Shown here one piece after another: positions 1 through 64,000 of a stretch of 64,000 bases of DNA (the first letter of the stretch is position 1; every line of letters begins with the position of its first letter). Source of the DNA: Microbacterium terregens (lineage in GTDB: Bacteria > Pseudomonadota > Alphaproteobacteria > Sphingomonadales > Sphingomonadaceae); the NCBI RefSeq assembly GCF_027922045.1, contig NZ_BSEX01000015.1:1-64000 (forward strand), written 5' to 3'. The notes beneath the pieces were generated by a model that was not told the DNA's origin, searched no databases, and saw only the letters and a program-made list of their open reading frames with translations. Position numbers and translations under genes: made by a program.

Positions 1-180
1 AATCGCCCTCGCTGCCACCGTCATCTTCTGGCTGTGATCAACGAGTCCTGACCCTAGTTGCACCGCGTTTAAACTACTTTTTACGCCCTCCGCTAGGTGG
101 GGCGCAACCGAGATTTTTCCGTCGTCGAGCGCCTTTTTGAGCAGGTCGAGCCGCCAGCGAAGGTCGTCATCTTTACTCAT
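1..180 (-). CDS. Hypothetical small phage protein, 3' part outside window
   Basis: This leftward reading frame starts at an ATG at 180 and runs off the left edge after 60 codons. A purine-rich AGGTGA sequence lies just upstream of the start. The protein begins MSKDDDLRWRLDLLKKALDD and looks soluble and helical. It sits where P2 has the baseplate genes after S. The DNA around it is more AT-rich than its neighbours, as in inserted 'moron' genes. I do not recognise a family, and no function is proposed. Confidence 0.55.
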   Translation of the reverse strand, partial: MSKDDDLRWRLDLLKKALDDGKISVAPHLAEGVKSSLNAVQLGSGLVDHSQKMTVAARAI

Positions 181-245
181 TTCACCTCACTATCTGCCGA
201 GCGAACGCCTCGAAAGCTACACGGCAAATTTAGCACGTGAAAACA

Positions 246-914
246 TCACACAGCGGCAACCAGCGACGCAAGCAGCGCGTCCAGCACCATCATGCGATCC
301 GCCTCGCTCAAGCCGAGCAGGGTGCGGCGGGCGTAGCGGACGGGCTTCGCCTTTGCGGACGGCTTGTCGACCTGCCCGTGCTGGTGGATGCCGGCGACGC
401 GCGCGGCCTGCCCGGTGAACCCGACCCATGCCTCGGTATCGGTGGCGTCGGCGCGCAGGTGCCGGGCCGACGCGAGCTTGCGGAACATGGCCGCCCGGCG
501 GATGTGCCCCTTGCGCCGCAGCTTGCCGGCGCCGGCGTTCTGCATCCCCGGTTCCAGCGGCAGGTAGCGATCAACCTTGTCGCGGTGGAAGGAGCGGATG
601 CCGCCCGCCTCGATGTCGAAGCCGGTCATCAGCGGGCCGTCCCAGACCCAGCTCTTCATGAGGACTTCGCGCGGGTTCGGGTCGCCCTTGGGGTAGAGGA
701 AGCGCACGGTGTAGGCGCCGCGCGTGGGTTCCGGACGCTTGCGGCGCGGGGCGAAGGGGGCGCCGTCGGGATCCTGCTGCCGGGCGATGCGGGCGCGCTG
801 GCTGGCCTGCACCTTCTTCGCCACCGATCGCAGCAGCCGGCGGCGCGCGTTCGCGTCGACGTTGCGCAGCAGGGCGCCCGCCAGCTTCTCGATCTCGATC
901 AGATCGTCGCTCAT
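246..914 (-). CDS. S: P2-type tail completion / virion morphogenesis protein S
   Basis: This 222-residue protein begins MSDDLIEIEKLAGALLRNVD. It resembles the P2 gpS family (phage virion morphogenesis / tail completion), which acts with gpR in finishing the tail before head joining. I chose the ATG at 914 because it overlaps the stop of the upstream gene by 4 bp (ATGA), the usual coupling in this operon; a longer frame reaching 1022 has an unlikely N-terminus. The order R then S matches P2. The protein is basic, with no membrane segment. The family call is from recognition of the sequence and its place, not from a search. Confidence 0.85.
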   Translation of the reverse strand: MSDDLIEIEKLAGALLRNVDANARRRLLRSVAKKVQASQRARIARQQDPDGAPFAPRRKRPEPTRGAYTVRFLYPKGDPNPREVLMKSWVWDGPLMTGFDIEAGGIRSFHRDKVDRYLPLEPGMQNAGAGKLRRKGHIRRAAMFRKLASARHLRADATDTEAWVGFTGQAARVAGIHQHGQVDKPSAKAKPVRYARRTLLGLSEADRMMVLDALLASLVAAV

Positions 915-1384
915 GGCGTGGGGGTGTTCGCCTCGTCGATCATCCCCGCAACCAGCGAGACTCCACAGACGCCGGGGAACGCATCGGCGATGACCGGTTC
1001 GTCCAGGTGACGCGCCGACCATTCCGACTTGCCGGTGCGGTCGATCAGGACGTTCTCGGTCAGCTCGATGTTGATCGAGACGTCGGCGCTGTCGTCGTCG
1101 AGCAACACCGATTCGAACTCAAACGGCTTGTAGGGTGGCTTGTCGAGCAGATCGGGCTGCTGCTCGGCGACCCAGGCCAGGATGGGCACCATCAGCGCGT
1201 TCACCTCGCCGGTGTAGCCCTCGACCACGACATTCAGCGTGTAGCCGTACTGGAAGGCGAGGTTGCGGCCGCGGCGGCAGGTGATGCCGCCACGGTCGAT
1301 ATACAGCTGCAGCTTCTCCGGCTGACCCTTCAGCGCGGTCGCCAGCAGCAGGCGGCGCAGGCCCTCGGGCTTCTTCACCGGCAT
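911..1384 (-). CDS. R: P2-type tail completion protein R
   Basis: This 157-residue protein is of the P2 gpR tail-completion family. It begins MPVKKPEGLRRLLLATALKG, the typical start of the family, where the first helix carries several Leu-Arg repeats. It acts in virion assembly with gpS. The start at 1384 overlaps the end of the Rz1-like gene by 10 bp, and its stop overlaps the S start by 4 bp, so translation is probably coupled along the operon. Length and order agree with P2. Confidence 0.88.
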   Translation of the reverse strand: MPVKKPEGLRRLLLATALKGQPEKLQLYIDRGGITCRRGRNLAFQYGYTLNVVVEGYTGEVNALMVPILAWVAEQQPDLLDKPPYKPFEFESVLLDDDSADVSINIELTENVLIDRTGKSEWSARHLDEPVIADAFPGVCGVSLVAGMIDEANTPTP

Positions 1385-1701
1385 GCCTCCGGATCGTGCC
1401 AGCGGATCAGGCGCACCAGCTGGTCGCCACGGTCGCGTACGGCGCGCGCCATGCGGATCGCGGCCGAGCGGACGCCGGCCGGCATCGTCGCCTGGGCATC
1501 GGTGGGGAAGCCGGCGGGCTGCTCGGGGCAGCGCAGCAGCTCGGCCGGCGGCGTGTCACGAACTTCGACCGCAACCGGCACCGACTGCGGCACGGGCACT
1601 TCAACGGCTCGGCGCGCGCAGCCCGGCAACGTCGTTAAGAGCAGCGAACCAAGCGCGATCGACGCGACCCGTGCCATCGGCTTGCGCTTCGACTTCTGCA
1701 T
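1375..1701 (-). CDS. Rz1-like outer-membrane spanin lipoprotein
   Basis: This 108-residue protein starts at the ATG at 1701. Its basic N-terminus (MQKSKRKPMARVASIALGS) leads into a hydrophobic stretch and the lipobox-like LLTTLPGC, then a Pro/Val-rich segment, as in Rz1 outer-membrane spanins. The first third of the gene lies inside the end of the Rz-like gene in another frame, the classical nested arrangement. The predicted role is fusing inner and outer membranes in the last step of lysis, with the Rz-like partner. A second in-frame ATG at 1677 would still leave the lipobox intact. The C-terminal half is longer than in lambda Rz1. Confidence 0.75.
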   Translation of the reverse strand: MQKSKRKPMARVASIALGSLLLTTLPGCARRAVEVPVPQSVPVAVEVRDTPPAELLRCPEQPAGFPTDAQATMPAGVRSAAIRMARAVRDRGDQLVRLIRWHDPEACR

Positions 1702-2119
1702 TTGCGATCTCCATTCGTTCGGTGGCGGCCTTGGCGGCTTCGGCCGCGACACGGGCGTGGCGGGCATCGGCCAGCAGCTTGCCGTCGTGTTCGAGCATGG
1801 CCCGCGCCAGGCGCTCGGCAGTGGCGCGGTCGGTCTCGCCCTTGAAGGCGACGGCAAGGTTGATGGCGGTGCGGCAGCGCTGGCCATCGGCGAAGGTGAC
1901 GGTCACCGCCTTGCCCGATGTGTCGGTGCGCTGCTCGCTGCCGCCGGCATAGGGCGCGCCGGCACCCGCGCAGGTGACCTCGACCCATTGGGCATAGCGG
2001 TCACGCTCACGGTCGGCCTCTGCCCACTGGACGTAGATCCAGGCGGCGGCAGCGCCGAGCGCGAGCAGGGTGAGCCATTCGCGGGCGCGGGCGAGCTTGG
2101 CCAGGGCAGCTGCGATCAT
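1601..2119 (-). CDS. Rz-like inner-membrane spanin
   Basis: This 172-residue protein has one N-terminal membrane anchor (roughly residues 14-31, rich in Leu/Ala, ending WIYVQW) and a long charged helical periplasmic part rich in Ala, Glu and Arg. That is the design of Rz-type i-spanins. The ATG at 2119 overlaps the endolysin stop by one base. The Rz1-like lipoprotein gene begins inside its 3' end in a different frame. Two Cys in the middle (VTCAG and QRCRTA) are unusual for the family and could form a periplasmic disulfide; that is inference. Confidence 0.75.
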   Translation of the reverse strand: MIAAALAKLARAREWLTLLALGAAAAWIYVQWAEADRERDRYAQWVEVTCAGAGAPYAGGSEQRTDTSGKAVTVTFADGQRCRTAINLAVAFKGETDRATAERLARAMLEHDGKLLADARHARVAAEAAKAATERMEIANAEVEAQADGTGRVDRAWFAALNDVAGLRAPSR

Positions 2120-2703
2120 CACGGATCCTTTCGAGGGGTGAAGCCGCGCAGGCAGATCGCGCGCTCGCGCTCGCGGCGGTTGACCAGGCCCTGCACGACA
2201 CGGCCGCCGGCCTTGATCCACATGGTCAGGGCGTTGCAGCCCTCGGTCCAGCGCTTCGCCCGGAAGTGCTTTGCGGCGGTGGAGGCGCAGAACCGGGGAC
2301 CGCCGATGTTGTAGGCGAGCGACACGGCGGCGGGCGCCTCGCGCTCGCGGCCGTAGAGCTGGGGCACGCAGGCGATGACTTCCTCGGCATGCGCAATCAG
2401 CTCGCGCTCCAGCATCGCCGTGCACTGCGCCTCGGTATAGCGCTGGCCCAGGCGGATGCCCTTGGTAATACCGTCGCAGGCGGTCGGCACGCGTACGATG
2501 TCGAGATAGGCGTCGAGATACTGACGGCCGGCAACGTGGCGGATGTCGACATCGCCTTCCGGCAGCATCGTGACGTCGACGGTGCGTCCGCTTTCGAAGA
2601 ACGGTGTCACCGTGAACAGCGCCGCGGCGCCGAGCGCGGTGCCGATCACGCTGGCGAGGGTGCGGCGCTTGCGCGCCGGGGCGGGGGTGCGCGTGTCGGT
2701 CAC
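2119..2703 (-). CDS. Phage endolysin, T4-lysozyme-like (GH24) family with atypical active site
   Basis: This 194-residue protein has an N-terminal hydrophobic segment (about residues 16-36), perhaps a signal-anchor. The lysozyme-like domain contains the pattern YLDAYLDIVRVPTACDGITKG, cut here as YLDAYLDIV then VPTACDGITKG, followed by YTEAQCTAML, as in phage GH24 lysozymes. The expected product cleaves peptidoglycan at lysis. It lies between a holin-like gene and spanin genes with overlapping ends. Oddity: where GH24 enzymes carry the catalytic Glu seven residues before the conserved Tyr, this protein has Gly (HVAGRQYLDAY). It may use another acid residue or belong to a divergent branch. The family call is good; activity is not certain. 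Confidence 0.78.
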   Translation of the reverse strand: MTDTRTPAPARKRRTLASVIGTALGAAALFTVTPFFESGRTVDVTMLPEGDVDIRHVAGRQYLDAYLDIVRVPTACDGITKGIRLGQRYTEAQCTAMLERELIAHAEEVIACVPQLYGREREAPAAVSLAYNIGGPRFCASTAAKHFRAKRWTEGCNALTMWIKAGGRVVQGLVNRRERERAICLRGFTPRKDP

Positions 2704-3044
2704 GGCTTGTCCTTTCGGGCGGGGAAGAAGCGGTCGCGGATCAGGGCGGGCAAGCTGCCGGCGACGTCGGCAGCGCTGGCGATGAAGCGCGGGGTGGACT
2801 TGAAGGCGACCATGCCGGCGCTGAAGCCGATGCCCTGCAGCACGAACGGGTCGAAGGCGTAGACCGCACCGATGCCGCGCTGGGCAAACCAGCTGACGGT
2901 GGTGCCGGCGGCGAACTGGATGCAGCGCTCCGACCAGGTCAGCCCCTTCTCATGGGCGAGACTGACCGCCGCGCCGAGCGCGCCCGGCGACAGGCCCGCG
3001 AGGAAGGTCAGGAAGGAGTCGAGGATGTCGGGAAGCTTGGACAT
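2700..3044 (-). CDS. Probable phage holin
   Basis: This 114-residue protein lies just upstream of the endolysin and overlaps it by 4 bp. It has two or three moderately hydrophobic stretches (about residues 8-28, 45-60 and 66-80) and a basic C-terminus ending RDRFFPARKDKP, which fits a class II-like holin that would make holes in the inner membrane and time lysis. The hydrophobic segments are not strong, so this call rests as much on position as on sequence. The alternative holin candidate is the 69-residue protein at 3744-3953. Confidence 0.6.
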   Translation of the reverse strand: MSKLPDILDSFLTFLAGLSPGALGAAVSLAHEKGLTWSERCIQFAAGTTVSWFAQRGIGAVYAFDPFVLQGIGFSAGMVAFKSTPRFIASAADVAGSLPALIRDRFFPARKDKP

Positions 3045-3046
3045 GG

Positions 3047-3262
3047 TCAGTCCCAGAAATCGAGGTACTGGCGCTCGACCGGCGCGGCCTGCGCGGCGGG
3101 CGGGACGATGACGGCGGTGCCGGTCGGCAGGATCGCGCCCAGGGCGGCCAGGCCGGGATTGGCAGCGAAGACCGTGCCCAGCGCTTCCGGTCCCAGCGCG
3201 CGCTCGCGGTGCAGGATCTGGTCGAGGGTGTCGCCCTGGCAGGCGTGAACGACGTCGGGCAT
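3047..3262 (-). CDS. X: P2-type tail protein X (LysM-like)
   Basis: This 71-residue protein fits the size and sequence of the gpX tail family. It starts MPDVVHACQGDTLDQILHRE, followed by FAANPGLAALGAILPTGTAV, the layout of the LysM-like fold (a G-D-T-L turn, then an N-P-G-L-A motif). P2 gpX is a small essential tail component. The start ATG at 3262 overlaps the stop of the L gene by one base. The order L-X-lysis genes is as in P2. Confidence 0.88.
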   Translation of the reverse strand: MPDVVHACQGDTLDQILHRERALGPEALGTVFAANPGLAALGAILPTGTAVIVPPAAQAAPVERQYLDFWD

Positions 3263-3747
3263 CAGATCAGCTCGACCGTCGTGCGGGTGGTGCCGAGAAT
3301 GTCGCGGATCGCGTGGACCGCATCGCGGCGCAGCTCGCCGATCGACGGATCCAGCGCGGTCGCATCGCGGTCGCCAGCAGCGGTGGTGTCGAGATCTCGA
3401 AGCCGCTCGATCAGTTCGAGCTTGGTCAGCGCGCCGATCGCGCGGCGGAAGGAGATGACCAGGCGGCTTTCCCCGTCGAACTTGCGAGCGGGCACGTCCG
3501 CCAGCGTCTGATAGCCGGCGGCGGTCTGCCGCATCGCCCAGACGCCGAGCTGGTTGTCGACCGAGATCAGCGCCTCAAGGATGGCGGCGCGCAGCCGCTC
3601 GGGCGTGACCTTCGCCACGTCACCCAGGCGGTGTTCGCGGCGCAGCTGCGCCGGGTCGATGGCCGGGTACCAAGGGTCGTCGATGACCGCCTCGACAGTG
3701 TCGACGGGATCCGGAACGACCGAGCTGATGCAGCCGAAACTGCTCAT
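3262..3747 (-). CDS. L: P2-type head completion/stabilization protein L
   Basis: This 161-residue protein belongs to the gpL head-completion family. It has an early DPWYPAIDPAQLRREHRL segment and a helical middle (VTPERLRAAILEALISVDNQ), and ends in a region linked to tail joining. P2 gpL plugs or stabilises the filled head before the tail joins. The start at 3747 overlaps the small membrane protein gene by 4 bp and the stop overlaps X by one base. Length and gene order match P2. Confidence 0.87.
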   Translation of the reverse strand: MSSFGCISSVVPDPVDTVEAVIDDPWYPAIDPAQLRREHRLGDVAKVTPERLRAAILEALISVDNQLGVWAMRQTAAGYQTLADVPARKFDGESRLVISFRRAIGALTKLELIERLRDLDTTAAGDRDATALDPSIGELRRDAVHAIRDILGTTRTTVELI

Positions 3748-3953
3748 ACGAGCAGCCGGGCGGCGCAGGTGGCGCCGATGAGGAAGAGGATCAGGCTGAC
3801 AGTGCCGAAGATGGCGAACGCCAGGCGCATGCCGTCCTCGCCGAGGTCACGCCCGACCGCCACGCCGATGGCACCGGCGAGCGTCAGCAGCGCGCCACCG
3901 GCCATGGCTAGCACGGCAAGGATCGTCAGGCAGATGGCAGTGACGGGCGGCAT
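3744..3953 (-). CDS. Small two-helix membrane protein of the prophage
   Basis: This 69-residue protein is almost all membrane: segment one spans about residues 6-33 and segment two about 44-68, with a short charged link (GRDLGEDGMR) between them. It lies between M and L, where P2 has no gene. Two hairpin-like helices and small size fit a holin or antiholin, but there is no family motif and it lies away from the lysis cassette. The 4-bp overlap with L supports it being translated. Confidence 0.6.
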   Translation of the reverse strand: MPPVTAICLTILAVLAMAGGALLTLAGAIGVAVGRDLGEDGMRLAFAIFGTVSLILFLIGATCAARLLV

Positions 3954-4058
3954 CGTGGATCCTCGATGAAACGGGGGTGGGGATCGGAGAATCGCGGCCC
4001 TCAGCCCGAAGGCCCTCCCGCGTCTTGCGATCCGCCCCCGCGCCGGGGGGGCAGCTGG

Positions 4059-4829
4059 TTAGCCGGACGTGCCGGCGGGTTGCGGTTGCGCGGCGGCGAG
4101 GCGCTTTTCGACGCCGCGGAGAATGGATTTGACGCCGATGCGGTCGTGCAGGCTCTGCGCCTCCATGAGCGCGGCGCGTGAGCGCTGCAGCGTCGCCAGC
4201 GTGTAGGCGGGAGCGTTGGCCGGGTTGCTCGCGGTGCGATCGAGTTCGGAGCCGATCGCCTTCATGAGCTTGGCGCGCACCTGGTCGTGCATGTCGATGC
4301 CGTCGATCATCGCTTCGACCCTTTCCAGGACGGTCAGGTCGAATGGCTCGCCGGCGGTCTGCGCCTTGATGGCTGCCTCCGCGATCAGCTCCGTGACGAG
4401 GGTGGCGGCATCGCGCTCATAGCGCTGCGGCAGCGCGACGTTATGGCGCAGGACATGCTCGGCGAGTGGCAGCGCGCCCGCATAGTCGCCCACGTCGATC
4501 TTCCAGATCATGATGGTCGGCAGCACGTCGCCGGAAGCGCCGGCACCGGCCTGAGCGGCGCCGGTGAGCAGCCCTTCGACCCAGGGGGCGTATTCGGGCA
4601 GCATCTCGCGCTTAGCGGCGATCTTCAGCGAGATCGCCTTGATCGCCTTAAGCCGGCGCAAATCGTGCGCCAGGCGCATCGCGATCTGGGCGGCGGCGGC
4701 AGATGCGGCGCGATCGACAGAGGGGTGTGCCACCGCCGGCGAACCGGCGGTGGCGGTGCCGCCCCCATGCGGAAGGGTCGCGGCTTGTGCGGCCAGGATG
4801 CGTGCCTGGTGGCGTCGAGCGAGGCTCAT
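4059..4829 (-). CDS. M: P2-type terminase small subunit M (endonuclease)
   Basis: This 256-residue protein is of the gpM family. It starts MSLARRHQARILAAQAA, followed by a low-complexity Gly/Ala/Thr stretch and the conserved core with LPTIMIWKIDVGDYAGALPL and VLRHNVALPQRYERD, which I recognise from P2-like small terminases. In P2, gpM provides the endonuclease that cuts cos ends, together with the ATPase gpP. The gene sits after the capsid gene N as in P2. The extra Ala/Gly-rich N-terminal stretch makes it slightly longer than P2 M. Confidence 0.9.
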   Translation of the reverse strand: MSLARRHQARILAAQAATLPHGGGTATAGSPAVAHPSVDRAASAAAAQIAMRLAHDLRRLKAIKAISLKIAAKREMLPEYAPWVEGLLTGAAQAGAGASGDVLPTIMIWKIDVGDYAGALPLAEHVLRHNVALPQRYERDAATLVTELIAEAAIKAQTAGEPFDLTVLERVEAMIDGIDMHDQVRAKLMKAIGSELDRTASNPANAPAYTLATLQRSRAALMEAQSLHDRIGVKSILRGVEKRLAAAQPQPAGTSG

Positions 4830-4873
4830 TGCGACTTTCCGGAAGGGGGCGGATCAGGTGGGGGTGAAGCCGC

Positions 4874-5968
4874 TCAGGCCGGCTTCTTGCCCAGGACAAT
4901 GTTCTCGACGAGCGCGGCCATCCCGTAGTCCTCGACCACATAGCTTTCGTTCACCGACTGGTAGTCGGCGATCTGCTCGTAATCGGGCTCATCGCGCAGC
5001 TGGCGGCGGCGGGTGCCCTCCTGCACATAGATCGACAGGTTATCGAGGCGCGTGACCAGCAGCGCGTCGGCCGGGAAGAACGGCACCATGACCGCCGTCT
5101 TGCCGCCCAGCTGCTTGGGCAGGGTCAGGATGCGGTTGCGCGCCTCCACCTCGGTCGGCGTGTTGCCGGCGGTGTTGATGAAGTTCGAGAAGTGGGAGTG
5201 GACCAGGTCGCGGCCGACGATCACGACCAAGTCGGTGTCGTCGCGGTTCCATTCGTCCAGCAGCTCGGTCGCGGTGTAGACCAGCGCGTCGATGTTCGCG
5301 AAGTCAGCGTTCGCCGTGTCGGCGTTGCTGGCGTCGGAGTTGACCAGCTCGACGTCGGCCCCGGCCGCGACATAGATCGCCTTGGTGCCTGCGGCCGCCA
5401 GCTCGCCGGTGTCGAGCACGCGTTCCGGCGCGAAGGTCCGGATCTTGTACAGCCAGCCATAATTGACGTCCTGCAGCAGCGGGAACGCCTCGATGTTGGT
5501 GTTCTCGGCGCAGGCGACGCCGTTCCAACCGATCATGATGCGGTCGCGGCCGTGCTGCTTGACGATGACATCGCCGACCAGCTTCTGGAACTCGGGCTTG
5601 TGGCGCCACTGGTCGAGCTTGGCATAGCGGATCGCGACGTCGCTGTGCGTGATCTCGCAGCGATACTTGCCGCGGTCGCCGGTGTCGGTCGGATCGGTGG
5701 CGACGCGGCGCTTGCCGGTCTTGGGATCGGTGCGGGTGCGGCTCGCGATCGGACGGGTGACGCCCACGCCGACCTTCTCGCCCTCCTGGTTGATGACGGG
5801 TACGACGTTGATCTTCTGCAGGAACTCGCTGGAGAGCTGGATCACCTCTTCCAGTTTCTGCTCGATCGCGGGTGCGACCGAGAATTTGACGGTGGTGTCG
5901 GCGACGCCGTTCAGCGACGCCACCCGGGCGGAAAGGGCGTTGAACAGCGGGCGGGTGTCATTGTGCAT
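4874..5968 (-). CDS. N: P2-type major capsid protein N
   Basis: This 364-residue protein is a P2 gpN-type HK97-fold capsid protein. The start MHNDTRPLFNALSARVASLN and the conserved PFF..DALLVTRLDNLSIY region near residues 298-318 and the GVACAENTNIEAFPLLQDVN segment are typical. It forms the icosahedral head with scaffold O. The GGAGC sequence upstream of the ATG at 5968 could act as ribosome site. It is followed by M and preceded by O, as in P2. Confidence 0.93.
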   Translation of the reverse strand: MHNDTRPLFNALSARVASLNGVADTTVKFSVAPAIEQKLEEVIQLSSEFLQKINVVPVINQEGEKVGVGVTRPIASRTRTDPKTGKRRVATDPTDTGDRGKYRCEITHSDVAIRYAKLDQWRHKPEFQKLVGDVIVKQHGRDRIMIGWNGVACAENTNIEAFPLLQDVNYGWLYKIRTFAPERVLDTGELAAAGTKAIYVAAGADVELVNSDASNADTANADFANIDALVYTATELLDEWNRDDTDLVVIVGRDLVHSHFSNFINTAGNTPTEVEARNRILTLPKQLGGKTAVMVPFFPADALLVTRLDNLSIYVQEGTRRRQLRDEPDYEQIADYQSVNESYVVEDYGMAALVENIVLGKKPA

Positions 5969-6026
5969 GGGGTGGCTCCGGGAAAGGCGTAGGCAATCGG
6001 GCGTGGAGGGGCGGTTCGGCCGGCGG

Positions 6027-6905
6027 TCAGAAGTCGGTCTGAATCTGCGCGCCGCCGCCGGTCGCGGGCTGGCGCGTGAACTGCTGCGGCGCCTCGGTGT
6101 TGGCGATCTGGCTCTTGAGCGTGCTGACCTCGGTGCGCAGGGTGGCGACCTCGCCGACCTTGCCGTTCAGCTCCACCAGCGCGGCGCTGATCAGGCCCAT
6201 GCCCTGGCGCATTTCCGCCGAGAAGTTGTCGTTGGCGGGGGCGGTCTGAGCGGGTGCCGGCGGAGCGGGCGGCGTGGTGGGCGCCGGGGCGACAGGGGTC
6301 AGCGAGGTGTTGCCGGTGAGCTTGTCGAAGAAGTTCTTCATCGAAGCGAAGGCGCCGCCGCTGGGGTCGGCAGTGGTGCCGGCGGTTTCCGGCTCCAGTT
6401 CCAGCGTGCCTTCCTCGACCGCGGTGAACAGGTTCTCCGGGGACAGCTTGCGAGCGTCGAACATCGGCTTGAGCGCGCTGAACTGGAGCGCTTCCGTGCC
6501 GAGGCTGGCCGGGTTGTCGGTGATGGCAACGCCGACAAGTCCGAACTTGCCGGTGCCGCCGAAATTGGGGGCGAACTCGCAGCTGGTGTAGATCTTCTGC
6601 CGCCGCTTGTTGATTGCGACCAGTTCATCGGTCGGATCCAAGCTGGCGAACAGCGCCAGGCGCTTCTCCATCTTGCCGTCGATCTGGATGTCGGCCTCTT
6701 CGGCCTTCACCTCCAGCACGTCGCCATAGGCGCCGAACGGGCCATCGGGGCTGAGGCCGCGCAGATGCTCGCAGTTGAGCCGCACCCCAAAGGTGTCGCG
6801 GTTGAAGTTGCCGACCGCGTCCTGGAGCCACTGGCGCTCGACCTTGCGGCCGTCCGTTGCGGTGGCGCCCTCGACGGCGATGCGGAAGAACTTGCTTTTG
6901 GCCAT
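6027..6905 (-). CDS. O: P2-type capsid scaffolding protein O
   Basis: This 292-residue protein is the gpO scaffold/protease family. It begins MAKSKFFRIAVEGATATDGR, the usual start, which is why I placed the start at 6905 rather than the longer frame up to 6998. The N-terminal two-thirds carries the protease-like domain (FGAYGDVLEVKAEE, YTSCEFAPNFGGTGKFGLVG, ITDNPASLGTEAL). After a Pro/Ala-rich linker near residue 215 the C-terminal helices form the scaffold. In P2 the protein guides capsid assembly and cleaves N, L and itself. Confidence 0.9.
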   Translation of the reverse strand: MAKSKFFRIAVEGATATDGRKVERQWLQDAVGNFNRDTFGVRLNCEHLRGLSPDGPFGAYGDVLEVKAEEADIQIDGKMEKRLALFASLDPTDELVAINKRRQKIYTSCEFAPNFGGTGKFGLVGVAITDNPASLGTEALQFSALKPMFDARKLSPENLFTAVEEGTLELEPETAGTTADPSGGAFASMKNFFDKLTGNTSLTPVAPAPTTPPAPPAPAQTAPANDNFSAEMRQGMGLISAALVELNGKVGEVATLRTEVSTLKSQIANTEAPQQFTRQPATGGGAQIQTDF

Positions 6906-7004
6906 GGCGGTGCGGTCCTCGGGGTCGGTTCGATGCTGCCGGGACATCGCCGGCCGTTTGCGAAGCCGAACAGGGACCGAAGGCGGGCCGCTTCTCAAGC
7001 GCGC

Positions 7005-7033
7005 GCAATCGTAGAGACGGTCTCTACGATTGC
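7005..7033. promoter_or_regulatory. Perfect 29-bp dyad between divergent O and P operons
   Basis: The two 14-bp arms GCAATCGTAGAGAC and GTCTCTACGATTGC flank a single central G. The dyad lies 46 bp before the P start and 100 bp before the O start. There is no T-run on either side, so an operator for both late promoters is more likely than a terminator. It does not show the TGT-N12-ACA pattern of P2 Ogr sites, so the binding protein is unknown. Confidence 0.75.
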
Positions 7034-7078
7034 CGCCGCTCCGTTTGGCCGTGGAGGCGTGGCTAGGCTCGCGCCGCC

Positions 7079-8908
7079 ATGTCGATCCTCGCCAACCCGC
7101 TTGCCCTGCATGCCGACCCGCTGACGCTTCCGGTCGAGGACCGCCGGCGCGCGGCGCGCAGCCTGTATTGGCGCGGGTGGGAGGTGAGCCAAATCGCCGA
7201 GGAACTGCAGGTGGCGCGCACCACCGTGCAGTCGTGGAAGGATCGCAGCAAATGGGACGATGCGCCCAGCATCCGCCGGCTTGAGGACTGCCTCGAAGCC
7301 CGGTGGATGGTGCTGATCGCCAAGGACAAGAAGACCCCCGGCGACTTCAAGGAGATCGACCTGCTCGGCCGCCAGGTCGCGGCGCTGGCGAAGGTCCGCC
7401 GCTACGAGGAACCGGGCGGCCACGAAGGCGACCTGAACGACAAGGTCGCCAACCGGAACAAGGGCGAGCGCAAGCCCAAGGCGAAGCCGAACCACTTCAC
7501 CGCCGAACAGGCCGCCGAGCTGAAGGAGATCTTCCTCAAGCAGCTGTTCGGGTACCAGGAAACGTGGTGGGCGAACCTGTCGCGCCGCACGCGGATGATC
7601 CTGAAGTCGCGCCAGATCGGCGCGACCTATTATTTCGCGTTCGAGGCGCTGATCGACGCGATCGAGAGCGGTCGCAACCAGATCTTCCTGTCGGCGTCGA
7701 AGGCGCAGGCGCACCAGTTCCGCAACTACATCATCGGCTTTGCCAAGCTGGTCGGCGTCGACCTGAAGGGCGACCCGATGCTGATCACCAGCGCGCTACG
7801 CCCGGAGGGCGAAGCGGCGGCAGAGCTGCACTTCCTGGGCACCAACTTCCGCACGGCCCAGGGCCGCAGCGGCAACTTCTATTTCGACGAGTTCTTCTGG
7901 GTCCACGGGTTCGAGGAGCTGAACAAGGTCGCCTCGGGCATGGCGACGCACAAGCACTGGCGGAAGACGTATTTCTCGACGCCTTCGACCGTCGCGCACC
8001 CGGCCTATCCGTACTGGACCGGCGAGCGGCGCAACCGGAAGCGGAAGAAGGAAGACCGGATCGAGATCGATGTCGGCCACGCGGCGCTCCGCGATGGCCG
8101 GCTGTGCGAGGATGCGGTCTGGCGCCAGATCGTCACCGTGCAGGACGCGATCGACAAGGGTTTTGACCTGGTCGACCTGGACGAGCTGCAGGACGAATAT
8201 GCCGAGGACGAGTTCGCCAACCTGTTCGGGTGCGTGTTCGTCGACGACAGCCTGTCGGCATTCCGCTTCAACGACCTGATCCGGCTCGGCTGCGACAGCC
8301 TGGTCGAATGGGAGGATTTCGATCCGGAGACGGCACGGCCGTATGGATACCGCCCGGTTTGGGCGGGCTATGATCCGCAGAACAGCGAGGAAGGCGACAA
8401 CGCCGCGCTGGTCATCATGGCGCCGCCGCTGGAGTCCGGCGGCAAGTTCCGCATCCTCGAAAAGCACCAGCTGCGGGGGCTCGATTTCGAGCAGCAGGCC
8501 GAGTTCATCCGGAACGTGCTGTCGCGCTACAACGTGACCTATCTGGGCATCGACGCGACCGGCGTCGGCGCTGGCGTCTACCAGCTGCTCGCCAAACCGG
8601 AGAGCGGGGTCCGCGGCGTCACCAAGATCGAATATTCGCTCGAGGTGAAGGCGGCGATGGTGATGAAGGCGCAGAACGTCGTGCGCCGGCAGCGCCTGGC
8701 GTTCGACCATTCGCTGCTCGACGTCGTGTCGTCGTTCATCTCGATCAAGAAGACGGTCACCACCAGCGGCCGGAACGTCACGTTCAAGGCCGGGCGCGGC
8801 GGCGACGACGGCCACGCGGACGTCGCCTGGGCGGCGATGCACATCCTCATCAACGAGCCGCTCGACGGCAAGGAAAAGCCGAAGGGCTCCATGGAGATCA
8901 TCGAATGA
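7079..8908 (+). CDS. P: P2-type terminase large subunit (ATPase) P
   Basis: This 609-residue protein is the P2 gpP packaging ATPase. An N-terminal helix-turn-helix (about residues 22-60, with EVSQIAEELQVARTTVQSWK) should bind the cos region. A variant Walker A (LKSRQIGAT, about 175-183) and Walker B (FYFDE, about 267-271) form the motor. The C-terminal part has the nuclease-like acidic residues (GIDATGVGAG and GRGGDDGHADVAWA). It acts with gpM on the portal Q, whose gene overlaps its stop by 4 bp. Length is normal for the family. Confidence 0.94.
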   Translation: MSILANPLALHADPLTLPVEDRRRAARSLYWRGWEVSQIAEELQVARTTVQSWKDRSKWDDAPSIRRLEDCLEARWMVLIAKDKKTPGDFKEIDLLGRQVAALAKVRRYEEPGGHEGDLNDKVANRNKGERKPKAKPNHFTAEQAAELKEIFLKQLFGYQETWWANLSRRTRMILKSRQIGATYYFAFEALIDAIESGRNQIFLSASKAQAHQFRNYIIGFAKLVGVDLKGDPMLITSALRPEGEAAAELHFLGTNFRTAQGRSGNFYFDEFFWVHGFEELNKVASGMATHKHWRKTYFSTPSTVAHPAYPYWTGERRNRKRKKEDRIEIDVGHAALRDGRLCEDAVWRQIVTVQDAIDKGFDLVDLDELQDEYAEDEFANLFGCVFVDDSLSAFRFNDLIRLGCDSLVEWEDFDPETARPYGYRPVWAGYDPQNSEEGDNAALVIMAPPLESGGKFRILEKHQLRGLDFEQQAEFIRNVLSRYNVTYLGIDATGVGAGVYQLLAKPESGVRGVTKIEYSLEVKAAMVMKAQNVVRRQRLAFDHSLLDVVSSFISIKKTVTTSGRNVTFKAGRGGDDGHADVAWAAMHILINEPLDGKEKPKGSMEIIE

Positions 8909-9951
8909 GCAAGCGGACGCGGCGGATGTCGCGGCAGGAAGCGCGTGCGGCGTCGGCCGGCGCGATCGAGCCGGTGTCGACCGAGGTCGAGGCGTTCAGC
9001 TTCGGTGAGCCGGAGGCGGTGCTCGATCGCCGCCAGCTGCTCGACCTGCTGGAGTGCCCGCACAACAACCGCTGGTACGAGCCGCCGATCTCGCGGGACG
9101 GGCTCGCGCGGTCGTTCCGCGTGTCGCCGCATCATAGCTCGGCGATCATCTTCAAGCGCAACCAGCTGGTGGGATCGTTCATCCCGTCGCAGTGGTTGAG
9201 CCGCACCGTGTTCGCCAAGCTGGTGCAGGACTATCTGGTGTTCGGCGACTGCTTTGCGGTGAAGGTGCGCAGCCTGTCGGGCGCGACGATGCGGATCGAC
9301 TATTCGCCGTCGAAATACACCGGACGCGGCATCGAGGCCGGTCGGTTCTTCTACGTGCCGGGTGTCCCGAACGAGGTCGAGTTCGACCGGGGCAGCGTGG
9401 TTCAGCTGATGCAGCCGGACGTGAACCAGGAGATCTACGGCGTGCCCGAGTATATCTCGGCACTGCAGGCGGCGCTGCTGAACGAAGCGGCGACTCTGTT
9501 TCGACGCCGCTACTATCTGAACGGCGCCCACGCGGGCTATATCATGTACGCGACCGGCGACATCGACGCGAACGACACCGACAAGCTGAAGGAGGCGATG
9601 CGGGGCGCGAAGGGGCCGGGCAACTTTCGGTCGATGTTCGTCCATGCGCCCAACGGCAAAGAGAACAGCATCAAGATCATCTCGATCGCGGAAGCGGCGG
9701 CCAAGGACGAGTTCCTGGGCATCAAGAGCGCGACGCAGGCCGACGTCATGGCCGCGCATCGCGTGCCGCCCCAGCTGCTCGGCATCGTGCCGGCGCAGGG
9801 CTCCGCGTTCGGCAACCCGACCGATGCGACGGCGATGTTCCGGCGCAACGAGATCAAGCCGCTCATGGCGGCTTTCCTCGACCTGAATGACGCGGTGGGC
9901 TTGCCCGCGGTCGCGTTCGAAGAGGAAGAGGCGGCGGCCCAGGCCGGGTGA
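8905..9951 (+). CDS. Q: P2-type portal protein Q
   Basis: This 348-residue protein is the gpQ-type phage portal (PBSX/P2 class). Recognisable stretches are EAFSFGEPEAVLDRRQLLDL near the start, RWYEPPISRDGLARSFR, and VPPQLLGIVPAQGSAFGNP near the end. The dodecameric portal is the head channel through which terminase P pumps DNA. The ATG overlaps the P stop (ATGA at 8905-8908). A strong hairpin follows within about 10 bp of its stop. Confidence 0.94.
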   Translation: MSKRTRRMSRQEARAASAGAIEPVSTEVEAFSFGEPEAVLDRRQLLDLLECPHNNRWYEPPISRDGLARSFRVSPHHSSAIIFKRNQLVGSFIPSQWLSRTVFAKLVQDYLVFGDCFAVKVRSLSGATMRIDYSPSKYTGRGIEAGRFFYVPGVPNEVEFDRGSVVQLMQPDVNQEIYGVPEYISALQAALLNEAATLFRRRYYLNGAHAGYIMYATGDIDANDTDKLKEAMRGAKGPGNFRSMFVHAPNGKENSIKIISIAEAAAKDEFLGIKSATQADVMAAHRVPPQLLGIVPAQGSAFGNPTDATAMFRRNEIKPLMAAFLDLNDAVGLPAVAFEEEEAAAQAG

Positions 9952-10946
9952 CCCGTTACCCCGCCGGGGCTTCGGCCTGGCGGGGGTTTCTCCGGATGGC
10001 AGTCCGGCAAACCGACGAGACCCAGCTCGCCACGACCAGCGGCCATCGGCCGTCCCGCACCCGGCATGTCGCCGGGCGCGAACCCCATAAGGCGAGCTTT
10101 TCACCCGTGTATCCAACAAACGTACGTCCCACTGCGCCTGCAGCCGGCTATATCGGCGGCAAGCGCAATCTTGCGTCCAGGCTGACCGCGATCATCGCCC
10201 AGGTCGAGCATGACGGCTATGCCGAGCCCTTCGTCGGCATGGGCGGGATCTTCCTGCGCCGGCGGTCCCGGCCGAAGGCGGAAATCATCAACGACGTGTC
10301 GGGCGACGTCGCCACGTTCTTCCGCGTGCTGCAGCGGCATTACCCCTACTTCATCGACATGCTGCGATTCCGCGTGGCGAGCCGCAACGAGTTCGAGCGG
10401 CTGAAGGCGCAGGCGCCCGAGACACTGACCGACCTGGAGCGGGCGGCCCGGTTCCTCTACCTCCAGCGCCTGGCGTTCGGGGGTAAGGTGAACGGCCGAC
10501 ACTTCGGCGTCGACCGCACCCAGGGCGCGCGGTTCAATGTCACCAAGCTGGAGCCGATGCTGGCGGATATTCACGAGCGCCTGGCCGGCGTCGTGATCGA
10601 GCAGCTGGGCTATGCCGAGTTCATCCGCCGCTATGACCGCGCTGGCATGCTGTTCTACCTCGATCCGCCATATTGGGGATGCGAGGACGACTATGGCCAG
10701 GACGTGTTCGGCCGGGCCGACTTCGCGACCCTGGCGGACCAGCTCGCCGGCATCGCGGGCAAGTTCCTGCTTTCGATCAACGACACGCCGGGCGCGCGCG
10801 AAGTGTTCGGGCGGTTCCACCAGGTGCAGCTGCCGGTGACCTATACGGTCGGGGCAGCGGCCGCGAAGCAGGTCAGCGAGCTGGTAGTGGCGAACTTCGA
10901 CGCCACCGCGCTATGCTCGCCGCGTGAAGCGGCCAACAACAACTGA
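9948..10946 (+). CDS. DNA adenine methylase (Dam/M.MboIA class)
   Basis: This is an N6-adenine methyltransferase of the Dam class. Motif I-type YIGGKRNLA and PFVGMGG (about residues 68-100) bind S-adenosylmethionine, and DPPYW (239-243) is the catalytic motif. In phages such enzymes protect against host restriction or regulate expression. The GTG at 9948 overlaps the Q stop by 4 bp, but the first 50-odd residues are unlike the family and lie across a terminator-like hairpin. An ATG at 9996 or a GTG at 10107 (11 codons before motif I) may be the true start. The target sequence cannot be read from the protein. Confidence 0.85.
   Translation: MTRYPAGASAWRGFLRMAVRQTDETQLATTSGHRPSRTRHVAGREPHKASFSPVYPTNVRPTAPAAGYIGGKRNLASRLTAIIAQVEHDGYAEPFVGMGGIFLRRRSRPKAEIINDVSGDVATFFRVLQRHYPYFIDMLRFRVASRNEFERLKAQAPETLTDLERAARFLYLQRLAFGGKVNGRHFGVDRTQGARFNVTKLEPMLADIHERLAGVVIEQLGYAEFIRRYDRAGMLFYLDPPYWGCEDDYGQDVFGRADFATLADQLAGIAGKFLLSINDTPGAREVFGRFHQVQLPVTYTVGAAAAKQVSELVVANFDATALCSPREAANNN
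9959..9990 (+). terminator. Rho-independent-type terminator after portal gene
   Basis: The arms CCCCGCC (9959-9965) and GGCGGGG (9979-9985) enclose a further paired GC core capped by a TTCG loop and are followed by GTTTCT. It lies directly after the portal stop and probably ends the packaging operon. Confidence 0.7.
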
Positions 10947-11016
10947 TCTGGAAGCGGCGGTGATCGGGATGCTGATTGCCGCCGCCGCGATTGCCGCGAT
11001 TTTGTGCTATATTTGA
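10924..11016 (+). CDS. Tiny single-helix membrane peptide overlapping methylase end
   Basis: A GTG at 10924 opens a 30-codon frame that overlaps the last 23 bp of the methylase gene in another frame. The product starts MKRPTTTDLEAAV and then is one continuous hydrophobic helix of about 18 residues (IGMLIAAAAIAAILCYI). The layout fits a small inner-membrane peptide. No clear ribosome site is seen, so translation would depend on coupling with the methylase gene. Confidence 0.4.
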   Translation: MKRPTTTDLEAAVIGMLIAAAAIAAILCYI

Positions 11017-11066
11017 TTTCGGTGTTGCACCGCCAGCAGCTGGGGTCAAAAACGCAGCACCAACGG

Positions 11067-11237
11067 CTAGAGTGTCGTTCCTGGGATAAGCCGGAGGCGT
11101 AGGCGGCGCATCATTGTCGCGACCTCCTCAGGATCTCGTTGTAGCTGCTCAGCAATCGCTTTCACCGCAGCCCCTTGTTGAAGTTGATCCCGAAGCTGGG
11201 TGATGTGGGTCTGTGTCCACCGATGATGCGAGTTCAT
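11067..11237 (-). CDS. Small helix-turn-helix-like protein (SANT/GcrA-like look)
   Basis: This 56-residue protein starts MNSHHRWTQTHITQLRDQLQ and continues with GAAVKAIAEQLQRDPEEVAT and a final RRLRLRL. The pattern of an early Trp, then L-R-x-L-x-x-G, I-A-x-x-L-x-R and a V-x-x-x-x-R-R-L recognition helix is that of short Myb/SANT or GcrA-type DNA-binding modules common in alphaproteobacteria. The start codon overlaps an upstream small frame by 4 bp (ATGA at 11234-11237). It is the last gene in a run of leftward tiny genes. A DNA-binding role is inferred from pattern only. Confidence 0.6.
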   Translation of the reverse strand: MNSHHRWTQTHITQLRDQLQQGAAVKAIAEQLQRDPEEVATMMRRLRLRLIPGTTL

Positions 11238-11299
11238 AGATCGTCCTCAAAGCGATGATCGTCGAGCAGCACGCAGAAGCCTATGTGCTCGAGAGGCAT
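11234..11299 (-). CDS. Possible very short frame coupled to HTH gene
   Basis: The last 21 codons (MPLEHIGFCVLLDDHRFEDD plus Leu) have strong coding-like third-position GC and their stop overlaps the HTH gene start by 4 bp. The frame is open upstream to a TTG at 11423-11425, but that part looks non-coding. It may be a leader peptide, the end of a decayed gene, or chance. Confidence 0.3.
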   Translation of the reverse strand: MPLEHIGFCVLLDDHRFEDDL

Positions 11300-11448
11300 A
11301 CTACGGGCCGCCGGGCTCAACCTTAGATGTGGAAGCCTCGTAGAACGCTGGGAACTACGTAGGCCCGCGTGGAGAAGGTGCCGGCCATTCGGGCACCCGC
11401 TCCAGGCAGGCCACTTACACCTCAAGCCAGCTATTCAGGGATAGGGAC

Positions 11449-11664
11449 CTAGACCTTCGCCGATGTGAGACGCTTGGTTGCGGGCTGCTTCCCGTGGCCG
11501 GGCCGCATTGCTGCCCGTTCCTCTGCCTCGCCGATCCCACGGATCAGCTTCCGCCATATCGTGTGCGCCCGGCGGTGGAAGGCGCGGTCACGCTCACTAG
11601 TCGCCGCTTCTGCAGCGGCCAGACTTGCTTCCGCTTTGCTCGTATATTCTTCGAGTTTCGTCAT
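11449..11664 (-). CDS. Small helical protein of unknown function
   Basis: This 71-residue protein begins MTKLEEYTSKAEASLAAAEA and continues with SERDRAFHRRAHTIWRKLI. It is charged, probably one or two long helices, with a basic C-terminus. The start at 11664 has an AGGACAG ribosome site at proper spacing; the longer frame to 11727 lacks one. Its pattern (acidic-Ala helix, then ARG-rich RRAHTIWRK) resembles the neighbouring 11764-12021 product, so the two may be distant paralogs. I do not recognise a function. Confidence 0.6.
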   Translation of the reverse strand: MTKLEEYTSKAEASLAAAEAATSERDRAFHRRAHTIWRKLIRGIGEAEERAAMRPGHGKQPATKRLTSAKV

Positions 11665-11763
11665 CGACTGTCCTGCGCATGGCTTCCGGCCCAAGGCGCG
11701 TTCGATGCCCCAGGGCCGAGATAGCATAGATGATCGGGGATCGTGTCCGTCAGGCCGTAAGGC

Positions 11764-12021
11764 TCAGGCGAAGCCCCGATCCGGGTTTTCGCTCAGGCTG
11801 CGATCCTCCGCGTCCGGGAGGGCGGAGGGAAGTATAGGGCGAAGCGATGCTGCGCTCTTGAGCTTGCGGGCGTCGGCGCGCTCTGCTGCGGTGGCCTCTT
11901 TCGCCCATGCGGCGGCGGCTATGTTGGCGATCTGTCGGCTGTTCTCGAGGGGGGCGGCAGCCGCAATCGCCAATTGGCGCGCCTCCTGCGTGCGGCAGAA
12001 TGCGAGTGTAAGCGACATCAT
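11764..12021 (-). CDS. Small helical protein of unknown function
   Basis: This protein of 84 or 85 residues begins MMSLTLAFCRTQEARQLAIA and has an Ala-rich helical middle (AAAAWAKEATAAERADARKL). AAGGAA lies a few bases upstream. Two tandem ATGs (12021 and 12018) overlap the stop of the gene before it. Short Ala/Glu/Arg-rich proteins of this type are frequent in sphingomonad genomes, but I know no assigned role. Confidence 0.6.
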   Translation of the reverse strand: MMSLTLAFCRTQEARQLAIAAAAPLENSRQIANIAAAAWAKEATAAERADARKLKSAASLRPILPSALPDAEDRSLSENPDRGFA

Positions 12022-12161
12022 AGTTCCTTCGCCTGAGCGAGGCCACTGACCGCGAGAACGGATCGATCGCAACGCCACGTGCCGTACGCCGCATCAGAGC
12101 CAACTTCGCGTTTGAGGAGTGCGAAACCCCTTCGTGGAGGGGGCAGATCGAGCATGGTCAT
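12018..12161 (-). CDS. Tiny protein, first gene of small-gene run
   Basis: A 47-residue frame begins MTMLDLPPPRRGFALLKREV and includes AAYGTWRCDRSVLAVSGLAQ. A good ribosome site (GGAGC, 7 bases before the ATG at 12161) is present, and its TGA stop overlaps the tandem ATGs of the next gene, so the two are probably coupled. The Pro/Arg start and single Cys do not point to a known family. Confidence 0.5.
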   Translation of the reverse strand: MTMLDLPPPRRGFALLKREVGSDAAYGTWRCDRSVLAVSGLAQAKEL

Positions 12162-12257
12162 TTGCAGCTCCGGCTAGAGCGGGAGCACAAACCATCTCTC
12201 AGTCGCATCCATGCTCGTTAAGGGCGGCGCGATGGATGTGAGATGGGGAGCCGGGTG

Positions 12258-12294
12258 CTCTGGCGCCAGAGGCGTCGCCGAATAAAGACGCCGA
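12258..12294 (-). terminator. Palindrome and hairpin between leftward genes
   Basis: A perfect 14-bp palindrome, CTCTGGCGCCAGAG (12258-12271), is directly followed by a GGCGTC/GACGCC hairpin with a 10-12 base AT-containing loop. Both lie downstream of the leftward 12329-13042 gene. They may end its transcript or serve as an operator for the small-gene run. Confidence 0.35.
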
Positions 12295-12328
12295 ACGGCG
12301 ATGCTGCAAGGCAGGTCGGAGCGCTCGA

Positions 12329-13042
12329 TCACTCAAGCCGCGTGGCGAGCCAAATAGTGTGCGGCTGCCCCTGATCGTTTCCGCCCGCTTCCACACGAGC
12401 GACCTCCACCTCGAAACCCGCCTTGGCAAGCCGGGCAGTGAAGTCGTCGTCGGGATAGGCTGACCAGACTGCCAGGACGCCGTCGGGGCGCAGGGCGCTT
12501 CGGGCCGCACGCAATCCCCAGTTGCAGTAGAGTCGCTCGTTTGCGAGATTGACCAGACCCTCAGGTCCGTTGTCGACGTCCAGCAGGATCGCGTCAAAGC
12601 CGCCCGGCTGTTCCACGATCATGTCGTGAACGTCCTTAATCTCCAGCGTCACTCTGGGATCCCGCAGCGAGGTCCCTAAGATGTGCGCCAGGGGACCGGC
12701 GGCCCATTCGGCAACTTTCGGCACGAGCTCGGCCACGACGATCGTTGCGGCTGGCGGGAGCGCGGTCCTTGCCGCACCAAGGGTAAACCCCATCCCCAAG
12801 CCGCCGATCAAGACCCGCTGTGCGCGCGTGCCAAGGCGATCGAAGACCAGGGTCGCGAGTGCTTCCTCCGATTGGAAGGCCCAACTACCCATCAACTGCT
12901 CATCGCCGTAGAGGATTTCATAATCTACGCCGTGGCGGACCAGGTGCAGATGTCCGCCGCCGGGGATGTCGGCGACATCCACCAGAACGCCCCAACCGCT
13001 GCGGTCCACCGCGGGAACTTCAGCCGTGTTCAAGCCGGCCAA
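12329..13042 (-). CDS. Spermidine-synthase-like protein (methyltransferase fold)
   Basis: This 237-residue protein has the polyamine aminopropyltransferase/methyltransferase fold. The nucleotide-binding loop is RVLIGGLGMGFTLGAART (about residues 75-92), the acidic end of strand 2 is VVAELVPKVAEW, and the active-site-like motif is DAILLDVDNGPEG. The family includes true spermidine synthases and many SAM-dependent enzymes of unknown substrate. The N-terminal domain is short, so spermidine synthesis is doubtful. The start at 13042 is a TTG; a GTG at codon 12 is an alternative. It lies in the accessory stretch between the prophage and the tRNA fragment. Confidence 0.75.
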   Translation of the reverse strand: MAGLNTAEVPAVDRSGWGVLVDVADIPGGGHLHLVRHGVDYEILYGDEQLMGSWAFQSEEALATLVFDRLGTRAQRVLIGGLGMGFTLGAARTALPPAATIVVAELVPKVAEWAAGPLAHILGTSLRDPRVTLEIKDVHDMIVEQPGGFDAILLDVDNGPEGLVNLANERLYCNWGLRAARSALRPDGVLAVWSAYPDDDFTARLAKAGFEVEVARVEAGGNDQGQPHTIWLATRLE

Positions 13043-13254
13043 GTTCAGATGTCATTCCAGGAGGGGAGTGCGGTCGCGAGAAGGCGATCCGCGTTCGAGA
13101 CTTGTCCGCTACCGTCAGGGCCGTTTGCGAGCGCTGTGGCTTTGGCGGCCATCTCCTGAGTGGTTTGGCGGCGGTGATGAAGTAAAGCCATGCTTGGCTC
13201 CTGGAGAGCGGAGGAAAGGTGGCGGAAGCCGCACAGGCTTCCGCCAGTTGCCGA

Positions 13255-13461
13255 TCAGGCAGCTTGCAGGTTTACGGCGGAAGTTTTCCCGCGCCGATCT
13301 GTTTCCATCTCGTACGAGAGGCGCTGATCCTTGTTTAGCGTCGACATGCCGGCGCGCTCGACGGCAGAGATGTGGACGAAGGCGTCCCCGCCTCCGCTTT
13401 CGGGCGTGATGAAGCCATAGCCCTTGTCGGCATTGAAGAATTTCACGGTTCCGGTGATCAT
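13255..13461 (-). CDS. Cold-shock domain protein (CspA family)
   Basis: This 68-residue protein is a single cold-shock domain. It begins MITGTVKFFNADKGYGFITP, where KGYGFI is RNP1, and DAFVHIS is RNP2. It binds single-stranded RNA/DNA and works as an RNA chaperone. The start at 13461 follows GGATATC; the upstream 300 bp, which should hold promoter and a structured leader as in other csp genes, has no other clear gene. Such genes occur both in chromosomes and on mobile DNA. Confidence 0.93.
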   Translation of the reverse strand: MITGTVKFFNADKGYGFITPESGGGDAFVHISAVERAGMSTLNKDQRLSYEMETDRRGKTSAVNLQAA

Positions 13462-13782
13462 AGGGATATCCTTTGTCCCATGTATAACGGGCGTGCACCA
13501 ACAACGGGGCATCCCGGCGTCTTGCGGCCAGAAAGGGACAAGGGGAGGCCGGAGCGGCCCGATATCCGTCAAATGCGACGTCAGCACTCCGTATATGGGG
13601 ACTTCTTCGGGAGAAAGAAAGCGGCATCGGAGGCGACGTGTCCGGGAGTCCCCTTTCACCTCACCCGGATGTAGCCGCACAGCGGCCGGGCTTGTTCGCA
13701 GAGGCGTGGTCCCCACCTATGGTGCGATGCAGCAAGCTGGTTCAATCCTCCTCGCGCAGACCAGTCCATCAAGGATGCTGAG
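13462..13782. other. Intergenic region between divergent csp and esterase genes
   Basis: No supported gene is seen here. It should contain the csp promoter and leader (leftward) and the esterase promoter (rightward). AAGGATG lies just before the esterase ATG. I could not pick out convincing -35/-10 pairs. Confidence 0.5.
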
Positions 13783-14940
13783 ATGCGGAACCTCTCGAAC
13801 ACCATCAAACGGCTTGCCACGATGCGGAACGCGACGGACTTGCATTGGAACGCCAGCGGCCCGGATCGGCTGACAGATCTGTCGGATTTCGGCTCCAATC
13901 CCGGGAATCTTCGGGCTAGGTTCTACGTTCCGGAGGCGCTTGCGGATAACGCGCCGCTGGTGGTGGTCCTTCACGGCTGCACGCAGAGTGCCGGCGGATA
14001 TGATCTGGGCTCGGGATGGTCGCAGATGGCGGACCGCTTCGGCTTCGCGCTTCTGTTCCCCGAGCAGCAGCGCGCCAACAATCCAAACCTTTGCTTCAAC
14101 TGGTTCTCGCCGGAAGACATTGCGCGCGGGTCGGGCGAGGCGCTCTCGATCCGGCAGATGGTCGACACCGTGGTGCACAAGCATCTGATCGACACATCGC
14201 GGATTTTCGTGACCGGACTTTCCGCGGGCGCCGCGATGACGTCGGTGATGCTTGCCACCTATCCGGAGGTTTTCGCGGGTGGAGCGATCATCGCTGGTCT
14301 CCCTTTTGGCTGCGCCCAAACAATGCCTCAAGCCTTTGATCGCATGCGCGGCCACCAGATTCCGGACCGTGCAGAATTGGCGGCGCTCGTCCGGGGTGCC
14401 TCGAACCATTCCGGCAAGTGGCCCACCGTTTCCGTGTGGCATGGCACCGCCGACAGCACGGTCAACGCGGCCAATGCGGCGGCGGTTACCGAGCAATGGT
14501 GTGCGCTCCACGGAGTGGGGCCCACACCGAGCCGGATCGAGTCCGCCAAGGGATATCCGCGGCGGGTCTGGTGCGACGCGGAAGGGCGCGAGGTGATCGA
14601 GGAGTACAGCATCACCGGCATGGGGCACGGGACCCCGCTTGAGGTGGGGGGCGACGAGGGTTGTGGGAAGGAAGGGCCCTTCATGCTCGAGGCAAGCATC
14701 TCTTCGACCCGCCATCTCTGCCGCTTCTGGGGATTGGACTGCGCGGCTGACAGCGAGGCGCCCCTGGATACGTCAGCCCGCTTCGCTTACCGCGAGCTTG
14801 CTCCGGCAGCTAACCGGGTTGGGGCAGAGGTGGGAACTCGCGCCGTTGCCGAGCCGGTGGGCGTCAACCCCGCGCCCACCATCGAGGGTGCCGGCAAGGT
14901 GATCGAAGATGCGCTTCGAAGGGCCGGGCTGATGCGTTGA
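13783..14940 (+). CDS. PHB-depolymerase-family esterase
   Basis: This 385-residue protein is of the esterase PHB depolymerase (type catalytic domain 'LpqC/PhaZ-like') family. It has the oxyanion motif HGCTQ (64-68), the nucleophile elbow GLSAG (145-149, Ser147), an Asp in WHGTADSTVN and a His in GMGHGTPL, completing an alpha/beta-hydrolase triad. No clear signal peptide is seen, which is common in this family's annotated members. Members cleave short-chain polyester or phenolic esters such as feruloyl groups, so the substrate is open. It lies alone, with a good AAGGATG ribosome site. Confidence 0.87.
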   Translation: MRNLSNTIKRLATMRNATDLHWNASGPDRLTDLSDFGSNPGNLRARFYVPEALADNAPLVVVLHGCTQSAGGYDLGSGWSQMADRFGFALLFPEQQRANNPNLCFNWFSPEDIARGSGEALSIRQMVDTVVHKHLIDTSRIFVTGLSAGAAMTSVMLATYPEVFAGGAIIAGLPFGCAQTMPQAFDRMRGHQIPDRAELAALVRGASNHSGKWPTVSVWHGTADSTVNAANAAAVTEQWCALHGVGPTPSRIESAKGYPRRVWCDAEGREVIEEYSITGMGHGTPLEVGGDEGCGKEGPFMLEASISSTRHLCRFWGLDCAADSEAPLDTSARFAYRELAPAANRVGAEVGTRAVAEPVGVNPAPTIEGAGKVIEDALRRAGLMR

Positions 14941-15392
14941 ATGAGTGTCCGCGTCTCCGCGGGGTGGCCTGCGTCCTTCGCCGCGGAGCAATGCCTGGCG
15001 CACTGGCCCGACCTGATCCTGCGACCCCAATTTACGCGCAGAGACCCCCGCCTCGCCCGCGCTCTTTTTGTGGCGCTTTCGACGCAAACATGACGCCTCC
15101 GCGGCTCTCAGGAGAAAGCGCCCTGTGCAGGGGGCAATCTCGCGCCCCGAGCGCGACGCAGATCGACGCAGCCAGCCTGTCCGCGAGGGGGACAGGGCGG
15201 ATCTGTTGGCACGATCCCCGCTCGTCCCCGTCGCCGAGCCTACGTGGCGGCGCAAGCCGCCGCGACCGACAGTCGCAGCTAGGCGATCGGTTGCGGGTGA
15301 CATCGTCATTTGAAGGGTAGGGGACAATCAAATCAGCGTATCGCGTAGCGATTCCTCTTCAGATCTTATTCTATCCGCGGGTAGTCGGCAGA
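14941..15392. other. 450-bp region without supported gene
   Basis: Frames here are open only through high GC and have no ribosome sites or family features. The right end (15320-15390) is more AT-rich. I see nothing definite in it; it separates the esterase from the replication-like gene, both ending toward it. Confidence 0.4.
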
Positions 15393-16142
15393 CTATGAAC
15401 TCGCGCTCGACATAGCTGCATCGCGGCGGTCGATCGCGCGGCCCATCCGCTCAAGGATTGCGGCGCACTTGGGATCGCTGGGAACGGCCGGCCGAGGGGG
15501 CTTCGGAGCGCTCCGGAGCTTGCGGGTCGCGATCGTCAGTAGGTTCTGGAACGTCGACTTGGCCTCGGTCACCAGCTGCTCCGCCCATGCGAAGAAATAG
15601 GCGTTGGACGTCTGCTCCAGCTGCGGTCCGGCATGTCCTTCGGCACCCTCCTTCGTCTTGGTGCGGCGAACCCAGCAGATGAAGCCGAAGCGGCGTAGGC
15701 GATGCAGCGACGCCTTCACGAAACCGAGGCTCTTCCCAGTCTCGGCCGCGATCGTCGCGTATGTCGGGTATAGCTGCCCCGTCATGTGGTTGTAGCGGTC
15801 GAGCATGTACCAGAGGACTGCGCGGTCATCACCGTGCAGCCGATGGTCGACGTGCGGGACGTCGTTGCGAAGGCCAGCCCGGCGATCAGAGCGCGCCTTG
15901 CTCAGAGCAATGGAGTGCGCGCGATACAGCCGGTCGAAGGCGCCCAGCGCCGCGCCCTTGATCGCAGACCAGTGCTTTCGGCTTCCGCCGCCGTGCCGGT
16001 GAATGCGCCAGGGCTGAGCCTTCGGGGAGGCTTCGTGGTAGCTTTGACGCCGAACCGGGTCGGTCGCCTTGCCTTCCTTACGGGCGCCCGGAGTGCGGCT
16101 AAGAACGCCGCTAGCAATGCTCGCGAACAGGTTGGCGGTCAC
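15393..16142 (-). CDS. Plasmid RepA-like / HTH replication protein
   Basis: This 249-residue protein has a central winged-helix region: LWYMLDRYNHMTGQLYPTYA, then TIAAETGKSLGFVKASLHRL and RRFGFICWVRR. This is the HTH_36-type domain of 'replication protein A' proteins found on sphingomonad plasmids and integrated elements. The N-terminus is basic and probably disordered. The GTG at 16142 is a weak start with no good ribosome site, so a start further in is possible. It lies directly beside the tRNA-Gln fragment and two short dyads, as expected for a replication or control gene at the end of an integrated element. Function in replication is inferred. Confidence 0.65.
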   Translation of the reverse strand: MTANLFASIASGVLSRTPGARKEGKATDPVRRQSYHEASPKAQPWRIHRHGGGSRKHWSAIKGAALGAFDRLYRAHSIALSKARSDRRAGLRNDVPHVDHRLHGDDRAVLWYMLDRYNHMTGQLYPTYATIAAETGKSLGFVKASLHRLRRFGFICWVRRTKTKEGAEGHAGPQLEQTSNAYFFAWAEQLVTEAKSTFQNLLTIATRKLRSAPKPPRPAVPSDPKCAAILERMGRAIDRRDAAMSSASS

Positions 16143-16156
16143 AGTGCGACCGTCAA

Positions 16157-16213
16157 TTTGCGTTCCGCAAACGGATTGTAAGTGGTTGATTTTGCGAGAG
16201 CGGGTTTCACCCG
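16157..16213. promoter_or_regulatory. Two short dyads upstream of RepA-like gene
   Basis: TTTGCG-TTC-CGCAAA (16157-16171) and CGGGT-TTC-ACCCG (16201-16213) both have a central TTC. They lie 15-70 bp before the RepA-like start and 40-90 bp before the tRNA fragment. They may be operators for the gene or binding sites for replication or recombination proteins. Confidence 0.45.
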
Positions 16214-16249
16214 GTTCCGCAGAAGCTTCCCAGATTGGCTGGCTTCAAT

Positions 16250-16299
16250 CCGGCTTTTGGTACCGGCATTCGCAGGTTCGAATCCTGCCGCCCCAGCCA
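16250..16299 (+). other. 3' fragment of tRNA-Gln(UUG): probable attachment site (attR)
   Basis: The sequence from the anticodon loop (CTTTTGGTA, anticodon TTG) through the T-arm (GCAGG TTCGAAT CCTGC) to the acceptor strand CGCCCCA, discriminator G and CCA (16297-16299) matches the 3' half of bacterial tRNA-Gln. The 5' half, which should begin TGGGGCG, is missing: the 200 bases upstream do not contain it. Elements that integrate into tRNA 3' ends restore the tRNA at one end and leave such a fragment at the other. With this orientation the element lies to the left. The matching intact tRNA must be left of the window. Confidence 0.82.
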
Positions 16300-16778
16300 A
16301 CTCTTCACATTCACTTCTTTACCCCTCGTGCGTGCTCGCTCCGACGGCATTCCGCAGCTGCGGTTGCGGGCTTCGAGTTCGGCGACCGCAGAATCGTTCA
16401 GGGACGTGGTCATCGCTTGGTAGAGATCGAGCATCCAGGCACCGTGACGACGGTCGAACTAAGCATTGCGGCGATTTCTGACGGTGCTCTCGGCCGCCGG
16501 CGCCGGGGGTTCGCTTCGTTGGCAAGGGTGCGGGACAGCTTGCGGTCGCAGTTCGCCTTGCCGGCCGCGACCGTCTTCATCTTCGCGGGGCCGCGATCGT
16601 GCCAGTTGGCGGTGACGCCGGTCACCTCTTCCTGCTTCTGAGATTGATCGTCGTGTCCATCGCCGTTGCGGCGGTAGATGGGAAGGGTCGGCGGTTTGAA
16701 GGCGAATATGGTCACCCTTGTCGAGTGGCGCCAGCTTTGCCAGTCCGCCAGCGGGCGGCACACAGAAAGGGGCCTGCA
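16300..16778. other. Region right of the attachment site, no firm gene
   Basis: Two leftward frames (16410-16763 and 16207-16434) overlap around 16410-16434 and could be pieces of one small frameshifted gene, but neither has a family motif, and the second runs antisense through the tRNA fragment. I treat the region as unassigned, possibly scarred host DNA. Confidence 0.4.
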
Positions 16779-17054
16779 GTGTTTCTGACGATCCTGGTGG
16801 CGGGTCTGGCAGAGCCCAGCCTGGCCGATAGCGTCCGGTCCTGCTCAGCGGCGGTGCATAGTGCTCAGCTTGAGGATGCGATCTACGCTTGTTCGCGACA
16901 AGCAGAGGAGGACACTGCTTGCGGCGCCGTCCTCGGGTTGGGGAGAACCGCGCCATTTGCGCTTCCGATGCTGCCCCCGGACAAGAGAGCCGCTGCTCTC
17001 GCCTATTTCGACGCCAGAGTTGCCGCCTGCATCGAGCATGAGGAGGGCTTGTAG
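16779..17054 (+). CDS. Small Cys-containing, probably secreted protein
   Basis: This 91-residue protein starts at GTG 16779, 8 bases after AAAGGGG. A short hydrophobic start (FLTILVAGLAEPSLAD) looks like a minimal signal peptide. The rest contains four Cys (SVRSCSAAV, AIYACSRQA, DTACGAVLG and AACIEHEE) that could form two disulfides. I do not recognise the family. The longer open frame upstream to 16599 lacks a good start signal. Confidence 0.5.
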   Translation: MFLTILVAGLAEPSLADSVRSCSAAVHSAQLEDAIYACSRQAEEDTACGAVLGLGRTAPFALPMLPPDKRAAALAYFDARVAACIEHEEGL

Positions 17055-17215
17055 CAGCAGTGCTAGTGCACGCTGAGGCGACTAGGTTATGAAGCGATCA
17101 GCGCCCGCCTCTGGATCGAGTGCGAAACGTCCGACGCCTTGCCGCAGCCCGTTCGGCGGACGGCGCGGCAGCTCTTTTCGAAAGCGAGCGGCGAAGCTGG
17201 TGCGCTCCTTCTTGA

Positions 17216-17563
17216 TCATGGATGCGGGAACGGGATTCCGTGTCGGCGCGACAGCGCCTCCAGGATCGCATCTTTGCCTTGCACGAAGGCTTGTCCGTTA
17301 TGGCTCCCGGTTACCATTCGAGCTTCGGCATCATCGGCCAGCAGGAGGAGCGGGAGTGATTGGTTCTCGGCTCCGACCAACTCGATAACCTCCTGCCTCG
17401 GCCGGGCCCAGTCGACCCGAAGAACGTCGATACGCGTCGCCAGTGTAGGAAAGCTGACGAGGACGCCTTCCATCAAGGCGCAGTGCCAGCAGTAGAAGCG
17501 TGTGCCTGGCAAGGCCGGATCAACAAAGTCGGGCTTGATGATAATGAGTTTGTCTCGGTCCAT
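17216..17563 (-). CDS. DUF3088 family protein
   Basis: This 115-residue protein is of the DUF3088 family. It has the typical start with KPDFVDPALPG, then RFYCWHCALMEGVL, a C-x-x-C-like pair in a thioredoxin-like place, followed by RVDWARPRQEVIELVGAENQ and SLPLLLLADD and ends with a conserved HGIPFPHP. The biochemical role is unknown; the fold suggests a thiol-disulfide or glutathione-related function. AAAGG precedes the ATG. It is a stand-alone gene, opposite in strand to the glycan operon that follows. Confidence 0.88.
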   Translation of the reverse strand: MDRDKLIIIKPDFVDPALPGTRFYCWHCALMEGVLVSFPTLATRIDVLRVDWARPRQEVIELVGAENQSLPLLLLADDAEARMVTGSHNGQAFVQGKDAILEALSRRHGIPFPHP

Positions 17564-17762
17564 CGGGAGCGCCTTTCTTTGTGAGGCCCTCCTTTAGCGC
17601 AAGGAAATCGAACAGCCAGAGGTGCGCGCCTCCTCAACAGGCTCCTGCCTCTTGGCAGCGCAGCGTGCCTCCGCACCGCCTGCCTCTTCTTTGGTATCGC
17701 TAACAGCTTTCAGCCCGTTTGCCCGCGTTATTCGCCGTCCAACGCCCCATCACGCGATCCAA

Positions 17763-17791
17763 TTGACAATTTACTTTTTGTATCTTGTTAT
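17763..17791 (+). promoter_or_regulatory. Sigma70-type promoter of glycan operon
   Basis: TTGACA (17763-17768), a 17-bp AT-rich spacer and TGTTAT (17786-17791) form a strong promoter about 100 bp before the first TonB receptor gene. The surrounding 17564-17890 region holds no gene. The low GC of the stretch stands out against the surroundings. Confidence 0.7.
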
Positions 17792-17893
17792 CTTCCCCGG
17801 ATCTCAGGCGGAGAGGGGCTTCTTCCCCGCGGACGTCCGCAAAGAAAATAAAAGTAGCGAGAGGGCGGAGCCGCCTTCGAAATTAGGATGGGG

Positions 17894-20800
17894 ATGGAGA
17901 TGAACGCTTATAAGCTTTGTCGGGCGACTGCGGCCTCGCGTGCCGGATTGGTGCGCCATCTGCTGGTATCTGCGAGTGTGATCGTCGGCATGGGCGGTAT
18001 CGCGCATGCGCAGGAGGCCAGTTCGACCCCGCCGGCGGGACAGCCCGACCGCGACATCAGCGCCTTGCAGGACGAGACCCAGTCGGTAGCGCAGGACGAT
18101 GCGAGCGCCGGTGGCGAGATCCTGGTCACCGGCTACCGCCGTTCGATCGAGCAGAGCCTGACGCAGAAGCGCGAGGCGAATGCGTTCGTCGACGTGATCA
18201 CGGCCGAAGACGTCGGCAAGTTCCCCGACAAGAACGTCGCGGACTCGCTGCAGCGCGTGCCGGGCGTGATTATCGATCGCGACGGCGGCGAGGGCAGTCG
18301 CGTCAGCATCCGCGGCCTTAGTTCCGACCTGACCCTCACCGAGCTCAACGGCAACTTCATCGCGTCCGCGGACAGCGGCGATCCGTCGCGCTCCTTCAAC
18401 TACCTGCTGCTCCCCTCCTCGCTGATCGGCAGCGTCGAGGTGTTCAAGTCCCCCGAGGCCCGGTTGGACGAAGGCGGCGTCGGCGGCGTCATCATCAACC
18501 ACACGCGCGAGCCGTTTGACCTGGAGCCCTGGTCGGGCAGCTTCTCGGCCGAAGGCACCTATGCCGATGTCACGGAGAAGGTGGAGCCGAACCTGTCGGG
18601 ACTGGTGTCCTGGCACAACGAGGACAAGACCCTCGGCTTTCTCGTGGGCGCTACCTATCAGGTGCGGACCAACCGGACGCTGAGCTCCTCTGCCGACAGC
18701 TGGCAGTGGTGGACCGATGACAAGGCCAGCCAGCCTGCGACCGATGTGAACGGGAATGGCTTCGCCAACGACTCCGCCGTTTCCTATTGGAACAGCGGCG
18801 CGGACGCCGGAACCACGACGCGCGACGGTACCCACTACAGCGGGTATTGGGCGCCCCAGTCGGTCGGCACCAACATCTTTGATCAGGAGCGCAAGCGGCT
18901 CGGCATCCAGGCCACGGCACAGATGCGGCCGTTCGATAATCTGGAGATCACCGCCAACTACTTCCGGTTCCAGCTCAACGGCGATTACACCAGCAACACC
19001 ATCAAGATCCCCGAGTGGGGCTATGGCAACTTCTTCACCGGCGCCACCTTCGACAGGAGCGGGACGATCCTGACCGGTGCGAAGTTCGAGGTTCCGCCGG
19101 AAGGCACCGGCTGCCGCGTTCCCGGCAATCTCTGCACCATGGAGACGCCGGCGCCGCAGAACACCTATGTTCGTGAGAAGAGCGTCTCCAACACTTATGA
19201 TGCGCGCGGCACCTGGGAACTCGACCGGCTGAAAGTCGATTTCGTGGTCGGCAAGACCAAGGCGAAGGGCGGGCCGTCCTTTCAATTCTATGCACAAGCC
19301 AAGCCGCGCAACGGCACCGTCAACGGCAACGAGCTCAGCGCCTGGAATTTCACCGATCAGTCGATCGCGATGCAGTTCTCGCCCGATGTGCTCCAGAACA
19401 TGCTGAACGGGGTCGCGCAGATCGACCTCGGATCGACGGGGTCCGGCTTTACGAACAGCACGATTTCTCAGCGCTACGCCCAAGTCGACGTGACGCGGAA
19501 GTTCGATTCGCCGTTCCTGGATTCGCTCCAGGCCGGCGTGAAATGGCGCGACGGCCGTATCCATCGCGAGACCGGCCGTTTCGAATGGTATTCGGACGCC
19601 GCGAATACGCTGCGCTTCCAGGACACGCCGGGCGGTGCTGTGGCCCTGCCGGAGTTCTTCTATCCCAACTCGCTGGGGAATATCGCCGGGGGTTTCGAGT
19701 CCACCGCCTTCCCCGCCCTCAACATCCAACAGTACATCGGCTATCTGAACGAGACCTACAACGGTCCGGTCCGGGTTCCCGAACCGCAGAACCTCTACAA
19801 CATCGAGGAGAGGATCTGGGCGGGCTATGCCCAGCTGAACTTCAAGACCAGCAACGTGCGCGGCAACATCGGCGTACGTGTCGTGAATACGAAGCAGAGC
19901 GGCGTATCGACCGACCAGATCATCTACGAGAACGATTACTGCCAGAATGGCCCGGGCGGTGCGTTCGACCCGAACAAACCGAAGGGTGAGGATGGCAACT
20001 GCCTGGTGATCCCGGAGAAGGACCGGCAGGACCGCGTCTTCAGCCCGAACGCCGAGGGCAAGAGCTACACGGACGTCCTGCCCAGCTTTAACATCTCGTG
20101 GGACGTGACCCCGGATCTGCTGCTGCGTGCAGCGGCGTCGAAGGTAATTTCGCGGCCTGGCTACGGCGATCTGGCGGGATCGCGCTCCCTCACGTTCAAC
20201 GCGGATCCGTTCGTGTTCGATCGTGCGGAGTTCGGTGCCCGGCCGGGCTGGTTCGGCAACGGCGGCAATTTTGCGCTGAAGCCGTTCAGCGCGTGGCAGT
20301 ATGACGTGGGCGTGGAGTGGTATTTCCGGCCGGGTTCGGTGCTGGGCGCAACCCTGTTCCGCAAGGACGTTTCCGACTTCATCGTGCCGGTGGTGATCGA
20401 CCTCTCGCAGGAAGTCGCCGGCGAGACCGTGACGGTGCAGCAGTATTCCACCCAGGCGAATGGCACGAGTGCGGTGTCGCAGGGCGTGGAAGTCTATGCC
20501 CAGCACACGCTCGACTTCGGGCTCGGCGCGCAGGTGAACTTCACGTACAATGACACTTCACAGGCCGCGGTCTCGCTGAACGGCACGGAGGTGGGTGAAT
20601 CCCCCTTGGTCGGCAGCGCGAAGACACAGGTCAACGCCTCGATCTTCTATGAACGGGGACCGATCCTGCTGCGTGCTTCCTATAATCGCCGCGGTGAAGT
20701 GGTGCGCGGGCTGTCTTCTGGCCTGAACGTCTATGACGACCCGTACGAACAGGTCGATCTGAATGCCGCGTTCGAGGTCTTCCAGAACTTGCAGATCACG

Positions 20801-20926
20801 GCCTCGATCATCAACCTGACCAAGTCCGAACAACGGCAGCATCTGGGTAACGACACCAAGGACCGCTTCATCTCGAACGAATACGCGGGACGTCGCGCGT
20901 ACCTTGGGTTCGCGTACAAGTTCTAA
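17894..20926 (+). CDS. TonB-dependent receptor, carbohydrate type
   Basis: This outer-membrane transporter of about 1010 residues has a signal peptide (hydrophobic stretch ending AHAQEA), a plug domain starting GEILVTGYRRSIEQSL, with FVDVITAEDVGKFPDKNVAD, RVPGVIIDRDGGEGSRVSIR, and a long beta-barrel ending in the classic GFAYKF with terminal Phe. The plug resembles receptors of xanthomonads and sphingomonads that import oligosaccharides, energised by TonB-ExbBD. It heads an operon with GH43, GH92 and GH125 genes, so it likely imports mannose-containing glycans. Three ATGs at 17888, 17894 and 17900 compete; 17894 best fits the AGGA spacing. Confidence 0.9.
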   Translation: MEMNAYKLCRATAASRAGLVRHLLVSASVIVGMGGIAHAQEASSTPPAGQPDRDISALQDETQSVAQDDASAGGEILVTGYRRSIEQSLTQKREANAFVDVITAEDVGKFPDKNVADSLQRVPGVIIDRDGGEGSRVSIRGLSSDLTLTELNGNFIASADSGDPSRSFNYLLLPSSLIGSVEVFKSPEARLDEGGVGGVIINHTREPFDLEPWSGSFSAEGTYADVTEKVEPNLSGLVSWHNEDKTLGFLVGATYQVRTNRTLSSSADSWQWWTDDKASQPATDVNGNGFANDSAVSYWNSGADAGTTTRDGTHYSGYWAPQSVGTNIFDQERKRLGIQATAQMRPFDNLEITANYFRFQLNGDYTSNTIKIPEWGYGNFFTGATFDRSGTILTGAKFEVPPEGTGCRVPGNLCTMETPAPQNTYVREKSVSNTYDARGTWELDRLKVDFVVGKTKAKGGPSFQFYAQAKPRNGTVNGNELSAWNFTDQSIAMQFSPDVLQNMLNGVAQIDLGSTGSGFTNSTISQRYAQVDVTRKFDSPFLDSLQAGVKWRDGRIHRETGRFEWYSDAANTLRFQDTPGGAVALPEFFYPNSLGNIAGGFESTAFPALNIQQYIGYLNETYNGPVRVPEPQNLYNIEERIWAGYAQLNFKTSNVRGNIGVRVVNTKQSGVSTDQIIYENDYCQNGPGGAFDPNKPKGEDGNCLVIPEKDRQDRVFSPNAEGKSYTDVLPSFNISWDVTPDLLLRAAASKVISRPGYGDLAGSRSLTFNADPFVFDRAEFGARPGWFGNGGNFALKPFSAWQYDVGVEWYFRPGSVLGATLFRKDVSDFIVPVVIDLSQEVAGETVTVQQYSTQANGTSAVSQGVEVYAQHTLDFGLGAQVNFTYNDTSQAAVSLNGTEVGESPLVGSAKTQVNASIFYERGPILLRASYNRRGEVVRGLSSGLNVYDDPYEQVDLNAAFEVFQNLQITASIINLTKSEQRQHLGNDTKDRFISNEYAGRRAYLGFAYKF

Positions 20927-20937
20927 GATGCGGCTTT

Positions 20938-20973
20938 GCCAATGGGTGGTTCCGGACGGAGCCACCCATTGGC
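20938..20973 (+). promoter_or_regulatory. Intercistronic stem-loop after TonB receptor gene
   Basis: A perfect 12-bp stem GCCAATGGGTGG (20938-20949) / CCACCCATTGGC (20962-20973) with a 12-base loop lies 11 bp after the receptor stop. No T-run follows. It may protect the receptor mRNA from 3' decay or partly terminate, giving more receptor than enzyme. Confidence 0.6.
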
Positions 20974-21049
20974 TTCGGATGACACCATAGGGCCGAGGTC
21001 CCCTTCCGCCATGTGCAGGGACGCTTCAGCCGAGATGAAGGAGGATCGT

Positions 21050-22114
21050 TTGCGACGCATCGGCGCGAAATGGCTGCTGACGGGCGCGGCCTTGATGGCA
21101 GGCGGGGCCGCGGTGGCGAAAAACCCGATCGTGCCAGGCTGGTATGCCGATCCCGAGGCGCGGGTGTTCGGCAACCGCTACTGGCTTTACCCGACCTATT
21201 CCGACGATTGGGGCCAGCCGGACGTGTCGCCGAGCTTCACCCCGCATCAGAAGGAACTGCGCAAGACCAAGACGGTCCGGCCGTCGTACGTCCAGCAGAC
21301 GTTCTTCAACGCTTTTTCGTCACCCGATCTGGTCCACTGGACCAAGCACAGCCACGTGTTCGACGTCGCCAACGCCGCATGGGCCGGCTACGCGATCTGG
21401 GCGCCGTCCGTCATCGAGGCGAACGGGCGCTACTACATGTTCTTCAGCGCCAACGACATCCAGAGCGACGCGGAAGTCGGCGGCATCGGCCTTGCCGTCA
21501 GCGACAAGCCGGAAGGACCGTTCAAGGACGCGCTCGGCAAGCCGTTGATCGGCGCGTTCCACAACGGCGCGCAGCCCATCGATCCGTTCGCCTTCCGCGA
21601 CGACGATGAGCAGGTGTATCTGTTCTATGGCGGCTGGAAGCACTGCAACGTGGTGAAGCTCAGCCCCGACCTGAAGTCGCTCGTGGCCTTTGCCGACGGC
21701 TCCACCTACAAGGAGATCACGCCCCCCGGCTATGTCGAGGGGTCGTTCATGATCAAGCGCAACGGCGTCTACTATCTGATGTGGTCGGAAGGCGGCTGGA
21801 CCGGTCCCGACTACAGCGTTGCCTATGCGACCGGGCCTACTGCGACGGGGCCGTTCAAGCCGATGGGCAAGATCCTCGCGCAGGATTTCCGCATCGCACG
21901 TGGGGCAGGGCATCATTCGGTGGTGAACGTGCCCGGCACCGACGAGTGGTACATCGTCTATCATCGTCGTCCGCTCGGCGACGACAAGGGCGAGCATCGG
22001 CAGGTGGCCATCGAGCGGCTGGTGTTCGAGGCGGACGGCAGCATCCGCCCGGTGGTGATGACCAACGAGGGCGTCCAACCCCGGCCACTGACCGCGGCTG
22101 CGGCCAAGAACTGA
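21050..22114 (+). CDS. Secreted glycoside hydrolase family 43
   Basis: This 354-residue enzyme is a five-bladed propeller GH43. The signal peptide follows MRRIGAKWLLTGAALMAGGA. Catalytic candidates are the Asp in GWYADPEARVFG (base), the Asp in QPIDPFAFRDDD (pKa modulator) and the Glu in GYVEGSFMIKRNGVYYLMWS (acid). GH43 enzymes act on arabinose, xylose or galactose linkages; which one is not readable here. I place the start at a TTG (21050) because an ideal AAGGAGG (21038-21044) sits 5 bases before it; upstream ATGs have none. It is the second gene of the mannosidase operon, so it may remove side sugars from a mannan or N-glycan. Confidence 0.85.
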   Translation: MRRIGAKWLLTGAALMAGGAAVAKNPIVPGWYADPEARVFGNRYWLYPTYSDDWGQPDVSPSFTPHQKELRKTKTVRPSYVQQTFFNAFSSPDLVHWTKHSHVFDVANAAWAGYAIWAPSVIEANGRYYMFFSANDIQSDAEVGGIGLAVSDKPEGPFKDALGKPLIGAFHNGAQPIDPFAFRDDDEQVYLFYGGWKHCNVVKLSPDLKSLVAFADGSTYKEITPPGYVEGSFMIKRNGVYYLMWSEGGWTGPDYSVAYATGPTATGPFKPMGKILAQDFRIARGAGHHSVVNVPGTDEWYIVYHRRPLGDDKGEHRQVAIERLVFEADGSIRPVVMTNEGVQPRPLTAAAAKN

Positions 22115-22172
22115 CATCAAGAACTCAGGCCGGCGATCGAACGCCGGCTATGCGACATCCAGGGGAGAGACC

Positions 22173-24536
22173 ATGACCAACACCATCGCCAAAGCGCTGA
22201 GGGGCGCCTCCGCGGCGCTGCTCGCGACGACCGCCCTGGTTCCCGGAGCGATGCCCGGGCCGATGGCGGCCGTGGCGCAGGACCGCGCGCCGGCGACCGA
22301 GGCGCTGGTCGACCTGGTCAATCCGCTGATGGGCAGCGATTCCAGCTATGAACTGTCCTATGGCAACACCTATCCGGCGGTGGCCGTGCCGTGGGGCATG
22401 AACTTCTGGACGCCCGTCACGGGCAAGATGGGGAGCGGTTGGGGCTACACCTACGCCGCGCACAAGATCAACGGCATCAAGCAGACGCACCAGCCCAGCC
22501 CCTGGATGAACGACTATGCCGCCTTCGCGCTGTTCGCGGAGACGGGGCCGCTGAAGGTCAAGGAAGAGGAGCGCGCCTCCTGGTTCAGCCACAAGGCGGA
22601 GGACAGCCGGCCGTATCGCTACAAGGTCTATCTGGCCGACTATGACGTGACGGCGGAGCTGACGCCGACCGAGCGCGCGGCGCAATTCCGCTTCACCTTC
22701 CCCAAGGCCGACGACGCCCACATCATCCTCGACGCCTACAACGGCGGGTCGATGGTCCAGATCGATCCGGTGAAGCGCCGGATCACGGGCTATGTCCGCA
22801 ACAACCACGGCGGCGTGCCGGACAACTTCCACAACTACTTCGTGGCCGAATTCGACCATGACTTCACCGTCACCCGCACCTGGGACGACAATGGACAGGT
22901 GACCGCCGAGCGTTCGCGCGAGGGCGATCACGTCGGCGCGGTCGTGAGCTTCAAGACGCAGGCGGGCGAGCAGGTCGGCGTGAAGGTCGCGTCTTCGTTC
23001 ATCAGCCCGGAACAGGCGGTGCGGAACCTAGAGCGCGAGATCGGCCGCGACAGCTATGACCAGACCGAGGCCAAGGCCAGGCAGGTCTGGGAAAAGGAAT
23101 TGCGCCGCGTCCAGGTGAGCGATCCGAACATCGACAATCGCCGCACCTTCTATTCGGCGCTTTGGCGGATGCTGCAGTTCCCGCGCATGTTCCACGAGAC
23201 GGATGCCGCCGACAAGACCGTCCACTACAGCCCGTATGACGGCAAGGTGCACGATGGTGTGCTCTACACCGACAACGGCTTCTGGGACACCTGGCGCGCG
23301 GTCTTCCCCTGGTTCGCGCTGATGTATCCGGAGCGCGATGGCGAGATCATGCAAGGGCTCGTCAACACGTACAAGGAGTCTGGCTGGCTGCCGGAGTGGG
23401 CGAGCCCGGGGCACCGGAACGTGATGATCGGGTCGAACTCGGCGAACCTGATCGCCGACGCCTATCTGAACGGCGTGCGCGGCTTCGACGTGGAGACGCT
23501 GTACGAGGCGATGGTCAAGAACGCGACCACGTCCGAAGGACGGCCGCGGGACAAGCGCGGGAATGTCGTGAGCGCCGTCGGCCGCGAGGGTGTCGAATAC
23601 TACAACCGCCTCGGCTATGTGCCGTACGACGTGGGCATCAACGAAAATGCTGCCCGGACGCTCGAATATGCGACCGCCGACTTCTCGCTGTCGCGACTGG
23701 CGCAGGCGCTCGGCAAGACCGAGGATGCCCGGAGGTACGCGCAACAGGCGCAGAACTATCGCAAGCTGTTCGACGCGCAGAGCGGATGGATGCGCGGCCG
23801 CAACCAGGACGGCAGCTGGTCCACGCCGTTCAACCCGTACAAGTGGGGCGACGCCTTCACCGAAGGGAATTCGGTGCACTACAGCTGGTCGGTCATGCAG
23901 GACGTGCAGGGGCTGGTCGACTTGATGGGCGGCGACCAGAAGTTCGTCAACCGGCTCGACTCTGTTTTCATGACGCCGCCGGTCTTCGACGACAGCTATT
24001 ACGGCCAGGTGATCCACGAGATCCGCGAAATGCAGATCGTCAACATGGGCCAATATGCCCATGGCAATCAGCCGATCCAGCACATGCCCTATCTCTATGA
24101 CTGGGCAGGTGCGCCGTGGAAGACGCAGTACCACGTCCGCGACGTGCTCAAGAAGCTCTACTCCTCTGCGCCGGACGGCTATCCGGGGGACGAGGACAAT
24201 GGCCAGACTTCGGCCTGGTACGTCTTCTCGGCGCTCGGCTTCTATCCGGTCACGCCCGCAGTGGGCGAATATGCGATCGGCAGCCCGCTGTTCCGTACGG
24301 TCCGGCTGACGATGCCGAACGGCAAGGTGCTGACGATCGAGGCCGTGAACAACAGTGCGGAGAACGTCTACATCCAGTCCGCGACCTTCAACGGCAAGCC
24401 GCACGACAAGGCTTGGCTGTCGCGCGAGGCGCTGCAGCAGGGCGGCACCCTGCGCTTCGTGATGGGGGCCAAGCCGAACAAGGCTTGGGCGAGCGGCAAG
24501 GCAGCTGCTCCTTTCTCCATGAGCGCGCCGAAATAA
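22173..24536 (+). CDS. GH92 exo-alpha-mannosidase, secreted
   Basis: This 787-residue protein has a signal peptide ending near VAQDR, the N-terminal beta-sandwich (start LVDLVNPLMGSDSSYELSYG) and the alpha/alpha barrel. The family signature is clear: DEDNGQTSAWYVFSALGFYP followed by YAIGSPLF. GH92 enzymes are calcium-dependent inverting exo-alpha-mannosidases acting on alpha-1,2, 1,3 or 1,4 linkages. The gene is 5 bp from the GH125 gene, which gives tight operon coupling. The linkage specificity cannot be read reliably here. Confidence 0.93.
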   Translation: MTNTIAKALRGASAALLATTALVPGAMPGPMAAVAQDRAPATEALVDLVNPLMGSDSSYELSYGNTYPAVAVPWGMNFWTPVTGKMGSGWGYTYAAHKINGIKQTHQPSPWMNDYAAFALFAETGPLKVKEEERASWFSHKAEDSRPYRYKVYLADYDVTAELTPTERAAQFRFTFPKADDAHIILDAYNGGSMVQIDPVKRRITGYVRNNHGGVPDNFHNYFVAEFDHDFTVTRTWDDNGQVTAERSREGDHVGAVVSFKTQAGEQVGVKVASSFISPEQAVRNLEREIGRDSYDQTEAKARQVWEKELRRVQVSDPNIDNRRTFYSALWRMLQFPRMFHETDAADKTVHYSPYDGKVHDGVLYTDNGFWDTWRAVFPWFALMYPERDGEIMQGLVNTYKESGWLPEWASPGHRNVMIGSNSANLIADAYLNGVRGFDVETLYEAMVKNATTSEGRPRDKRGNVVSAVGREGVEYYNRLGYVPYDVGINENAARTLEYATADFSLSRLAQALGKTEDARRYAQQAQNYRKLFDAQSGWMRGRNQDGSWSTPFNPYKWGDAFTEGNSVHYSWSVMQDVQGLVDLMGGDQKFVNRLDSVFMTPPVFDDSYYGQVIHEIREMQIVNMGQYAHGNQPIQHMPYLYDWAGAPWKTQYHVRDVLKKLYSSAPDGYPGDEDNGQTSAWYVFSALGFYPVTPAVGEYAIGSPLFRTVRLTMPNGKVLTIEAVNNSAENVYIQSATFNGKPHDKAWLSREALQQGGTLRFVMGAKPNKAWASGKAAAPFSMSAPK

Positions 24537-24541
24537 GCAGG

Positions 24542-25990
24542 ATGAGCAAGAATATGCAGATGACCCTGGGCCGACGCGACGTGATGATGGCCGCCGGAGC
24601 GATGGCACTCGCTGCTGCCGTTCCGGCAGGCGCACAGAGCACGAAGTTCGTGAGCAAGCGGCCGCCACGCGCGCAGCGCCGCTTCGTGAGCACCGCCGTG
24701 GAGGCGGAAATCCGCCGGGTGAAGGCAAAGATCGCGGACCCGGAGATCGCCTGGCTATTCGAGAATTGCTACCCCAACACGCTCGACACCACGGTTCAGA
24801 CCGGCGTGGTGGATGGTAAGCCCGACACCTTCGTCATCACTGGCGACATCGACGCGATGTGGCTGCGTGACAGCTCGGCACAGCTCCAGACCTATGTGCA
24901 CCTGGCGCCCAAGGACGCCGGGCTGCGCCGTATGTTCGTAGGGGCCATCCAGCGCCAGGCGCGCTGCATCCTGGTCGATCCCTACGCGAACGCCTTCATG
25001 CGCGACACGTCGGCGACGTCGAACCTCGGCGCGCGCGACGACATGACCGAGATGAAGCCCGGCGTGGCGGAGCGGAAGTGGGAGATCGACTCCCTCTGCT
25101 ATCCGATGCGCTTTGCCCATTCCTATTGGGCGGTTACCCGCGACAAGACGCCGTTCGACGACTTCTGGGCGCGTGGGATGATGAAGGCGGTCGCCACGCT
25201 CAAGGAGCAGCAGCGGCTCGACGGACCTGGACCATATCGCTTCCAGAGGAACCATCCATCGCCGACCGAGACGCTGATGTTCGACGGCTATGGTGCGCCA
25301 ACGCGCAAGGTCGGGCTGATCCACTCCGGCTTCCGCCCCTCCGACGACGCGTGCGTCTTCCCCTTCCTGATCCCGTCCAACCTGTTCGCGGTGTCTGCGC
25401 TGACGATGCTGGCGACGGTGCTGAAGGAGGCGAGAGGGGATGCCGCAGGTGCGGCCGATTGCCTGGCGCTCGCGGCCAGCGTGCAGCAGGCGCTCGACCT
25501 GCACGGCAAGATGTCGGACGGCGAAGGGGGCCAGGTCTGGGCCTATGAGGTCAATGGCTTTGGCGACGCGATCTTCATGGACGACGCGAACGTTCCGAGC
25601 CTGTCGGCGCTGCCGCTGCTGGGTGCCGCCGATCGCAACGATCCTCTGTTCCGGCGCACGGCAAAGCTCGCCTGGAGCCCGCGCAACCCGTACTTCTTCG
25701 AGGGCACGGCAGCCAAGGGGATCGGCGGTCCGCACATCGGCATGGACATGATCTGGCCGATGTCGATCATCACCCACGCCTTCAACAGCGACGACGACGC
25801 CGAAATCCGTCAGTGCCTCGCTTGGCTCAAGACGACGCACGGCGGCACGGGCTTCATGCACGAGAGCTTCCACAAGGATAATCCTGCGAAGTTCACGCGC
25901 AGCTGGTTCGCCTGGGTCAACGGCTTGTTTGGCGACCTGATCCTGGACCTGGAGCGCCGCAAGCCCGCGCTTCTCGCCAGCCGCTACTGA
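24542..25990 (+). CDS. GH125 exo-alpha-1,6-mannosidase, Tat-type signal
   Basis: This 482-residue enzyme is of the GH125 family (exo-alpha-1,6-mannosidase). Markers are NTLDTTVQTGVVDGKPDTFV, GDIDAMWLRDSSAQLQTYVH, DDACVFPFLIPSN, and GMDMIWPMSIITHAF near the end. The N-terminus has twin arginines (LGRRDVMMAAGAMALAA) before a hydrophobic stretch, so export by the Tat path as a folded enzyme is probable. With GH92 enzymes it can remove the alpha-1,6-mannose backbone or core. It begins 5 bp after the GH92 stop, with GCAGG as a weak ribosome site; coupling is likely. Confidence 0.93.
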   Translation: MSKNMQMTLGRRDVMMAAGAMALAAAVPAGAQSTKFVSKRPPRAQRRFVSTAVEAEIRRVKAKIADPEIAWLFENCYPNTLDTTVQTGVVDGKPDTFVITGDIDAMWLRDSSAQLQTYVHLAPKDAGLRRMFVGAIQRQARCILVDPYANAFMRDTSATSNLGARDDMTEMKPGVAERKWEIDSLCYPMRFAHSYWAVTRDKTPFDDFWARGMMKAVATLKEQQRLDGPGPYRFQRNHPSPTETLMFDGYGAPTRKVGLIHSGFRPSDDACVFPFLIPSNLFAVSALTMLATVLKEARGDAAGAADCLALAASVQQALDLHGKMSDGEGGQVWAYEVNGFGDAIFMDDANVPSLSALPLLGAADRNDPLFRRTAKLAWSPRNPYFFEGTAAKGIGGPHIGMDMIWPMSIITHAFNSDDDAEIRQCLAWLKTTHGGTGFMHESFHKDNPAKFTRSWFAWVNGLFGDLILDLERRKPALLASRY

Positions 25991-26005
25991 TCCGAGGACG
26001 TTGCA

Positions 26006-28330
26006 ATGATCGTTACCAATCGCCGGAAAATGCTCGCCGGCAGTGGCCTCGCTGCATTGGGCGGCGCCATGCCGGGCGTCGGCTGGGCACAGGCGCCCGC
26101 CGCCGGCAAGGCGGATGTGTTCGTCGGCACCGGGGGGCACGGCCATACCTTTCCGGGTGCGTCGCTGCCGTTCGGGATGGCGCAGTTGAGCCCGGACACC
26201 GACAACTCCCGCTGGGACGCGTGCTCCGGCTATCACCGGACCGATGGCTCCATCATGGGGTTCAGCCACACGCACCTGTCGGGCACCGGCATCGGCGACA
26301 TGCTCGACGTCCTGGTGGTGCCCACGCGCGGGCCGCTCAAGCTCAAACCGGGCAAGCTCGGCGATGCGGATCTCGGCTATCGGCAGCGCTTCTCCGACGA
26401 ATATGCGGAGCCCGGCTATTACCGCGTTCGCCTCGAATCCGGGGTGCTGAGCGAGCTGACGGTGACGGAGCGATGCGGCATCAGCCGCCATCGCTTCCCC
26501 GCTGGCCCGGCCCACATCCTCATCGATTTCACGCACATGATCCTCGATGTCTGGGACAAGGGGGTGCTGCTCGAGAATGCCTCGCTCGCCTGGGGTCCCG
26601 ACGGCGTGCTGACCGGCAGCCGGCAGGTCAATCGCTGGGCCAAGGGGCGCCACATCCACTTCGCGATGCAGTTGTCGCGCAAGCCCGATCGCATCGAGTT
26701 CTTCGGAGACGACGACAAGCCCGCGCCACAGGGGGCAAGCGGCGTCACGGGCGGCAAGCTGAAGGTCGCGCTGTTCTTCGACGAAGCCGGCGGCGATCCG
26801 ACCCTGATCAAGACGGGCCTTTCCGCGGTCGCGCAGGAAGGGGCGCGGGCGGCGCTGGCGGCCGAGGTTCCGGGCTGGGACTTCGACGGCATCTGCGCCA
26901 AGGCGCGCCAGACCTGGGCGAACGAGTTGCAGCGCGTGCGGGTGAAGGGCGGCACCGAAGCGCAACGCACGATCCTGACGAGCGCGCTCTACCATGCGTT
27001 TCTGGCACCCACGCTCTTCACCGATCGGGACGGCCGCTATGTCGGCCTCGACCGACAGGTGCATCAGACCAGCGCGGACTCGCCGGCGTTCAGCACCTAC
27101 TCGCTCTGGGACACCTATCGCGCGCTGCACCCGCTGATGACGCTGGTTCAGCCGGAACGTGCCGCGATGTTCACCCACGACCTGATCCGACAGACCGCCC
27201 AGAGCCCATATGGTCCCCCCGTATGGCCGCTCCAGGGGGTGGAGACGGGCTGCATGATCGGCTGGCACTCGGTCTCGGTGATGGCCGAAGCCAAGGTCAA
27301 GGGGATCGAGGCCGACTACGCGGCTGCCTGGCCGAACATCCGTCGACGGGCGTTCGATCCCGGCTTCAAGGACAGTGACGCTTCGCTCGGCCGCGAGCAT
27401 TATTACCAGCTCGGCTACATTCCCGCCGACAAGGTGTGGGAGTCGGTCAGCCGCACGCAGGAATATGCGTACGACGACTGGGCGATGGCGGTTCTCGCCG
27501 AGACAGCGGGTGCGGCGGAGGACGCCAAGGCCCTGCGTGCGCGGAGCCGCAACTACCGCAACGTGCTGGACGCCTCGATCGGCTTTGCCCGGCCGAAGTT
27601 CTCCGATGGGAAGTGGTGGGAGGCATACGATCCCGTCCAGATCGGGCACATGCCCAAGCCCTGGTGGCGGGACTATACCGAGGCGAACGGCTGGCAGGCG
27701 ACCTTCCTGAACCAGCACGACGTCTACGGCTTGATCGAGCACTTCGGTGGGGATGCTGCGTTCGAGAAGAAGCTCGACAGCTTCTTCAACGCGCCTTCGA
27801 CCCTGCCGGACAATGCGCCGCCCGACATCTCGGGGCTGGTCGGGCAATATGCCCATGGCAACGAGCCTACGCACCATGCCGCCTATCTCTACGCCTTTGC
27901 AGGCGCGCCGTGGAAGACCCAGGCGATGGTGCGCCGGCTGCTGACCGAAATGTACAAGGACGATCCGGACGGAGTGATCGGCAACGACGACTGCGGACAG
28001 ATGAGCGCGTGGTTCGTGTTCAGTGCGCTCGGCTTCTATCCGGTCGACCCGGTGAGTGCCCTCTACGTCTTCGGCTCGCCGCTGTTCGAAGAGGCGGAAG
28101 TTTCGGTCGGGGAGGGCCGAACGCTACGGGTGCGGGCGATCGGTAACGGGCCGGGAAGTCCCTACGTCCAATCGGTGCGCTGGAACGGCAGGCGCTGGAC
28201 CCGCAACTGGATCTCGCATGCGGACCTGGCGAGGGGCGGCACGCTGGAGTTCGTAATGGGGCCCAAGCCCTCTCGCTTCGGGGTCGCGAAGCAAGACCGG
28301 CCGCCTTCCTTCGGACGCAACGCGCGCTAA
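26006..28330 (+). CDS. GH92 exo-alpha-mannosidase, Tat-type signal
   Basis: This 774-residue GH92 has a twin-arginine start (TNRRKMLAGSGLAALGGA), cut near GWAQA. The N-terminal domain starts with ADVFVGTGGHGHTFPGASLP, a variant common in one GH92 subgroup, and FSHTHLSGTGIGDMLD. The family signature IGNDDCGQMSAWFVFSALGF with YVFGSPLF is present. It is 15 bp from the GH125 stop and is the last gene of the operon. The two operon GH92s differ enough at the start to suggest different linkage specificities. Confidence 0.93.
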   Translation: MIVTNRRKMLAGSGLAALGGAMPGVGWAQAPAAGKADVFVGTGGHGHTFPGASLPFGMAQLSPDTDNSRWDACSGYHRTDGSIMGFSHTHLSGTGIGDMLDVLVVPTRGPLKLKPGKLGDADLGYRQRFSDEYAEPGYYRVRLESGVLSELTVTERCGISRHRFPAGPAHILIDFTHMILDVWDKGVLLENASLAWGPDGVLTGSRQVNRWAKGRHIHFAMQLSRKPDRIEFFGDDDKPAPQGASGVTGGKLKVALFFDEAGGDPTLIKTGLSAVAQEGARAALAAEVPGWDFDGICAKARQTWANELQRVRVKGGTEAQRTILTSALYHAFLAPTLFTDRDGRYVGLDRQVHQTSADSPAFSTYSLWDTYRALHPLMTLVQPERAAMFTHDLIRQTAQSPYGPPVWPLQGVETGCMIGWHSVSVMAEAKVKGIEADYAAAWPNIRRRAFDPGFKDSDASLGREHYYQLGYIPADKVWESVSRTQEYAYDDWAMAVLAETAGAAEDAKALRARSRNYRNVLDASIGFARPKFSDGKWWEAYDPVQIGHMPKPWWRDYTEANGWQATFLNQHDVYGLIEHFGGDAAFEKKLDSFFNAPSTLPDNAPPDISGLVGQYAHGNEPTHHAAYLYAFAGAPWKTQAMVRRLLTEMYKDDPDGVIGNDDCGQMSAWFVFSALGFYPVDPVSALYVFGSPLFEEAEVSVGEGRTLRVRAIGNGPGSPYVQSVRWNGRRWTRNWISHADLARGGTLEFVMGPKPSRFGVAKQDRPPSFGRNAR

Positions 28331-28331
28331 A

Positions 28332-28372
28332 GAAAAAGTCCCCGGAAGATGCGGGCATCTTCCGGGGCAATG
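28332..28372. terminator. Bidirectional terminator between convergent GH92 genes
   Basis: A near-perfect stem, CCCCGGAAGATGC (28340-28352) with GCATCTTCCGGGG (28355-28367), lies between the two convergent GH92 genes. Read leftward it is followed by CTTTTTCTTT, so it is a good terminator for the leftward gene; for the rightward operon the U-tract is poor. Confidence 0.8.
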
Positions 28373-28412
28373 TTGCCGCTGGGCAAGGGGAGGGGGGCCA
28401 GCGGAACCTCGT

Positions 28413-30782
28413 TCAGGGAGCCGAACTCATTGATGGGGGCACGTCGGCGGGGCCGCTGCCCCAGTTCGGGTTCGGCCGTGCACCCATGGTGAGGACGAGC
28501 GTTGCGCCATCCTTTACATCGGCATGGCGGAACCACGGCTTTGTCCAGCGATGGCCGTTCAGGGTCGCCGACTGGATGTAGAGGTTGGTGGCCGAGTTGT
28601 TGCGCGCCACGATCTCCAACGCCTTGCCGTTGCCCATTTGCAGCTTCACCCTGTCGAAGATCGGGCTCGAAAGCACGTACACGTCGCTGGACGGATCGAC
28701 CGGATAGAAGCCCATCGCCGTCAGCGCGTACCAGGAGGATGTCGCGCCCTGGTCGTCCATGCCGGCATAGCCATAGCCTGAGGCATCGCTGCCGTAGAGC
28801 GTGTCGAGGATGCGCCGGGTCAGCGCCTGCGTCTTCCACGGTTGGCCGCTCCAGGCATATAGGAACGGGGCGTGCTGGTCCGGCTGGTTGCCGTGGACAT
28901 ACTGGCCCACCATGCCGGTGCAGTCGCGGCAGATCCCCTTCGGCGTGTAGGGGGTGCTGAAGAACTGATCGAGCTTGGCGTTGAACGCGTCGCGTCCGCC
29001 GAGCAGGGTCGAGAGACCCCGAACGTCATGCGGGACCAGCCACAGCGTCGACCAGCCCGACGCCTCCTTCATCATGAAGTTATAATAGGGCTCCTGCGGG
29101 TCGAACGGCGCGATCCATGCGCCGTCGGCGGTGCGGCCGCGCATGAAGCCTGTCTTGCGATCGAAGACGTTGCGGTAATTGGCGGCACGCGTGCGGAACA
29201 GCCGCGCATCTTCCCGATGGCCGAGCATTTCCGCGAATTCGGCCATGGCGTGATCGTCCCAGGCATATTCCAGGGTCTTGGCGGTACCTGCCTTGCCGCC
29301 CGCATAAGGAGGGCTGGGATCCTCGTCCGGCAAGACGTCGGAGATCCAGCCGTTCTTCTGATATTCGGCCAGATACCCCCGTGGGCCCTTGGGATCCGTA
29401 GCGTTGCGGCGGAGGAACTCATAGGCGGCCGCATAGTCGAACGGGATGCCCCGCCGGGCGGCACCCAGGTACAGGAACACGGCATTGTCGCCGTGGAAGG
29501 ACGTGTTCATGAACCCGCGCTCGCGCGCCATGTCGAGCTCGGACTGCATGATGTCGCGAACGACGTCCGGCTCGAGCAGCTCCAGCAGCACGATCTGGTT
29601 TCTGCCCGTGTCCCAGAATGGCACCGGACCATAGCGATCGTAGGTGGCCGTCTGCATCCTGCCTTTGCTGTCGGCGAAGTTCTCGCCCTTGCGCGCGACC
29701 AGGCGCGGGCTCGCAAAGGACTGGAACAGCGTGGAGTAGAAGAGCATCCGCTGCTTGGGAGTGCCGCCGGTCACCTGGACCTTGTCAAGCAGTCGGGCCC
29801 AGGCTTGCCGCGCCTGCGCACGCATGCTGTCGAAGTCCCAGCCGACGCTTTCGGCGCGCAGGCGCCGCTCGGCGTCGGCGTAGCTCGGCCCATGGGCCAT
29901 TCGCACCAGGATCGGCGCGTCCGCCCGCGTCGTGAAATCAAGGTAGCTGCCGACATAGCTGCCGTCGATCCGGCGGGCGTCGGGGACCACGTCCTTGTCG
30001 CCGATCCCGTAGCCCCGATTATTCCCCCCGGACTTCCGAAAGGTGCCGAAACGCGAGAAGGGGTGCGAAAACTCCGCGACGAAGTAGCGGCCGTCCGGCG
30101 CGTCGTGATCCCCGCGCCGGGCAGCAACGCCTCGAACCATGCGGTCACCGACGATCTCCACCTCCCCACCTTGCAAGGGAAGGTTGAGGACGATGTGGGC
30201 CCGATCGCTCGTCGGAAAGGTGAACCGCATCAAGCTGGTCCACCGGCTGGCGGTCAACTCCGCGCGCGTTCGGAAGCTGTCGAGGTAGACCGAGTAGTAG
30301 CCCGGCGCAGCGACTTCCTTGGCCTTGTCATAGTAGGACTGGGTGTAGACCGGCGGAACGGTCCAGTCGCCGACGATCGGCATCAGGATCGGTTGAGCGC
30401 CGCCGCCATAGGTGGCGCCGCCGCCGCCGGTGAACCCGATCATGGTGGGGTTCGGATAATAGTAGGGCGTGGCCACACCGGTGGGATAGGTCTGTTCGAT
30501 GTTGACGTTGACCGGCGCCGCCTCGACTGCGCCGTGCGGAAGGCGCGCACCTGGGGAGGTGATCCCCGAATACAGCGGCTCACCGGGGGGCGGAGCGTTG
30601 CCGATCAACTCCTTTCGATCCAGCGGCGCAGTGCCGACCAGGGGATTGGCTTCGTCGACCGGCTCGCGCCCGTTCGACTGCGCAATCGCAGACACGTGGC
30701 TGCCGATCAGCACCGCGGCGGTCGCAACCAGGCTGCGGCCGAGTCTCGTGCGCCAGACGCATGGCGAAGTTTGGATGCGCAC
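28413..30782 (-). CDS. GH92 family protein, divergent subgroup
   Basis: This GH92 protein of about 789 residues has a signal peptide ending near SAIAQSNG. Its signature is altered: GMDDQGATSSWYALTAMGFY and YVLSSPIFDRV instead of the usual GNDDxGQMSAWY. It also has a Gly-rich insert (IGFTGGGGATYGGGAQP) not seen in the other two. It may prefer another linkage or a substituted mannose. The frame opens with a GTG at 30788, but GGGGAGG lies 5 bases before the GTG at 30782, which I prefer. It is transcribed away from the second TonB receptor. Confidence 0.88.
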   Translation of the reverse strand: MRIQTSPCVWRTRLGRSLVATAAVLIGSHVSAIAQSNGREPVDEANPLVGTAPLDRKELIGNAPPPGEPLYSGITSPGARLPHGAVEAAPVNVNIEQTYPTGVATPYYYPNPTMIGFTGGGGATYGGGAQPILMPIVGDWTVPPVYTQSYYDKAKEVAAPGYYSVYLDSFRTRAELTASRWTSLMRFTFPTSDRAHIVLNLPLQGGEVEIVGDRMVRGVAARRGDHDAPDGRYFVAEFSHPFSRFGTFRKSGGNNRGYGIGDKDVVPDARRIDGSYVGSYLDFTTRADAPILVRMAHGPSYADAERRLRAESVGWDFDSMRAQARQAWARLLDKVQVTGGTPKQRMLFYSTLFQSFASPRLVARKGENFADSKGRMQTATYDRYGPVPFWDTGRNQIVLLELLEPDVVRDIMQSELDMARERGFMNTSFHGDNAVFLYLGAARRGIPFDYAAAYEFLRRNATDPKGPRGYLAEYQKNGWISDVLPDEDPSPPYAGGKAGTAKTLEYAWDDHAMAEFAEMLGHREDARLFRTRAANYRNVFDRKTGFMRGRTADGAWIAPFDPQEPYYNFMMKEASGWSTLWLVPHDVRGLSTLLGGRDAFNAKLDQFFSTPYTPKGICRDCTGMVGQYVHGNQPDQHAPFLYAWSGQPWKTQALTRRILDTLYGSDASGYGYAGMDDQGATSSWYALTAMGFYPVDPSSDVYVLSSPIFDRVKLQMGNGKALEIVARNNSATNLYIQSATLNGHRWTKPWFRHADVKDGATLVLTMGARPNPNWGSGPADVPPSMSSAP

Positions 30783-31115
30783 AGACACCTCCCCGTTTCA
30801 ACATTCTCGTGGTCGGGCGGCCGTGTTCGGCTTCAATAGGCCCGACAGGAGGAGGGTCGTTTAAATAAATCATATTGTCAAATAACTGGGATTGCGGTCT
30901 GCATCTGAATTCCTCTCCATGCCCTGGGAATTCAAAGAAAAGCTTGCGGGTTCGAAAGCAGGTATCGCGCCACCTCGCGGCCAGATGAGTCTAGGAAAAA
31001 CCATACCGAGTGTCGCCAGACGGAGAGGCGCTCGGCGGGTGCTTTCTCCTCCACGAGAGGCGCCTCCGCATCGTGCCGCCAGCCTGTGTGCGCGGTGATC
31101 AACAAAGGGGTTCCC
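30783..31115. promoter_or_regulatory. Divergent promoter region, AT-rich core
   Basis: Between the leftward GH92 and the second TonB receptor lies an AT-rich core (30860-30890). A TTGACA is present leftward (30876-30881), sharing TTGACAAT with the operon promoter at 17763, but no -10 box at 16-18 bp fits, so it may be part of a shared regulator site. AAAGGGG precedes the receptor ATG. Confidence 0.45.
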
Positions 31116-33569
31116 ATGGCTCGTCTTCGCGCAGCAGGTCTGCTCACCGTTTCCCTTCTTGCGCTCGCGTCCACGCCGGCGAGCGCGCAGCAAGCCGCCG
31201 CGCCGGGCGAGGAGGCGGAAAACGCACCGGTTGCGGGCGCCTCGTCGCCCGCGGACGAAGGAAACGAGATCATCGTCACCGGTACCCGTGCGGAGGGCCG
31301 CACGCGGCTCGACAGCGCGTCGCCCGTGGACGTGCTGAGCGCCGCCAGCCTGCAGCGCCAGGGAACGACCGAGCTCGGTGCGGCGCTTGCCGCAGTTGCG
31401 CCTTCGATCGACTTCCCGCGTCCCGCGGCGAACGACGGAACCGACGCCATCCGCCCGGCGACGCTGCGCGGGCTCTCGCCCGACCAGACCCTGGTGCTGA
31501 TCAACGGCGTGCGCGGCCATACGTCCGCGCTCCTGAACACCAACGGCACTGTGGGCCGCGGCTCAGCGGCCGTGGATCTCAACACCATCCCGGTCACGGC
31601 GCTGGATCGCATCGAAGTGCTGCGCGACGGCGCATCGGCACAATATGGCTCCGATGCGATCGCGGGCGTCGTCAACCTGCGCCTGCGAGAGGCCCGCGAA
31701 GGTGGCGGCGCGTCGGTGACCTACGGCTTCTACAACACCCAGATCGACACCGCCCGAGGCAGCCGCCACACCAATGGCGAGCCGACCGTGACGGCTTCGC
31801 TGTGGCAGGGCATCGGCTTCGGCAGCGACGGCTTCCTCACCCTGTCGGGCGAATATACCAAGCGCGAGCCGACCAACCGCGCCGACTATGATCCGCGCGT
31901 GACGCCGAGCCGCATCACCGGCCGCTACGGGGATCCCGAGGTGGATCAATATTCCATCTTCGCCAATGCAGGGACCTCACTCGGCGAGACTTTCCAGCTC
32001 TACGGCTGGGCCGGCTATCAAAACCGAGAATCCGAGAGCGCGGCCTTTCCGCGACTGCCGGGCGTCACGTCCGGGTACAGCAACGCCGCCTCCATCTATC
32101 CCGACGGCTTTCTTCCGCTGATCAACAGCAAGTCGCGCGACCTGAACTCCGCGGTCGGCGTGAAGGGTGACGTTGGCGGCTGGAACCTGGACCTGAACGT
32201 CAGCTACGGGCGCAACAAGATCGAGTTCCGCACGCGCAACTCGGCCAACTTCTCCTACGGTGCCGAGACGCCGACCGACTTTTACGATGGCGCACTGGTC
32301 TACGATCAGTGGGTCGCCGGCTTGGATGTCGCGCGCAGCTTCGACGTCTTTCAGTCGCTCAACGTCGCCTTCGGCATCGAGGGGCGCCGCGAGGGCTATA
32401 AGATCGAGGCGGGCGAGCTTGCCTCCTACGGTTATCCTACGCCGGACTATGCGGGCGGTGCTGCCCCGGGAGCGCAGGGCTTCGGCGGCTTCTCGCCTCG
32501 GAACGAGATCGAGCGCAGCCGCCGCAACGGCAGCATCTATGCCGATGTGGAAGCGCAGGTGACCGACAAGCTGCTGCTTGGCATCGCCGGGCGTGCAGAG
32601 AAGTATTCGGACTTCGGCTCGACCGTGAACGGCAAGCTGTCGGCGCGCTATGACCTGGCGGACTGGCTCGCGCTGCGCGGCACCGCTTCGACAGGCTTCC
32701 GCGCACCGTCGCTGCAGCAGCAGTATTTCACGCAGATCGCACAGGTGGTGCAGAACGGCGTGCCGGTGCAGACCGGAACCTATCCGTCGGTGGACCCGGT
32801 TGCCCGGGCGCTGGGCGGACTGCCGCTCGATGCCGAGAAGTCGACCAACCTCTCGGCCGGCTTCGTGGTTCGCGCCGGCGGTTTCGACCTGACGGTGGAC
32901 GCCTACCGCATCCATATTCGCGACCAGATCGGCCTGTCCGAGAACCTGAGCGCCGGGACGCCCGGGACGCCCAGCTACAACCCGGCAGTTGCCGAGTTGC
33001 TGCCGAGCGGCGTGCAGGCTGCCCGCTTCTTCATCAACGGTCTGGCCTCGACCACGAAGGGCATTGATGCCGTCGCGCATTATCGCCTGCGGACTGCGAC
33101 CGCCGGCAGTTTCGACTTCACACTCGCGGGCAACATCAACGACATCAAGGTCACGCGCGTACCGACCACCACGTCGACGCTGAACCCGGCACCGACGCTG
33201 TTTGCCCGCACCCGCATCCTGTCGCTGGAAGAGGGCACGCCGCGGGAAAAGGTGACCGGTACGATCGACTGGTCGCTCGATCAGCTCGGCGCGCTTGCTC
33301 GCGTCACCTACTACGGCGACGTGACGCAGCCGGGGACCACGGAAGCGGCAGATGTCCACACCGGGCGGCACGCGATCACGGACCTGGAGCTGCGGTATCA
33401 GGCGACAAAGGGTGCGCAGTTTGCCCTGGGCGTGAACAACCTGTTCGACGTCTATCCGGATCGCATCATCCCGGCGAACAACAGCACCGGCGTGCTGGGC
33501 TTCCCCTACTACTCGCCGTTCGGGTTCAACGGCCGCTATCTCTACGCGCGCGCCGGTTTCAACTGGTGA
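31116..33569 (+). CDS. TonB-dependent receptor
   Basis: This 817-residue outer-membrane receptor starts at 31116 (MARLRAAGLLTVSLLALAST, a signal peptide cut near ASAQQ) with AAAGGGG before it. The plug includes GNEIIVTGTRAEGRTRLDSA, LRGLSPDQTLVLINGVRGHT and RIEVLRDGASAQYGSDAIAG, a typical TonB plug; the barrel ends YARAGFNW with a terminal aromatic. This type is common for siderophores, vitamins or sugars, and its tie to the mannosidase genes is by neighbourhood only. Confidence 0.9.
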   Translation: MARLRAAGLLTVSLLALASTPASAQQAAAPGEEAENAPVAGASSPADEGNEIIVTGTRAEGRTRLDSASPVDVLSAASLQRQGTTELGAALAAVAPSIDFPRPAANDGTDAIRPATLRGLSPDQTLVLINGVRGHTSALLNTNGTVGRGSAAVDLNTIPVTALDRIEVLRDGASAQYGSDAIAGVVNLRLREAREGGGASVTYGFYNTQIDTARGSRHTNGEPTVTASLWQGIGFGSDGFLTLSGEYTKREPTNRADYDPRVTPSRITGRYGDPEVDQYSIFANAGTSLGETFQLYGWAGYQNRESESAAFPRLPGVTSGYSNAASIYPDGFLPLINSKSRDLNSAVGVKGDVGGWNLDLNVSYGRNKIEFRTRNSANFSYGAETPTDFYDGALVYDQWVAGLDVARSFDVFQSLNVAFGIEGRREGYKIEAGELASYGYPTPDYAGGAAPGAQGFGGFSPRNEIERSRRNGSIYADVEAQVTDKLLLGIAGRAEKYSDFGSTVNGKLSARYDLADWLALRGTASTGFRAPSLQQQYFTQIAQVVQNGVPVQTGTYPSVDPVARALGGLPLDAEKSTNLSAGFVVRAGGFDLTVDAYRIHIRDQIGLSENLSAGTPGTPSYNPAVAELLPSGVQAARFFINGLASTTKGIDAVAHYRLRTATAGSFDFTLAGNINDIKVTRVPTTTSTLNPAPTLFARTRILSLEEGTPREKVTGTIDWSLDQLGALARVTYYGDVTQPGTTEAADVHTGRHAITDLELRYQATKGAQFALGVNNLFDVYPDRIIPANNSTGVLGFPYYSPFGFNGRYLYARAGFNW

Positions 33570-33575
33570 ACCCCT

Positions 33576-33606
33576 GCCAGGCCGGGCTGTACGCCCGGCT
33601 TGGCGG
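33576..33606 (+). terminator. Hairpin after second TonB receptor
   Basis: GCCAGGCCGGGC (33576-33587) pairs with GCCCGGCTTGGC (33593-33604) with one G-U pair and a 5-base loop, 7 bp after the receptor stop. No strong T-run follows, so termination may be partial. Confidence 0.6.
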
Positions 33607-33658
33607 AACCGTACAGCCGCCCTATGCGCTTCTCCCATCAACGAAGTGGGAGTAGTTC

Positions 33659-33904
33659 ATGATCGTGCAGCTGTTCACGGATCATCCCCGTAGCGTCGGG
33701 GAAAGCTATGCCGAACATGCGCGCACGGCGGCGCATTTCGGCTTCGCGATGCTGAAAGGGGGCGCGGCGTGCCTCGTGCATGCCGTGGTTCCCGCATGGT
33801 TCACCCGCACCGGAAGCAACACGGTGCGGCAGCTGCACGCTGAGATGACCCGCCGCAACGCCGCGGCGGTGGCCGAGGGATCCGCGCTGGTCTACGAGAT
33901 CTGA
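33659..33904 (+). CDS. DUF6356 family small protein
   Basis: This 81-residue protein is of DUF6356, common in alphaproteobacteria: DHPRSVGESYAEHARTAAHF, then GFAMLKGGAACLVHAVVPAW and FTRTGSNTVRQLHAEMTRR. The middle could be a short membrane helix. The role is unknown. GTGGGAG upstream of the ATG may serve as ribosome site. It ends 4 bp before the FAD-protein gene, so both are probably one transcript. Confidence 0.85.
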   Translation: MIVQLFTDHPRSVGESYAEHARTAAHFGFAMLKGGAACLVHAVVPAWFTRTGSNTVRQLHAEMTRRNAAAVAEGSALVYEI

Positions 33905-33908
33905 GCGC

Positions 33909-35258
33909 GTGATCCGTCATGTCGCGATCGTCGGCGCGGGTTTTTCAGGCACGCTGCAGGCGATCAACCTGCTGCGCCACGGGGGGCCCCGCGCGACCCT
34001 GATCGAGCGTGCGCCGCGTCCCGGCCTTGGGCTGGCCTATGGCGCTGCGCATCCGAGCCATGTCCTCAACGTCCGCGCTTCGAACATGAGCGCCTTTCCC
34101 GACGAGCCGGACCATTTCGTGCGCTGGCTGGAGAAGCGCGGGGTACCGGATGCGCCCGCTGCGTTCGTGCCGCGGGTGACCTATGGCACGTACCTGCGCG
34201 AGCTGCTCGACGAGGCGCAGGCACGCGCCGGCGATCGGCTGCGCATTGTTCAGGGCGACGCGCTCGACGTCGTCGAGAACGGAGACGTTCGCGTGCAGCT
34301 GGCGAATGGTCCCGAGATCGTTGCCGATGCAGCGGTGCTTGCGGTGGGCAACCTTCCGCCCCATTCGCCGCCCGGTCTGGATCCGGCTGCGCTTTCAACG
34401 GAGCGCTACAAGGGCGATCCCTGGGACCCTGGGGTCGGGGAGGGGCTTTCCGGCGAGGATACCGTCCTGGTCATTGGTACCGGCCTGACCATGGTTGACG
34501 TCGTGCTGATGCTCGACGCGCGCGGTTTCAGGGGCCGCATTGTTGCACTGTCCCGGCGAGGGCTGCTGCCCCGGCGGCACGAAGCTCCCGCCGCGTGGGA
34601 CAAGATCGTGGAGAAGCCTTCGGAGTCTGGGGCGAAGCTGGTGCAGCGCGTACGCGCGCGTGCCCAGGAGGTGGGCTGGCGGAACGCCGTCGATGAGCTA
34701 CGCCCCTACACGCAGGCGCTGTGGGCACAGGCGACCGAGGCGGACCGCGCACGGTTCCTGCGGCACCTGCGCCCGTGGTGGGACGTGCACCGCCACCGGC
34801 TTGCTCCAGCGGTCGCCAACCGGCTTGCCGATCTGCAGGCGAGCGGGCGGTTGAACGTGGTTGCCGGGAAGACGCTCGGGTTCGAGGAGGTCGGCGACGG
34901 CGTTACCGTCCGCTATCGGCCGCGTGGCGACGAGGCGGAACAGCGGCTGCATGTCCACCGGATCATCAACTGCACCGGACCCCAAGGTGACCTGCTGCGC
35001 ACCAGTGAGCCGCTGCTGCACAGGCTGGTCGATCGCGGCGCAGTGCGTCCGGACCCGGAGCATCTAGGTCTCGACGTCACGGTCAGCGGCCAGGTGGTGC
35101 GGACGGACGGCTCGGCAAGCGAACGGCTGTTCGCACTCGGCCCCATGACACGCGGCGCTTTCTGGGAGATCGTCGCCGTGCCGGATATTCGCCGCCAGAC
35201 CTGGGACGTGGCGCGGCGGCTGTCGAACGCACATTGGGTCGGCGGGGAGGGCCTGTAG
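33909..35258 (+). CDS. FAD/NAD(P)-binding oxidoreductase-like protein
   Basis: This 449-residue protein has an N-terminal dinucleotide site (HVAIVGAGFSGTLQAINLL, residues 4-22) and a second one near residue 185 (DTVLVIGTGLTMVDVVLML). The stretch GLGLAYGAAHPSHVLNVRAS is typical of the FAD-NAD(P)-binding family (NAD_binding_9). The substrate is unknown; some relatives act near siderophore or ornithine oxidation. The GTG start at 33909 follows the DUF6356 gene closely. C-terminal part ends in a conserved helix (RRQTWDVARRLS). Confidence 0.85.
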   Translation: MIRHVAIVGAGFSGTLQAINLLRHGGPRATLIERAPRPGLGLAYGAAHPSHVLNVRASNMSAFPDEPDHFVRWLEKRGVPDAPAAFVPRVTYGTYLRELLDEAQARAGDRLRIVQGDALDVVENGDVRVQLANGPEIVADAAVLAVGNLPPHSPPGLDPAALSTERYKGDPWDPGVGEGLSGEDTVLVIGTGLTMVDVVLMLDARGFRGRIVALSRRGLLPRRHEAPAAWDKIVEKPSESGAKLVQRVRARAQEVGWRNAVDELRPYTQALWAQATEADRARFLRHLRPWWDVHRHRLAPAVANRLADLQASGRLNVVAGKTLGFEEVGDGVTVRYRPRGDEAEQRLHVHRIINCTGPQGDLLRTSEPLLHRLVDRGAVRPDPEHLGLDVTVSGQVVRTDGSASERLFALGPMTRGAFWEIVAVPDIRRQTWDVARRLSNAHWVGGEGL

Positions 35259-35352
35259 TACCCGCGGGAGGCGAGCTGTTCCGTGTTCGTTCTTGACGTG
35301 CTACGGCGATGTCCATGCTCGCTCACGTCTCGCCTCTTACGAGTATCTGCCG

Positions 35353-36603
35353 GTGACGCGCCGTGCCGGAAGCGCCGATCTGCCGCTGCACGGCGGCAGG
35401 GTGCCGGCTTGGCTCGGCCAGCGGATGACGAAGCTTGGCGCGGTCATCGTCGAGGCGATCGTCCACGAATATGGCCGCGACGAGTTGCTCCGGCGGCTGG
35501 CGCACCCTTTCTGGTTCCAGTCGTTCGGTGCAGTGATGGGGATGGACTGGCATTCCTCCGGCATCACCACGAGTGTCCTCGGAGCGCTCAAGAGGGGGCT
35601 GGCACCGCTCTCGGGCGAACTCGGTATCCACGTGTGCGGCGGTCGAGGGCGTCATTCGCGGGCGACGCCGTCGGAACTCGCGGCAGTGGGTGACCGAGTG
35701 GGCCTGGATGGCGCGGCGCTTGGCAAGGCCAGCCGGCTTGTCGCGAAGGTCGACAGTGCCGCGGTGCAGGACGGGTTCGACCTCTATCTCCACGGCTTCA
35801 TCGTCACGGATGAGGGGCGCTGGGTGGTCGTGCAGCAGGGGATGAACGGGGATCGCAGGCAGGCGCGCCGCTATCATTGGCTGTCGGAGGGGATCACCAG
35901 CTTCGTCGATGCTCCCCACGCCGCCATCGAGGGCCGCGGGCAGGGAATGATCGTCAATCTGGCCGACCGTCGCGCGGCGCCCTCCCGGGAGCGCCAACTG
36001 GAGGTGCTGGCGACACTCGGTCCGGACGGGATCGTGCGGGAGTTTGCTCGAATGCAGCCCGTTGAGCCAGCTGCGCCGGCACAGGGCCTGCTGCCGCACC
36101 TGGTGATGCCAGATCATCACGACGTGCGGCCCGAGAACATCGTGGCGCGTCGCCTCCACGGCAACCTCGCCGCCGCGGCGGATCGCGCGCCGGTCGATTT
36201 CGCCGACCTGCTGCTGTCGCCGCGGGTCGGCGCGCGGACGGTGCAGGCGCTCGCGATGGTAGCGGAGGTGGTGCACGGCTCCCCTTGCCGGTTCACCGAT
36301 CCCGCGCGCTTCTCGCTCGCGCATGGCGGCAAGGACCGTCACCCCTTTCCGGTGCCCACCCGCGTCTACGACCAGAGCATCGCGGTCATGAAGCGGGCAG
36401 TGATCAAGGCGAAACTCGGCGAGACGGAGGAACTCGCGGCGATCCGCCGGCTGGACGCGCAGGCGCGACGGCTGGAGCGGGATGCCACCGGTCCCTCGGT
36501 GAAAGCACTAATCGCGCAGGAACGCCGTTCAAGCCACGGATATGGGGGGCGCAGCGTCTTCGGGTTCGAACCGCCCCCGGCGAGTGAGAAGATCGCCGGC
36601 TAG
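35353..36603 (+). CDS. DUF763 domain protein
   Basis: This protein of about 416 residues belongs to DUF763. The signature start is RAGSADLPLHGGRVPAWLGQ, then HPFWFQSFGAVMGMDWHSSG, GIHVCGGRGRHSRATPSEL, and further HDVRPENIVARRLHG. The family is found in bacteria and archaea with no established function; the conserved His/Cys/Asp residues suggest a metal site or nuclease-like activity, which is inference. I prefer the GTG at 35353, just before the conserved start; the frame is open to a TTG at 35293. It ends tail-to-tail with the UbiB gene with a 4-bp overlap. Confidence 0.85.
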   Translation: MTRRAGSADLPLHGGRVPAWLGQRMTKLGAVIVEAIVHEYGRDELLRRLAHPFWFQSFGAVMGMDWHSSGITTSVLGALKRGLAPLSGELGIHVCGGRGRHSRATPSELAAVGDRVGLDGAALGKASRLVAKVDSAAVQDGFDLYLHGFIVTDEGRWVVVQQGMNGDRRQARRYHWLSEGITSFVDAPHAAIEGRGQGMIVNLADRRAAPSRERQLEVLATLGPDGIVREFARMQPVEPAAPAQGLLPHLVMPDHHDVRPENIVARRLHGNLAAAADRAPVDFADLLLSPRVGARTVQALAMVAEVVHGSPCRFTDPARFSLAHGGKDRHPFPVPTRVYDQSIAVMKRAVIKAKLGETEELAAIRRLDAQARRLERDATGPSVKALIAQERRSSHGYGGRSVFGFEPPPASEKIAG

Positions 36604-38105
36604 GCCAGCAGGATCGCGCCACCGATCAGCATTGCGCCCGCGACGATCGCACCGCCGATCCAGCGCGATCCGGTGATGATCGCTGCTCCGGCATCCGGTG
36701 GTGGCTGGGCAGGTTCGCTTTCGAGACGCCGGATTGCGGCGCGGAGCAGCCGCGGCGCGTCGCTTCCGATCTTGCTGAGTTCCCACGCGAGCGCCTGAAG
36801 CGTCGGCAGCCAATGATCGGGCGAGAGCCGGGCCTGTGCGATCCGCAGCGACGAACGCTGCATCGCCGAAGACAGGTCGAAGTCGGGCTGGATCGCCGTG
36901 AGCACCCCGTCGATCGTCGCCAGCGCCTTGAAGATCAACAGCAGGTCGGGGGGCATCGTCATGCCCTCGTCGCGCATCAATGGCAGGAAGTCCGCAACCA
37001 TGGCGCTCAGGACGACACGGCCGCCACCATGGCGCACGATCAACCGCTCCGCTGCGGCCTGGACGCGGTCGCGCGGCACGGCGCTTCCGGCGGACCAGGT
37101 CGCGAGGACGTCGGCCAGAGCAGCCGGATCACCGGCGTTCAGCGATTGGGTGAAGGCGATGAACTCCTCGCGGCGTCGCGGAGAGACATGACCGATCATG
37201 CCGAGGTCGAGCAAGGCGATACGGTTGCCGGGTAGGCACAGCAGGTTGCCTGGGTGCGGATCTGCATGGAAGCGCCCGTTCACCAACACCATGTCGAGCA
37301 CGATGTCGGCGCCAAGCGACGCGATTTCCGACGGATCGATACCCGCCGCACGAAGACGCTCGCCGTCTCGGGGCGGGGTTCCCGCGATGTAATCCATCAC
37401 CAGCAGCGCTTCGGAGGTCCAGGCCCAGTGGATCTCCGGCACCACCACGCGCGGATCGCCTGCGAAGTCGGCGCGAAGCCGGTCGGCGTTGCGACCTTCC
37501 CCGGTGAAGTCGAGTTCCTCCAGCACGGCTTCGGCGAGTTGGCGCGTCATCGCGGCGGGCGCGAAGCGCCTAGCCTCGGCGCTCGCGGCTTCCGCCACCG
37601 AGGCCAGTTGGGCGATCAGCCGCAGGTCGGCTTCCATGCGCGGCCGGATGTCCGGTCGCCGGATCTTGAGAACGACGGGCGTGCCGTCTTTCAGGGTCGC
37701 GCGGTGGACCTGTGCCATGGAGGCGGCGGCCAGGGGTTCCGGATCGAAGCTCCCGAATGCGGACTCGGGTGATTGGCCCAGCGCTTCTTCCACCGCGGGA
37801 CGGAGGGCGCCGAAGGGTAGGGTAGGAGCGCCGCTGTGCAGTTGCTCCAGTTCCGCGATCCATTCCGGGGGCAGCAGGTCGCCGCGCGTGGCCAGGATCT
37901 GGCCCAGCTTCACGAACGTCGGTCCCAAGGCCTCCAGCGCCAGTCGCGTGCGGCGCGGAAGGGTCTGCGGGTTGTCGACTTCGCCGTCGTTCCGCTCCAG
38001 CCCCAGTCGGGCAAGCAAGACCCCGAGGCCGAAGCGCGAGGCGATCTGCAGGATTTCTGCAAGCCGCCCGCGATCGCGGGCGGCTACCATCAGGGTCTTG
38101 ATCAT
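36600..38105 (-). CDS. ABC1/UbiB-family atypical kinase
   Basis: This 501-residue protein is a UbiB/ADCK-type atypical kinase. It has the KxGQ motif (KLGQ, 66-69), the Ala-rich loop in place of the P-loop (PLAAASMAQVHRA, about 124-136), the ATP Lys (VVLKIRR, 147) and the metal motif HADPHPGN (280-287). One or two C-terminal membrane helices (IGGAIVAGAMLIGGAILLA) anchor it. Family members support ubiquinone synthesis as an ATPase or kinase in lipid handling. It is not next to ubiE or ubiJ, so this may be a second UbiB-like copy in the genome. AAGGAAGAG precedes the ATG. Confidence 0.9.
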   Translation of the reverse strand: MIKTLMVAARDRGRLAEILQIASRFGLGVLLARLGLERNDGEVDNPQTLPRRTRLALEALGPTFVKLGQILATRGDLLPPEWIAELEQLHSGAPTLPFGALRPAVEEALGQSPESAFGSFDPEPLAAASMAQVHRATLKDGTPVVLKIRRPDIRPRMEADLRLIAQLASVAEAASAEARRFAPAAMTRQLAEAVLEELDFTGEGRNADRLRADFAGDPRVVVPEIHWAWTSEALLVMDYIAGTPPRDGERLRAAGIDPSEIASLGADIVLDMVLVNGRFHADPHPGNLLCLPGNRIALLDLGMIGHVSPRRREEFIAFTQSLNAGDPAALADVLATWSAGSAVPRDRVQAAAERLIVRHGGGRVVLSAMVADFLPLMRDEGMTMPPDLLLIFKALATIDGVLTAIQPDFDLSSAMQRSSLRIAQARLSPDHWLPTLQALAWELSKIGSDAPRLLRAAIRRLESEPAQPPPDAGAAIITGSRWIGGAIVAGAMLIGGAILLA

Positions 38106-38124
38106 GCGGGGCTCTTCCTTACCC

Positions 38125-38964
38125 CTATTTCTCGAAGGCTACCGTCGCCATCACGGGGAAGTGATCCGAGGCGTAGGTCGTGCCCTCGTGGTGCGTGTCG
38201 ACCGTCGCCTCCTTGATCTGGAAGCCGCGGACGAACAGATAATCGATGCGCTTTTTGCCGACGCCCGTGAAATCGTGGAAGGTGAGTTCGGGACCCTGCT
38301 TTCGCGGAGCCGCCGTCCAGGCGTCGGTGAGTGCCTTGGAGAATTCAGCGTAGACTCCGCTGTCCGGTTCGGCGTTGAAGTCGCCAGCGACGACGAGCGG
38401 CAGGTCCTTGGCAATCGCCGGCAGGCGCGACAGGATCAGGGCGCCGCCCTGCTCGCGAGCCTTCGCGTCCTGATCCCGGTGCGGCAGATGGGTGTCGACG
38501 AAGACGAAGCGGCGCGGGTTGCGGCCGAGAGTCTCGAACACGCCCCAGGTCGCCATGCGCGGCAGATCGGTACCCCAGCTCATGCTGCCAGGCTGCTCGG
38601 GCGTGTCCGACAGCCAGAAATCGCCCTCGGTCACCAGCCGGAGCCGGTCGGTGCGATACAGGATGCCCATGTGCTCATCCGCGTGACCGCCCCGTCGGTC
38701 GCGGCCGAACCAGCGATATTGCGGCAGCGCGCGGAGCAGATCGTCGCCCTGCCGCTGGTGCAGTTCCTGCGTGCCGATCACATCCGGCTGGGTGTCGCGG
38801 ATCGTCGCTACCATCACGGGGCGCCGCACGTCCCACCGGGTCGGACCCTCATCGTAGGAAAGGCGGACGTTGAAGGTCATCACCCGCAGTGAAGAGGCCG
38901 GCGCGCAGGCTGCCACTGTGGCGACGAGGAACAGCCCTATGCTCCGGCGCAGGATCGACATCAT
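38125..38964 (-). CDS. Endonuclease/exonuclease/phosphatase-family lipoprotein
   Basis: This 279-residue protein has a probable lipobox (VATVAAC at about residues 14-20) and an EEP domain: RVMTFNVRLSYDEG, IGTQELHQRQ with the metal-binding Glu, FVDTHLPHRD, VAGDFNAEPDS, and final YASDHFPVMATV with the catalytic His. EEP enzymes cleave phosphodiesters or phosphomonoesters (DNA, inositol phosphates, sphingomyelin-type lipids). The secreted, lipid-anchored location suggests an extracytoplasmic phosphatase or nuclease. GGGGAGA precedes the ATG. It may share an operon with the UbiB-like gene 20 bp downstream. Confidence 0.88.
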   Translation of the reverse strand: MMSILRRSIGLFLVATVAACAPASSLRVMTFNVRLSYDEGPTRWDVRRPVMVATIRDTQPDVIGTQELHQRQGDDLLRALPQYRWFGRDRRGGHADEHMGILYRTDRLRLVTEGDFWLSDTPEQPGSMSWGTDLPRMATWGVFETLGRNPRRFVFVDTHLPHRDQDAKAREQGGALILSRLPAIAKDLPLVVAGDFNAEPDSGVYAEFSKALTDAWTAAPRKQGPELTFHDFTGVGKKRIDYLFVRGFQIKEATVDTHHEGTTYASDHFPVMATVAFEK

Positions 38965-39084
38965 TCATTCTCCCCAATTCTTCTTGCTGGTCATTTCCCG
39001 ATGGGCGGGGATCGCGTCAATGCCATGACGACCTTGTGCGATGCGCCTCCGGGGGCGTCCCCTGTGGAGACCTGGCCATGGTTT

Positions 39085-39133
39085 GCAACAAAATGTTGCT
39101 GAGTGGGGTTCCATTTAGTTAGCTTCCTAACTA
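39085..39133 (+). promoter_or_regulatory. Two dyads before marR gene (probable operators)
   Basis: GCAACA-AAA-TGTTGC (39085-39099) and TAGTTAG-CTTC-CTAACTA (39116-39133) lie 46 and 12 bp upstream of the MarR start. The second has the size and spacing of MarR-family operators and overlaps the expected promoter, so autoregulation of the whole efflux operon is likely. Confidence 0.7.
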
Positions 39134-39145
39134 TCTGGCGTCGCC

Positions 39146-39604
39146 ATGCCGGATCAACAGCTGCAACGCGGGTTCACGCACCGCCTGATGCCGCTCGCGC
39201 GCGCCTATCGGCGCTACATCGACAAGGGGCTCTCCTCGCTCGAGCTGTCCCACACCACGGCGCTTGCCGTGATGCTGATCGGTCGGATGGGAGACGGGCT
39301 TCGCCAAGGCACGCTGGCAGAAGAGCTGGGGCTGGAAGGGGCATCGCTGGTGCCGCTGATCCAGCAGCTGCTGCAGGCGGGTCTCCTCGATCGTCGTCCC
39401 GATCCCGAGGACGGCCGCGCCAAGACCCTCCACCTCACCGACGCCGGCCGGAGCCTTGCGGCGGAGGTCGAAGAGCGTTCGGCGACGTTGCGCGCGCGCG
39501 TCTTCGCGGGCATCCCGGACGAAGATGTTGCCGCCGCGTTGCGGGTGATGGACCGCCTGGCGGTTGTCCTCCAGGAATGTGCAGATGGGACGCCGGCCGC
39601 GTGA
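39146..39604 (+). CDS. MarR-family transcriptional regulator
   Basis: This 152-residue protein has the MarR winged helix: TTALAVMLIGRMGDGLRQGT, LAEELGLEGASLVPLIQQLL (recognition helix), then QAGLLDRRPDPEDGRAKTLH, the wing with the conserved D-x-R, and LTDAGRSL. It would repress the exporter operon until a ligand, probably a phenolic acid, binds. Its stop overlaps the GTG of the FUSC gene (GTGA at 39601). There is no clear ribosome site before the ATG, so it may be translated from a leaderless or short-leader mRNA. Confidence 0.92.
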   Translation: MPDQQLQRGFTHRLMPLARAYRRYIDKGLSSLELSHTTALAVMLIGRMGDGLRQGTLAEELGLEGASLVPLIQQLLQAGLLDRRPDPEDGRAKTLHLTDAGRSLAAEVEERSATLRARVFAGIPDEDVAAALRVMDRLAVVLQECADGTPAA

Positions 39605-41634
39605 CGATCGGCGTGCGTCATCTGGTGTTCTCGGCCAACGCCTTTGCCGGCGCCTTGCTGGCGTTGTTCCTCTCCTTTGAGATCGGCCTGGAACGTCCCT
39701 TCTGGGCAATGGTGACCGTTTATATCGCGAGCCAGCCCCTGTCCGGCGCGTCGGTTTCCAAGGGCGTGTTCCGCCTCATCGGGACCGTGGTCGGCGCGGG
39801 CGCCGCAGTGCTCATGGTGCCGGCATTCGTGAACGCGCCGGTGTTGCTGACGCTCGTGATGGCCCTGTGGGTCGGCGGCTGCCTGTTCGTCTCGCTGATG
39901 GACCGTACCCCGCGCTCCTACCTCTTCATGCTGGCCGGCTATACGGCCGCCTTCGTCGGGTTCCCCTCCGCAGGTCACCCGGAGCTGGTGTTCGGCACCG
40001 CGGTGCTCCGCGCCCAGGAAATCGGGCTCGGCGTGTTCTGCGCGATGCTGTTCCACTCGATCATCTTCCCGCTGAGCGTGGGCGATGCGGTACGCGATCG
40101 GCTGCGCGACATTCTGGCGGATGCCGAGCGCTGGACCGCGGACGCCCTGTCCGGCGCCTCCTCCCCAGAGACGGAGATGGAGCGCCGCCGCCTCGCGAAC
40201 GACACGACCGAGCTCCATCTGCTGGGCACGCATCTGCCTTATGACACCGCGCGGATTCGTCCGGAGCGCAGGACGTTGGCCGCGCTTCAGGACCGATTGG
40301 TGCTGTTGCTGCCGATGGCCTCCGCGATCGAGGATCGCATCGTCACGCTGCGGGCGGCAGGGGCGCTACCGGAGCACCTCGATCGGCTGATCGAGGACGT
40401 CCGCAGCTGGATCGAGGATCCCGCTGCCGCAGATCCGGACATGCTCCGCGAGCGGGCCGAAGCGCTTTCGCGGGAGGCGGCGAGCCGACACGACTGGAAT
40501 GCGCTTCTCCAGGTGAACCTTGCAGGTCGGCTGGCGGAACTGATTGTCTTGCTCGGGACCATCCGGTCGCTCGCACGCGCGATCCGCTTCCCTGAGGAGA
40601 AGCTGCCCCAAGCGTTGCGGCAGACGATCCGGGCGGCGCGCCCGCGCAAGTTCCACCTCGACTATGGGCTCGCGCTACGCTCGGCCTTTGCCGCAGTGCT
40701 GGCGACCGGGGGATGCGCCGCGTTCTGGATCTTCAGCGGTTGGCCGGACGGCGCCACTGCGACGATGATCGCCGCCGTCATGTGCTGCTTCTTCGCGGCC
40801 ATGGACGATCCCACCGTCGCGCAGCGTGGTTTCCTCTACGGCACCGCGGCCGGCATTCCGCTCGTCGGCTTGTACCTGTTCGCCATCCTGCCGATGATCA
40901 GCGGCTTTCCGCTGCTGGCGCTGGTACTCGCGCCCCTTTTCCTGCCGCTCGGCGTGGCAGTCGCCTTCCCGGCACTCGCCGGTGCGACGATGCCGCTGGT
41001 GGTAGGGATCGCGGGCGGGCTGGCGCTCAACAACAACTATGGTCCGTCCGATTTCGCCACCTTCGTGAACAGCAATTTCGCGTTGTGCGCGGGGGTTCTG
41101 GCCGCGATCTTCGCGACCCGTCTGGTGCGCGTGCTGGATCCCGCGGCTGCGGTGCTGCGGGTCCTGCGGGCCGGCTGGCGCGATCTCGCCGACGCGGCCG
41201 AGGGGCGTTCGATCCGCAGTCCGGCGGCCTGGACCAGTCGCATGCTGGACCGGGTGGGGCTTATCCTTCCCCGCCTCCCGCGCGCAGCCGCGGACCTCAG
41301 GCTCGCTGGAACCGACGCCCTTCGCGATCTTCGCGTCGGCCTGGGCGTGCTTCAGGTCCGCGAAGCGGCGCGAACGACCCCGTCGGGCGTCGCACGGGTC
41401 GCGTTGGAGCGGCTTGTCGCAACCCTCGGACGCCACTTCCGCCGGCTCGGAAACGGAGCGAGCGAACGTGCGCCGTTGATGCTGCTCGACGAGATCGACG
41501 TCGCATTGGCGCTGACCCTGGACACGCCGGCGGACTTCCCTGGCCGTGAGCCGACGCTGCACGCACTCGTCGGCCTGCGCCGCAATCTCTTTCCCGACGC
41601 CAGCGCCTGGCAACCGGAGGCCCTTGCCGCATGA
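39601..41634 (+). CDS. FUSC-family inner-membrane exporter (AaeB-like)
   Basis: This 677-residue protein has two blocks of membrane helices (about residues 12-150 and 365-510) separated by a soluble helical region, the fusaric-acid-resistance/AaeB layout. The first block starts HLVFSANAFAGALLALFLSF. In E. coli AaeB exports hydroxybenzoates with adaptor AaeA. Here the DUF1656, adaptor and outer-membrane genes follow with overlaps, so all four form one export system for aromatic acids or related toxic compounds. The start is a GTG at 39601 overlapping the marR stop. Confidence 0.9.
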   Translation: MTIGVRHLVFSANAFAGALLALFLSFEIGLERPFWAMVTVYIASQPLSGASVSKGVFRLIGTVVGAGAAVLMVPAFVNAPVLLTLVMALWVGGCLFVSLMDRTPRSYLFMLAGYTAAFVGFPSAGHPELVFGTAVLRAQEIGLGVFCAMLFHSIIFPLSVGDAVRDRLRDILADAERWTADALSGASSPETEMERRRLANDTTELHLLGTHLPYDTARIRPERRTLAALQDRLVLLLPMASAIEDRIVTLRAAGALPEHLDRLIEDVRSWIEDPAAADPDMLRERAEALSREAASRHDWNALLQVNLAGRLAELIVLLGTIRSLARAIRFPEEKLPQALRQTIRAARPRKFHLDYGLALRSAFAAVLATGGCAAFWIFSGWPDGATATMIAAVMCCFFAAMDDPTVAQRGFLYGTAAGIPLVGLYLFAILPMISGFPLLALVLAPLFLPLGVAVAFPALAGATMPLVVGIAGGLALNNNYGPSDFATFVNSNFALCAGVLAAIFATRLVRVLDPAAAVLRVLRAGWRDLADAAEGRSIRSPAAWTSRMLDRVGLILPRLPRAAADLRLAGTDALRDLRVGLGVLQVREAARTTPSGVARVALERLVATLGRHFRRLGNGASERAPLMLLDEIDVALALTLDTPADFPGREPTLHALVGLRRNLFPDASAWQPEALAA

Positions 41635-41855
41635 ACGGCCAGATCGACATCAACGGCATCTATGTCCACCCGCTGCTGATCGCGGCGATCGTCGCCTATG
41701 CGGTGTCGCTCCCGATCGAATGGGCACTCGCCCGTGTGGGGTTCTACCGCTTCGTCTTCCACCGGGGCTTGTTCGACTTCGCCCTGGTAGTCGTCCTGTG
41801 GGGGCTGGTCGCGGCCGCCCTGTCCACCGGCACTCCTTTCGCGCTTTCCTTCTGA
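41631..41855 (+). CDS. DUF1656 (AaeX-like) small membrane protein
   Basis: This 74-residue protein has two membrane helices (about residues 10-30 and 43-63), starts MNGQIDINGIYVHPLLIAAI, and belongs to DUF1656, the AaeX family always found beside FUSC exporters. Its role is not known but it probably aids the inner-membrane complex. The ATG overlaps the FUSC stop by 4 bp and is followed 8 bp later by the adaptor gene. Confidence 0.9.
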   Translation: MNGQIDINGIYVHPLLIAAIVAYAVSLPIEWALARVGFYRFVFHRGLFDFALVVVLWGLVAAALSTGTPFALSF

Positions 41856-41862
41856 GACCGTC

Positions 41863-42798
41863 ATGAAACCCGTCATCATCATTCGCGTCCTGATCACCTT
41901 CGCCATCGTCCTCGCCGGCTATTTCGTCGCCGAATCCCTGTGGCGGCATTATGAGGAGGATCCCTGGACCCGCGACGGTCGCATCAGTGCGGACGTGGTG
42001 CAGGTTGCGCCGGACGTGTCGGGGCTGGTGACCGAAGTGCTGGTGCACGATAACCAGGAGGTGCGCGCTGGCACCCCATTGTTCATCATCGACCGGCCGC
42101 GCTACCAACTCGCGGTCAAGCAGGCGCAGGCGGGGATCGCGGCGCAGCGGGTCCTGATCGCGCAGGCCCGCCGCGAGGCGCGGCGTAACCGTACCCTAGG
42201 GGACCTGGTCCCGGCCGAGGAACGCGAGCAGGGAGACGCCAAGGTCGAGCAGCTTCAGGCCGAACTCGCCCGCCTGCAGGTGCAGCTGGAGACGGCGCGG
42301 CTCAACCTCGCGCGTACGGAGGTGCGGTCGGGCGTGGATGGCACCATCACCAACTTCGACCTTCGCCCCGGCGACTATGCCACTGCCGGCCGCGCCGAGT
42401 TCGCGATCATCGATCGCAAGTCGATCCATGCCGTGGGCTACTTCGAGGAAACCAAGCTGCCTCGGATCGCGCCGGGAGACCGGGTGCAAGTCCATCTGAT
42501 GGGGGAGCAGCGGGTGATCGAGGGTCATGTCCAGAGCATCGCCAGCGGCGTGGACGATCGCGATCGCACCGCGGGTGAAAAGATGCTCCCCAACGTCAAC
42601 CCGACCTTCAACTGGGTGCGCCTTGCCCAGCGTGTCCCGGTGCGGATCGTGCTGGACCGCGTCCCGGCGGGCTTGTCTCTGGTCGTCGGCCGCACCGCGA
42701 CGGTCAACGTCGTCCATCGCGAGCCGTCTTCTGCACCGCGCCCCGGTACGGTGGCAGGGGGGCTCGAAGCCCGCGCTAACCCGGAGAAGACGGCATGA
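41863..42798 (+). CDS. HlyD-family periplasmic adaptor (AaeA-like)
   Basis: This 311-residue adaptor has an N-terminal anchor (IIIRVLITFAIVLAGYFVAE), the first lipoyl half-motif (DGRISADVVQVAPDVSGLVT), a coiled-coil hairpin (about residues 85-150) and the second half (TEVRSGVDGTITNFDLRPGD). It bridges the FUSC pump to the outer-membrane factor. Adaptors of this class are one membrane helix and a barrel. Its stop overlaps the next gene by 4 bp. Confidence 0.92.
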   Translation: MKPVIIIRVLITFAIVLAGYFVAESLWRHYEEDPWTRDGRISADVVQVAPDVSGLVTEVLVHDNQEVRAGTPLFIIDRPRYQLAVKQAQAGIAAQRVLIAQARREARRNRTLGDLVPAEEREQGDAKVEQLQAELARLQVQLETARLNLARTEVRSGVDGTITNFDLRPGDYATAGRAEFAIIDRKSIHAVGYFEETKLPRIAPGDRVQVHLMGEQRVIEGHVQSIASGVDDRDRTAGEKMLPNVNPTFNWVRLAQRVPVRIVLDRVPAGLSLVVGRTATVNVVHREPSSAPRPGTVAGGLEARANPEKTA

Positions 42799-44243
42799 GA
42801 TCGTCGATGCTGCGGAAAGTCGTTCCCCTGCTTGCCACTGTGGCGGCAGCCGCTTGCGCGCCGGTCGGGCCCGACTACCACCGTCCGGAGGCGGCGATCG
42901 CCGAGCGCCCTTCTGCCAAGGCGCCGTTCTTGAGCGGCAACGAGCCTGCCTTCACCGAGACTGCCGTTCCCCAGGACTGGTGGCGTTTGTACCGCGACCC
43001 GGTGCTCGACAGCCTCGTGGCGGAGGCCATCGCCGCGAATACCGACTTGCGCGTGGCAGCGGCCAACATCGCGCGAGCCCAGGCGCAGCGCACCATCACC
43101 GAGGATGCGCGAGAGCCGCAGACGGAGCTCGGCGCAAGCATCTCGCGCGCCATGCCCTCGGCACAGGAAGAGTTGATGCCGGGCGAGGCGTTCCCGTCCT
43201 TCTGGGTCTATTCGCTGGAGGCATCGGCGAGCTACCAGCTTGATCTGGCGGGTCAGATCCGCCGCGCGATCGAGGCGGCGGATGCCGATGTGGCAGCGAC
43301 GCAGGCGGCGTATGACGCGACCCGCGTGACCGTCGTCGCCCAGACCACCGCCGCCTATGTCGAGGCCTGTGCTGCGGGGCATGAGATCGGCGTCGTGCAG
43401 CAAGCGCTCGATCTGCAGCGACGCAGCACCGAGCTGACACGGCGGCTGGTTCGTGGGGGACGCGGCAGCACGCTCGACGTGACCCGCTCCACCGCGCAGG
43501 AGGCGCAGGTTCGTGCCAATCTGCCGACCCTGATCGCCCAGAAGCAGACGGCGCTGTTTCGTCTTGCGACCCTTACCGGCAAGCCGCCTGCCGAGTTCGA
43601 CCGGCGGGTGGCGGGCTGCGGGCGGGAGCCACAGCTGGATCGGCCCGTCCCGATCGGTGACGGGGCCGCACTGCTGCGGCGCAGACCGGACGTCCGGCAG
43701 GCGGAACTGCTCTTGCGCGCGGCAACTGCCCGGATCGGGGTCGCAACCGCGGACCTGTATCCGAAGATCCGTCTCGGCGCGTCCGTCGGCTCAGCGGGGC
43801 TCGCAGAGTCCTTCCTGGCATCGGACACGTTCAAGTTCGGGCTGGGGCCGCTGATCAGCTGGGAGTTTCCGAACCGCAAGCGCGTGCGCGCCCGCATCGG
43901 CATGGCCGAGGCCGAGGCGGATGCGGCGTACGCGCGCTTCGACGGGGTGGTGCTCACCGCCCTTCGCGAGGTGGAGACGGCGCTCACGGTCTATGCACGC
44001 GATCTCGATCGCCGCCGCGAGCTGGAGGAGGCGCGGTCTCATGCAGCGCAGGCGGCACGGGATGCGCAGACGCTATTTCGCGCCGGGCGCCAGGGATTCC
44101 TGCCGGTACTGGATGCGGACCGGGTTCTGATTTCCGCCGAACAGGCGCTGGCGGCGCAGGAAAGCCGCATCGCCGCAGATCAGGTCCGCTTGTTCCTGGC
44201 GCTGGGAGGCGGATGGCAGACCTCCGCTGCGGCAGAGGCTTGA
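42795..44243 (+). CDS. Outer-membrane efflux factor (NodT/TolC class)
   Basis: This 482-residue protein is of the NodT class. The signal peptide leads to a lipobox (AAAACAPVGPDY), so a lipid anchor is likely. Typical features are VPQDWWRLYRDPVLDSLVAE, two repeats of long helices, and PDVRQAELLLRAATARIGVA plus TADLYPKIRLGASVGS. It forms the trimeric outer-membrane channel for the FUSC exporter. It ends the operon; the same family appears again at 59655. Confidence 0.93.
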   Translation: MRSSMLRKVVPLLATVAAAACAPVGPDYHRPEAAIAERPSAKAPFLSGNEPAFTETAVPQDWWRLYRDPVLDSLVAEAIAANTDLRVAAANIARAQAQRTITEDAREPQTELGASISRAMPSAQEELMPGEAFPSFWVYSLEASASYQLDLAGQIRRAIEAADADVAATQAAYDATRVTVVAQTTAAYVEACAAGHEIGVVQQALDLQRRSTELTRRLVRGGRGSTLDVTRSTAQEAQVRANLPTLIAQKQTALFRLATLTGKPPAEFDRRVAGCGREPQLDRPVPIGDGAALLRRRPDVRQAELLLRAATARIGVATADLYPKIRLGASVGSAGLAESFLASDTFKFGLGPLISWEFPNRKRVRARIGMAEAEADAAYARFDGVVLTALREVETALTVYARDLDRRRELEEARSHAAQAARDAQTLFRAGRQGFLPVLDADRVLISAEQALAAQESRIAADQVRLFLALGGGWQTSAAAEA

Positions 44244-44331
44244 GCCTGAAAGGTCCGGTCGAAAGATAAGATAATTACGGTCGCCTCCTTCGTTCCTTGC
44301 CGTTAGGCTGGAAAGAAAAAGGGAGGATCTG

Positions 44332-46308
44332 ATGGCATTTTTCCGCACGGCCTTGTTGCTGGGGAGCACGCTCAGCTTTGCCGGCGGCGTTCCGGCGTTG
44401 GCTCAGCGCACGGTTCCCGCCGCGCCGGACGCGATCGTCTACAAGACTGCGCTGACGACGAAGTGGGGCCGGGAGGTCACGCCGGAGAACGCGTGGCGCA
44501 GCTATCCGCGTCCGCAGCGGGTGCGGGACCGTTGGCTCAACCTCAACGGCCAATGGGACTATGCGATCGCGAAAGCGGGCACACCCCGGCCCGCGCAGAT
44601 GCAGGGGAAGATCCTCGTTCCTTTCGCGGTGGAATCGAAGCTCTCGGGCGTGCAGCGCCCCGTTCTTCCGGACGACCGCATCTGGTATCGGCGCAGTTTC
44701 GCTGTGCCTGTCGATTGGGCCGGGCAGCACGTGCTTCTGAACTTCGGCGCGGTCGACTATGAAGCGGCCGTCTGGGTGAATGGCGCCTATGTGGGAGCGC
44801 ACAAGGGCGGTTCCGCCACCTTCAGCTTCGATATCACCGCGCACCTGCGGAGCGGAGACAACGAGCTGGTGGTCCAGGTCGCCGATCCCACTTCCGATGG
44901 CGTGCAGCCGCGCGGCAAGCAGACGCTGGCGCCGCAGGGCATCTGGTACACGCCCGTCAGCGGCATCTGGCAGACCGTATGGCTGGAGCCGGTGTCCGAA
45001 CTGCACATCGCGGACGTGCGCGCCACACCGGACATCGATCGCGGCCGTTTGGAAGTGGATGTCGCGCTCAACCGTTCTGCCAACGATACCGATGCGGTGC
45101 GCCTTACCGCGAGCAAGGACGGACAGGTCATTGCGAGCACCATCGTGCGCGCCAACCGGCACGGTAGCCTGCCGATCCCGAACGCGCATCTCTGGTCACC
45201 GGACGACCCGTTCCTCTACGATCTTTCCGCCGAGCTGGTGACGATCAAGGACCCCTATGCAGGAGCGAAGGAGCGGACGCGTACGGCCTATGACGCACGG
45301 TTCACGGAACGTGAGAGCGCGACCTACGCTCAGGCTCAGGTGGTCGGCACGCCAGTGGATCGGGTGAAAGGATATTTCGCCATGCGCAAGGTCTCGATTG
45401 GACCAGGCGCGGTAGAGGGGCAACCCGCAATTCTGCTCAACAACAAGCCGCTCTTCCAGAACGGGACGCTGGACCAGGGCTGGTGGCCCGACGGCCTGCT
45501 CACCCCGCCTTCGGAAGAGGCCATGGTGAGCGACATTGTCTTCCTGAAGAAGGCCGGGTTCAACATGTTGCGCAAGCACATCAAGGTTGAGCCCGCGCGA
45601 TACTATTACGACGCGGATCGGCTCGGGATGCTGATCTGGCAGGACATGCCCTCCGGCGGCGACGAGGACCAGTTCGTCACCGGATCGAGCAAAAGCCAGG
45701 CGGTGCTGTCCTCGATCGCGATGACGGAGTTCCAGCAGGAACTTGCCGCGATGATCGGGGATCTCCGGTCCTTTCCCTCGATCGTGACCTGGGTCGTGAA
45801 CAACGAGGGTTGGGGGCAGTATGACTCATCAACGCTCGCCAAGCTGGTGAAGGGGATGGACCCAAGCCGGGTCGTCAACGCCGACAGCGGCTGGCTCGAC
45901 GTTGCGCCGGACGCGTCGGACATGGTCGACATCCACACCTATGAGGACAAGCCGAACGTCCCGCCGCGCTCCAGCACCCGCGCCATCGTCATCGGCGAAT
46001 ATGGCGGCATCGGCCTTCCGATGCGCGGCCACATCTGGCGGGCCGGCAAGCGCAACTGGGGATATCAGGTGGCCGCCGACGGCCAGGATTATCTCAAGCG
46101 CTACCGCGTCAAGTTCGACGAGATCATCCGCCAGGCGCGCGAGGAGGGACTGAGCGCGGCCGTCTACACCCAGACGACCGACGTGGAGGACGAGATCAAC
46201 GGCCTCCTCACCTACGATCGGGCTGAAGCAAAGGCTCCCGCCGAGGACCTCGCGCGGATCGCGGTCCCGCTCACGGGCGTCGGCGTGGATCCTCATCAGG
46301 GCCGCTGA
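44332..46308 (+). CDS. Secreted glycoside hydrolase family 2
   Basis: This 658-residue enzyme has a signal peptide (ends near ALAQR), a jelly-roll sugar-binding domain (residues about 50-220, with RWLNLNGQWDYAIAK), an Ig-like domain (about 222-330) and a TIM barrel. The acid/base is Glu492 (WVVNNEGWG) and the nucleophile is Glu556 (VIGEYGGIG). GH2 covers beta-galactosidases, mannosidases and glucuronidases, so the substrate is open. AGGGAGG lies 6-7 bp before the ATG. It stands alone after the efflux operon; a role with the mannan locus 11 kb upstream (beta-mannose) is possible but not shown. Confidence 0.88.
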   Translation: MAFFRTALLLGSTLSFAGGVPALAQRTVPAAPDAIVYKTALTTKWGREVTPENAWRSYPRPQRVRDRWLNLNGQWDYAIAKAGTPRPAQMQGKILVPFAVESKLSGVQRPVLPDDRIWYRRSFAVPVDWAGQHVLLNFGAVDYEAAVWVNGAYVGAHKGGSATFSFDITAHLRSGDNELVVQVADPTSDGVQPRGKQTLAPQGIWYTPVSGIWQTVWLEPVSELHIADVRATPDIDRGRLEVDVALNRSANDTDAVRLTASKDGQVIASTIVRANRHGSLPIPNAHLWSPDDPFLYDLSAELVTIKDPYAGAKERTRTAYDARFTERESATYAQAQVVGTPVDRVKGYFAMRKVSIGPGAVEGQPAILLNNKPLFQNGTLDQGWWPDGLLTPPSEEAMVSDIVFLKKAGFNMLRKHIKVEPARYYYDADRLGMLIWQDMPSGGDEDQFVTGSSKSQAVLSSIAMTEFQQELAAMIGDLRSFPSIVTWVVNNEGWGQYDSSTLAKLVKGMDPSRVVNADSGWLDVAPDASDMVDIHTYEDKPNVPPRSSTRAIVIGEYGGIGLPMRGHIWRAGKRNWGYQVAADGQDYLKRYRVKFDEIIRQAREEGLSAAVYTQTTDVEDEINGLLTYDRAEAKAPAEDLARIAVPLTGVGVDPHQGR

Positions 46309-46359
46309 ACGGAACTCTGCGGCGCGACCGGAAGGTTGCGCCGTCTCGGGCTGACGGGT

Positions 46360-48549
46360 TCAGGTGGCGGCTCGCAGTGCTCGCGGTTGAGTGGTTTTCG
46401 CTGCCGCCCTTTCGCGCAAGAAACGGAGGATGGCAGCATCGAGGCCACCGAGCGGCGCGCCCCGTTCCGTGGCGAGGCGCGCACCGCGCGGTCGTGGCGC
46501 GCGCCAGTCGGGAAGGGGGCCCGGGATTTCCTCGATCAGGCCGGCGTCGAAGCCTGCACGATGCGCGATCCGCCGCGCGAACTCGGCCCAGCTCAGGGTC
46601 TCACCGTTCGTGAGGTGCCACACACCGGTTGCGCAATCGATCAGCAGGTCGAGTGCAGCTTCCGCCACTTGGGGTACATAGCTGGGGGAGACGAGGTAGT
46701 CGGACGTGGCCTGGAACGGGCGACCTGCTTCCAGGCTGTCCACCACCGCATGCGCGAAGTCGAAGCGGCCGGTCGGCGAGAAGAAGGCGCCGGTGCGGGC
46801 GATCAGCGTGTTGTCCAGACGGGTGCAGCCCGCCTCCATCTCCGCCTTGCTGCGGCCATAGGCGTTGAGGGGCTGCACGGCGTCTGTCTCGACATGAAGC
46901 CGGCCGTCGTCCGCGCCGAACACCATGTCGCTGGAAAAGCCCAGATATGCGATCCCGCGCTCGGCGCACGCTTCTGCAAGTGCCACCGCGCCTTCTGCAT
47001 CGGTCCGGCGGCAGGCCTCTTCTTCCGCTTCGGCAGCATCGACGTCGCCCCAGCCAGCCGCGTTGACCACCGCCCACGGGCCGATGGCCTCGATCGAGCG
47101 GCCGAAGCCGTGCGGCCTAGCAAGATCAATCCTCGTGCGATCCGACAGAACATGGGGGATGTGCCGGATCGTACAGGCGCGCGCGATCGCTTGGCCGAGC
47201 GTACCCGTGGCGCCGAGTATCAGCAGCGGGGGCGTAGACGGGCTCGCGTCCTGTGGCCGTCGTGCTCCCGGGTGCGGCATGGGGGAGTAGAGCAACCGGT
47301 CGGGGCGCTGCCACCAGCCGGGTTCCTGCGCGAGCGGATGGCGGGCTGCGCGCTTCGGCAGGCCGCGCCAGAGCTCTGCCAGCGCCGTGGGCCGCGGGGT
47401 GCCACTCGATACGTCGAACACCCCCGGTTCGTAGCTTCCGGATCCGGTCAGCAGCGTGTCCCAGCCATGGCTCCCCAGCAGCGACCAGGCGGTGACCGCG
47501 CGCAGGTCAACGCCCGATGCTTGCGCAGCGCAGGCCGTCTCCCAGGCCTCGGCTGCCCAGCGCAACTGTTCCTCGCGGGTGCAGCCATTGTGCACCTCAG
47601 TGATCGCGATCGGCGTTCGGTAGCGTTGCCACGCCTCGCGCACGACGCCGCCCAGCCCGGCGGGGGGCGGGTCGAGAACTCGGATGGCTTCGGTGTCGGC
47701 GTAGGCGAACCGTCCGTTTCCGCCGTGCGTGGAGGGCGGATAGCGCTGCAGCCGATGGTCCAGGAACCGATCGCTCGTGAGATAGTGGTTTACGCCCACG
47801 ATATCGGGCGGGCAGGGGGCATCGGCGATCGCCCGCATCCGATCACCGAGGCCGAAGGCGGCGATCCGCTCCCACAGCGGGTGCTGCCGCGTGACCCGGC
47901 CGAACAGCAGATCCCACCCGGCCCACCGACGAAGGTTGTCGAACGCTGCCTGTTCGGCCAGGCGCGTGGTCGCATAGGCGCGGCCGAGATCGTCCGTCTG
48001 GATCAGCTGCGCGGCCGGGGTCACCCGACGCACGGCCTGCATCGCCAATCGGACGCCATCCACCTGGTTGAGCAATGCCAGCCAGAAGGAGCCCTCGTCC
48101 GCGCTGTGCGGGTACCAATGGCCGTAGAGAGCAGAGAAGCGGGCGGTGGTCAGCGGCTCGTTGACCGGCGTCCAGGCCTCGATCCAGGGGTAGCGTTGCG
48201 CAACCTGGGCAGCAAAATCGGCCAATCCCGGCGCAAACCCCGGGTCGAGCAGGTTGGTGTGGCTGGGGCCGCTGCCGTGATGGACCAGTCCGACAATGGG
48301 GCGGATGCCGAGTTCTCGAAGCCGTTCCAGCCGCTCGTCAGGCCAGCTCCAGTCGGCCGTCGCAAGCCCGTCAGGTGCCACCCGCTCCCAAAGCACGGGG
48401 TAGCGTATCGCTTTGAGACCGAGTTCGGCAAAGCGGTCCAGGTCCGATATTCGATCGTGGTGGCCGCTCAGGCGGCACTGGTCGAGGTACCCGTCGCGCG
48501 TGCGGTTTACCGTGCATTCGACACCACCCCAGAGCTCGATGTCCGGCAT
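46360..48549 (-). CDS. GH1-like / RmlD-like fusion protein
   Basis: This 729-residue protein fuses two enzymes. Residues 1 to about 400 are a GH1 (beta-glucosidase-like) TIM barrel with the acid/base Glu in WTPVNEP (131) and nucleophile in IAITEVHNG (318). Residues 440-729 are an RmlD-type NAD(P)-binding dTDP-4-dehydrorhamnose reductase-like domain: GATGTLGQ (446-453), the YxxxK pair (Tyr564, Lys568). I placed the start at 48549 since MPDIELWGGVECTVNR begins the GH1 domain and AGAGGTG precedes it. It is divergent from a second fused gene and each has an EcfG-like promoter. It lacks a signal peptide. The product probably modifies or builds a sugar or glycolipid during stress. Confidence 0.9.
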   Translation of the reverse strand: MPDIELWGGVECTVNRTRDGYLDQCRLSGHHDRISDLDRFAELGLKAIRYPVLWERVAPDGLATADWSWPDERLERLRELGIRPIVGLVHHGSGPSHTNLLDPGFAPGLADFAAQVAQRYPWIEAWTPVNEPLTTARFSALYGHWYPHSADEGSFWLALLNQVDGVRLAMQAVRRVTPAAQLIQTDDLGRAYATTRLAEQAAFDNLRRWAGWDLLFGRVTRQHPLWERIAAFGLGDRMRAIADAPCPPDIVGVNHYLTSDRFLDHRLQRYPPSTHGGNGRFAYADTEAIRVLDPPPAGLGGVVREAWQRYRTPIAITEVHNGCTREEQLRWAAEAWETACAAQASGVDLRAVTAWSLLGSHGWDTLLTGSGSYEPGVFDVSSGTPRPTALAELWRGLPKRAARHPLAQEPGWWQRPDRLLYSPMPHPGARRPQDASPSTPPLLILGATGTLGQAIARACTIRHIPHVLSDRTRIDLARPHGFGRSIEAIGPWAVVNAAGWGDVDAAEAEEEACRRTDAEGAVALAEACAERGIAYLGFSSDMVFGADDGRLHVETDAVQPLNAYGRSKAEMEAGCTRLDNTLIARTGAFFSPTGRFDFAHAVVDSLEAGRPFQATSDYLVSPSYVPQVAEAALDLLIDCATGVWHLTNGETLSWAEFARRIAHRAGFDAGLIEEIPGPLPDWRAPRPRGARLATERGAPLGGLDAAILRFLRERAAAKTTQPRALRAAT

Positions 48550-48576
48550 CCGACACCTCTCGATCTGTGGGCCTGC

Positions 48577-48601
48577 AACGGCTGCGAGCGCGCATCGTTC
48601 C
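48577..48601 (-). promoter_or_regulatory. EcfG-type (general stress) promoter, leftward
   Basis: Read leftward, GGAAC (48601-48597), a 16-bp spacer and CGTT (48580-48577) match the alphaproteobacterial EcfG consensus exactly. The GH1-RmlD start is 28 bp downstream. Confidence 0.8.
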
Positions 48602-48642
48602 GCACAAGCATGTTGATCTATGTTGGTCGGCAAAGACTTAGC

Positions 48643-48668
48643 GGAACATTTCTTGCGCGCACAGGTTT
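48643..48668 (+). promoter_or_regulatory. EcfG-type (general stress) promoter, rightward
   Basis: GGAAC (48643-48647), a 17-bp spacer and GTTT (48665-48668) match the EcfG consensus. The GTG of the glycosyltransferase-mutase gene is 39 bp downstream, which excludes the upstream ATG at 48620 as start. Confidence 0.77.
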
Positions 48669-48706
48669 CAGTAAGGTTACCCAGAGAACATCTGAAGGGG
48701 GCGCGC

Positions 48707-51082
48707 GTGAACAAGCAGGTGCCGTCGGAAACCAGCCTTCCGGGACTTTCCTCTGGGCCCAGTGATCGTCCGACGTTGATCTGCTTCAGCCATCTGCGAT
48801 GGGCGTTCGTCTTCCAGCGTCCGCAGCATTTGATGACGCGCTTTGCCGCCACGCATCATGTGCTGTTCTGGGAGGAGCCGGAGTATGTGGCCGGCATCGG
48901 GACCGCGCGCCTCCGTCGGAGCGTCTGCGAGGGCAGCGGCGTGGAGGTGCTGACGCCCGAACTCGACGAGTCGCTGCGCGGCCGGGACGAAGACGCCGAG
49001 CTGGCGGTGCTGCTGAACGCTGCCCTGATCGGCACCCGCGGCAGCATCATCCGCTGGTACTACACGCCCATGATGCTGCCCTTTTCGCAGCATGTGCAGG
49101 CGGACTGCGTCGTGTACGACTGCATGGACGAACTGTCCGCGTTCCGGGGGGCTCCCCCTGAGTTGCTCGACCGCGAGCGCTTGCTGCTCGAAGCAGCCGA
49201 CCTCGTCTTTACCGGTGGCACCAGCCTGTATGAGGCCAAGCGCGACCGCCACTCGAACGTCCACGCATTTCCCTCCAGCATCGACGTTCCTCACTTCGCT
49301 CGGGCGCGAAAAGGCGGCGCGATCCCGGCGGAGCAGGCGGCGATTGCGGGTCCGCGGCTCGGCTTCAGCGGCGTGATCGACGAGCGAATGGATCTGGAGC
49401 TTCTGGAGGCCGTTGCGGACGCGCGTCCCGATTGGTCTCTGGTGGTGATCGGCCCCGTGGTGAAGATCGGCGAGCACGAGCTGCCGCGTCGTCCGAACAT
49501 CCACTATTTGGGTTCCCAGCCGTACACCGCGCTGCCGGACCATATGTCCGGCTGGGACGTGGCCCTGATGCCGTTCGCGATCAACGAGGCGACGCGGTTC
49601 ATCAGCCCGACGAAGACGCCGGAGTATCTGGCCGCCGGCTGTCCGGTGGTGTCCACGCCGATCACGGATGTCGTGCGCCATTACGGCTCGCTTTCGGCAG
49701 TGCAGATCGCCGACAGTCCCGACGCGTTCATCGCCGCGTGCGAGGCGGCCATGCAGTTGCGCGCGGGAGACCGGGCGTGGCTGGAGGAAGCCGACGCGGT
49801 CCTCGCCCGCACTTCCTGGAACAGCACGGCCTTCGAGATGGCGGCGTTGATCTCGGCAGAGATCGCGGCGCGGGGGCGGATCGAGCCCGTGGTGTCTCCG
49901 ACGGTCTGGCCCGCGTCGCAGGATCGTTACGACGTGATGGTGGTGGGTGCCGGCTTCGCGGGAGCCGTCATGGCGGAGCGGCTCGCCGCCGATGGTGGCA
50001 AGCGGGTTTTGGTGGTGGACCGCAGGCCACACGTGGGAGGGAACGCCTTCGACCACAAGGACGACGCCGGCATTCTGATCCACCAATATGGGCCGCACAT
50101 CTTCCACACCAACTCGCAAGAGATCTTCGACTATCTTTCGCGGTTCACGGAATGGCGTCCCTACGAGCATCGGGTGCTCGCGTCCGTCGACGGGCAACTG
50201 GTGCCTATGCCGATCAACCGTACGACGCTGAACGCGCTCTATGGCCTCGACATGCAGAGTGACGAGGAGGTCGCGGCGTTCCTCGCCGAGCGCGCGGAGC
50301 CCGTGGTGCCGATCCGGACTTCCGCGGACGTGGTCGTCTCGCAGGTAGGACGGGAGCTCTACGAGACTTTCTTCCGCGGCTACACGCGCAAGCAATGGGG
50401 ACGGGACCCGTCGGAGCTCGACAAGTCGGTCACCGCGCGGGTGCCCACCCGGACCGGCACCGACGATCGCTACTTCACCGACCAGTTCCAGGCGATGCCG
50501 CTTGAAGGCTATACCCGGATGTTCGAGCGCATGCTGGACCATCCAAACATCGACCTGCTGCTGGGCGTCGATTACCGTGAGGTCCGCGACGCCTATCCGC
50601 ACGACCATCTGGTGTTCACCGGCCCCGTGGACGAGTATTTCGGCTATCGCTACGGCAGGCTTCCATACCGGTCCCTGCAGTTCGAGCACCAGACGCTCGA
50701 CAAACCCTGGCACCAGCCGGTTGCCGTCGTGAATTATCCGAACGAGGCGACACCCTACACGCGGGTGACCGAATACAAGCACCTGACGGGACAGGAGGCA
50801 GACCGCACCAGCGTCACCTTCGAGTATCCGAGCGCGACGGGCGATCCGTATTACCCGATCCCCTGCGAGGAGAACCAGGCGCTCTACAAACGGTACGAGG
50901 CACTGGCCCTGGCGGAGCCCTCGGTCAGCTTCGTCGGGCGGCTGGCAACCTACCGCTACTACAACATGGACCAGGTCGTCGGTCAGGCGCTGGCAACCTA
51001 CCGGCGCCTCACCGGGGCGCGGAAGGTGCAGCAGCCACCGGAGCATGCGGTTGTCGCTCCATTGGGACGTACTGCGGCTTGA
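48707..51082 (+). CDS. Glycosyltransferase / UDP-galactopyranose mutase fusion
   Basis: This 791-residue protein has an N-terminal GT-B-type glycosyltransferase part (about residues 20-395; LICFSHLRWAFVFQRPQHLM and FISPTKTPEYLAAGCPVVST) and a C-terminal UDP-galactopyranose mutase (about 408-785; FAD motif DVMVVGAGFAGAVMAERLAA, then GILIHQYGPHIFHTNSQ). The mutase would turn UDP-galactopyranose into UDP-galactofuranose, and the transferase could use it or another sugar. I chose GTG 48707: AAGGGGG lies 5 bp before it and the EcfG promoter is between it and the ATG at 48620. Galactofuranose-containing surface glycan made in stress is the inferred role. Confidence 0.9.
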   Translation: MNKQVPSETSLPGLSSGPSDRPTLICFSHLRWAFVFQRPQHLMTRFAATHHVLFWEEPEYVAGIGTARLRRSVCEGSGVEVLTPELDESLRGRDEDAELAVLLNAALIGTRGSIIRWYYTPMMLPFSQHVQADCVVYDCMDELSAFRGAPPELLDRERLLLEAADLVFTGGTSLYEAKRDRHSNVHAFPSSIDVPHFARARKGGAIPAEQAAIAGPRLGFSGVIDERMDLELLEAVADARPDWSLVVIGPVVKIGEHELPRRPNIHYLGSQPYTALPDHMSGWDVALMPFAINEATRFISPTKTPEYLAAGCPVVSTPITDVVRHYGSLSAVQIADSPDAFIAACEAAMQLRAGDRAWLEEADAVLARTSWNSTAFEMAALISAEIAARGRIEPVVSPTVWPASQDRYDVMVVGAGFAGAVMAERLAADGGKRVLVVDRRPHVGGNAFDHKDDAGILIHQYGPHIFHTNSQEIFDYLSRFTEWRPYEHRVLASVDGQLVPMPINRTTLNALYGLDMQSDEEVAAFLAERAEPVVPIRTSADVVVSQVGRELYETFFRGYTRKQWGRDPSELDKSVTARVPTRTGTDDRYFTDQFQAMPLEGYTRMFERMLDHPNIDLLLGVDYREVRDAYPHDHLVFTGPVDEYFGYRYGRLPYRSLQFEHQTLDKPWHQPVAVVNYPNEATPYTRVTEYKHLTGQEADRTSVTFEYPSATGDPYYPIPCEENQALYKRYEALALAEPSVSFVGRLATYRYYNMDQVVGQALATYRRLTGARKVQQPPEHAVVAPLGRTAA

Positions 51083-51400
51083 ACATGGCCGGTCGGGTTG
51101 CAGGATGACCGTGCTCGCCTTCGGACGTGTGCCGGCGCTCGTGCGTCACCGATGATCGGGTCCTCACTTGGAACTGCCCATGTCACGGGCGTCCGACATG
51201 TCCCGCGGGGTACAGGACGAGGGTGGCCAAATCCGGTCGTGCGTTCCGGGGGATGACGTGCATACAACTCTCTTCCCGCCAAGACGGCTGAGGGACCGGA
51301 TCGTGCGACATGGATACGCAGCGGGGGAAAGGGGGCCTTGCACACTGGAGTTGCCCGTCGTCGCTTGTTCTTCGCGTTCGCCTCGTCGATAGGCACCCGC
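51083..51400. other. Intergenic region before MFS gene
   Basis: No supported gene. A GGAAC at 51170 with GTCC 16 bp later is near the EcfG pattern but lacks GTT. The 5' region of the MFS gene has no obvious -35/-10. Confidence 0.4.
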
Positions 51401-52627
51401 ATGAAGCCTCATCCCGCACCCGCCGGCATGCACCCGCGAGAGTTCGTCGCCTTCATCGCGGCGGTCATGGCGGTCAACGCGCTGGGCGTCGACCTGATGC
51501 TGCCCGCGCTTGCAGACATCGGCCGCGACCTGTCGGTGAGCACGCCGAACCATCGCCAGTGGATCGTCACCGCCTATATGCTGGGCTTCGGCGCCGGGCA
51601 GCTGGTCTATGGCCCGCTTGCCGACCGCTTCGGACGCAAGCCCATCCTGGTGGGCACCTTGGCGGGCTTTGTCGCCGCGGCCATCTTCGCCGCAGGCTCG
51701 GTGACCTTTGTGGGCCTGCTTGGGGCGCGCTTGCTTCAGGGGCTGATGTCCGCCTCCACCCGCGTGCTGGCAGTCGCCATTGTTCGCGACGGGGCATCCG
51801 GGCGCCAGATGGCGCGCACCATGTCGATCGCCCAGATGATCTTCTTCCTGGTGCCCATCCTGGCACCCACGCTGGGGCAGGCGCTGCTCGCCTTCGGGCC
51901 CTGGCGCTTCATCTTCTACGCGCTGGGCGCCTTTGCCGCGGTGGTGCTCGCCTGGACGCTGGTCCGGCTGCCGGAGACGCTGCCGCTCGCGCGGCGGGTA
52001 CCGATTTCGCTCGCCGCTCTCCGCGAGAGCTACCGGCTGACCCTCACCAACCGTTTCTCGATCGGCTATGCGATCGCCGCTTCGCTGACCTTTGGTGGCA
52101 TCCTTGCGTTCGTATCCTCGGCCCAGCAGATCTTCGTCGATGAGTTCGGCGCAGGCGATCGTTTCACGCTGCTGTTCGCGCTGTGCGCCTTCGCCATGGG
52201 CGTCGCTTCCTTTGCGAACAGCCGGCTGGTGGAGCGGCTGGGCACGCGGCTCATCTCTCAATCCGCCGTGCTCGCGCTCATTACCCTGTCCGTCATCCAT
52301 GTCGTCGTGATCGAGGCCGGGCTGGAGACACTGACGAGCTACATCGTGTTCCAGGCTTTGAGCATGACCTGCATCGGCCTGTGCGGCTCCAACTTCGGCG
52401 CGATGGCGATGGAGCCGGTCGGCCACATCGCCGGCACGGCGTCGTCGCTGCAGGGCTTCATCACGAGCCTGGGGGCGGTCGTCGTGAGCCTGGTGATCGG
52501 CCAGTCGTACAGCGGGACGACCCTGCCGCTGGCAGTCGGCTATCTTGGGATTGGCCTCGCCCTGATTGCGATCATCTATGTGATCGAAGGCGGGCAGTTG
52601 TTCCGTCCGCGCCTGCCCGCGCAGTAG
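51401..52627 (+). CDS. MFS drug exporter, Bcr/CflA type
   Basis: This 408-residue transporter has 12 predicted membrane helices and the MFS motif A between helices 2 and 3 (GPLADRFGRKPILVG, about residue 68-82). The start ..FVAFIAAVMAVNALGVDLML is the Bcr/CflA class, proton-driven exporters of drugs such as bicyclomycin or chloramphenicol. I preferred ATG 51401 over the frame start at 51338. It stands alone, with a convergent lactonase-like gene 13 bp behind it. Confidence 0.88.
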   Translation: MKPHPAPAGMHPREFVAFIAAVMAVNALGVDLMLPALADIGRDLSVSTPNHRQWIVTAYMLGFGAGQLVYGPLADRFGRKPILVGTLAGFVAAAIFAAGSVTFVGLLGARLLQGLMSASTRVLAVAIVRDGASGRQMARTMSIAQMIFFLVPILAPTLGQALLAFGPWRFIFYALGAFAAVVLAWTLVRLPETLPLARRVPISLAALRESYRLTLTNRFSIGYAIAASLTFGGILAFVSSAQQIFVDEFGAGDRFTLLFALCAFAMGVASFANSRLVERLGTRLISQSAVLALITLSVIHVVVIEAGLETLTSYIVFQALSMTCIGLCGSNFGAMAMEPVGHIAGTASSLQGFITSLGAVVVSLVIGQSYSGTTLPLAVGYLGIGLALIAIIYVIEGGQLFRPRLPAQ

Positions 52628-52640
52628 GGCGCTGGCCGCT

Positions 52641-53666
52641 CTACGGGCGCCACACGCCGAGGAATGCTGCGCCGGGCACGTCCGCCCGGCCAACCGCGAG
52701 CTTCGGACGTCCGGTCCCGTCGAGCGGGAGGATCGTAACGCCGCCGGTCTTTTCATGCGCCACGAGCAGCTGGTCTTCGAGTAGCAGCAGGAAGCGGGGG
52801 GAGGCGCCGCCGCTGGGGGTGTGCCCGAGTAGCGTGACCTCACCCTCTGGATCAATGGCGAAGCTTGCCACGCTGTCGTGGCCGCGATTGCTGACGTAGA
52901 GGCGCGTTCCCGCCGCGTCGAGCGCAACGGCGCCGCCGAGACTGCCCGGTGCTGCGTCCGCCGGCAGAGTGGAGAGGATGCGCTGCGCTGAAAGTGCGCC
53001 GCTTTCTTTCATCCCGAGAACGGTCAAGGTCGACGTGAGTTCGCTCACCAGGAACGCAATCGGCAGGGTGGGGTGGAACGCCAGCTGGCGCGGACCCGAA
53101 CCCGGTGGCGCGACATGGGCGATGCTGGGCTCGCCCAAAGCGCCTGTCGCGCCATGGGTCGGGAACGCAAGGACCTGGTCGGTCCCCAAGTCTGCGACAT
53201 AGAGCCGTCCGTCGGCGGCGAAGCCGACCCAATGGGCATGTGGCCCTTCCTGGCGCTCGACATTCGGCCCCTGACCCTCGTTCTGGTGGATGGCCGGCGG
53301 GCCGGAAGGCAGGCCCTCCGGATCGAGGCGGTACATCGCAACCGTCCCGCTCGCGTAGTTGGCGATCGCGAGCAGCCGACCGGAAGCGTCGAGCGCCAGG
53401 TGACACGGACCATCGCCGCCCGACGATACGGAGGCGACCTCACGCCAGTCTGCATCGGCGTCCGCAAGCACCACCCGGCCCGCCTTCTCGTCGACGAGAT
53501 ACCAAAGCCCGGAGCCCGGCCGACGTATGCCTGCGGAGACGTTGACGTACGCGGCAAGCGCCGGGCCTGCCGTCAGGCCTTCGCCCGTGATCGTGAGCGG
53601 ATAGAGCCCGCGTGCGCCCGGCTCCGCATAGCCGGCCGCAAATACGAGTCCACGAGCTTCGTCCAT
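52641..53666 (-). CDS. Lactonase-family beta-propeller protein
   Basis: This 341-residue protein is a seven-bladed propeller of the lactonase/6-phosphogluconolactonase (YbhE/Pgl) family. Signs are the repeated blade motifs such as DGPCHLALDASGRLLAIANY, HAHWVGFAADGRLYVADLGT, HVAPPGSGPRQLAFHPTLP and RLYVSNRGHDSVASFAID, including the conserved His in GPCHL and PHAHW. No signal peptide is seen, so it is cytosolic. True Pgl activity or another lactone as substrate cannot be decided. AGAGGAC lies just before the ATG. Confidence 0.88.
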   Translation of the reverse strand: MDEARGLVFAAGYAEPGARGLYPLTITGEGLTAGPALAAYVNVSAGIRRPGSGLWYLVDEKAGRVVLADADADWREVASVSSGGDGPCHLALDASGRLLAIANYASGTVAMYRLDPEGLPSGPPAIHQNEGQGPNVERQEGPHAHWVGFAADGRLYVADLGTDQVLAFPTHGATGALGEPSIAHVAPPGSGPRQLAFHPTLPIAFLVSELTSTLTVLGMKESGALSAQRILSTLPADAAPGSLGGAVALDAAGTRLYVSNRGHDSVASFAIDPEGEVTLLGHTPSGGASPRFLLLLEDQLLVAHEKTGGVTILPLDGTGRPKLAVGRADVPGAAFLGVWRP

Positions 53667-53801
53667 TGTCCTCTCCGACTTGCTGGCGGCCTCTTCAGGT
53701 CAAAGGCGGCAGGTCCGTATCGGTTCCCCTTTATGGCCGCGAAGGGCTTTTCCGCGGAAGGCGCTGGATTTCTCCGGCGCACCCATTATGTACCGACCAT
53801 T

Positions 53802-54407
53802 ATGAAAGCTTGCTGTTCCGCAAAGGGTCGTCCGCGCGAGTTCTGTGCCGACACGGCGCTCGCCGCCGCGCTGCGGGTGTTCTGGAGCAAGGGCTACGAG
53901 GGCGCGTCGCTTACCGACCTCACCGAGGCGATGGGGATCACGCGTCCCAGCCTGTACGCGGCGTTTGGCAACAAGGAAGCGCTCTTCAAGATGGCGCTCG
54001 ACCTCTACGAACGCGAGAAGCTCGACTACATCGGCGAGGCGCTGAAGGAGCCGACGGCTCGGAAGGTGGCCGAGCATCTGCTGCGCAGTGCGTTGGAAAT
54101 GCAGATGAGCAATTCCGATCCGAAGGGCTGCATGGGCGTGATCAACGCCGTCGCCTGCGGTGCGGAGGCCGAGTCGATCCGGGCGGAGGTGATCCATCGC
54201 GGCCGAGTCGCCAAACAGGGACTGATCGATCGGTTCGAGCGGGCGAAGGCAGAAGGCGACTTGCCACCGGATACCGATGCCGTCGGGCTGACCAGCTATC
54301 TCACCGCGATCATGCAGGGATTGGCGGTTCAGGGCGGGGCTGGTGCCTCGTGCCAGGACCTGAAGGCGCTGATCGATACCAGTCTCGCGATGTGGCCGGA
54401 GGCGTAA
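53802..54407 (+). CDS. TetR/AcrR-family repressor
   Basis: This 201-residue protein has the TetR N-terminal HTH: ALRVFWSKGYEGASLTDLTE, AMGITRPSLYAAFGNKEALF (about residues 40-60). The rest is the all-helical ligand-binding domain of the AefR/NfxB-like AcrR type. Upstream of and overlapping its start codon is a partial match (9 of 14) to the operators seen before the efflux operon. It likely represses the RND operon and itself. It is in the same direction as the operon and 303 bp from its first gene. Confidence 0.9.
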   Translation: MKACCSAKGRPREFCADTALAAALRVFWSKGYEGASLTDLTEAMGITRPSLYAAFGNKEALFKMALDLYEREKLDYIGEALKEPTARKVAEHLLRSALEMQMSNSDPKGCMGVINAVACGAEAESIRAEVIHRGRVAKQGLIDRFERAKAEGDLPPDTDAVGLTSYLTAIMQGLAVQGGAGASCQDLKALIDTSLAMWPEA

Positions 54408-54440
54408 GCCGGTCGAGTTCTCATTACGCGCTTGCAAAAA

Positions 54441-54503
54441 ATACCGTACGGTATGAAAAGGCTCTTGACCGTCGCCTCCGCGTTTCTATACTGGGCGGTA
54501 TAG
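54441..54503 (+). promoter_or_regulatory. RND operon promoter with two TetR-type operators
   Basis: Operator 1 is the perfect palindrome ATACCGTACGGTAT (54441-54454). Operator 2, ATACTGGGCGGTAT (54488-54501), matches it in 11 of 14 places and lies in CTATAC-N6-GTATAG. A promoter TTGACC (54465-54470) with TATACT (54487-54492), spacer 16, lies between, so operator 2 overlaps the -10 box. Confidence 0.78.
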
Positions 54504-54709
54504 AAGATAAAGGCAGCGTCGAGCGGGGACCAACCCCGACGGCGACTTCAGCAAATTAAACCAACGAACCGGACGCGACGCCGCAGGACCCCTCCTGCGC
54601 GACAGGCCGGGTCGTGCCCTTGAATGACAAAGACCGGCAGGCCGGCGGAGGCGTTCCGCGCGGCGCGAGGGCGTGCGCCCTAGCTCGGTCCGGCAGGAGG
54701 AGACGAGTG

Positions 54710-55108
54710 ATGGCGTATATGAACTTCACCGAATTGCAGGGTGCTCCCGTTGCTGCGCCGGTCGATGTGCCCGCCGTCGTGGGCGACGTCGGCTTCTCGG
54801 CACTCGAGTGGTCGGTCGTGGCGATCGCGCAGAAGGACCGATTGTCCAGCCTGGCGACACCGGGCCGGCTGTCGATCGCCTTCGGCACCGTCTTCGGCAA
54901 CCAGAGCGGAAGCGCCCGGCTCGCGGATCCGCGCCTGGAGGCGCTGCGTCGGATGTCCGTACTTGCGTGGCATCACGGCGATGCCGTTCCCCGCCATGAA
55001 ATTCGTGCATTCCACCAGGCCGGCTTCACGCACGAGCAGTACGAAACCCTGCTCGACAGCATCAGCCGCGGCCGCTCAGCCCTGAACCAGGGAAGGCGTA
55101 CCCGATGA
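54710..55108 (+). CDS. Small protein of unknown function, first in RND operon
   Basis: This 132-residue protein begins MAYMNFTELQGAPVAAPVDV and contains SALEWSVVAIAQKDRLSSLA and MSVLAWHHGDAVPRHEIRAF. No signal peptide or membrane segment is seen. AGGAGG (54695-54700) lies before the ATG at 54710; a GTG one codon earlier is equally possible. The stop overlaps the adaptor gene by 4 bp. I do not recognise a family; its coupling to the pump suggests a role in its expression, assembly or in the detoxified pathway. Confidence 0.75.
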   Translation: MAYMNFTELQGAPVAAPVDVPAVVGDVGFSALEWSVVAIAQKDRLSSLATPGRLSIAFGTVFGNQSGSARLADPRLEALRRMSVLAWHHGDAVPRHEIRAFHQAGFTHEQYETLLDSISRGRSALNQGRRTR

Positions 55109-56376
55109 ACATGATTTCCCGAGTTGAGACCGAAGAAGCTTCGCGAGCAGGTCTCGCGAAGCGCTTCCGCCGCTTGCCCTTCTGGCAGCGCGCGGGCGTC
55201 ATAGCCCTTCCGATCGCGCTGGTGGTCGGCAGCACCGGCATCGCCTTCAAGGGCGCGCCTGCCGCGCCCGCTGCTCCACCGCCGCCGGTGGTCACCGTGG
55301 CCGCGCCGTTGGTCCGCGACATCAACGAGTGGGACGACTACGTCGGCCGGTTCGAGGCGAGCCGCGCGGTCGAGGTCCGGCCGCGCGTCGCCGGGGCGAT
55401 CACGGGCGTGCACTTCACGGATGGGGCCGTCGTTCACAAGGGGCAACTGCTCTTCACCATCGATCCTCGGCCCTTCACCGCCGCGCTTGCGGAGGCACGC
55501 GCCGGCCTCGCCAGTGCGGAGAGCGACCTTGCGCTCGCGCGTGCGGATCTCGGCCGCGCAGAGCGGCTGGTCACCGTGGACGCCGTCTCCAGAAGCGATC
55601 TCGAGCGGTTGCAGGCGCGCGTTCGCGCTGCGACTGCCGCCGTCGCCGCAGGACAGGCTCGGGTGCGAAGCCGCGCTCTGGACGTGGAATTCACGCAGGT
55701 ACGAGCCCCGATCTCAGGTCGCATTTCGGACCGCCGCGTCGATCCGGGTAATCTGGTCGCGGCCGGAGAGGGGCAGGGCGGCTCGCTTCTGACGACGATC
55801 AACGCGCTGGACCCGATCTACTTCACGTTTGACGGTTCCGAGGCGCTGTTCCTCAAGACCAAACGCGCACGGGAGGCGGGTGCGGCCGCGTCGCCGGTCG
55901 AGATCCGGCTTCAGGACGAGGCGGACTATAAGTGGAAGGGGCGGCTGGACTTCACCGACAACGGGCTCGATCCACGATCGGGCACGATCCGGGGGCGTGC
56001 GGTTCTGAGCAACCCGGGGCTGTTCCTGACGCCTGGGATGTTCGGCAACATGCGGCTGTCTGCCGGCGGAACGACGCGCGCGTTGATGGTCCCGGATGCG
56101 GCGATCCAGACCGACCAGGCGCGCAAGCTCGTGCTCACCGTGGGCGCGGACGGAACGGTTGCTCCCAAGCCGGTTGTGCTCGGACCGGTGGTCGACGGCC
56201 TGCGCATCATCCGCTCCGGCCTCACGCCTCAGGACAAGGTGGTGATCGCAGGCACGCAAATGGCCATGCCTGGTGCCAAGGTTCAGCCGAAGCCCGGCAG
56301 GATCGCGCCCGATGCATCCGCGCAGCAACCCACCTTCACGGCACCGGTCACGGGCGAGGCAACCTTCGCCCGGTGA
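55105..56376 (+). CDS. RND efflux periplasmic adaptor (MexE/AcrA class)
   Basis: This 423-residue adaptor has an N-terminal anchor (AGVIALPIALVVGSTGIAFK), first lipoyl half (NEWDDYVGRFEASRAVEVRP), a hairpin (about residues 130-200), and second half (EFTQVRAPISGRISDRRVDP). The C-terminal part ends with a Pro/Ala-rich tail. The sequence resembles MexE more than AcrA. It bridges the RND pump and outer-membrane factor. The ATG overlaps the previous stop. Confidence 0.92.
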   Translation: MNMISRVETEEASRAGLAKRFRRLPFWQRAGVIALPIALVVGSTGIAFKGAPAAPAAPPPPVVTVAAPLVRDINEWDDYVGRFEASRAVEVRPRVAGAITGVHFTDGAVVHKGQLLFTIDPRPFTAALAEARAGLASAESDLALARADLGRAERLVTVDAVSRSDLERLQARVRAATAAVAAGQARVRSRALDVEFTQVRAPISGRISDRRVDPGNLVAAGEGQGGSLLTTINALDPIYFTFDGSEALFLKTKRAREAGAAASPVEIRLQDEADYKWKGRLDFTDNGLDPRSGTIRGRAVLSNPGLFLTPGMFGNMRLSAGGTTRALMVPDAAIQTDQARKLVLTVGADGTVAPKPVVLGPVVDGLRIIRSGLTPQDKVVIAGTQMAMPGAKVQPKPGRIAPDASAQQPTFTAPVTGEATFAR

Positions 56377-56379
56377 CCC

Positions 56380-56417
56380 GTCAGCCGCCGGGACGCCCCC
56401 AACACCCGGCGGCTGAC
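56380..56417 (+). promoter_or_regulatory. Intercistronic stem-loop between adaptor and pump genes
   Basis: GTCAGCCGCCGGG (56380-56392) pairs perfectly with CCCGGCGGCTGAC (56405-56417) around a 12-base loop, 4 bp after the adaptor stop. There is no U-tract, so it more likely stabilises or adjusts the mRNA than fully terminates. Confidence 0.6.
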
Positions 56418-56455
56418 ACCCCCAGTTTCTGATCTCTTGCACGAGGAGTGGCCCC

Positions 56456-59400
56456 ATGCGCCTCTCGCGGTTCTTCATCACGCGCCCGATCTTCGCGGCC
56501 GTCATCGCGATCGTGATCACGATCATCGGTGCGATCGCCTATCTGGCGCTTCCGATTTCCCAGTACCCGGACATCGTGCCGCCGACCGTCACGGTCACGG
56601 CGAGCTATCCTGGCGCCTCGGCCGAGACCGTCGCCGAAACCGTTGCTGCGCCCATCGAGCAGGAGATCAACGGCGTCGACGACATGCTGTACCAGTCGTC
56701 GCAGTCGACCGGCGACGGCAATGTGACGATTACCGTCACCTTCAAGTCCGGCACCAACCTCGATGCCGCGCAGGTGCTGGTGCAGAACCGCGTCGCAGTC
56801 GCCGTGCCGCGTCTGCCCGAAGAAGTGCAGCGCCTTGGTGTCGTGACGCGGAAGACCACGCCGGACTTCCTGATGGTCGTCAACCTGATCTCCCCCGACA
56901 ATTCGGTCGATCGCAGCTATATCTCCAACTACGCGCTTACCCAGGTCAAGGACCGGCTGGCGCGTATTGAGGGCGTGGGCGATGTGCGGATGTTCGGCGC
57001 ACGCGACTTCGCGATGCGCGTCTGGATCGATCCGGGCCGGGCCGCGGCGCTGAACCTGACGGCGGGCGACATCGTCCAGGCGTTGCGCGCGCAGAACATC
57101 CAGGTCGCCGCCGGGACGCTTGGTCAGCCCGGCTCTACTCCCACTGGCAACGCGTTCCAGCTCAACATCGAGACGCAGGGTCGCCTGAAGGACCCGGCAG
57201 AGTTCGGGCGGGTGGTCATCCGCACCGACAACGATGGGCGCCAGGTGCGCGTGAGCGACGTGGCGCGGGTCGAGCTCGGCGCCGCCGACTATTCGTCCAA
57301 CACCTACCTGTCGAACCAGCCGACCGTCATTCTCGGCGTGTTCCAGCGTCCGGGATCGAACGCCCTTGCCGCCGCAACGGCGGTGCAGGACGAGCTCGAG
57401 GCGATGTCAAAGGACTTCCCCAAGGGTTTGGAATACCGCGTCATCTACAATCCGACTGAGTTCATCTCCCAGTCGATCGACGCGGTCTACCACACGCTCG
57501 GCGAGGCGGTGTTGCTGGTCGTGCTGGTCGTGATCGTGTTCCTGCAGAAGTGGCGCGCGGCGATCATCCCGGTGGTTGCCATCCCCGTGTCGCTGATCGG
57601 CACGATGGCGGTGCTGCTGCCGCTCGGCTACTCGCTCAACAATCTTTCGCTGTTCGGCCTGGTGCTGGCGATCGGCATCGTCGTGGACGACGCGATCGTC
57701 GTCGTGGAGAATGTCGAGCGCAACCTGTCGCGCGGCATGTCCCCGCTCGAGGCGGCGCGCACGTCCATGGACGAAGTGTCCGGCGCGCTGGTTGCCATCG
57801 TGCTGGTGCTGCTGGCGGTGTTCCTGCCGACGCTGTTCCTCAACGGGCTTTCGGGTGCCTTCTACAAGCAGTTCGCGGTCACGATCTCCGTCGCGACGGC
57901 AATCTCGCTGCTGGTGTCGCTCACCCTTTCACCCGCCCTCGCCGCGGTGCTGCTGACCGGGCATGAGGGAGAGCCCAAGGGTCGCATCGGGCGGATCACC
58001 AGCCGCGCGGCGGACGCCTTCAACCGGGGCTTCGATCGCTTGAGCCACGGCTACAGCCGCCTGACCCGGGTGCTGGTCACGCGTCCGAAGCGCATGATGG
58101 TGACCTATGCGGGACTGATCGCGGCAACGGTCGCCATGTTCTGGGTGACGCCGGTCGGCTTCATCCCGGCGCAGGACCAGGGCTACTTCCTGACGGTCAT
58201 CCAGCTGCCGCCGGGCTCCTCGCTTGAGCGCACGGATGAGGTGATGCGCAAGGTCGTGGCCCGCATCCTGCCCATCAAGGGCGTGAAGGGATCGGTGATG
58301 CTCGCCGGATTCGATGGACCGTCGCAGACGCTCGCGCCGAACAGCGCGGCCGCCTATGTCCCGCTGCAGTCCTTCGAAGAGCGCAAGAAGCTGGGCGTCA
58401 CCTACGCCGGCATCATGGACGAGGCGCGCAAGCGTACGGCCGACATCAATGAGGCGATGCTGCTCGTCGTGCCGCCGCCGCTCATCCAGGGTATCGGATC
58501 GGCCGGTGGCTATCGCATGATGATCGAGGATCGTGGCGAGCACGGCTATGCCGAACTGGGCAAGACGGCGTTCGATCTGATCGGCAAGGCGAATCAGACC
58601 GAGGGCCTGCAGCAGGTCTATACCTTCTTCAACACGGCCACCCCGCGCGTTTTCGCCGATATTGATCGGCGGAAGGCGGACCTGCTGGGCGTGCCACCGG
58701 AGCGGGTGTTCGAGGCGCTGAACGTCTATCTCGGTTCGGCCTTCGTCAACGACTTCAACATGTTGGGTCGCACATATCGCGTCACCGCTCAGGCCGATGC
58801 ACCGTTCCGCACCACCGAAGCGGACATCGCCAACCTGAAGACGCGCTCGAACTCCGGGGCGATGGTGCCGATCGGCTCCGTCTCCACCTTCGAGAACAAG
58901 ACCGGCCCGTATCGGGTGACGCGCTACAACCTCTTCCCCGCGGTGGAGGTCGATGGCGACACCGCACCGGGATACAGTTCCGGCCGGTCGCTGCTCACGA
59001 TGGAGAAGCTCGCGAGCGAGTTGCCACCGGGCTACGAAGCCGAGTGGACCGGCATTGCGTTCCAGCAGAAGATGGCCGGCAGCACAGCAGGCCTGGTGTT
59101 TGCGCTGGCCGTGCTGTTCGTCTTCCTGGCGCTCGCGGCGCAGTATGAAAGCCTGACGATGCCGCTGGCGATCATCCTGATCGTGCCCATGTGCCTTCTG
59201 GCCGCCATGGCGGGCGTCAATCTGCGAGGAATGGACAATAACGTCCTGACCCAGATCGGGTTGGTGGTGCTGATCGCGCTGGCCGCCAAGAACGCCATCC
59301 TGGTGGTGGAGTTCGCAAAGCAGGCGGAGGAGCAGGACGGCCTCTCGACCGTGGAGGCAGCGGTTCGCGCCGCACATGACCGCCTGCGGCCGATCCTGAT

Positions 59401-59644
59401 GACCTCGTTCGCCTTCATCCTGGGAGCCGTGCCGTTGCTGATCGCGAGCGGGGCCGGCGCGGAGCTCCGCCAGGCGCTGGGGACGGCGGTGTTCTTCGGG
59501 ATGATGGGCGTGACTGCCTTCGGCCTGCTGTTCACCCCGACCTTCTACGTCGTGTGCCGCGCGCTGGGCGATCGCATCGCCCGCCTTCGCTCTCGCAAGG
59601 CTGCCGACCGTGACGCCGCACCTCACTTCCAGCCCGCTGAATAA
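56456..59644 (+). CDS. RND efflux pump, HAE1 family (MexF/AcrB class)
   Basis: This 1062-residue pump has 12 membrane helices with two large periplasmic loops. It starts MRLSRFFITRPIFAAVIAIV, and the proton-relay helix contains LVLAIGIVVDDAIVVVENVE (Asp-Asp pair near residue 415). The end has QIGLVVLIALAAKNAILVVE. It exports drugs or solvents from the inner leaflet or periplasm with the adaptor and outer-membrane protein encoded on either side. GAGGAG precedes the ATG. Sequence closeness to MexF suggests amphipathic drugs such as quinolones or phenicols; that is inference. Confidence 0.94.
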   Translation: MRLSRFFITRPIFAAVIAIVITIIGAIAYLALPISQYPDIVPPTVTVTASYPGASAETVAETVAAPIEQEINGVDDMLYQSSQSTGDGNVTITVTFKSGTNLDAAQVLVQNRVAVAVPRLPEEVQRLGVVTRKTTPDFLMVVNLISPDNSVDRSYISNYALTQVKDRLARIEGVGDVRMFGARDFAMRVWIDPGRAAALNLTAGDIVQALRAQNIQVAAGTLGQPGSTPTGNAFQLNIETQGRLKDPAEFGRVVIRTDNDGRQVRVSDVARVELGAADYSSNTYLSNQPTVILGVFQRPGSNALAAATAVQDELEAMSKDFPKGLEYRVIYNPTEFISQSIDAVYHTLGEAVLLVVLVVIVFLQKWRAAIIPVVAIPVSLIGTMAVLLPLGYSLNNLSLFGLVLAIGIVVDDAIVVVENVERNLSRGMSPLEAARTSMDEVSGALVAIVLVLLAVFLPTLFLNGLSGAFYKQFAVTISVATAISLLVSLTLSPALAAVLLTGHEGEPKGRIGRITSRAADAFNRGFDRLSHGYSRLTRVLVTRPKRMMVTYAGLIAATVAMFWVTPVGFIPAQDQGYFLTVIQLPPGSSLERTDEVMRKVVARILPIKGVKGSVMLAGFDGPSQTLAPNSAAAYVPLQSFEERKKLGVTYAGIMDEARKRTADINEAMLLVVPPPLIQGIGSAGGYRMMIEDRGEHGYAELGKTAFDLIGKANQTEGLQQVYTFFNTATPRVFADIDRRKADLLGVPPERVFEALNVYLGSAFVNDFNMLGRTYRVTAQADAPFRTTEADIANLKTRSNSGAMVPIGSVSTFENKTGPYRVTRYNLFPAVEVDGDTAPGYSSGRSLLTMEKLASELPPGYEAEWTGIAFQQKMAGSTAGLVFALAVLFVFLALAAQYESLTMPLAIILIVPMCLLAAMAGVNLRGMDNNVLTQIGLVVLIALAAKNAILVVEFAKQAEEQDGLSTVEAAVRAAHDRLRPILMTSFAFILGAVPLLIASGAGAELRQALGTAVFFGMMGVTAFGLLFTPTFYVVCRALGDRIARLRSRKAADRDAAPHFQPAE

Positions 59645-59654
59645 GGAGGGCCCG

Positions 59655-61058
59655 ATGCGTTCGATCCTGATCACCACCTCGGCGCTGGCGCTTGCCGCCT
59701 GCGCCGCAGGTCCCGACCATGCGGCACCCAATCATCCGCAAAGTGCAGGCGGCAGCTTTGTCGCCGCAAGCGCCGTCGTCACGCCGGAGCCGGTGAAGGG
59801 CGATTGGTGGCGGCTCTACGATGATCCCGTGCTGGACCAGCTCGTCGCGGACGCCCTGGCGGCCAACACGGATGTTCGAGCCGCCGCCGCCCGCGTGGAG
59901 CGTGCGCGGGCGCTCTTGCGCGGGGCCCGCGCGAACCAGCTTCCCCAGGCCACCCTGGGTGCGGGCGCGAACTACGGACGGACGCCCGAAATGCAGCGGG
60001 TCCCCGGAATGTCCCGCGAGAACTGGCAAATCGATGCGGGTCTGAACGTGAGCTATGAGGCCGACTTGTTCGGACGCCTCTCGCGCAATGTGGAGGCATC
60101 GAGAGGCGATGTCGGCGCCGCAGTTGCCGATGCAGAAGCGGTCCGCGTGGCGGTGGTTGCCGAGACCACCCGTGCCTATGCCGATGCCGCGTCTGCCGCG
60201 GAACGGATGAAGGTTGCCGAGCACATCGTGCGACTGCTCGACCAGTCGCTCGACCTGACCGAACGGCGTCGCAGCGTCGGCGAAGGAACGCGGCTCGACA
60301 CAGCGCGGATCGGCGCTCTGCGGAATGAGCGTCAGGCGCAGGTTCCCACGCTCCGTGCCGAGCGCGACGCCGCGCTGTTCCGTCTGGCCCTGCTGACTGG
60401 CCGCGCCCCCGCCGATCTTCCGCCGGTGGCTGCGGCGCGGACGTCCACGCTGCGGCTGAACCAGCCGATCCCGGTGGGCGACGGAGCTGCACTGCTCGCC
60501 AGGCGTCCGGACGTCCGCGCAGCAGAGCGAAGGCTCGCCGCCGCGACCGCGCGGATCGGCGTGGCGACCGCGGACCTGTATCCGCGGATCACCCTCGGAG
60601 CGTCCGGAGGTTCGACCGGCACGGATATCGGCGACGTCTTCGGTGCGGGGCCGTTGCGGTGGCTGGTGGGAGGCTTGCTGAACTGGGCGGTGAACCCGGG
60701 ACCCGCGCGGGCCCGTGTGGCGGCCGCCGAGGCGGAAAGCCGGGAGGCCCTAGCAGACTTCGACGGCTCCGTCCTCCGGGCACTGCAAGAGACGGAGACG
60801 GCGCTCTCGGCCTACGCCAATGCGCTGGACCGGCGGACGGCACTCCAGGCCGCGCGCAATGAAGCGGAAGCCGCCGTAAACATCGCGCGGGCGCGGCAGC
60901 GCGAGGGCGACATCGACTCTCTCGCACTCCTCGATGCGGAACGCACCTTTGCCGATGCGGAAGCCGCGCTGGCGAACGCCGACGCCTTCATCGCCGACGC
61001 CCAGGTCGATCTCTTCCGCGCCCTGGGCGGGGGCTGGCAAAATGAAGAAGCCGCATGA
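59655..61058 (+). CDS. Outer-membrane efflux factor (OprM/OprN class)
   Basis: This 467-residue protein has a signal peptide with lipobox (ALALAACAAGPDH), then GDWWRLYDDPVLDQLVADAL and the two helical repeats, and RPDVRAAERRLAAATARIGV. It forms the exit channel for the RND pump. I chose ATG 59655 with AAGGAGG just upstream over the frame start at 59610. The gene begins 10 bp after the pump stop. It differs from the NodT factor at 42795, so the two export systems have their own channels. Confidence 0.93.
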   Translation: MRSILITTSALALAACAAGPDHAAPNHPQSAGGSFVAASAVVTPEPVKGDWWRLYDDPVLDQLVADALAANTDVRAAAARVERARALLRGARANQLPQATLGAGANYGRTPEMQRVPGMSRENWQIDAGLNVSYEADLFGRLSRNVEASRGDVGAAVADAEAVRVAVVAETTRAYADAASAAERMKVAEHIVRLLDQSLDLTERRRSVGEGTRLDTARIGALRNERQAQVPTLRAERDAALFRLALLTGRAPADLPPVAAARTSTLRLNQPIPVGDGAALLARRPDVRAAERRLAAATARIGVATADLYPRITLGASGGSTGTDIGDVFGAGPLRWLVGGLLNWAVNPGPARARVAAAEAESREALADFDGSVLRALQETETALSAYANALDRRTALQAARNEAEAAVNIARARQREGDIDSLALLDAERTFADAEAALANADAFIADAQVDLFRALGGGWQNEEAA

Positions 61059-61191
61059 CTGCGTAGTCCGACGCCATTTGCAAATCCTGCCGAACCACGG
61101 ATGCATGCGGCTGCGTAACGAGCTTGATTTCGTGACCGATTTGGCTGCAAGCACTCGGGTTCGGGGGCGGTGGTGATGCTTAGGATTTGGA

Positions 61192-63099
61192 ATGGCCGCA
61201 TCGGCGTTTGAGGATCATGTTGCGAACCGCCGGTTCGAGCTGCTGGTACAGTCCGTCACCGACTACGCGATCTACATGCTCGATCCGGAAGGCCATATCG
61301 TCACCTGGAACGCCGGTGCCGAACGCTTCAAGGGCTATTCCCCCGACGAGATCGTCGGCCAGCATTTCTCGCGCTTCTTCACCTCGGAGGATCGCAAGGC
61401 GGATCTGCCGGGGCGGGCGCTTCGGATCGCTGCCCGCGAAGGCCGGTTCGAAGCCGAAGGATGGCGCGTCCGCAAGGACGGCGGGCAATTCTGGGCGCAT
61501 GCCGTGCTCGATCCGATCCGAGCCGAGAACGGGACGTTGCTCGGCTATGCCAAGATCACGCGCGACATCACCGAAAAGCGCCGGCTAGAGCGCGCGACGT
61601 ACGACAGTGAACTCCAGTTCCGCCTGCTCGTCCAGGGCGTGCGCGACTATGCGATCTACATGCTGGATCGCAGCGGCCGGATCACGAGCTGGAATTCGGG
61701 TGCACGGGCGATCAAGGGGTATGAGGAAGCGGAAGTGCTGGGCCAGCATTTCTCACGCTTCTACACCGAAGAGGACCGCGCCCGCGGTGCGCCGGCGGCA
61801 GCCTTGGCCACCGCTCTGGGCGAAGGCAAGTTCGAGGCCGAGGCGCAGCGGGTCCGGAAGGACGGTTCGCTGTTCTGGGCGCACGTGGTGATCGATCCGA
61901 TCTACAACGGTGCCGGCCAGCACGTCGGCTTCGCGAAGATCACGCGCGACATCAGCGAGAAGGTTCGTGCAAGCGACGAACTGCGACAGACCCAGGCTGC
62001 CCTGCTCCAGTCGCAGAAGCTTCAGGCGCTGGGGGAGCTGGCAGGGGGCATCGCGCACGACTTCAACAATCTGATGACCGTCATGCGCGGCGCCGCCGAC
62101 TTCCTCTTGCGGCAGCCGGATCTGCCCGTCGGAAAGCGCAGCCGCTATTTGCATGTGATGCTGGAAACCGCCGAGCGGGCGACGAGCCTCACCTCGCAGC
62201 TTCTTGCCTTTGCCCGGCGCCAGCCGCTGGAGCCGGAGGTGATCGACCTGAGCGTGCGCCTGGATGCGCTGGGCGAGATGCTCCAGCGCACGCTGGGGAG
62301 CCAGTACGACCTGCAGCTGGACCTGTTTCCGGCGCTTTGGCGGGTCGAGATCGATCCCACGGGCCTCGAAACGGCGCTTCTCAACGCGGTGCTGAACGCG
62401 CGCGACGCGATGCCGAACGGCGGGCGCATCACCATCTCGACCCGCAACTGGTCGACGCCCAGCGGCGACATGGTCCGGCTGTCGATCAGCGACACGGGCG
62501 AGGGTATTCCCCCCGAGCGGTTGGAGCGCGTCTTCGAGCCGTTCTTCACCACCAAGCCTACGGGCAAGGGGACTGGCCTCGGCCTCTCGCAGATCCACGG
62601 GTTCGCCACGCAGTCCGGCGGCGCGGTCGACATCGAGTCGCAGGTGGGCGTGGGAACCGCGGTGCACATGCTTCTGCCGCGTACGGAGAAGGCCGCTCGC
62701 GAAGACGTCAGTGACGCCGGAGATATCTCGATCCCACATGGGCTTCGGGTTCTGCTGGTCGAGGACAGCGAGCACGTCCGCTATTTCGCCCGCCAGCTGC
62801 TCGAGGACCTCGGCTGCGTGGTCACCCAGGCGTCCGATGGCGAGGAAGCACTGGGGCTCCTCCAGTCGGATACGTTCGACATCATCTTCTCGGACATCGT
62901 GATGCCCAGGCTCAGCGGGCTCGACCTGGCGCAACGCGCCAGGGAACTGGGCTACTCGCTGCCGGTGCTGCTCGCGAGCGGCTACAGCAGCAAGCAGTTC
63001 ATCCCTGCCGACGAGCGCGAGTTTCCAATCCTCCGCAAGCCCTACAAGCTAGAGACCCTGGCAGCAGGAGTGAAGCAGCTGCTGGAGAAAGAGGCCTGA
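61192..63099 (+). CDS. PAS-PAS hybrid histidine kinase with receiver
   Basis: This 635-residue cytosolic protein has two PAS domains (about residues 15-125 and 140-255) that are near duplicates (DYAIYML and GQHFSRF occur in both), a HisKA domain with the phospho-His in GGIAHDFNN (His289), an HATPase (DTGEGIPPERLERVFEPFF and GKGTGLGLS) and a C-terminal receiver with Asp568 (FSDIVMPRLSG). No membrane helix is seen, so it senses a cytosolic cue such as redox, light or a metabolite. No cognate regulator or DNA-binding gene is beside it. The receiver may act in a relay or as a check on phosphate flow. Confidence 0.93.
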   Translation: MAASAFEDHVANRRFELLVQSVTDYAIYMLDPEGHIVTWNAGAERFKGYSPDEIVGQHFSRFFTSEDRKADLPGRALRIAAREGRFEAEGWRVRKDGGQFWAHAVLDPIRAENGTLLGYAKITRDITEKRRLERATYDSELQFRLLVQGVRDYAIYMLDRSGRITSWNSGARAIKGYEEAEVLGQHFSRFYTEEDRARGAPAAALATALGEGKFEAEAQRVRKDGSLFWAHVVIDPIYNGAGQHVGFAKITRDISEKVRASDELRQTQAALLQSQKLQALGELAGGIAHDFNNLMTVMRGAADFLLRQPDLPVGKRSRYLHVMLETAERATSLTSQLLAFARRQPLEPEVIDLSVRLDALGEMLQRTLGSQYDLQLDLFPALWRVEIDPTGLETALLNAVLNARDAMPNGGRITISTRNWSTPSGDMVRLSISDTGEGIPPERLERVFEPFFTTKPTGKGTGLGLSQIHGFATQSGGAVDIESQVGVGTAVHMLLPRTEKAAREDVSDAGDISIPHGLRVLLVEDSEHVRYFARQLLEDLGCVVTQASDGEEALGLLQSDTFDIIFSDIVMPRLSGLDLAQRARELGYSLPVLLASGYSSKQFIPADEREFPILRKPYKLETLAAGVKQLLEKEA

Positions 63100-63379
63100 C
63101 GGGGCAGGGCGTGTGCGCAGCGAGATCAGGAAGCGGGTGAGCGCCTGAGCAGGGGCCGCCGAGAGGCGTGTTCATCGCGCCGCGACCTTCGCCAGGCCAC
63201 CGCCGTCTGCCAGCTTTGATATAGGTGCGGTAGGTGCCGGGTATAATCCGTCCGCGTTAGCCCATGGGATGATCCCGTAGGCACCTGCCGTGCGGCGGGT
63301 GTCGCGTATCCGGTCAGGAGAGCTGGATGCTGGTGCCTCTAGTGAGACTTGTCACCCGCAGTGGCGTTTGCGCCGAAGA
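63100..63379. other. Gap with possible structured RNA
   Basis: No convincing gene lies between the kinase and tRNA-Glu. A 12-bp stem is possible between 63227-63238 and 63280-63291 (10 Watson-Crick, 2 G-U pairs) with a 41-base loop that itself holds GGGAT-G-ATCCC (63266-63276); an alternative local hairpin CACCTGCC/GGCGGGTG lies at 63282-63301. It could be a small RNA or leader; I recognise no known class. Confidence 0.4.
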
Positions 63380-63454
63380 TGGTGACCCCTACGAGAATCG
63401 AACTCGTGTTTTCGCCGTGAGAGGGCGACGTCCTAACCGCTAGACGAAGGGGCC
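63380..63454 (-). tRNA. tRNA-Glu (CUC anticodon)
   Basis: Read leftward, the acceptor arms GGCCCCT and AGGGGTC pair (with one G-U), followed by discriminator A and encoded CCA (63380-63382). The anticodon loop CTCTCAC gives CTC, for tRNA-Glu. The D-arm (TCTAGCGGTTAGGA) and T-loop TTCGATT are normal. It is complete and shows no sign of integration next to it. Confidence 0.95.
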
Positions 63455-63681
63455 AATCGCTTGGTGAGGTGGCCGTTTACGGTCGGAGGCTGAGCACGTC
63501 AAGCAACCAATTCGCTCCACCAGCTCTTTTTCGTAACCACTTGGGATGGCCGCGGAAAATGTGACTTGTAGGTCCGTCCCGCCGAACTTGCACCGGTGCG
63601 GAGCCCTGACTCCCCGTTCATCCTTTGGCAACCTTTCCCTCGGTCGCGCATTGAAGCAGCAACAACCTTGTAGGTGATGTG

Positions 63682-63759
63682 ATGTTCAAGTTCGTTCCCG
63701 TGGTCTTCGCTTCGGTGCCCCTGGTGGCGGTGGTCAGTGCCTATGTGATGGTGCACTGA
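63682..63759 (+). CDS. Tiny membrane peptide
   Basis: A 25-residue frame starts MFKFVPVVFASVPLVAVVSA and is a single hydrophobic helix. GTAGGTG lies 5-6 bp before the ATG. A terminator hairpin follows at 63803. The size, signal and terminator fit a small membrane peptide, but short hydrophobic frames also occur by chance. Confidence 0.35.
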   Translation: MFKFVPVVFASVPLVAVVSAYVMVH

Positions 63760-63802
63760 TCGAGCCCTGGACCGCTCGCTCCAGCGGAGAAGGCAAAAAG
63801 AA

Positions 63803-63840
63803 AGGGCCGCCGGGGTGATCCCAGCGGCCCTTCCTGTTTT
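63803..63840. terminator. Bidirectional terminator
   Basis: AGGGCCGC (63803-63810) pairs with GCGGCCCT (63824-63831) around a 13-base loop; rightward it is followed by TCCTGTTTT and leftward by CTTTCTTTTT. It closes the leftward gene at 63858 and any rightward transcript from 63682. Confidence 0.8.
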
Positions 63841-63857
63841 GCGTTGCCGCGAGTGGC

Positions 63858-64000
63858 TTAGGCTTCTTCGCCCTCGACCGGCGCTTCGTCGCGCGCGATC
63901 TCGCCCGGCTCGGCGTTGGGGTCATAGTCCTCGGTGAAACCGGCGGTGTCCTGCTCGAACATCGCAGCCATCACGTCGACGCCCTGCGCCTGCATGTCGG
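63858..64000 (-). CDS. C-terminus of an unidentified acidic protein
   Basis: The last 46 codons of a leftward gene are inside the window. The end is acidic (FEQDTAGFTEDYDPNAEPGE, then EAPVEGEEA) and starts with a helical part (MQAQGVDVMAAMFEQ). Acidic low-complexity tails like this occur in several housekeeping proteins of sphingomonads, but I cannot name it. The terminator at 63803 follows its stop. Confidence 0.7.
   Translation of the reverse strand, partial: DMQAQGVDVMAAMFEQDTAGFTEDYDPNAEPGEIARDEAPVEGEEA

Follow-up and report, generated by a model that had tools for sequence, protein, structure and literature searches.

In the window, the 64,000-nucleotide stretch of DNA analysed here, a P2-like prophage ends at a 45-bp fragment of tRNA-Gln(UUG), and the DNA directly beyond the fragment appears to be what is left of an older prophage whose integrase was of the same kind. 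We consider it highly probable (about 0.93) that the P2-like prophage, with its attR at 16255-16299, was integrated at tRNA-Gln(UUG) by a tyrosine integrase and now lies between the tRNA gene and the older relic of the same family. Two integrations at one tRNA gene are the most likely origin of this prophage/relic junction. The earlier note on this DNA had interpreted the fragment as marking the right end of an integrated element; for the left side, the prophage end, that interpretation stood, while for the right side it was incomplete, the relic of an older prophage not having been anticipated.

The tRNA-Gln fragment and the att core

The tRNA-derived stretch corresponds to the 3' part of tRNA-Gln(UUG), from the anticodon loop to the CCA end, and its 45 bases (16255-16299) are 100% identical in the tRNA-Gln(UUG) genes of several Sphingomonas genomes, including Sphingomonas sp. 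PL-96. Comparison of the intact tRNA-Gln of Sphingomonas desiccabilis with the window returned a match to these same 45 bp (95.6%, E 2e-16), and the next best match elsewhere in the window was 12 bases long. The 5' half of the tRNA is absent ahead of the stretch, as seen both in the letters and in the tRNA comparison within the window. ARAGORN and Rfam (gathering threshold) made no call for 16255-16299, as expected for half a tRNA; the sole tRNA that they called in the window is a tRNA-Glu at 63380-63454. The observation that 16250-16299 is a tRNA-Gln(UUG) 3' fragment without its 5' half was confirmed, with 16255-16299 as the part derived from the tRNA.

The five bases ahead of this part (16250-16254, CCGGC) match the PL-96 tRNA-Gln at four of five positions. 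The flank left of the core, CAATCCGGC in the window, resembles CAATGCGGC at the attR of S. desiccabilis, and since 16250-16254 lie on the side of this resemblance, we read them as phage arm, outside the tRNA-derived stretch. The tRNA comparisons, together with an S. desiccabilis alignment that ends at 16301, define 16255-16299 on the forward strand as the att core, which is the attR of the left prophage and its boundary to the relic.

Relatives with the same layout

The TonB receptor encoded at 17888-20926 was searched against the named genome contigs, and the best 80 of 94 matches were kept, representing 75 loci. The top match among these was Sphingomonas desiccabilis CP1D, with 92% protein identity. 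Its locus aligns with window 7308-16301 at 93% DNA identity and with 17757-30885 at 89%, and the alignment breaks directly after the tRNA fragment. In S. desiccabilis, an intact tRNA-Gln(ttg) lies 40,142 bp left of the fragment in the same orientation, directly adjoined by a gene on the opposite strand for a 368-aa tyrosine integrase.

The order of intact tRNA-Gln, integrase, terminase, HTH_36 gene and tRNA fragment was found in S. desiccabilis and in a second genome, G165, where the layout from tRNA-Gln to fragment spans 38.9 kb. Both copies of the tRNA 3' repeat are present in these two genomes, and the right copy in the window. The integrase gene stands beside the att in both, and at the record end in a virus record of 41,933 bp (G321), which has the HTH_36 gene at its start. 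The shared order in S. desiccabilis and G165 bears out the proposal that the fragment is the integration scar of a tyrosine-recombinase element on the left. The predicted position of the integrase at the far left end holds in the relatives, and would put the integrase of the window prophage beyond the left edge. Among 18 virus records of P2-like phages, 10 gave an integrase match (E 0.001 or better). The identity reached 94% or more in four cases, one of which (G320) is the S. desiccabilis prophage itself.

Gene content and extent of the prophage

Pfam and PHROGs matches and collinearity with the S. desiccabilis prophage identified a P2-like late-gene block at 246-9951, comprising genes for tail completion, tail terminator, endolysin, gpL, small terminase, major capsid, gpO scaffold/protease, large terminase and portal. 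The Pfam matches were to Phage_cap_P2 (E 2e-114), Phage_GPO (4e-76), Phage_GPL (1e-43), Phage_term_smal (2e-42) and Terminase_5 (3e-18), and also to Phage_portal. With this P2-type head and packaging block present in the window prophage, a P4-like satellite was ruled out. The P2-type tail gene gpD was recognised by Pfam in the S. desiccabilis copy and occurs as a fragment in the relic described below; by collinearity, the equivalent part of the window's own prophage falls beyond the left edge.

The last conserved gene ahead of the accessory genes encodes an adenine DNA methyltransferase (MethyltransfD12 by Pfam, and PHROGs; 9948-10946, forward strand), and several near-relative prophage records align with the window up to about 10986. 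A cargo slot follows at 10987-15018, inside the prophage and within the 93% S. desiccabilis alignment. It contains a small ORF and genes for a protein weakly resembling polyamine aminopropyltransferases, a cold-shock protein and a short-chain PHA/PHB depolymerase. The gene adjoining attR (15393-16142, reverse strand) encodes an HTH_36 protein, a possible replication initiator (Pfam HTH_36; weak match to phrog_270), and has the same place in S. desiccabilis and G165, as well as at the end of the virus record G321. Judged from these comparisons, the interval between the methyltransferase gene and the attR-side HTH_36 gene appears to be a variable cargo slot. Other cargo seen in the same slot of P2-like records includes a type ISP restriction-modification gene (L079, 13917-21538) and an RTX-repeat protein (L081, 14010-16311).

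With regard to a possible defence role of the cargo, PADLOC returned matches to single proteins: the adenine methyltransferase matched methyltransferase-type profiles and PD-Lambda-5_B, and two other proteins gave weaker matches (mad2, CSD_V). A plasmid search with 11000-17600 matched 659 records, and the 20 that were listed match the depolymerase or the aminopropyltransferase/cold-shock part. A separate origin of the 11-16 kb genes, from a satellite or a plasmid, was ruled out by their collinearity inside the S. desiccabilis prophage. Because the S. desiccabilis prophage alignment runs through to the fragment, the genes from 11 to 16.2 kb belong inside the prophage. The suggestion that the prophage and the accessory genes up to 16.2 kb may be one element was upheld by this collinearity (7308-16301, 93%), and the cargo genes are seen to travel with the phage.

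One candidate virus record, L078 (IMGVR_UViG_2922465951_000002; 99% terminase match), proved to be the S. desiccabilis prophage at 100% identity and was not counted as an independent case. It stops at a point corresponding to window 11664, some 4.6 kb before attR, so that most of the cargo slot is missing from this IMG/VR record.

Divergence of prophage and host genes

Divergence between the window and S. desiccabilis at four-fold sites was 7-16% in seven of 11 prophage genes and 23.5-40% in all five host genes; for the terminase it was 12.3% of 187 sites. Higher values were obtained for the other four prophage genes, namely endolysin (22%), scaffold (26%), small terminase (31%) and HTH_36 (46%), and the prophage is therefore a mosaic for which the data give no single age. 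The HTH_36 gene (15393-16142) is the most divergent of the prophage genes compared: its protein is 93% identical to that of S. desiccabilis, yet 46% of its four-fold sites differ. An att-side module with a different history is possible.

A single insertion in the common ancestor with S. desiccabilis, with the right flank later changed in one of the two, would account for the same prophage, tRNA fragment and orientation in both, for the similar right-hand host genes, and for the four prophage genes that are as diverged as host genes or close to it. We nevertheless judge it unlikely, since the 7-16% divergence of the other seven genes is mostly about half or less of the host values, and the flanks part right at the core end, the pattern expected of separate integrations. 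Short of proof, these data are better explained by related mosaic phages that integrated separately than by one inherited insertion.

A prophage relic to the right of the core

DNA comparison across the core revealed that 16251-16507 matches the tRNA-integrase junction of S. desiccabilis (blastn 76%, E 1e-50). By tblastn, integrase residues 321-346 and 306-320 were found right of the core in two frames (E 2e-7). The integrase remnant occupies 16363-16484 on the reverse strand, covers residues about 306-346 of 368 and changes frame at about 16440 (tblastn and blastn). Closer to the core, at +50 as in the S. desiccabilis attL, lies a decayed P'-arm repeat with one mismatch, ATTCCGCA (16349-16356, forward strand). 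A piece of the P2 gpD (baseplate hub) gene, identified by DNA alignment at 16481-16735 on the reverse strand, follows the integrase remnant, to which it was apparently joined by deletion. It aligns at 79% over 262 bp with L161 15684-15945, which is 9 kb inside the S. desiccabilis prophage and falls in the gpD gene (Phage_GPD, E 7e-16).

We read 16349-16735 as the deletion relic of an earlier P2-like prophage, so that this stretch would be the remains of a second, older prophage of the same integrase family and not plain chromosome. The single ORF over the relic (16410-16763) gave no Pfam or PHROGs match, and the assignment rests on the DNA and tblastn comparisons. With a relic of the same integrase family on the right, the junction is one of prophage and relic, not of prophage and host. 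The alternative of a plain attR, with the prophage on the left and undisturbed host chromosome on the right, would agree with the host-type TonB receptor gene that follows from 17888 and with the lack of an integrase remnant right of the fragment in S. desiccabilis, but it is already contradicted by the same-family integrase and gpD remnants within 16363-16735, and we regard it as very improbable.

Beyond the relic, 16736-17053, including a small ORF, is common to the window and PL-96 (16485-17053 is 82% identical to L213 3325-3898). The small open frame, at 16761-17051 in the window and L213 3579-3899, is kept beside the relic in both strains; by eye it may encode a signal peptide, and the window ORF has no family match. 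The next interval, 17054-17757, holds a DUF3088 gene and had no match in the other compared loci.

A second element of the same site specificity is thus present directly across the core, as a relic only. No far att of the relic element was found, the window having only one tRNA-Gln-like stretch; for this reason, and because the PL-96 relic alignment ends at 17053, the junction was not classed as a complete tandem array.

The tRNA-Gln site in Sphingomonas sp. PL-96

In Sphingomonas sp. PL-96, an intact tRNA-Gln is directly followed by a longer version of the relic, without the left prophage. In this version the integrase remnant is an open stretch (residues about 266-350), and the homologue of window 16485-17053 comes next, at 82% identity. 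The 53 kb from before the tRNA to the TonB gene contain no blastn match (E 1e-5) to window 1-16249, and PL-96 therefore represents an empty site for the left prophage. The comparison with related strains that had been suggested as a check on the empty site was in this way successful, with an intact tRNA-Gln and no prophage, at a site that itself holds the old relic. A more distant P2-type terminase (52%) is encoded on another PL-96 contig, so the strain is empty at the tRNA-Gln site but not free of P2-like phage.

At four-fold sites, the relic ORF differs from PL-96 at 7 of 28 positions (25%), versus 32-50% in five host genes, which, for this small sample of 28 sites, is compatible with inheritance of the relic from the common ancestor of the window strain and PL-96. 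The tRNA-Gln and the TonB receptor locus of PL-96 (L009, L213-L215) are 47 kb apart on the same contig and strand, versus about 1 kb between the fragment and the TonB gene in S. desiccabilis. The latter has a different flank right of the fragment, in which no integrase remnant was found, and this flank (L001 8976-9875) had no match in the other compared loci. One tRNA site is thereby seen in three states: tRNA with the relic in PL-96, relic with a prophage in front in the window, and prophage without the relic in S. desiccabilis.

Integrase clade and choice of tRNA

A search of 295 genomes of the genus for the integrase (E 1e-30 or better) gave matches in 28 genomes, at 29 loci. At six loci the integrase is at least 67% identical along almost its full length, and a remnant was found in PL-96. 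At six of these seven clade loci (six integrases and the PL-96 remnant), tRNA-Gln(ttg) was called beside the integrase, and at the seventh, in G112, a tRNA-Gln 3' fragment lies beside it. The other 22 loci comprise 13 with 38-43% identity, of which 11 are by tRNA-Met(cat) and one by tRNA-Lys, with none called at one, and nine with partial matches (32-48%), whose fetched flanks held tRNA-Pro and tRNA-Met (one locus), tRNA-Pro (two), tRNA-Gly (two), tRNA-Met (one) or no tRNA (three).

A terminase match was obtained in four of the seven genomes with the integrase clade or its remnant: S. desiccabilis (99%), G165 (64%), G075 (63%) and PL-96 (52%). The G075 terminase lies on a contig other than that of the clade integrase, beside an integrase of the tRNA-Met type. 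The genomes G112, G066 and G238, the last with its clade integrase (64-67%) beside tRNA-Gln, gave no terminase match, and the clade therefore also drives elements that are not P2-like.

Two such elements were delimited. In S. endophytica, an 11.1 kb element lies between an intact tRNA-Gln and a tRNA-Gln fragment (L216 1791-12998); its integrase has 67-69% identity, with one TGA inside the matched stretch, and the genome has no terminase match. In G112, a 58.3 kb stretch lies between an intact tRNA-Gln and the fragment (C6:491774-550192; L220, L261, L263), with the integrase gene on the fragment side and not the tRNA side. The DNA right of the fragment aligns from base 1 with the DNA right of an intact tRNA-Gln in another genome, both for S. 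endophytica (G006, 88%, 365 bp) and for G112 (G026, 90%, 238 bp). These alignments give two occupied/empty pairs for other elements at tRNA-Gln, and since the flanks align from the first base in both, the CCA end of the fragment is the boundary between element and host in these elements.

Putative integrase arm repeats

Two forward-strand copies of GTTCCGCA stand 93 and 41 bases left of the core (16162-16169 and 16214-16221), and their position and recurrence mark them as P-arm repeats and putative integrase arm sites. The pair is at -93/-41 in the window and at -94/-42 in the attR P arm of S. desiccabilis and S. endophytica; G112 has GTTCCGCA at -94 and a one-mismatch copy at -42, and the P-arm pair was not found in G165. 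On the P' arm, GTTCCGCA occurs twice, 12 bases apart, at +50/+62 in S. desiccabilis, +27/+39 in S. endophytica and +26/+38 in G112, while GTTCTGCA occurs at +58/+70 in G165 and at +58 in S. paucimobilis. The relic P' repeat at +50 is ATTCCGCA in the window and GTTCTGCA in PL-96. One GTTCTGCA is also found at +48 right of the fragment in G165 (L264). It could have belonged to the arm of another relic, but the DNA right of that fragment gave no significant integrase match.

In G006, G026, G008 and G017, which lack a clade element, the first 200 bases to the right of the tRNA contain no copy of the repeat, even with one mismatch allowed. The motif GTTCYGCA is present in the downstream flank (+1 to +100) of 6 of 48 intact tRNA-Gln loci, a set that is not a random sample, as it consists of the best-matching tRNA-Gln loci and three picked because they carry the integrase (50 in all, minus two with an incomplete tRNA or one that could not be aligned gap-free). 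All six loci carry a clade element or relic; five show the integrase or its remnant by tblastn, and in G112, the remaining one, the integrase sits at the opposite end of the element. GTTCYGCA was not found in the flank of G238, where a clade integrase lies beside tRNA-Gln. Within the window, GTTCCGCA occurs 15 times on both strands, and the only same-strand pairs within 150 bases are 16162/16214 and 13784/13823. We infer that the GTTCCGCA repeats are binding (arm) sites of the integrase.

The reading in which the fragment is only the left end (attL side) of a right-hand element, with the left prophage ending elsewhere, would explain why the C-terminal part of an integrase lies to the right of the core, as it would at an attL, but the related prophage in S. 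desiccabilis and G165 ends at the core with its integrase at the other end, and the arm repeats at 16162 and 16214 lie on the left, leaving this the least likely of the alternatives.

Proposed course of integration

Integration at the 3' ends of tRNA genes, with the tRNA restored and a copy of its 3' part left at the far end, is well established. The arrangement favoured here, a prophage inserted between tRNA-Gln and an older relic, would have arisen in two steps. First, tRNA-Gln would have been occupied by an older prophage that had an integrase of this kind, and deletions would then have left of it no more than an arm repeat, the integrase tail and a piece of gpD. Later a P2-like prophage, about 40 kb long if the length in S. 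desiccabilis applies, would have entered the 3' end of tRNA-Gln(UUG) through its own tyrosine integrase, inserting between tRNA-Gln and the relic. As the phage attP would carry a copy of the tRNA 3' part, the tRNA would be restored at the left junction and the 45-bp copy left at 16255-16299. The core identity starts at the anticodon loop, and strand exchange probably took place there or close by. The integrase would bind the GTTCCGCA arm repeats, of which one pair lies at 16162 and 16214 and a second pair would be expected at the left junction; the attL and integrase of the window strain would lie there. Entry between tRNA and relic would place the fragment between the new P arm and the decayed old P' arm.

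Relation to known systems and biological meaning

In M. abscessus T36, prophages have been described that stand in tandem because one integrated at the attL or attR of another already in place (PMC9934374). The window resembles that case in having two elements joined at a common att core; the difference is that two prophages are described in tandem there, whereas the right one here is a relic of less than 1 kb. For S. suis, tandem accretion of integrative elements, partly at tRNA genes, has been described (PMC7168690). Successive site-specific integrations at one target are common to both, and the elements covered there are conjugative or mobilizable, whereas those here are prophages. The window prophage resembles P2-like prophages (Peduoviridae) in its P2-type capsid, scaffold, gpL, terminase and portal genes, and, in the S. 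desiccabilis copy, in gpD and the tyrosine integrase. The HTH_36 gene beside attR, the variable cargo slot and the sphingomonad host may set it apart from these phages. No published report of the tRNA-Gln site in Sphingomonas prophages was found in the titles and abstract beginnings of the open-licence papers searched.

The mechanism of tandem accretion is already known, and the junction is a clear but ordinary case of it; what is new lies in the details, namely the relic, the repeats as putative arm sites of the integrase, and the choice of tRNA by the integrase clade. The clade, its choice of tRNA and the arm repeats are directly testable. The att fragment also locates the end of this prophage, a part that is missing from the truncated record of its close relative in the viral catalogue IMG/VR. 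A more speculative idea, to which we give little weight, is that the junction may function like an attP of hybrid make-up, composed of the P arm of a live prophage, the core and the decayed P' arm of the relic. If so, an old relic would shape the entry and exit of later elements; it might, for instance, weaken or re-route the excision of the new prophage, and the sphingomonad tRNA-Gln would be a site with a memory of earlier insertions.
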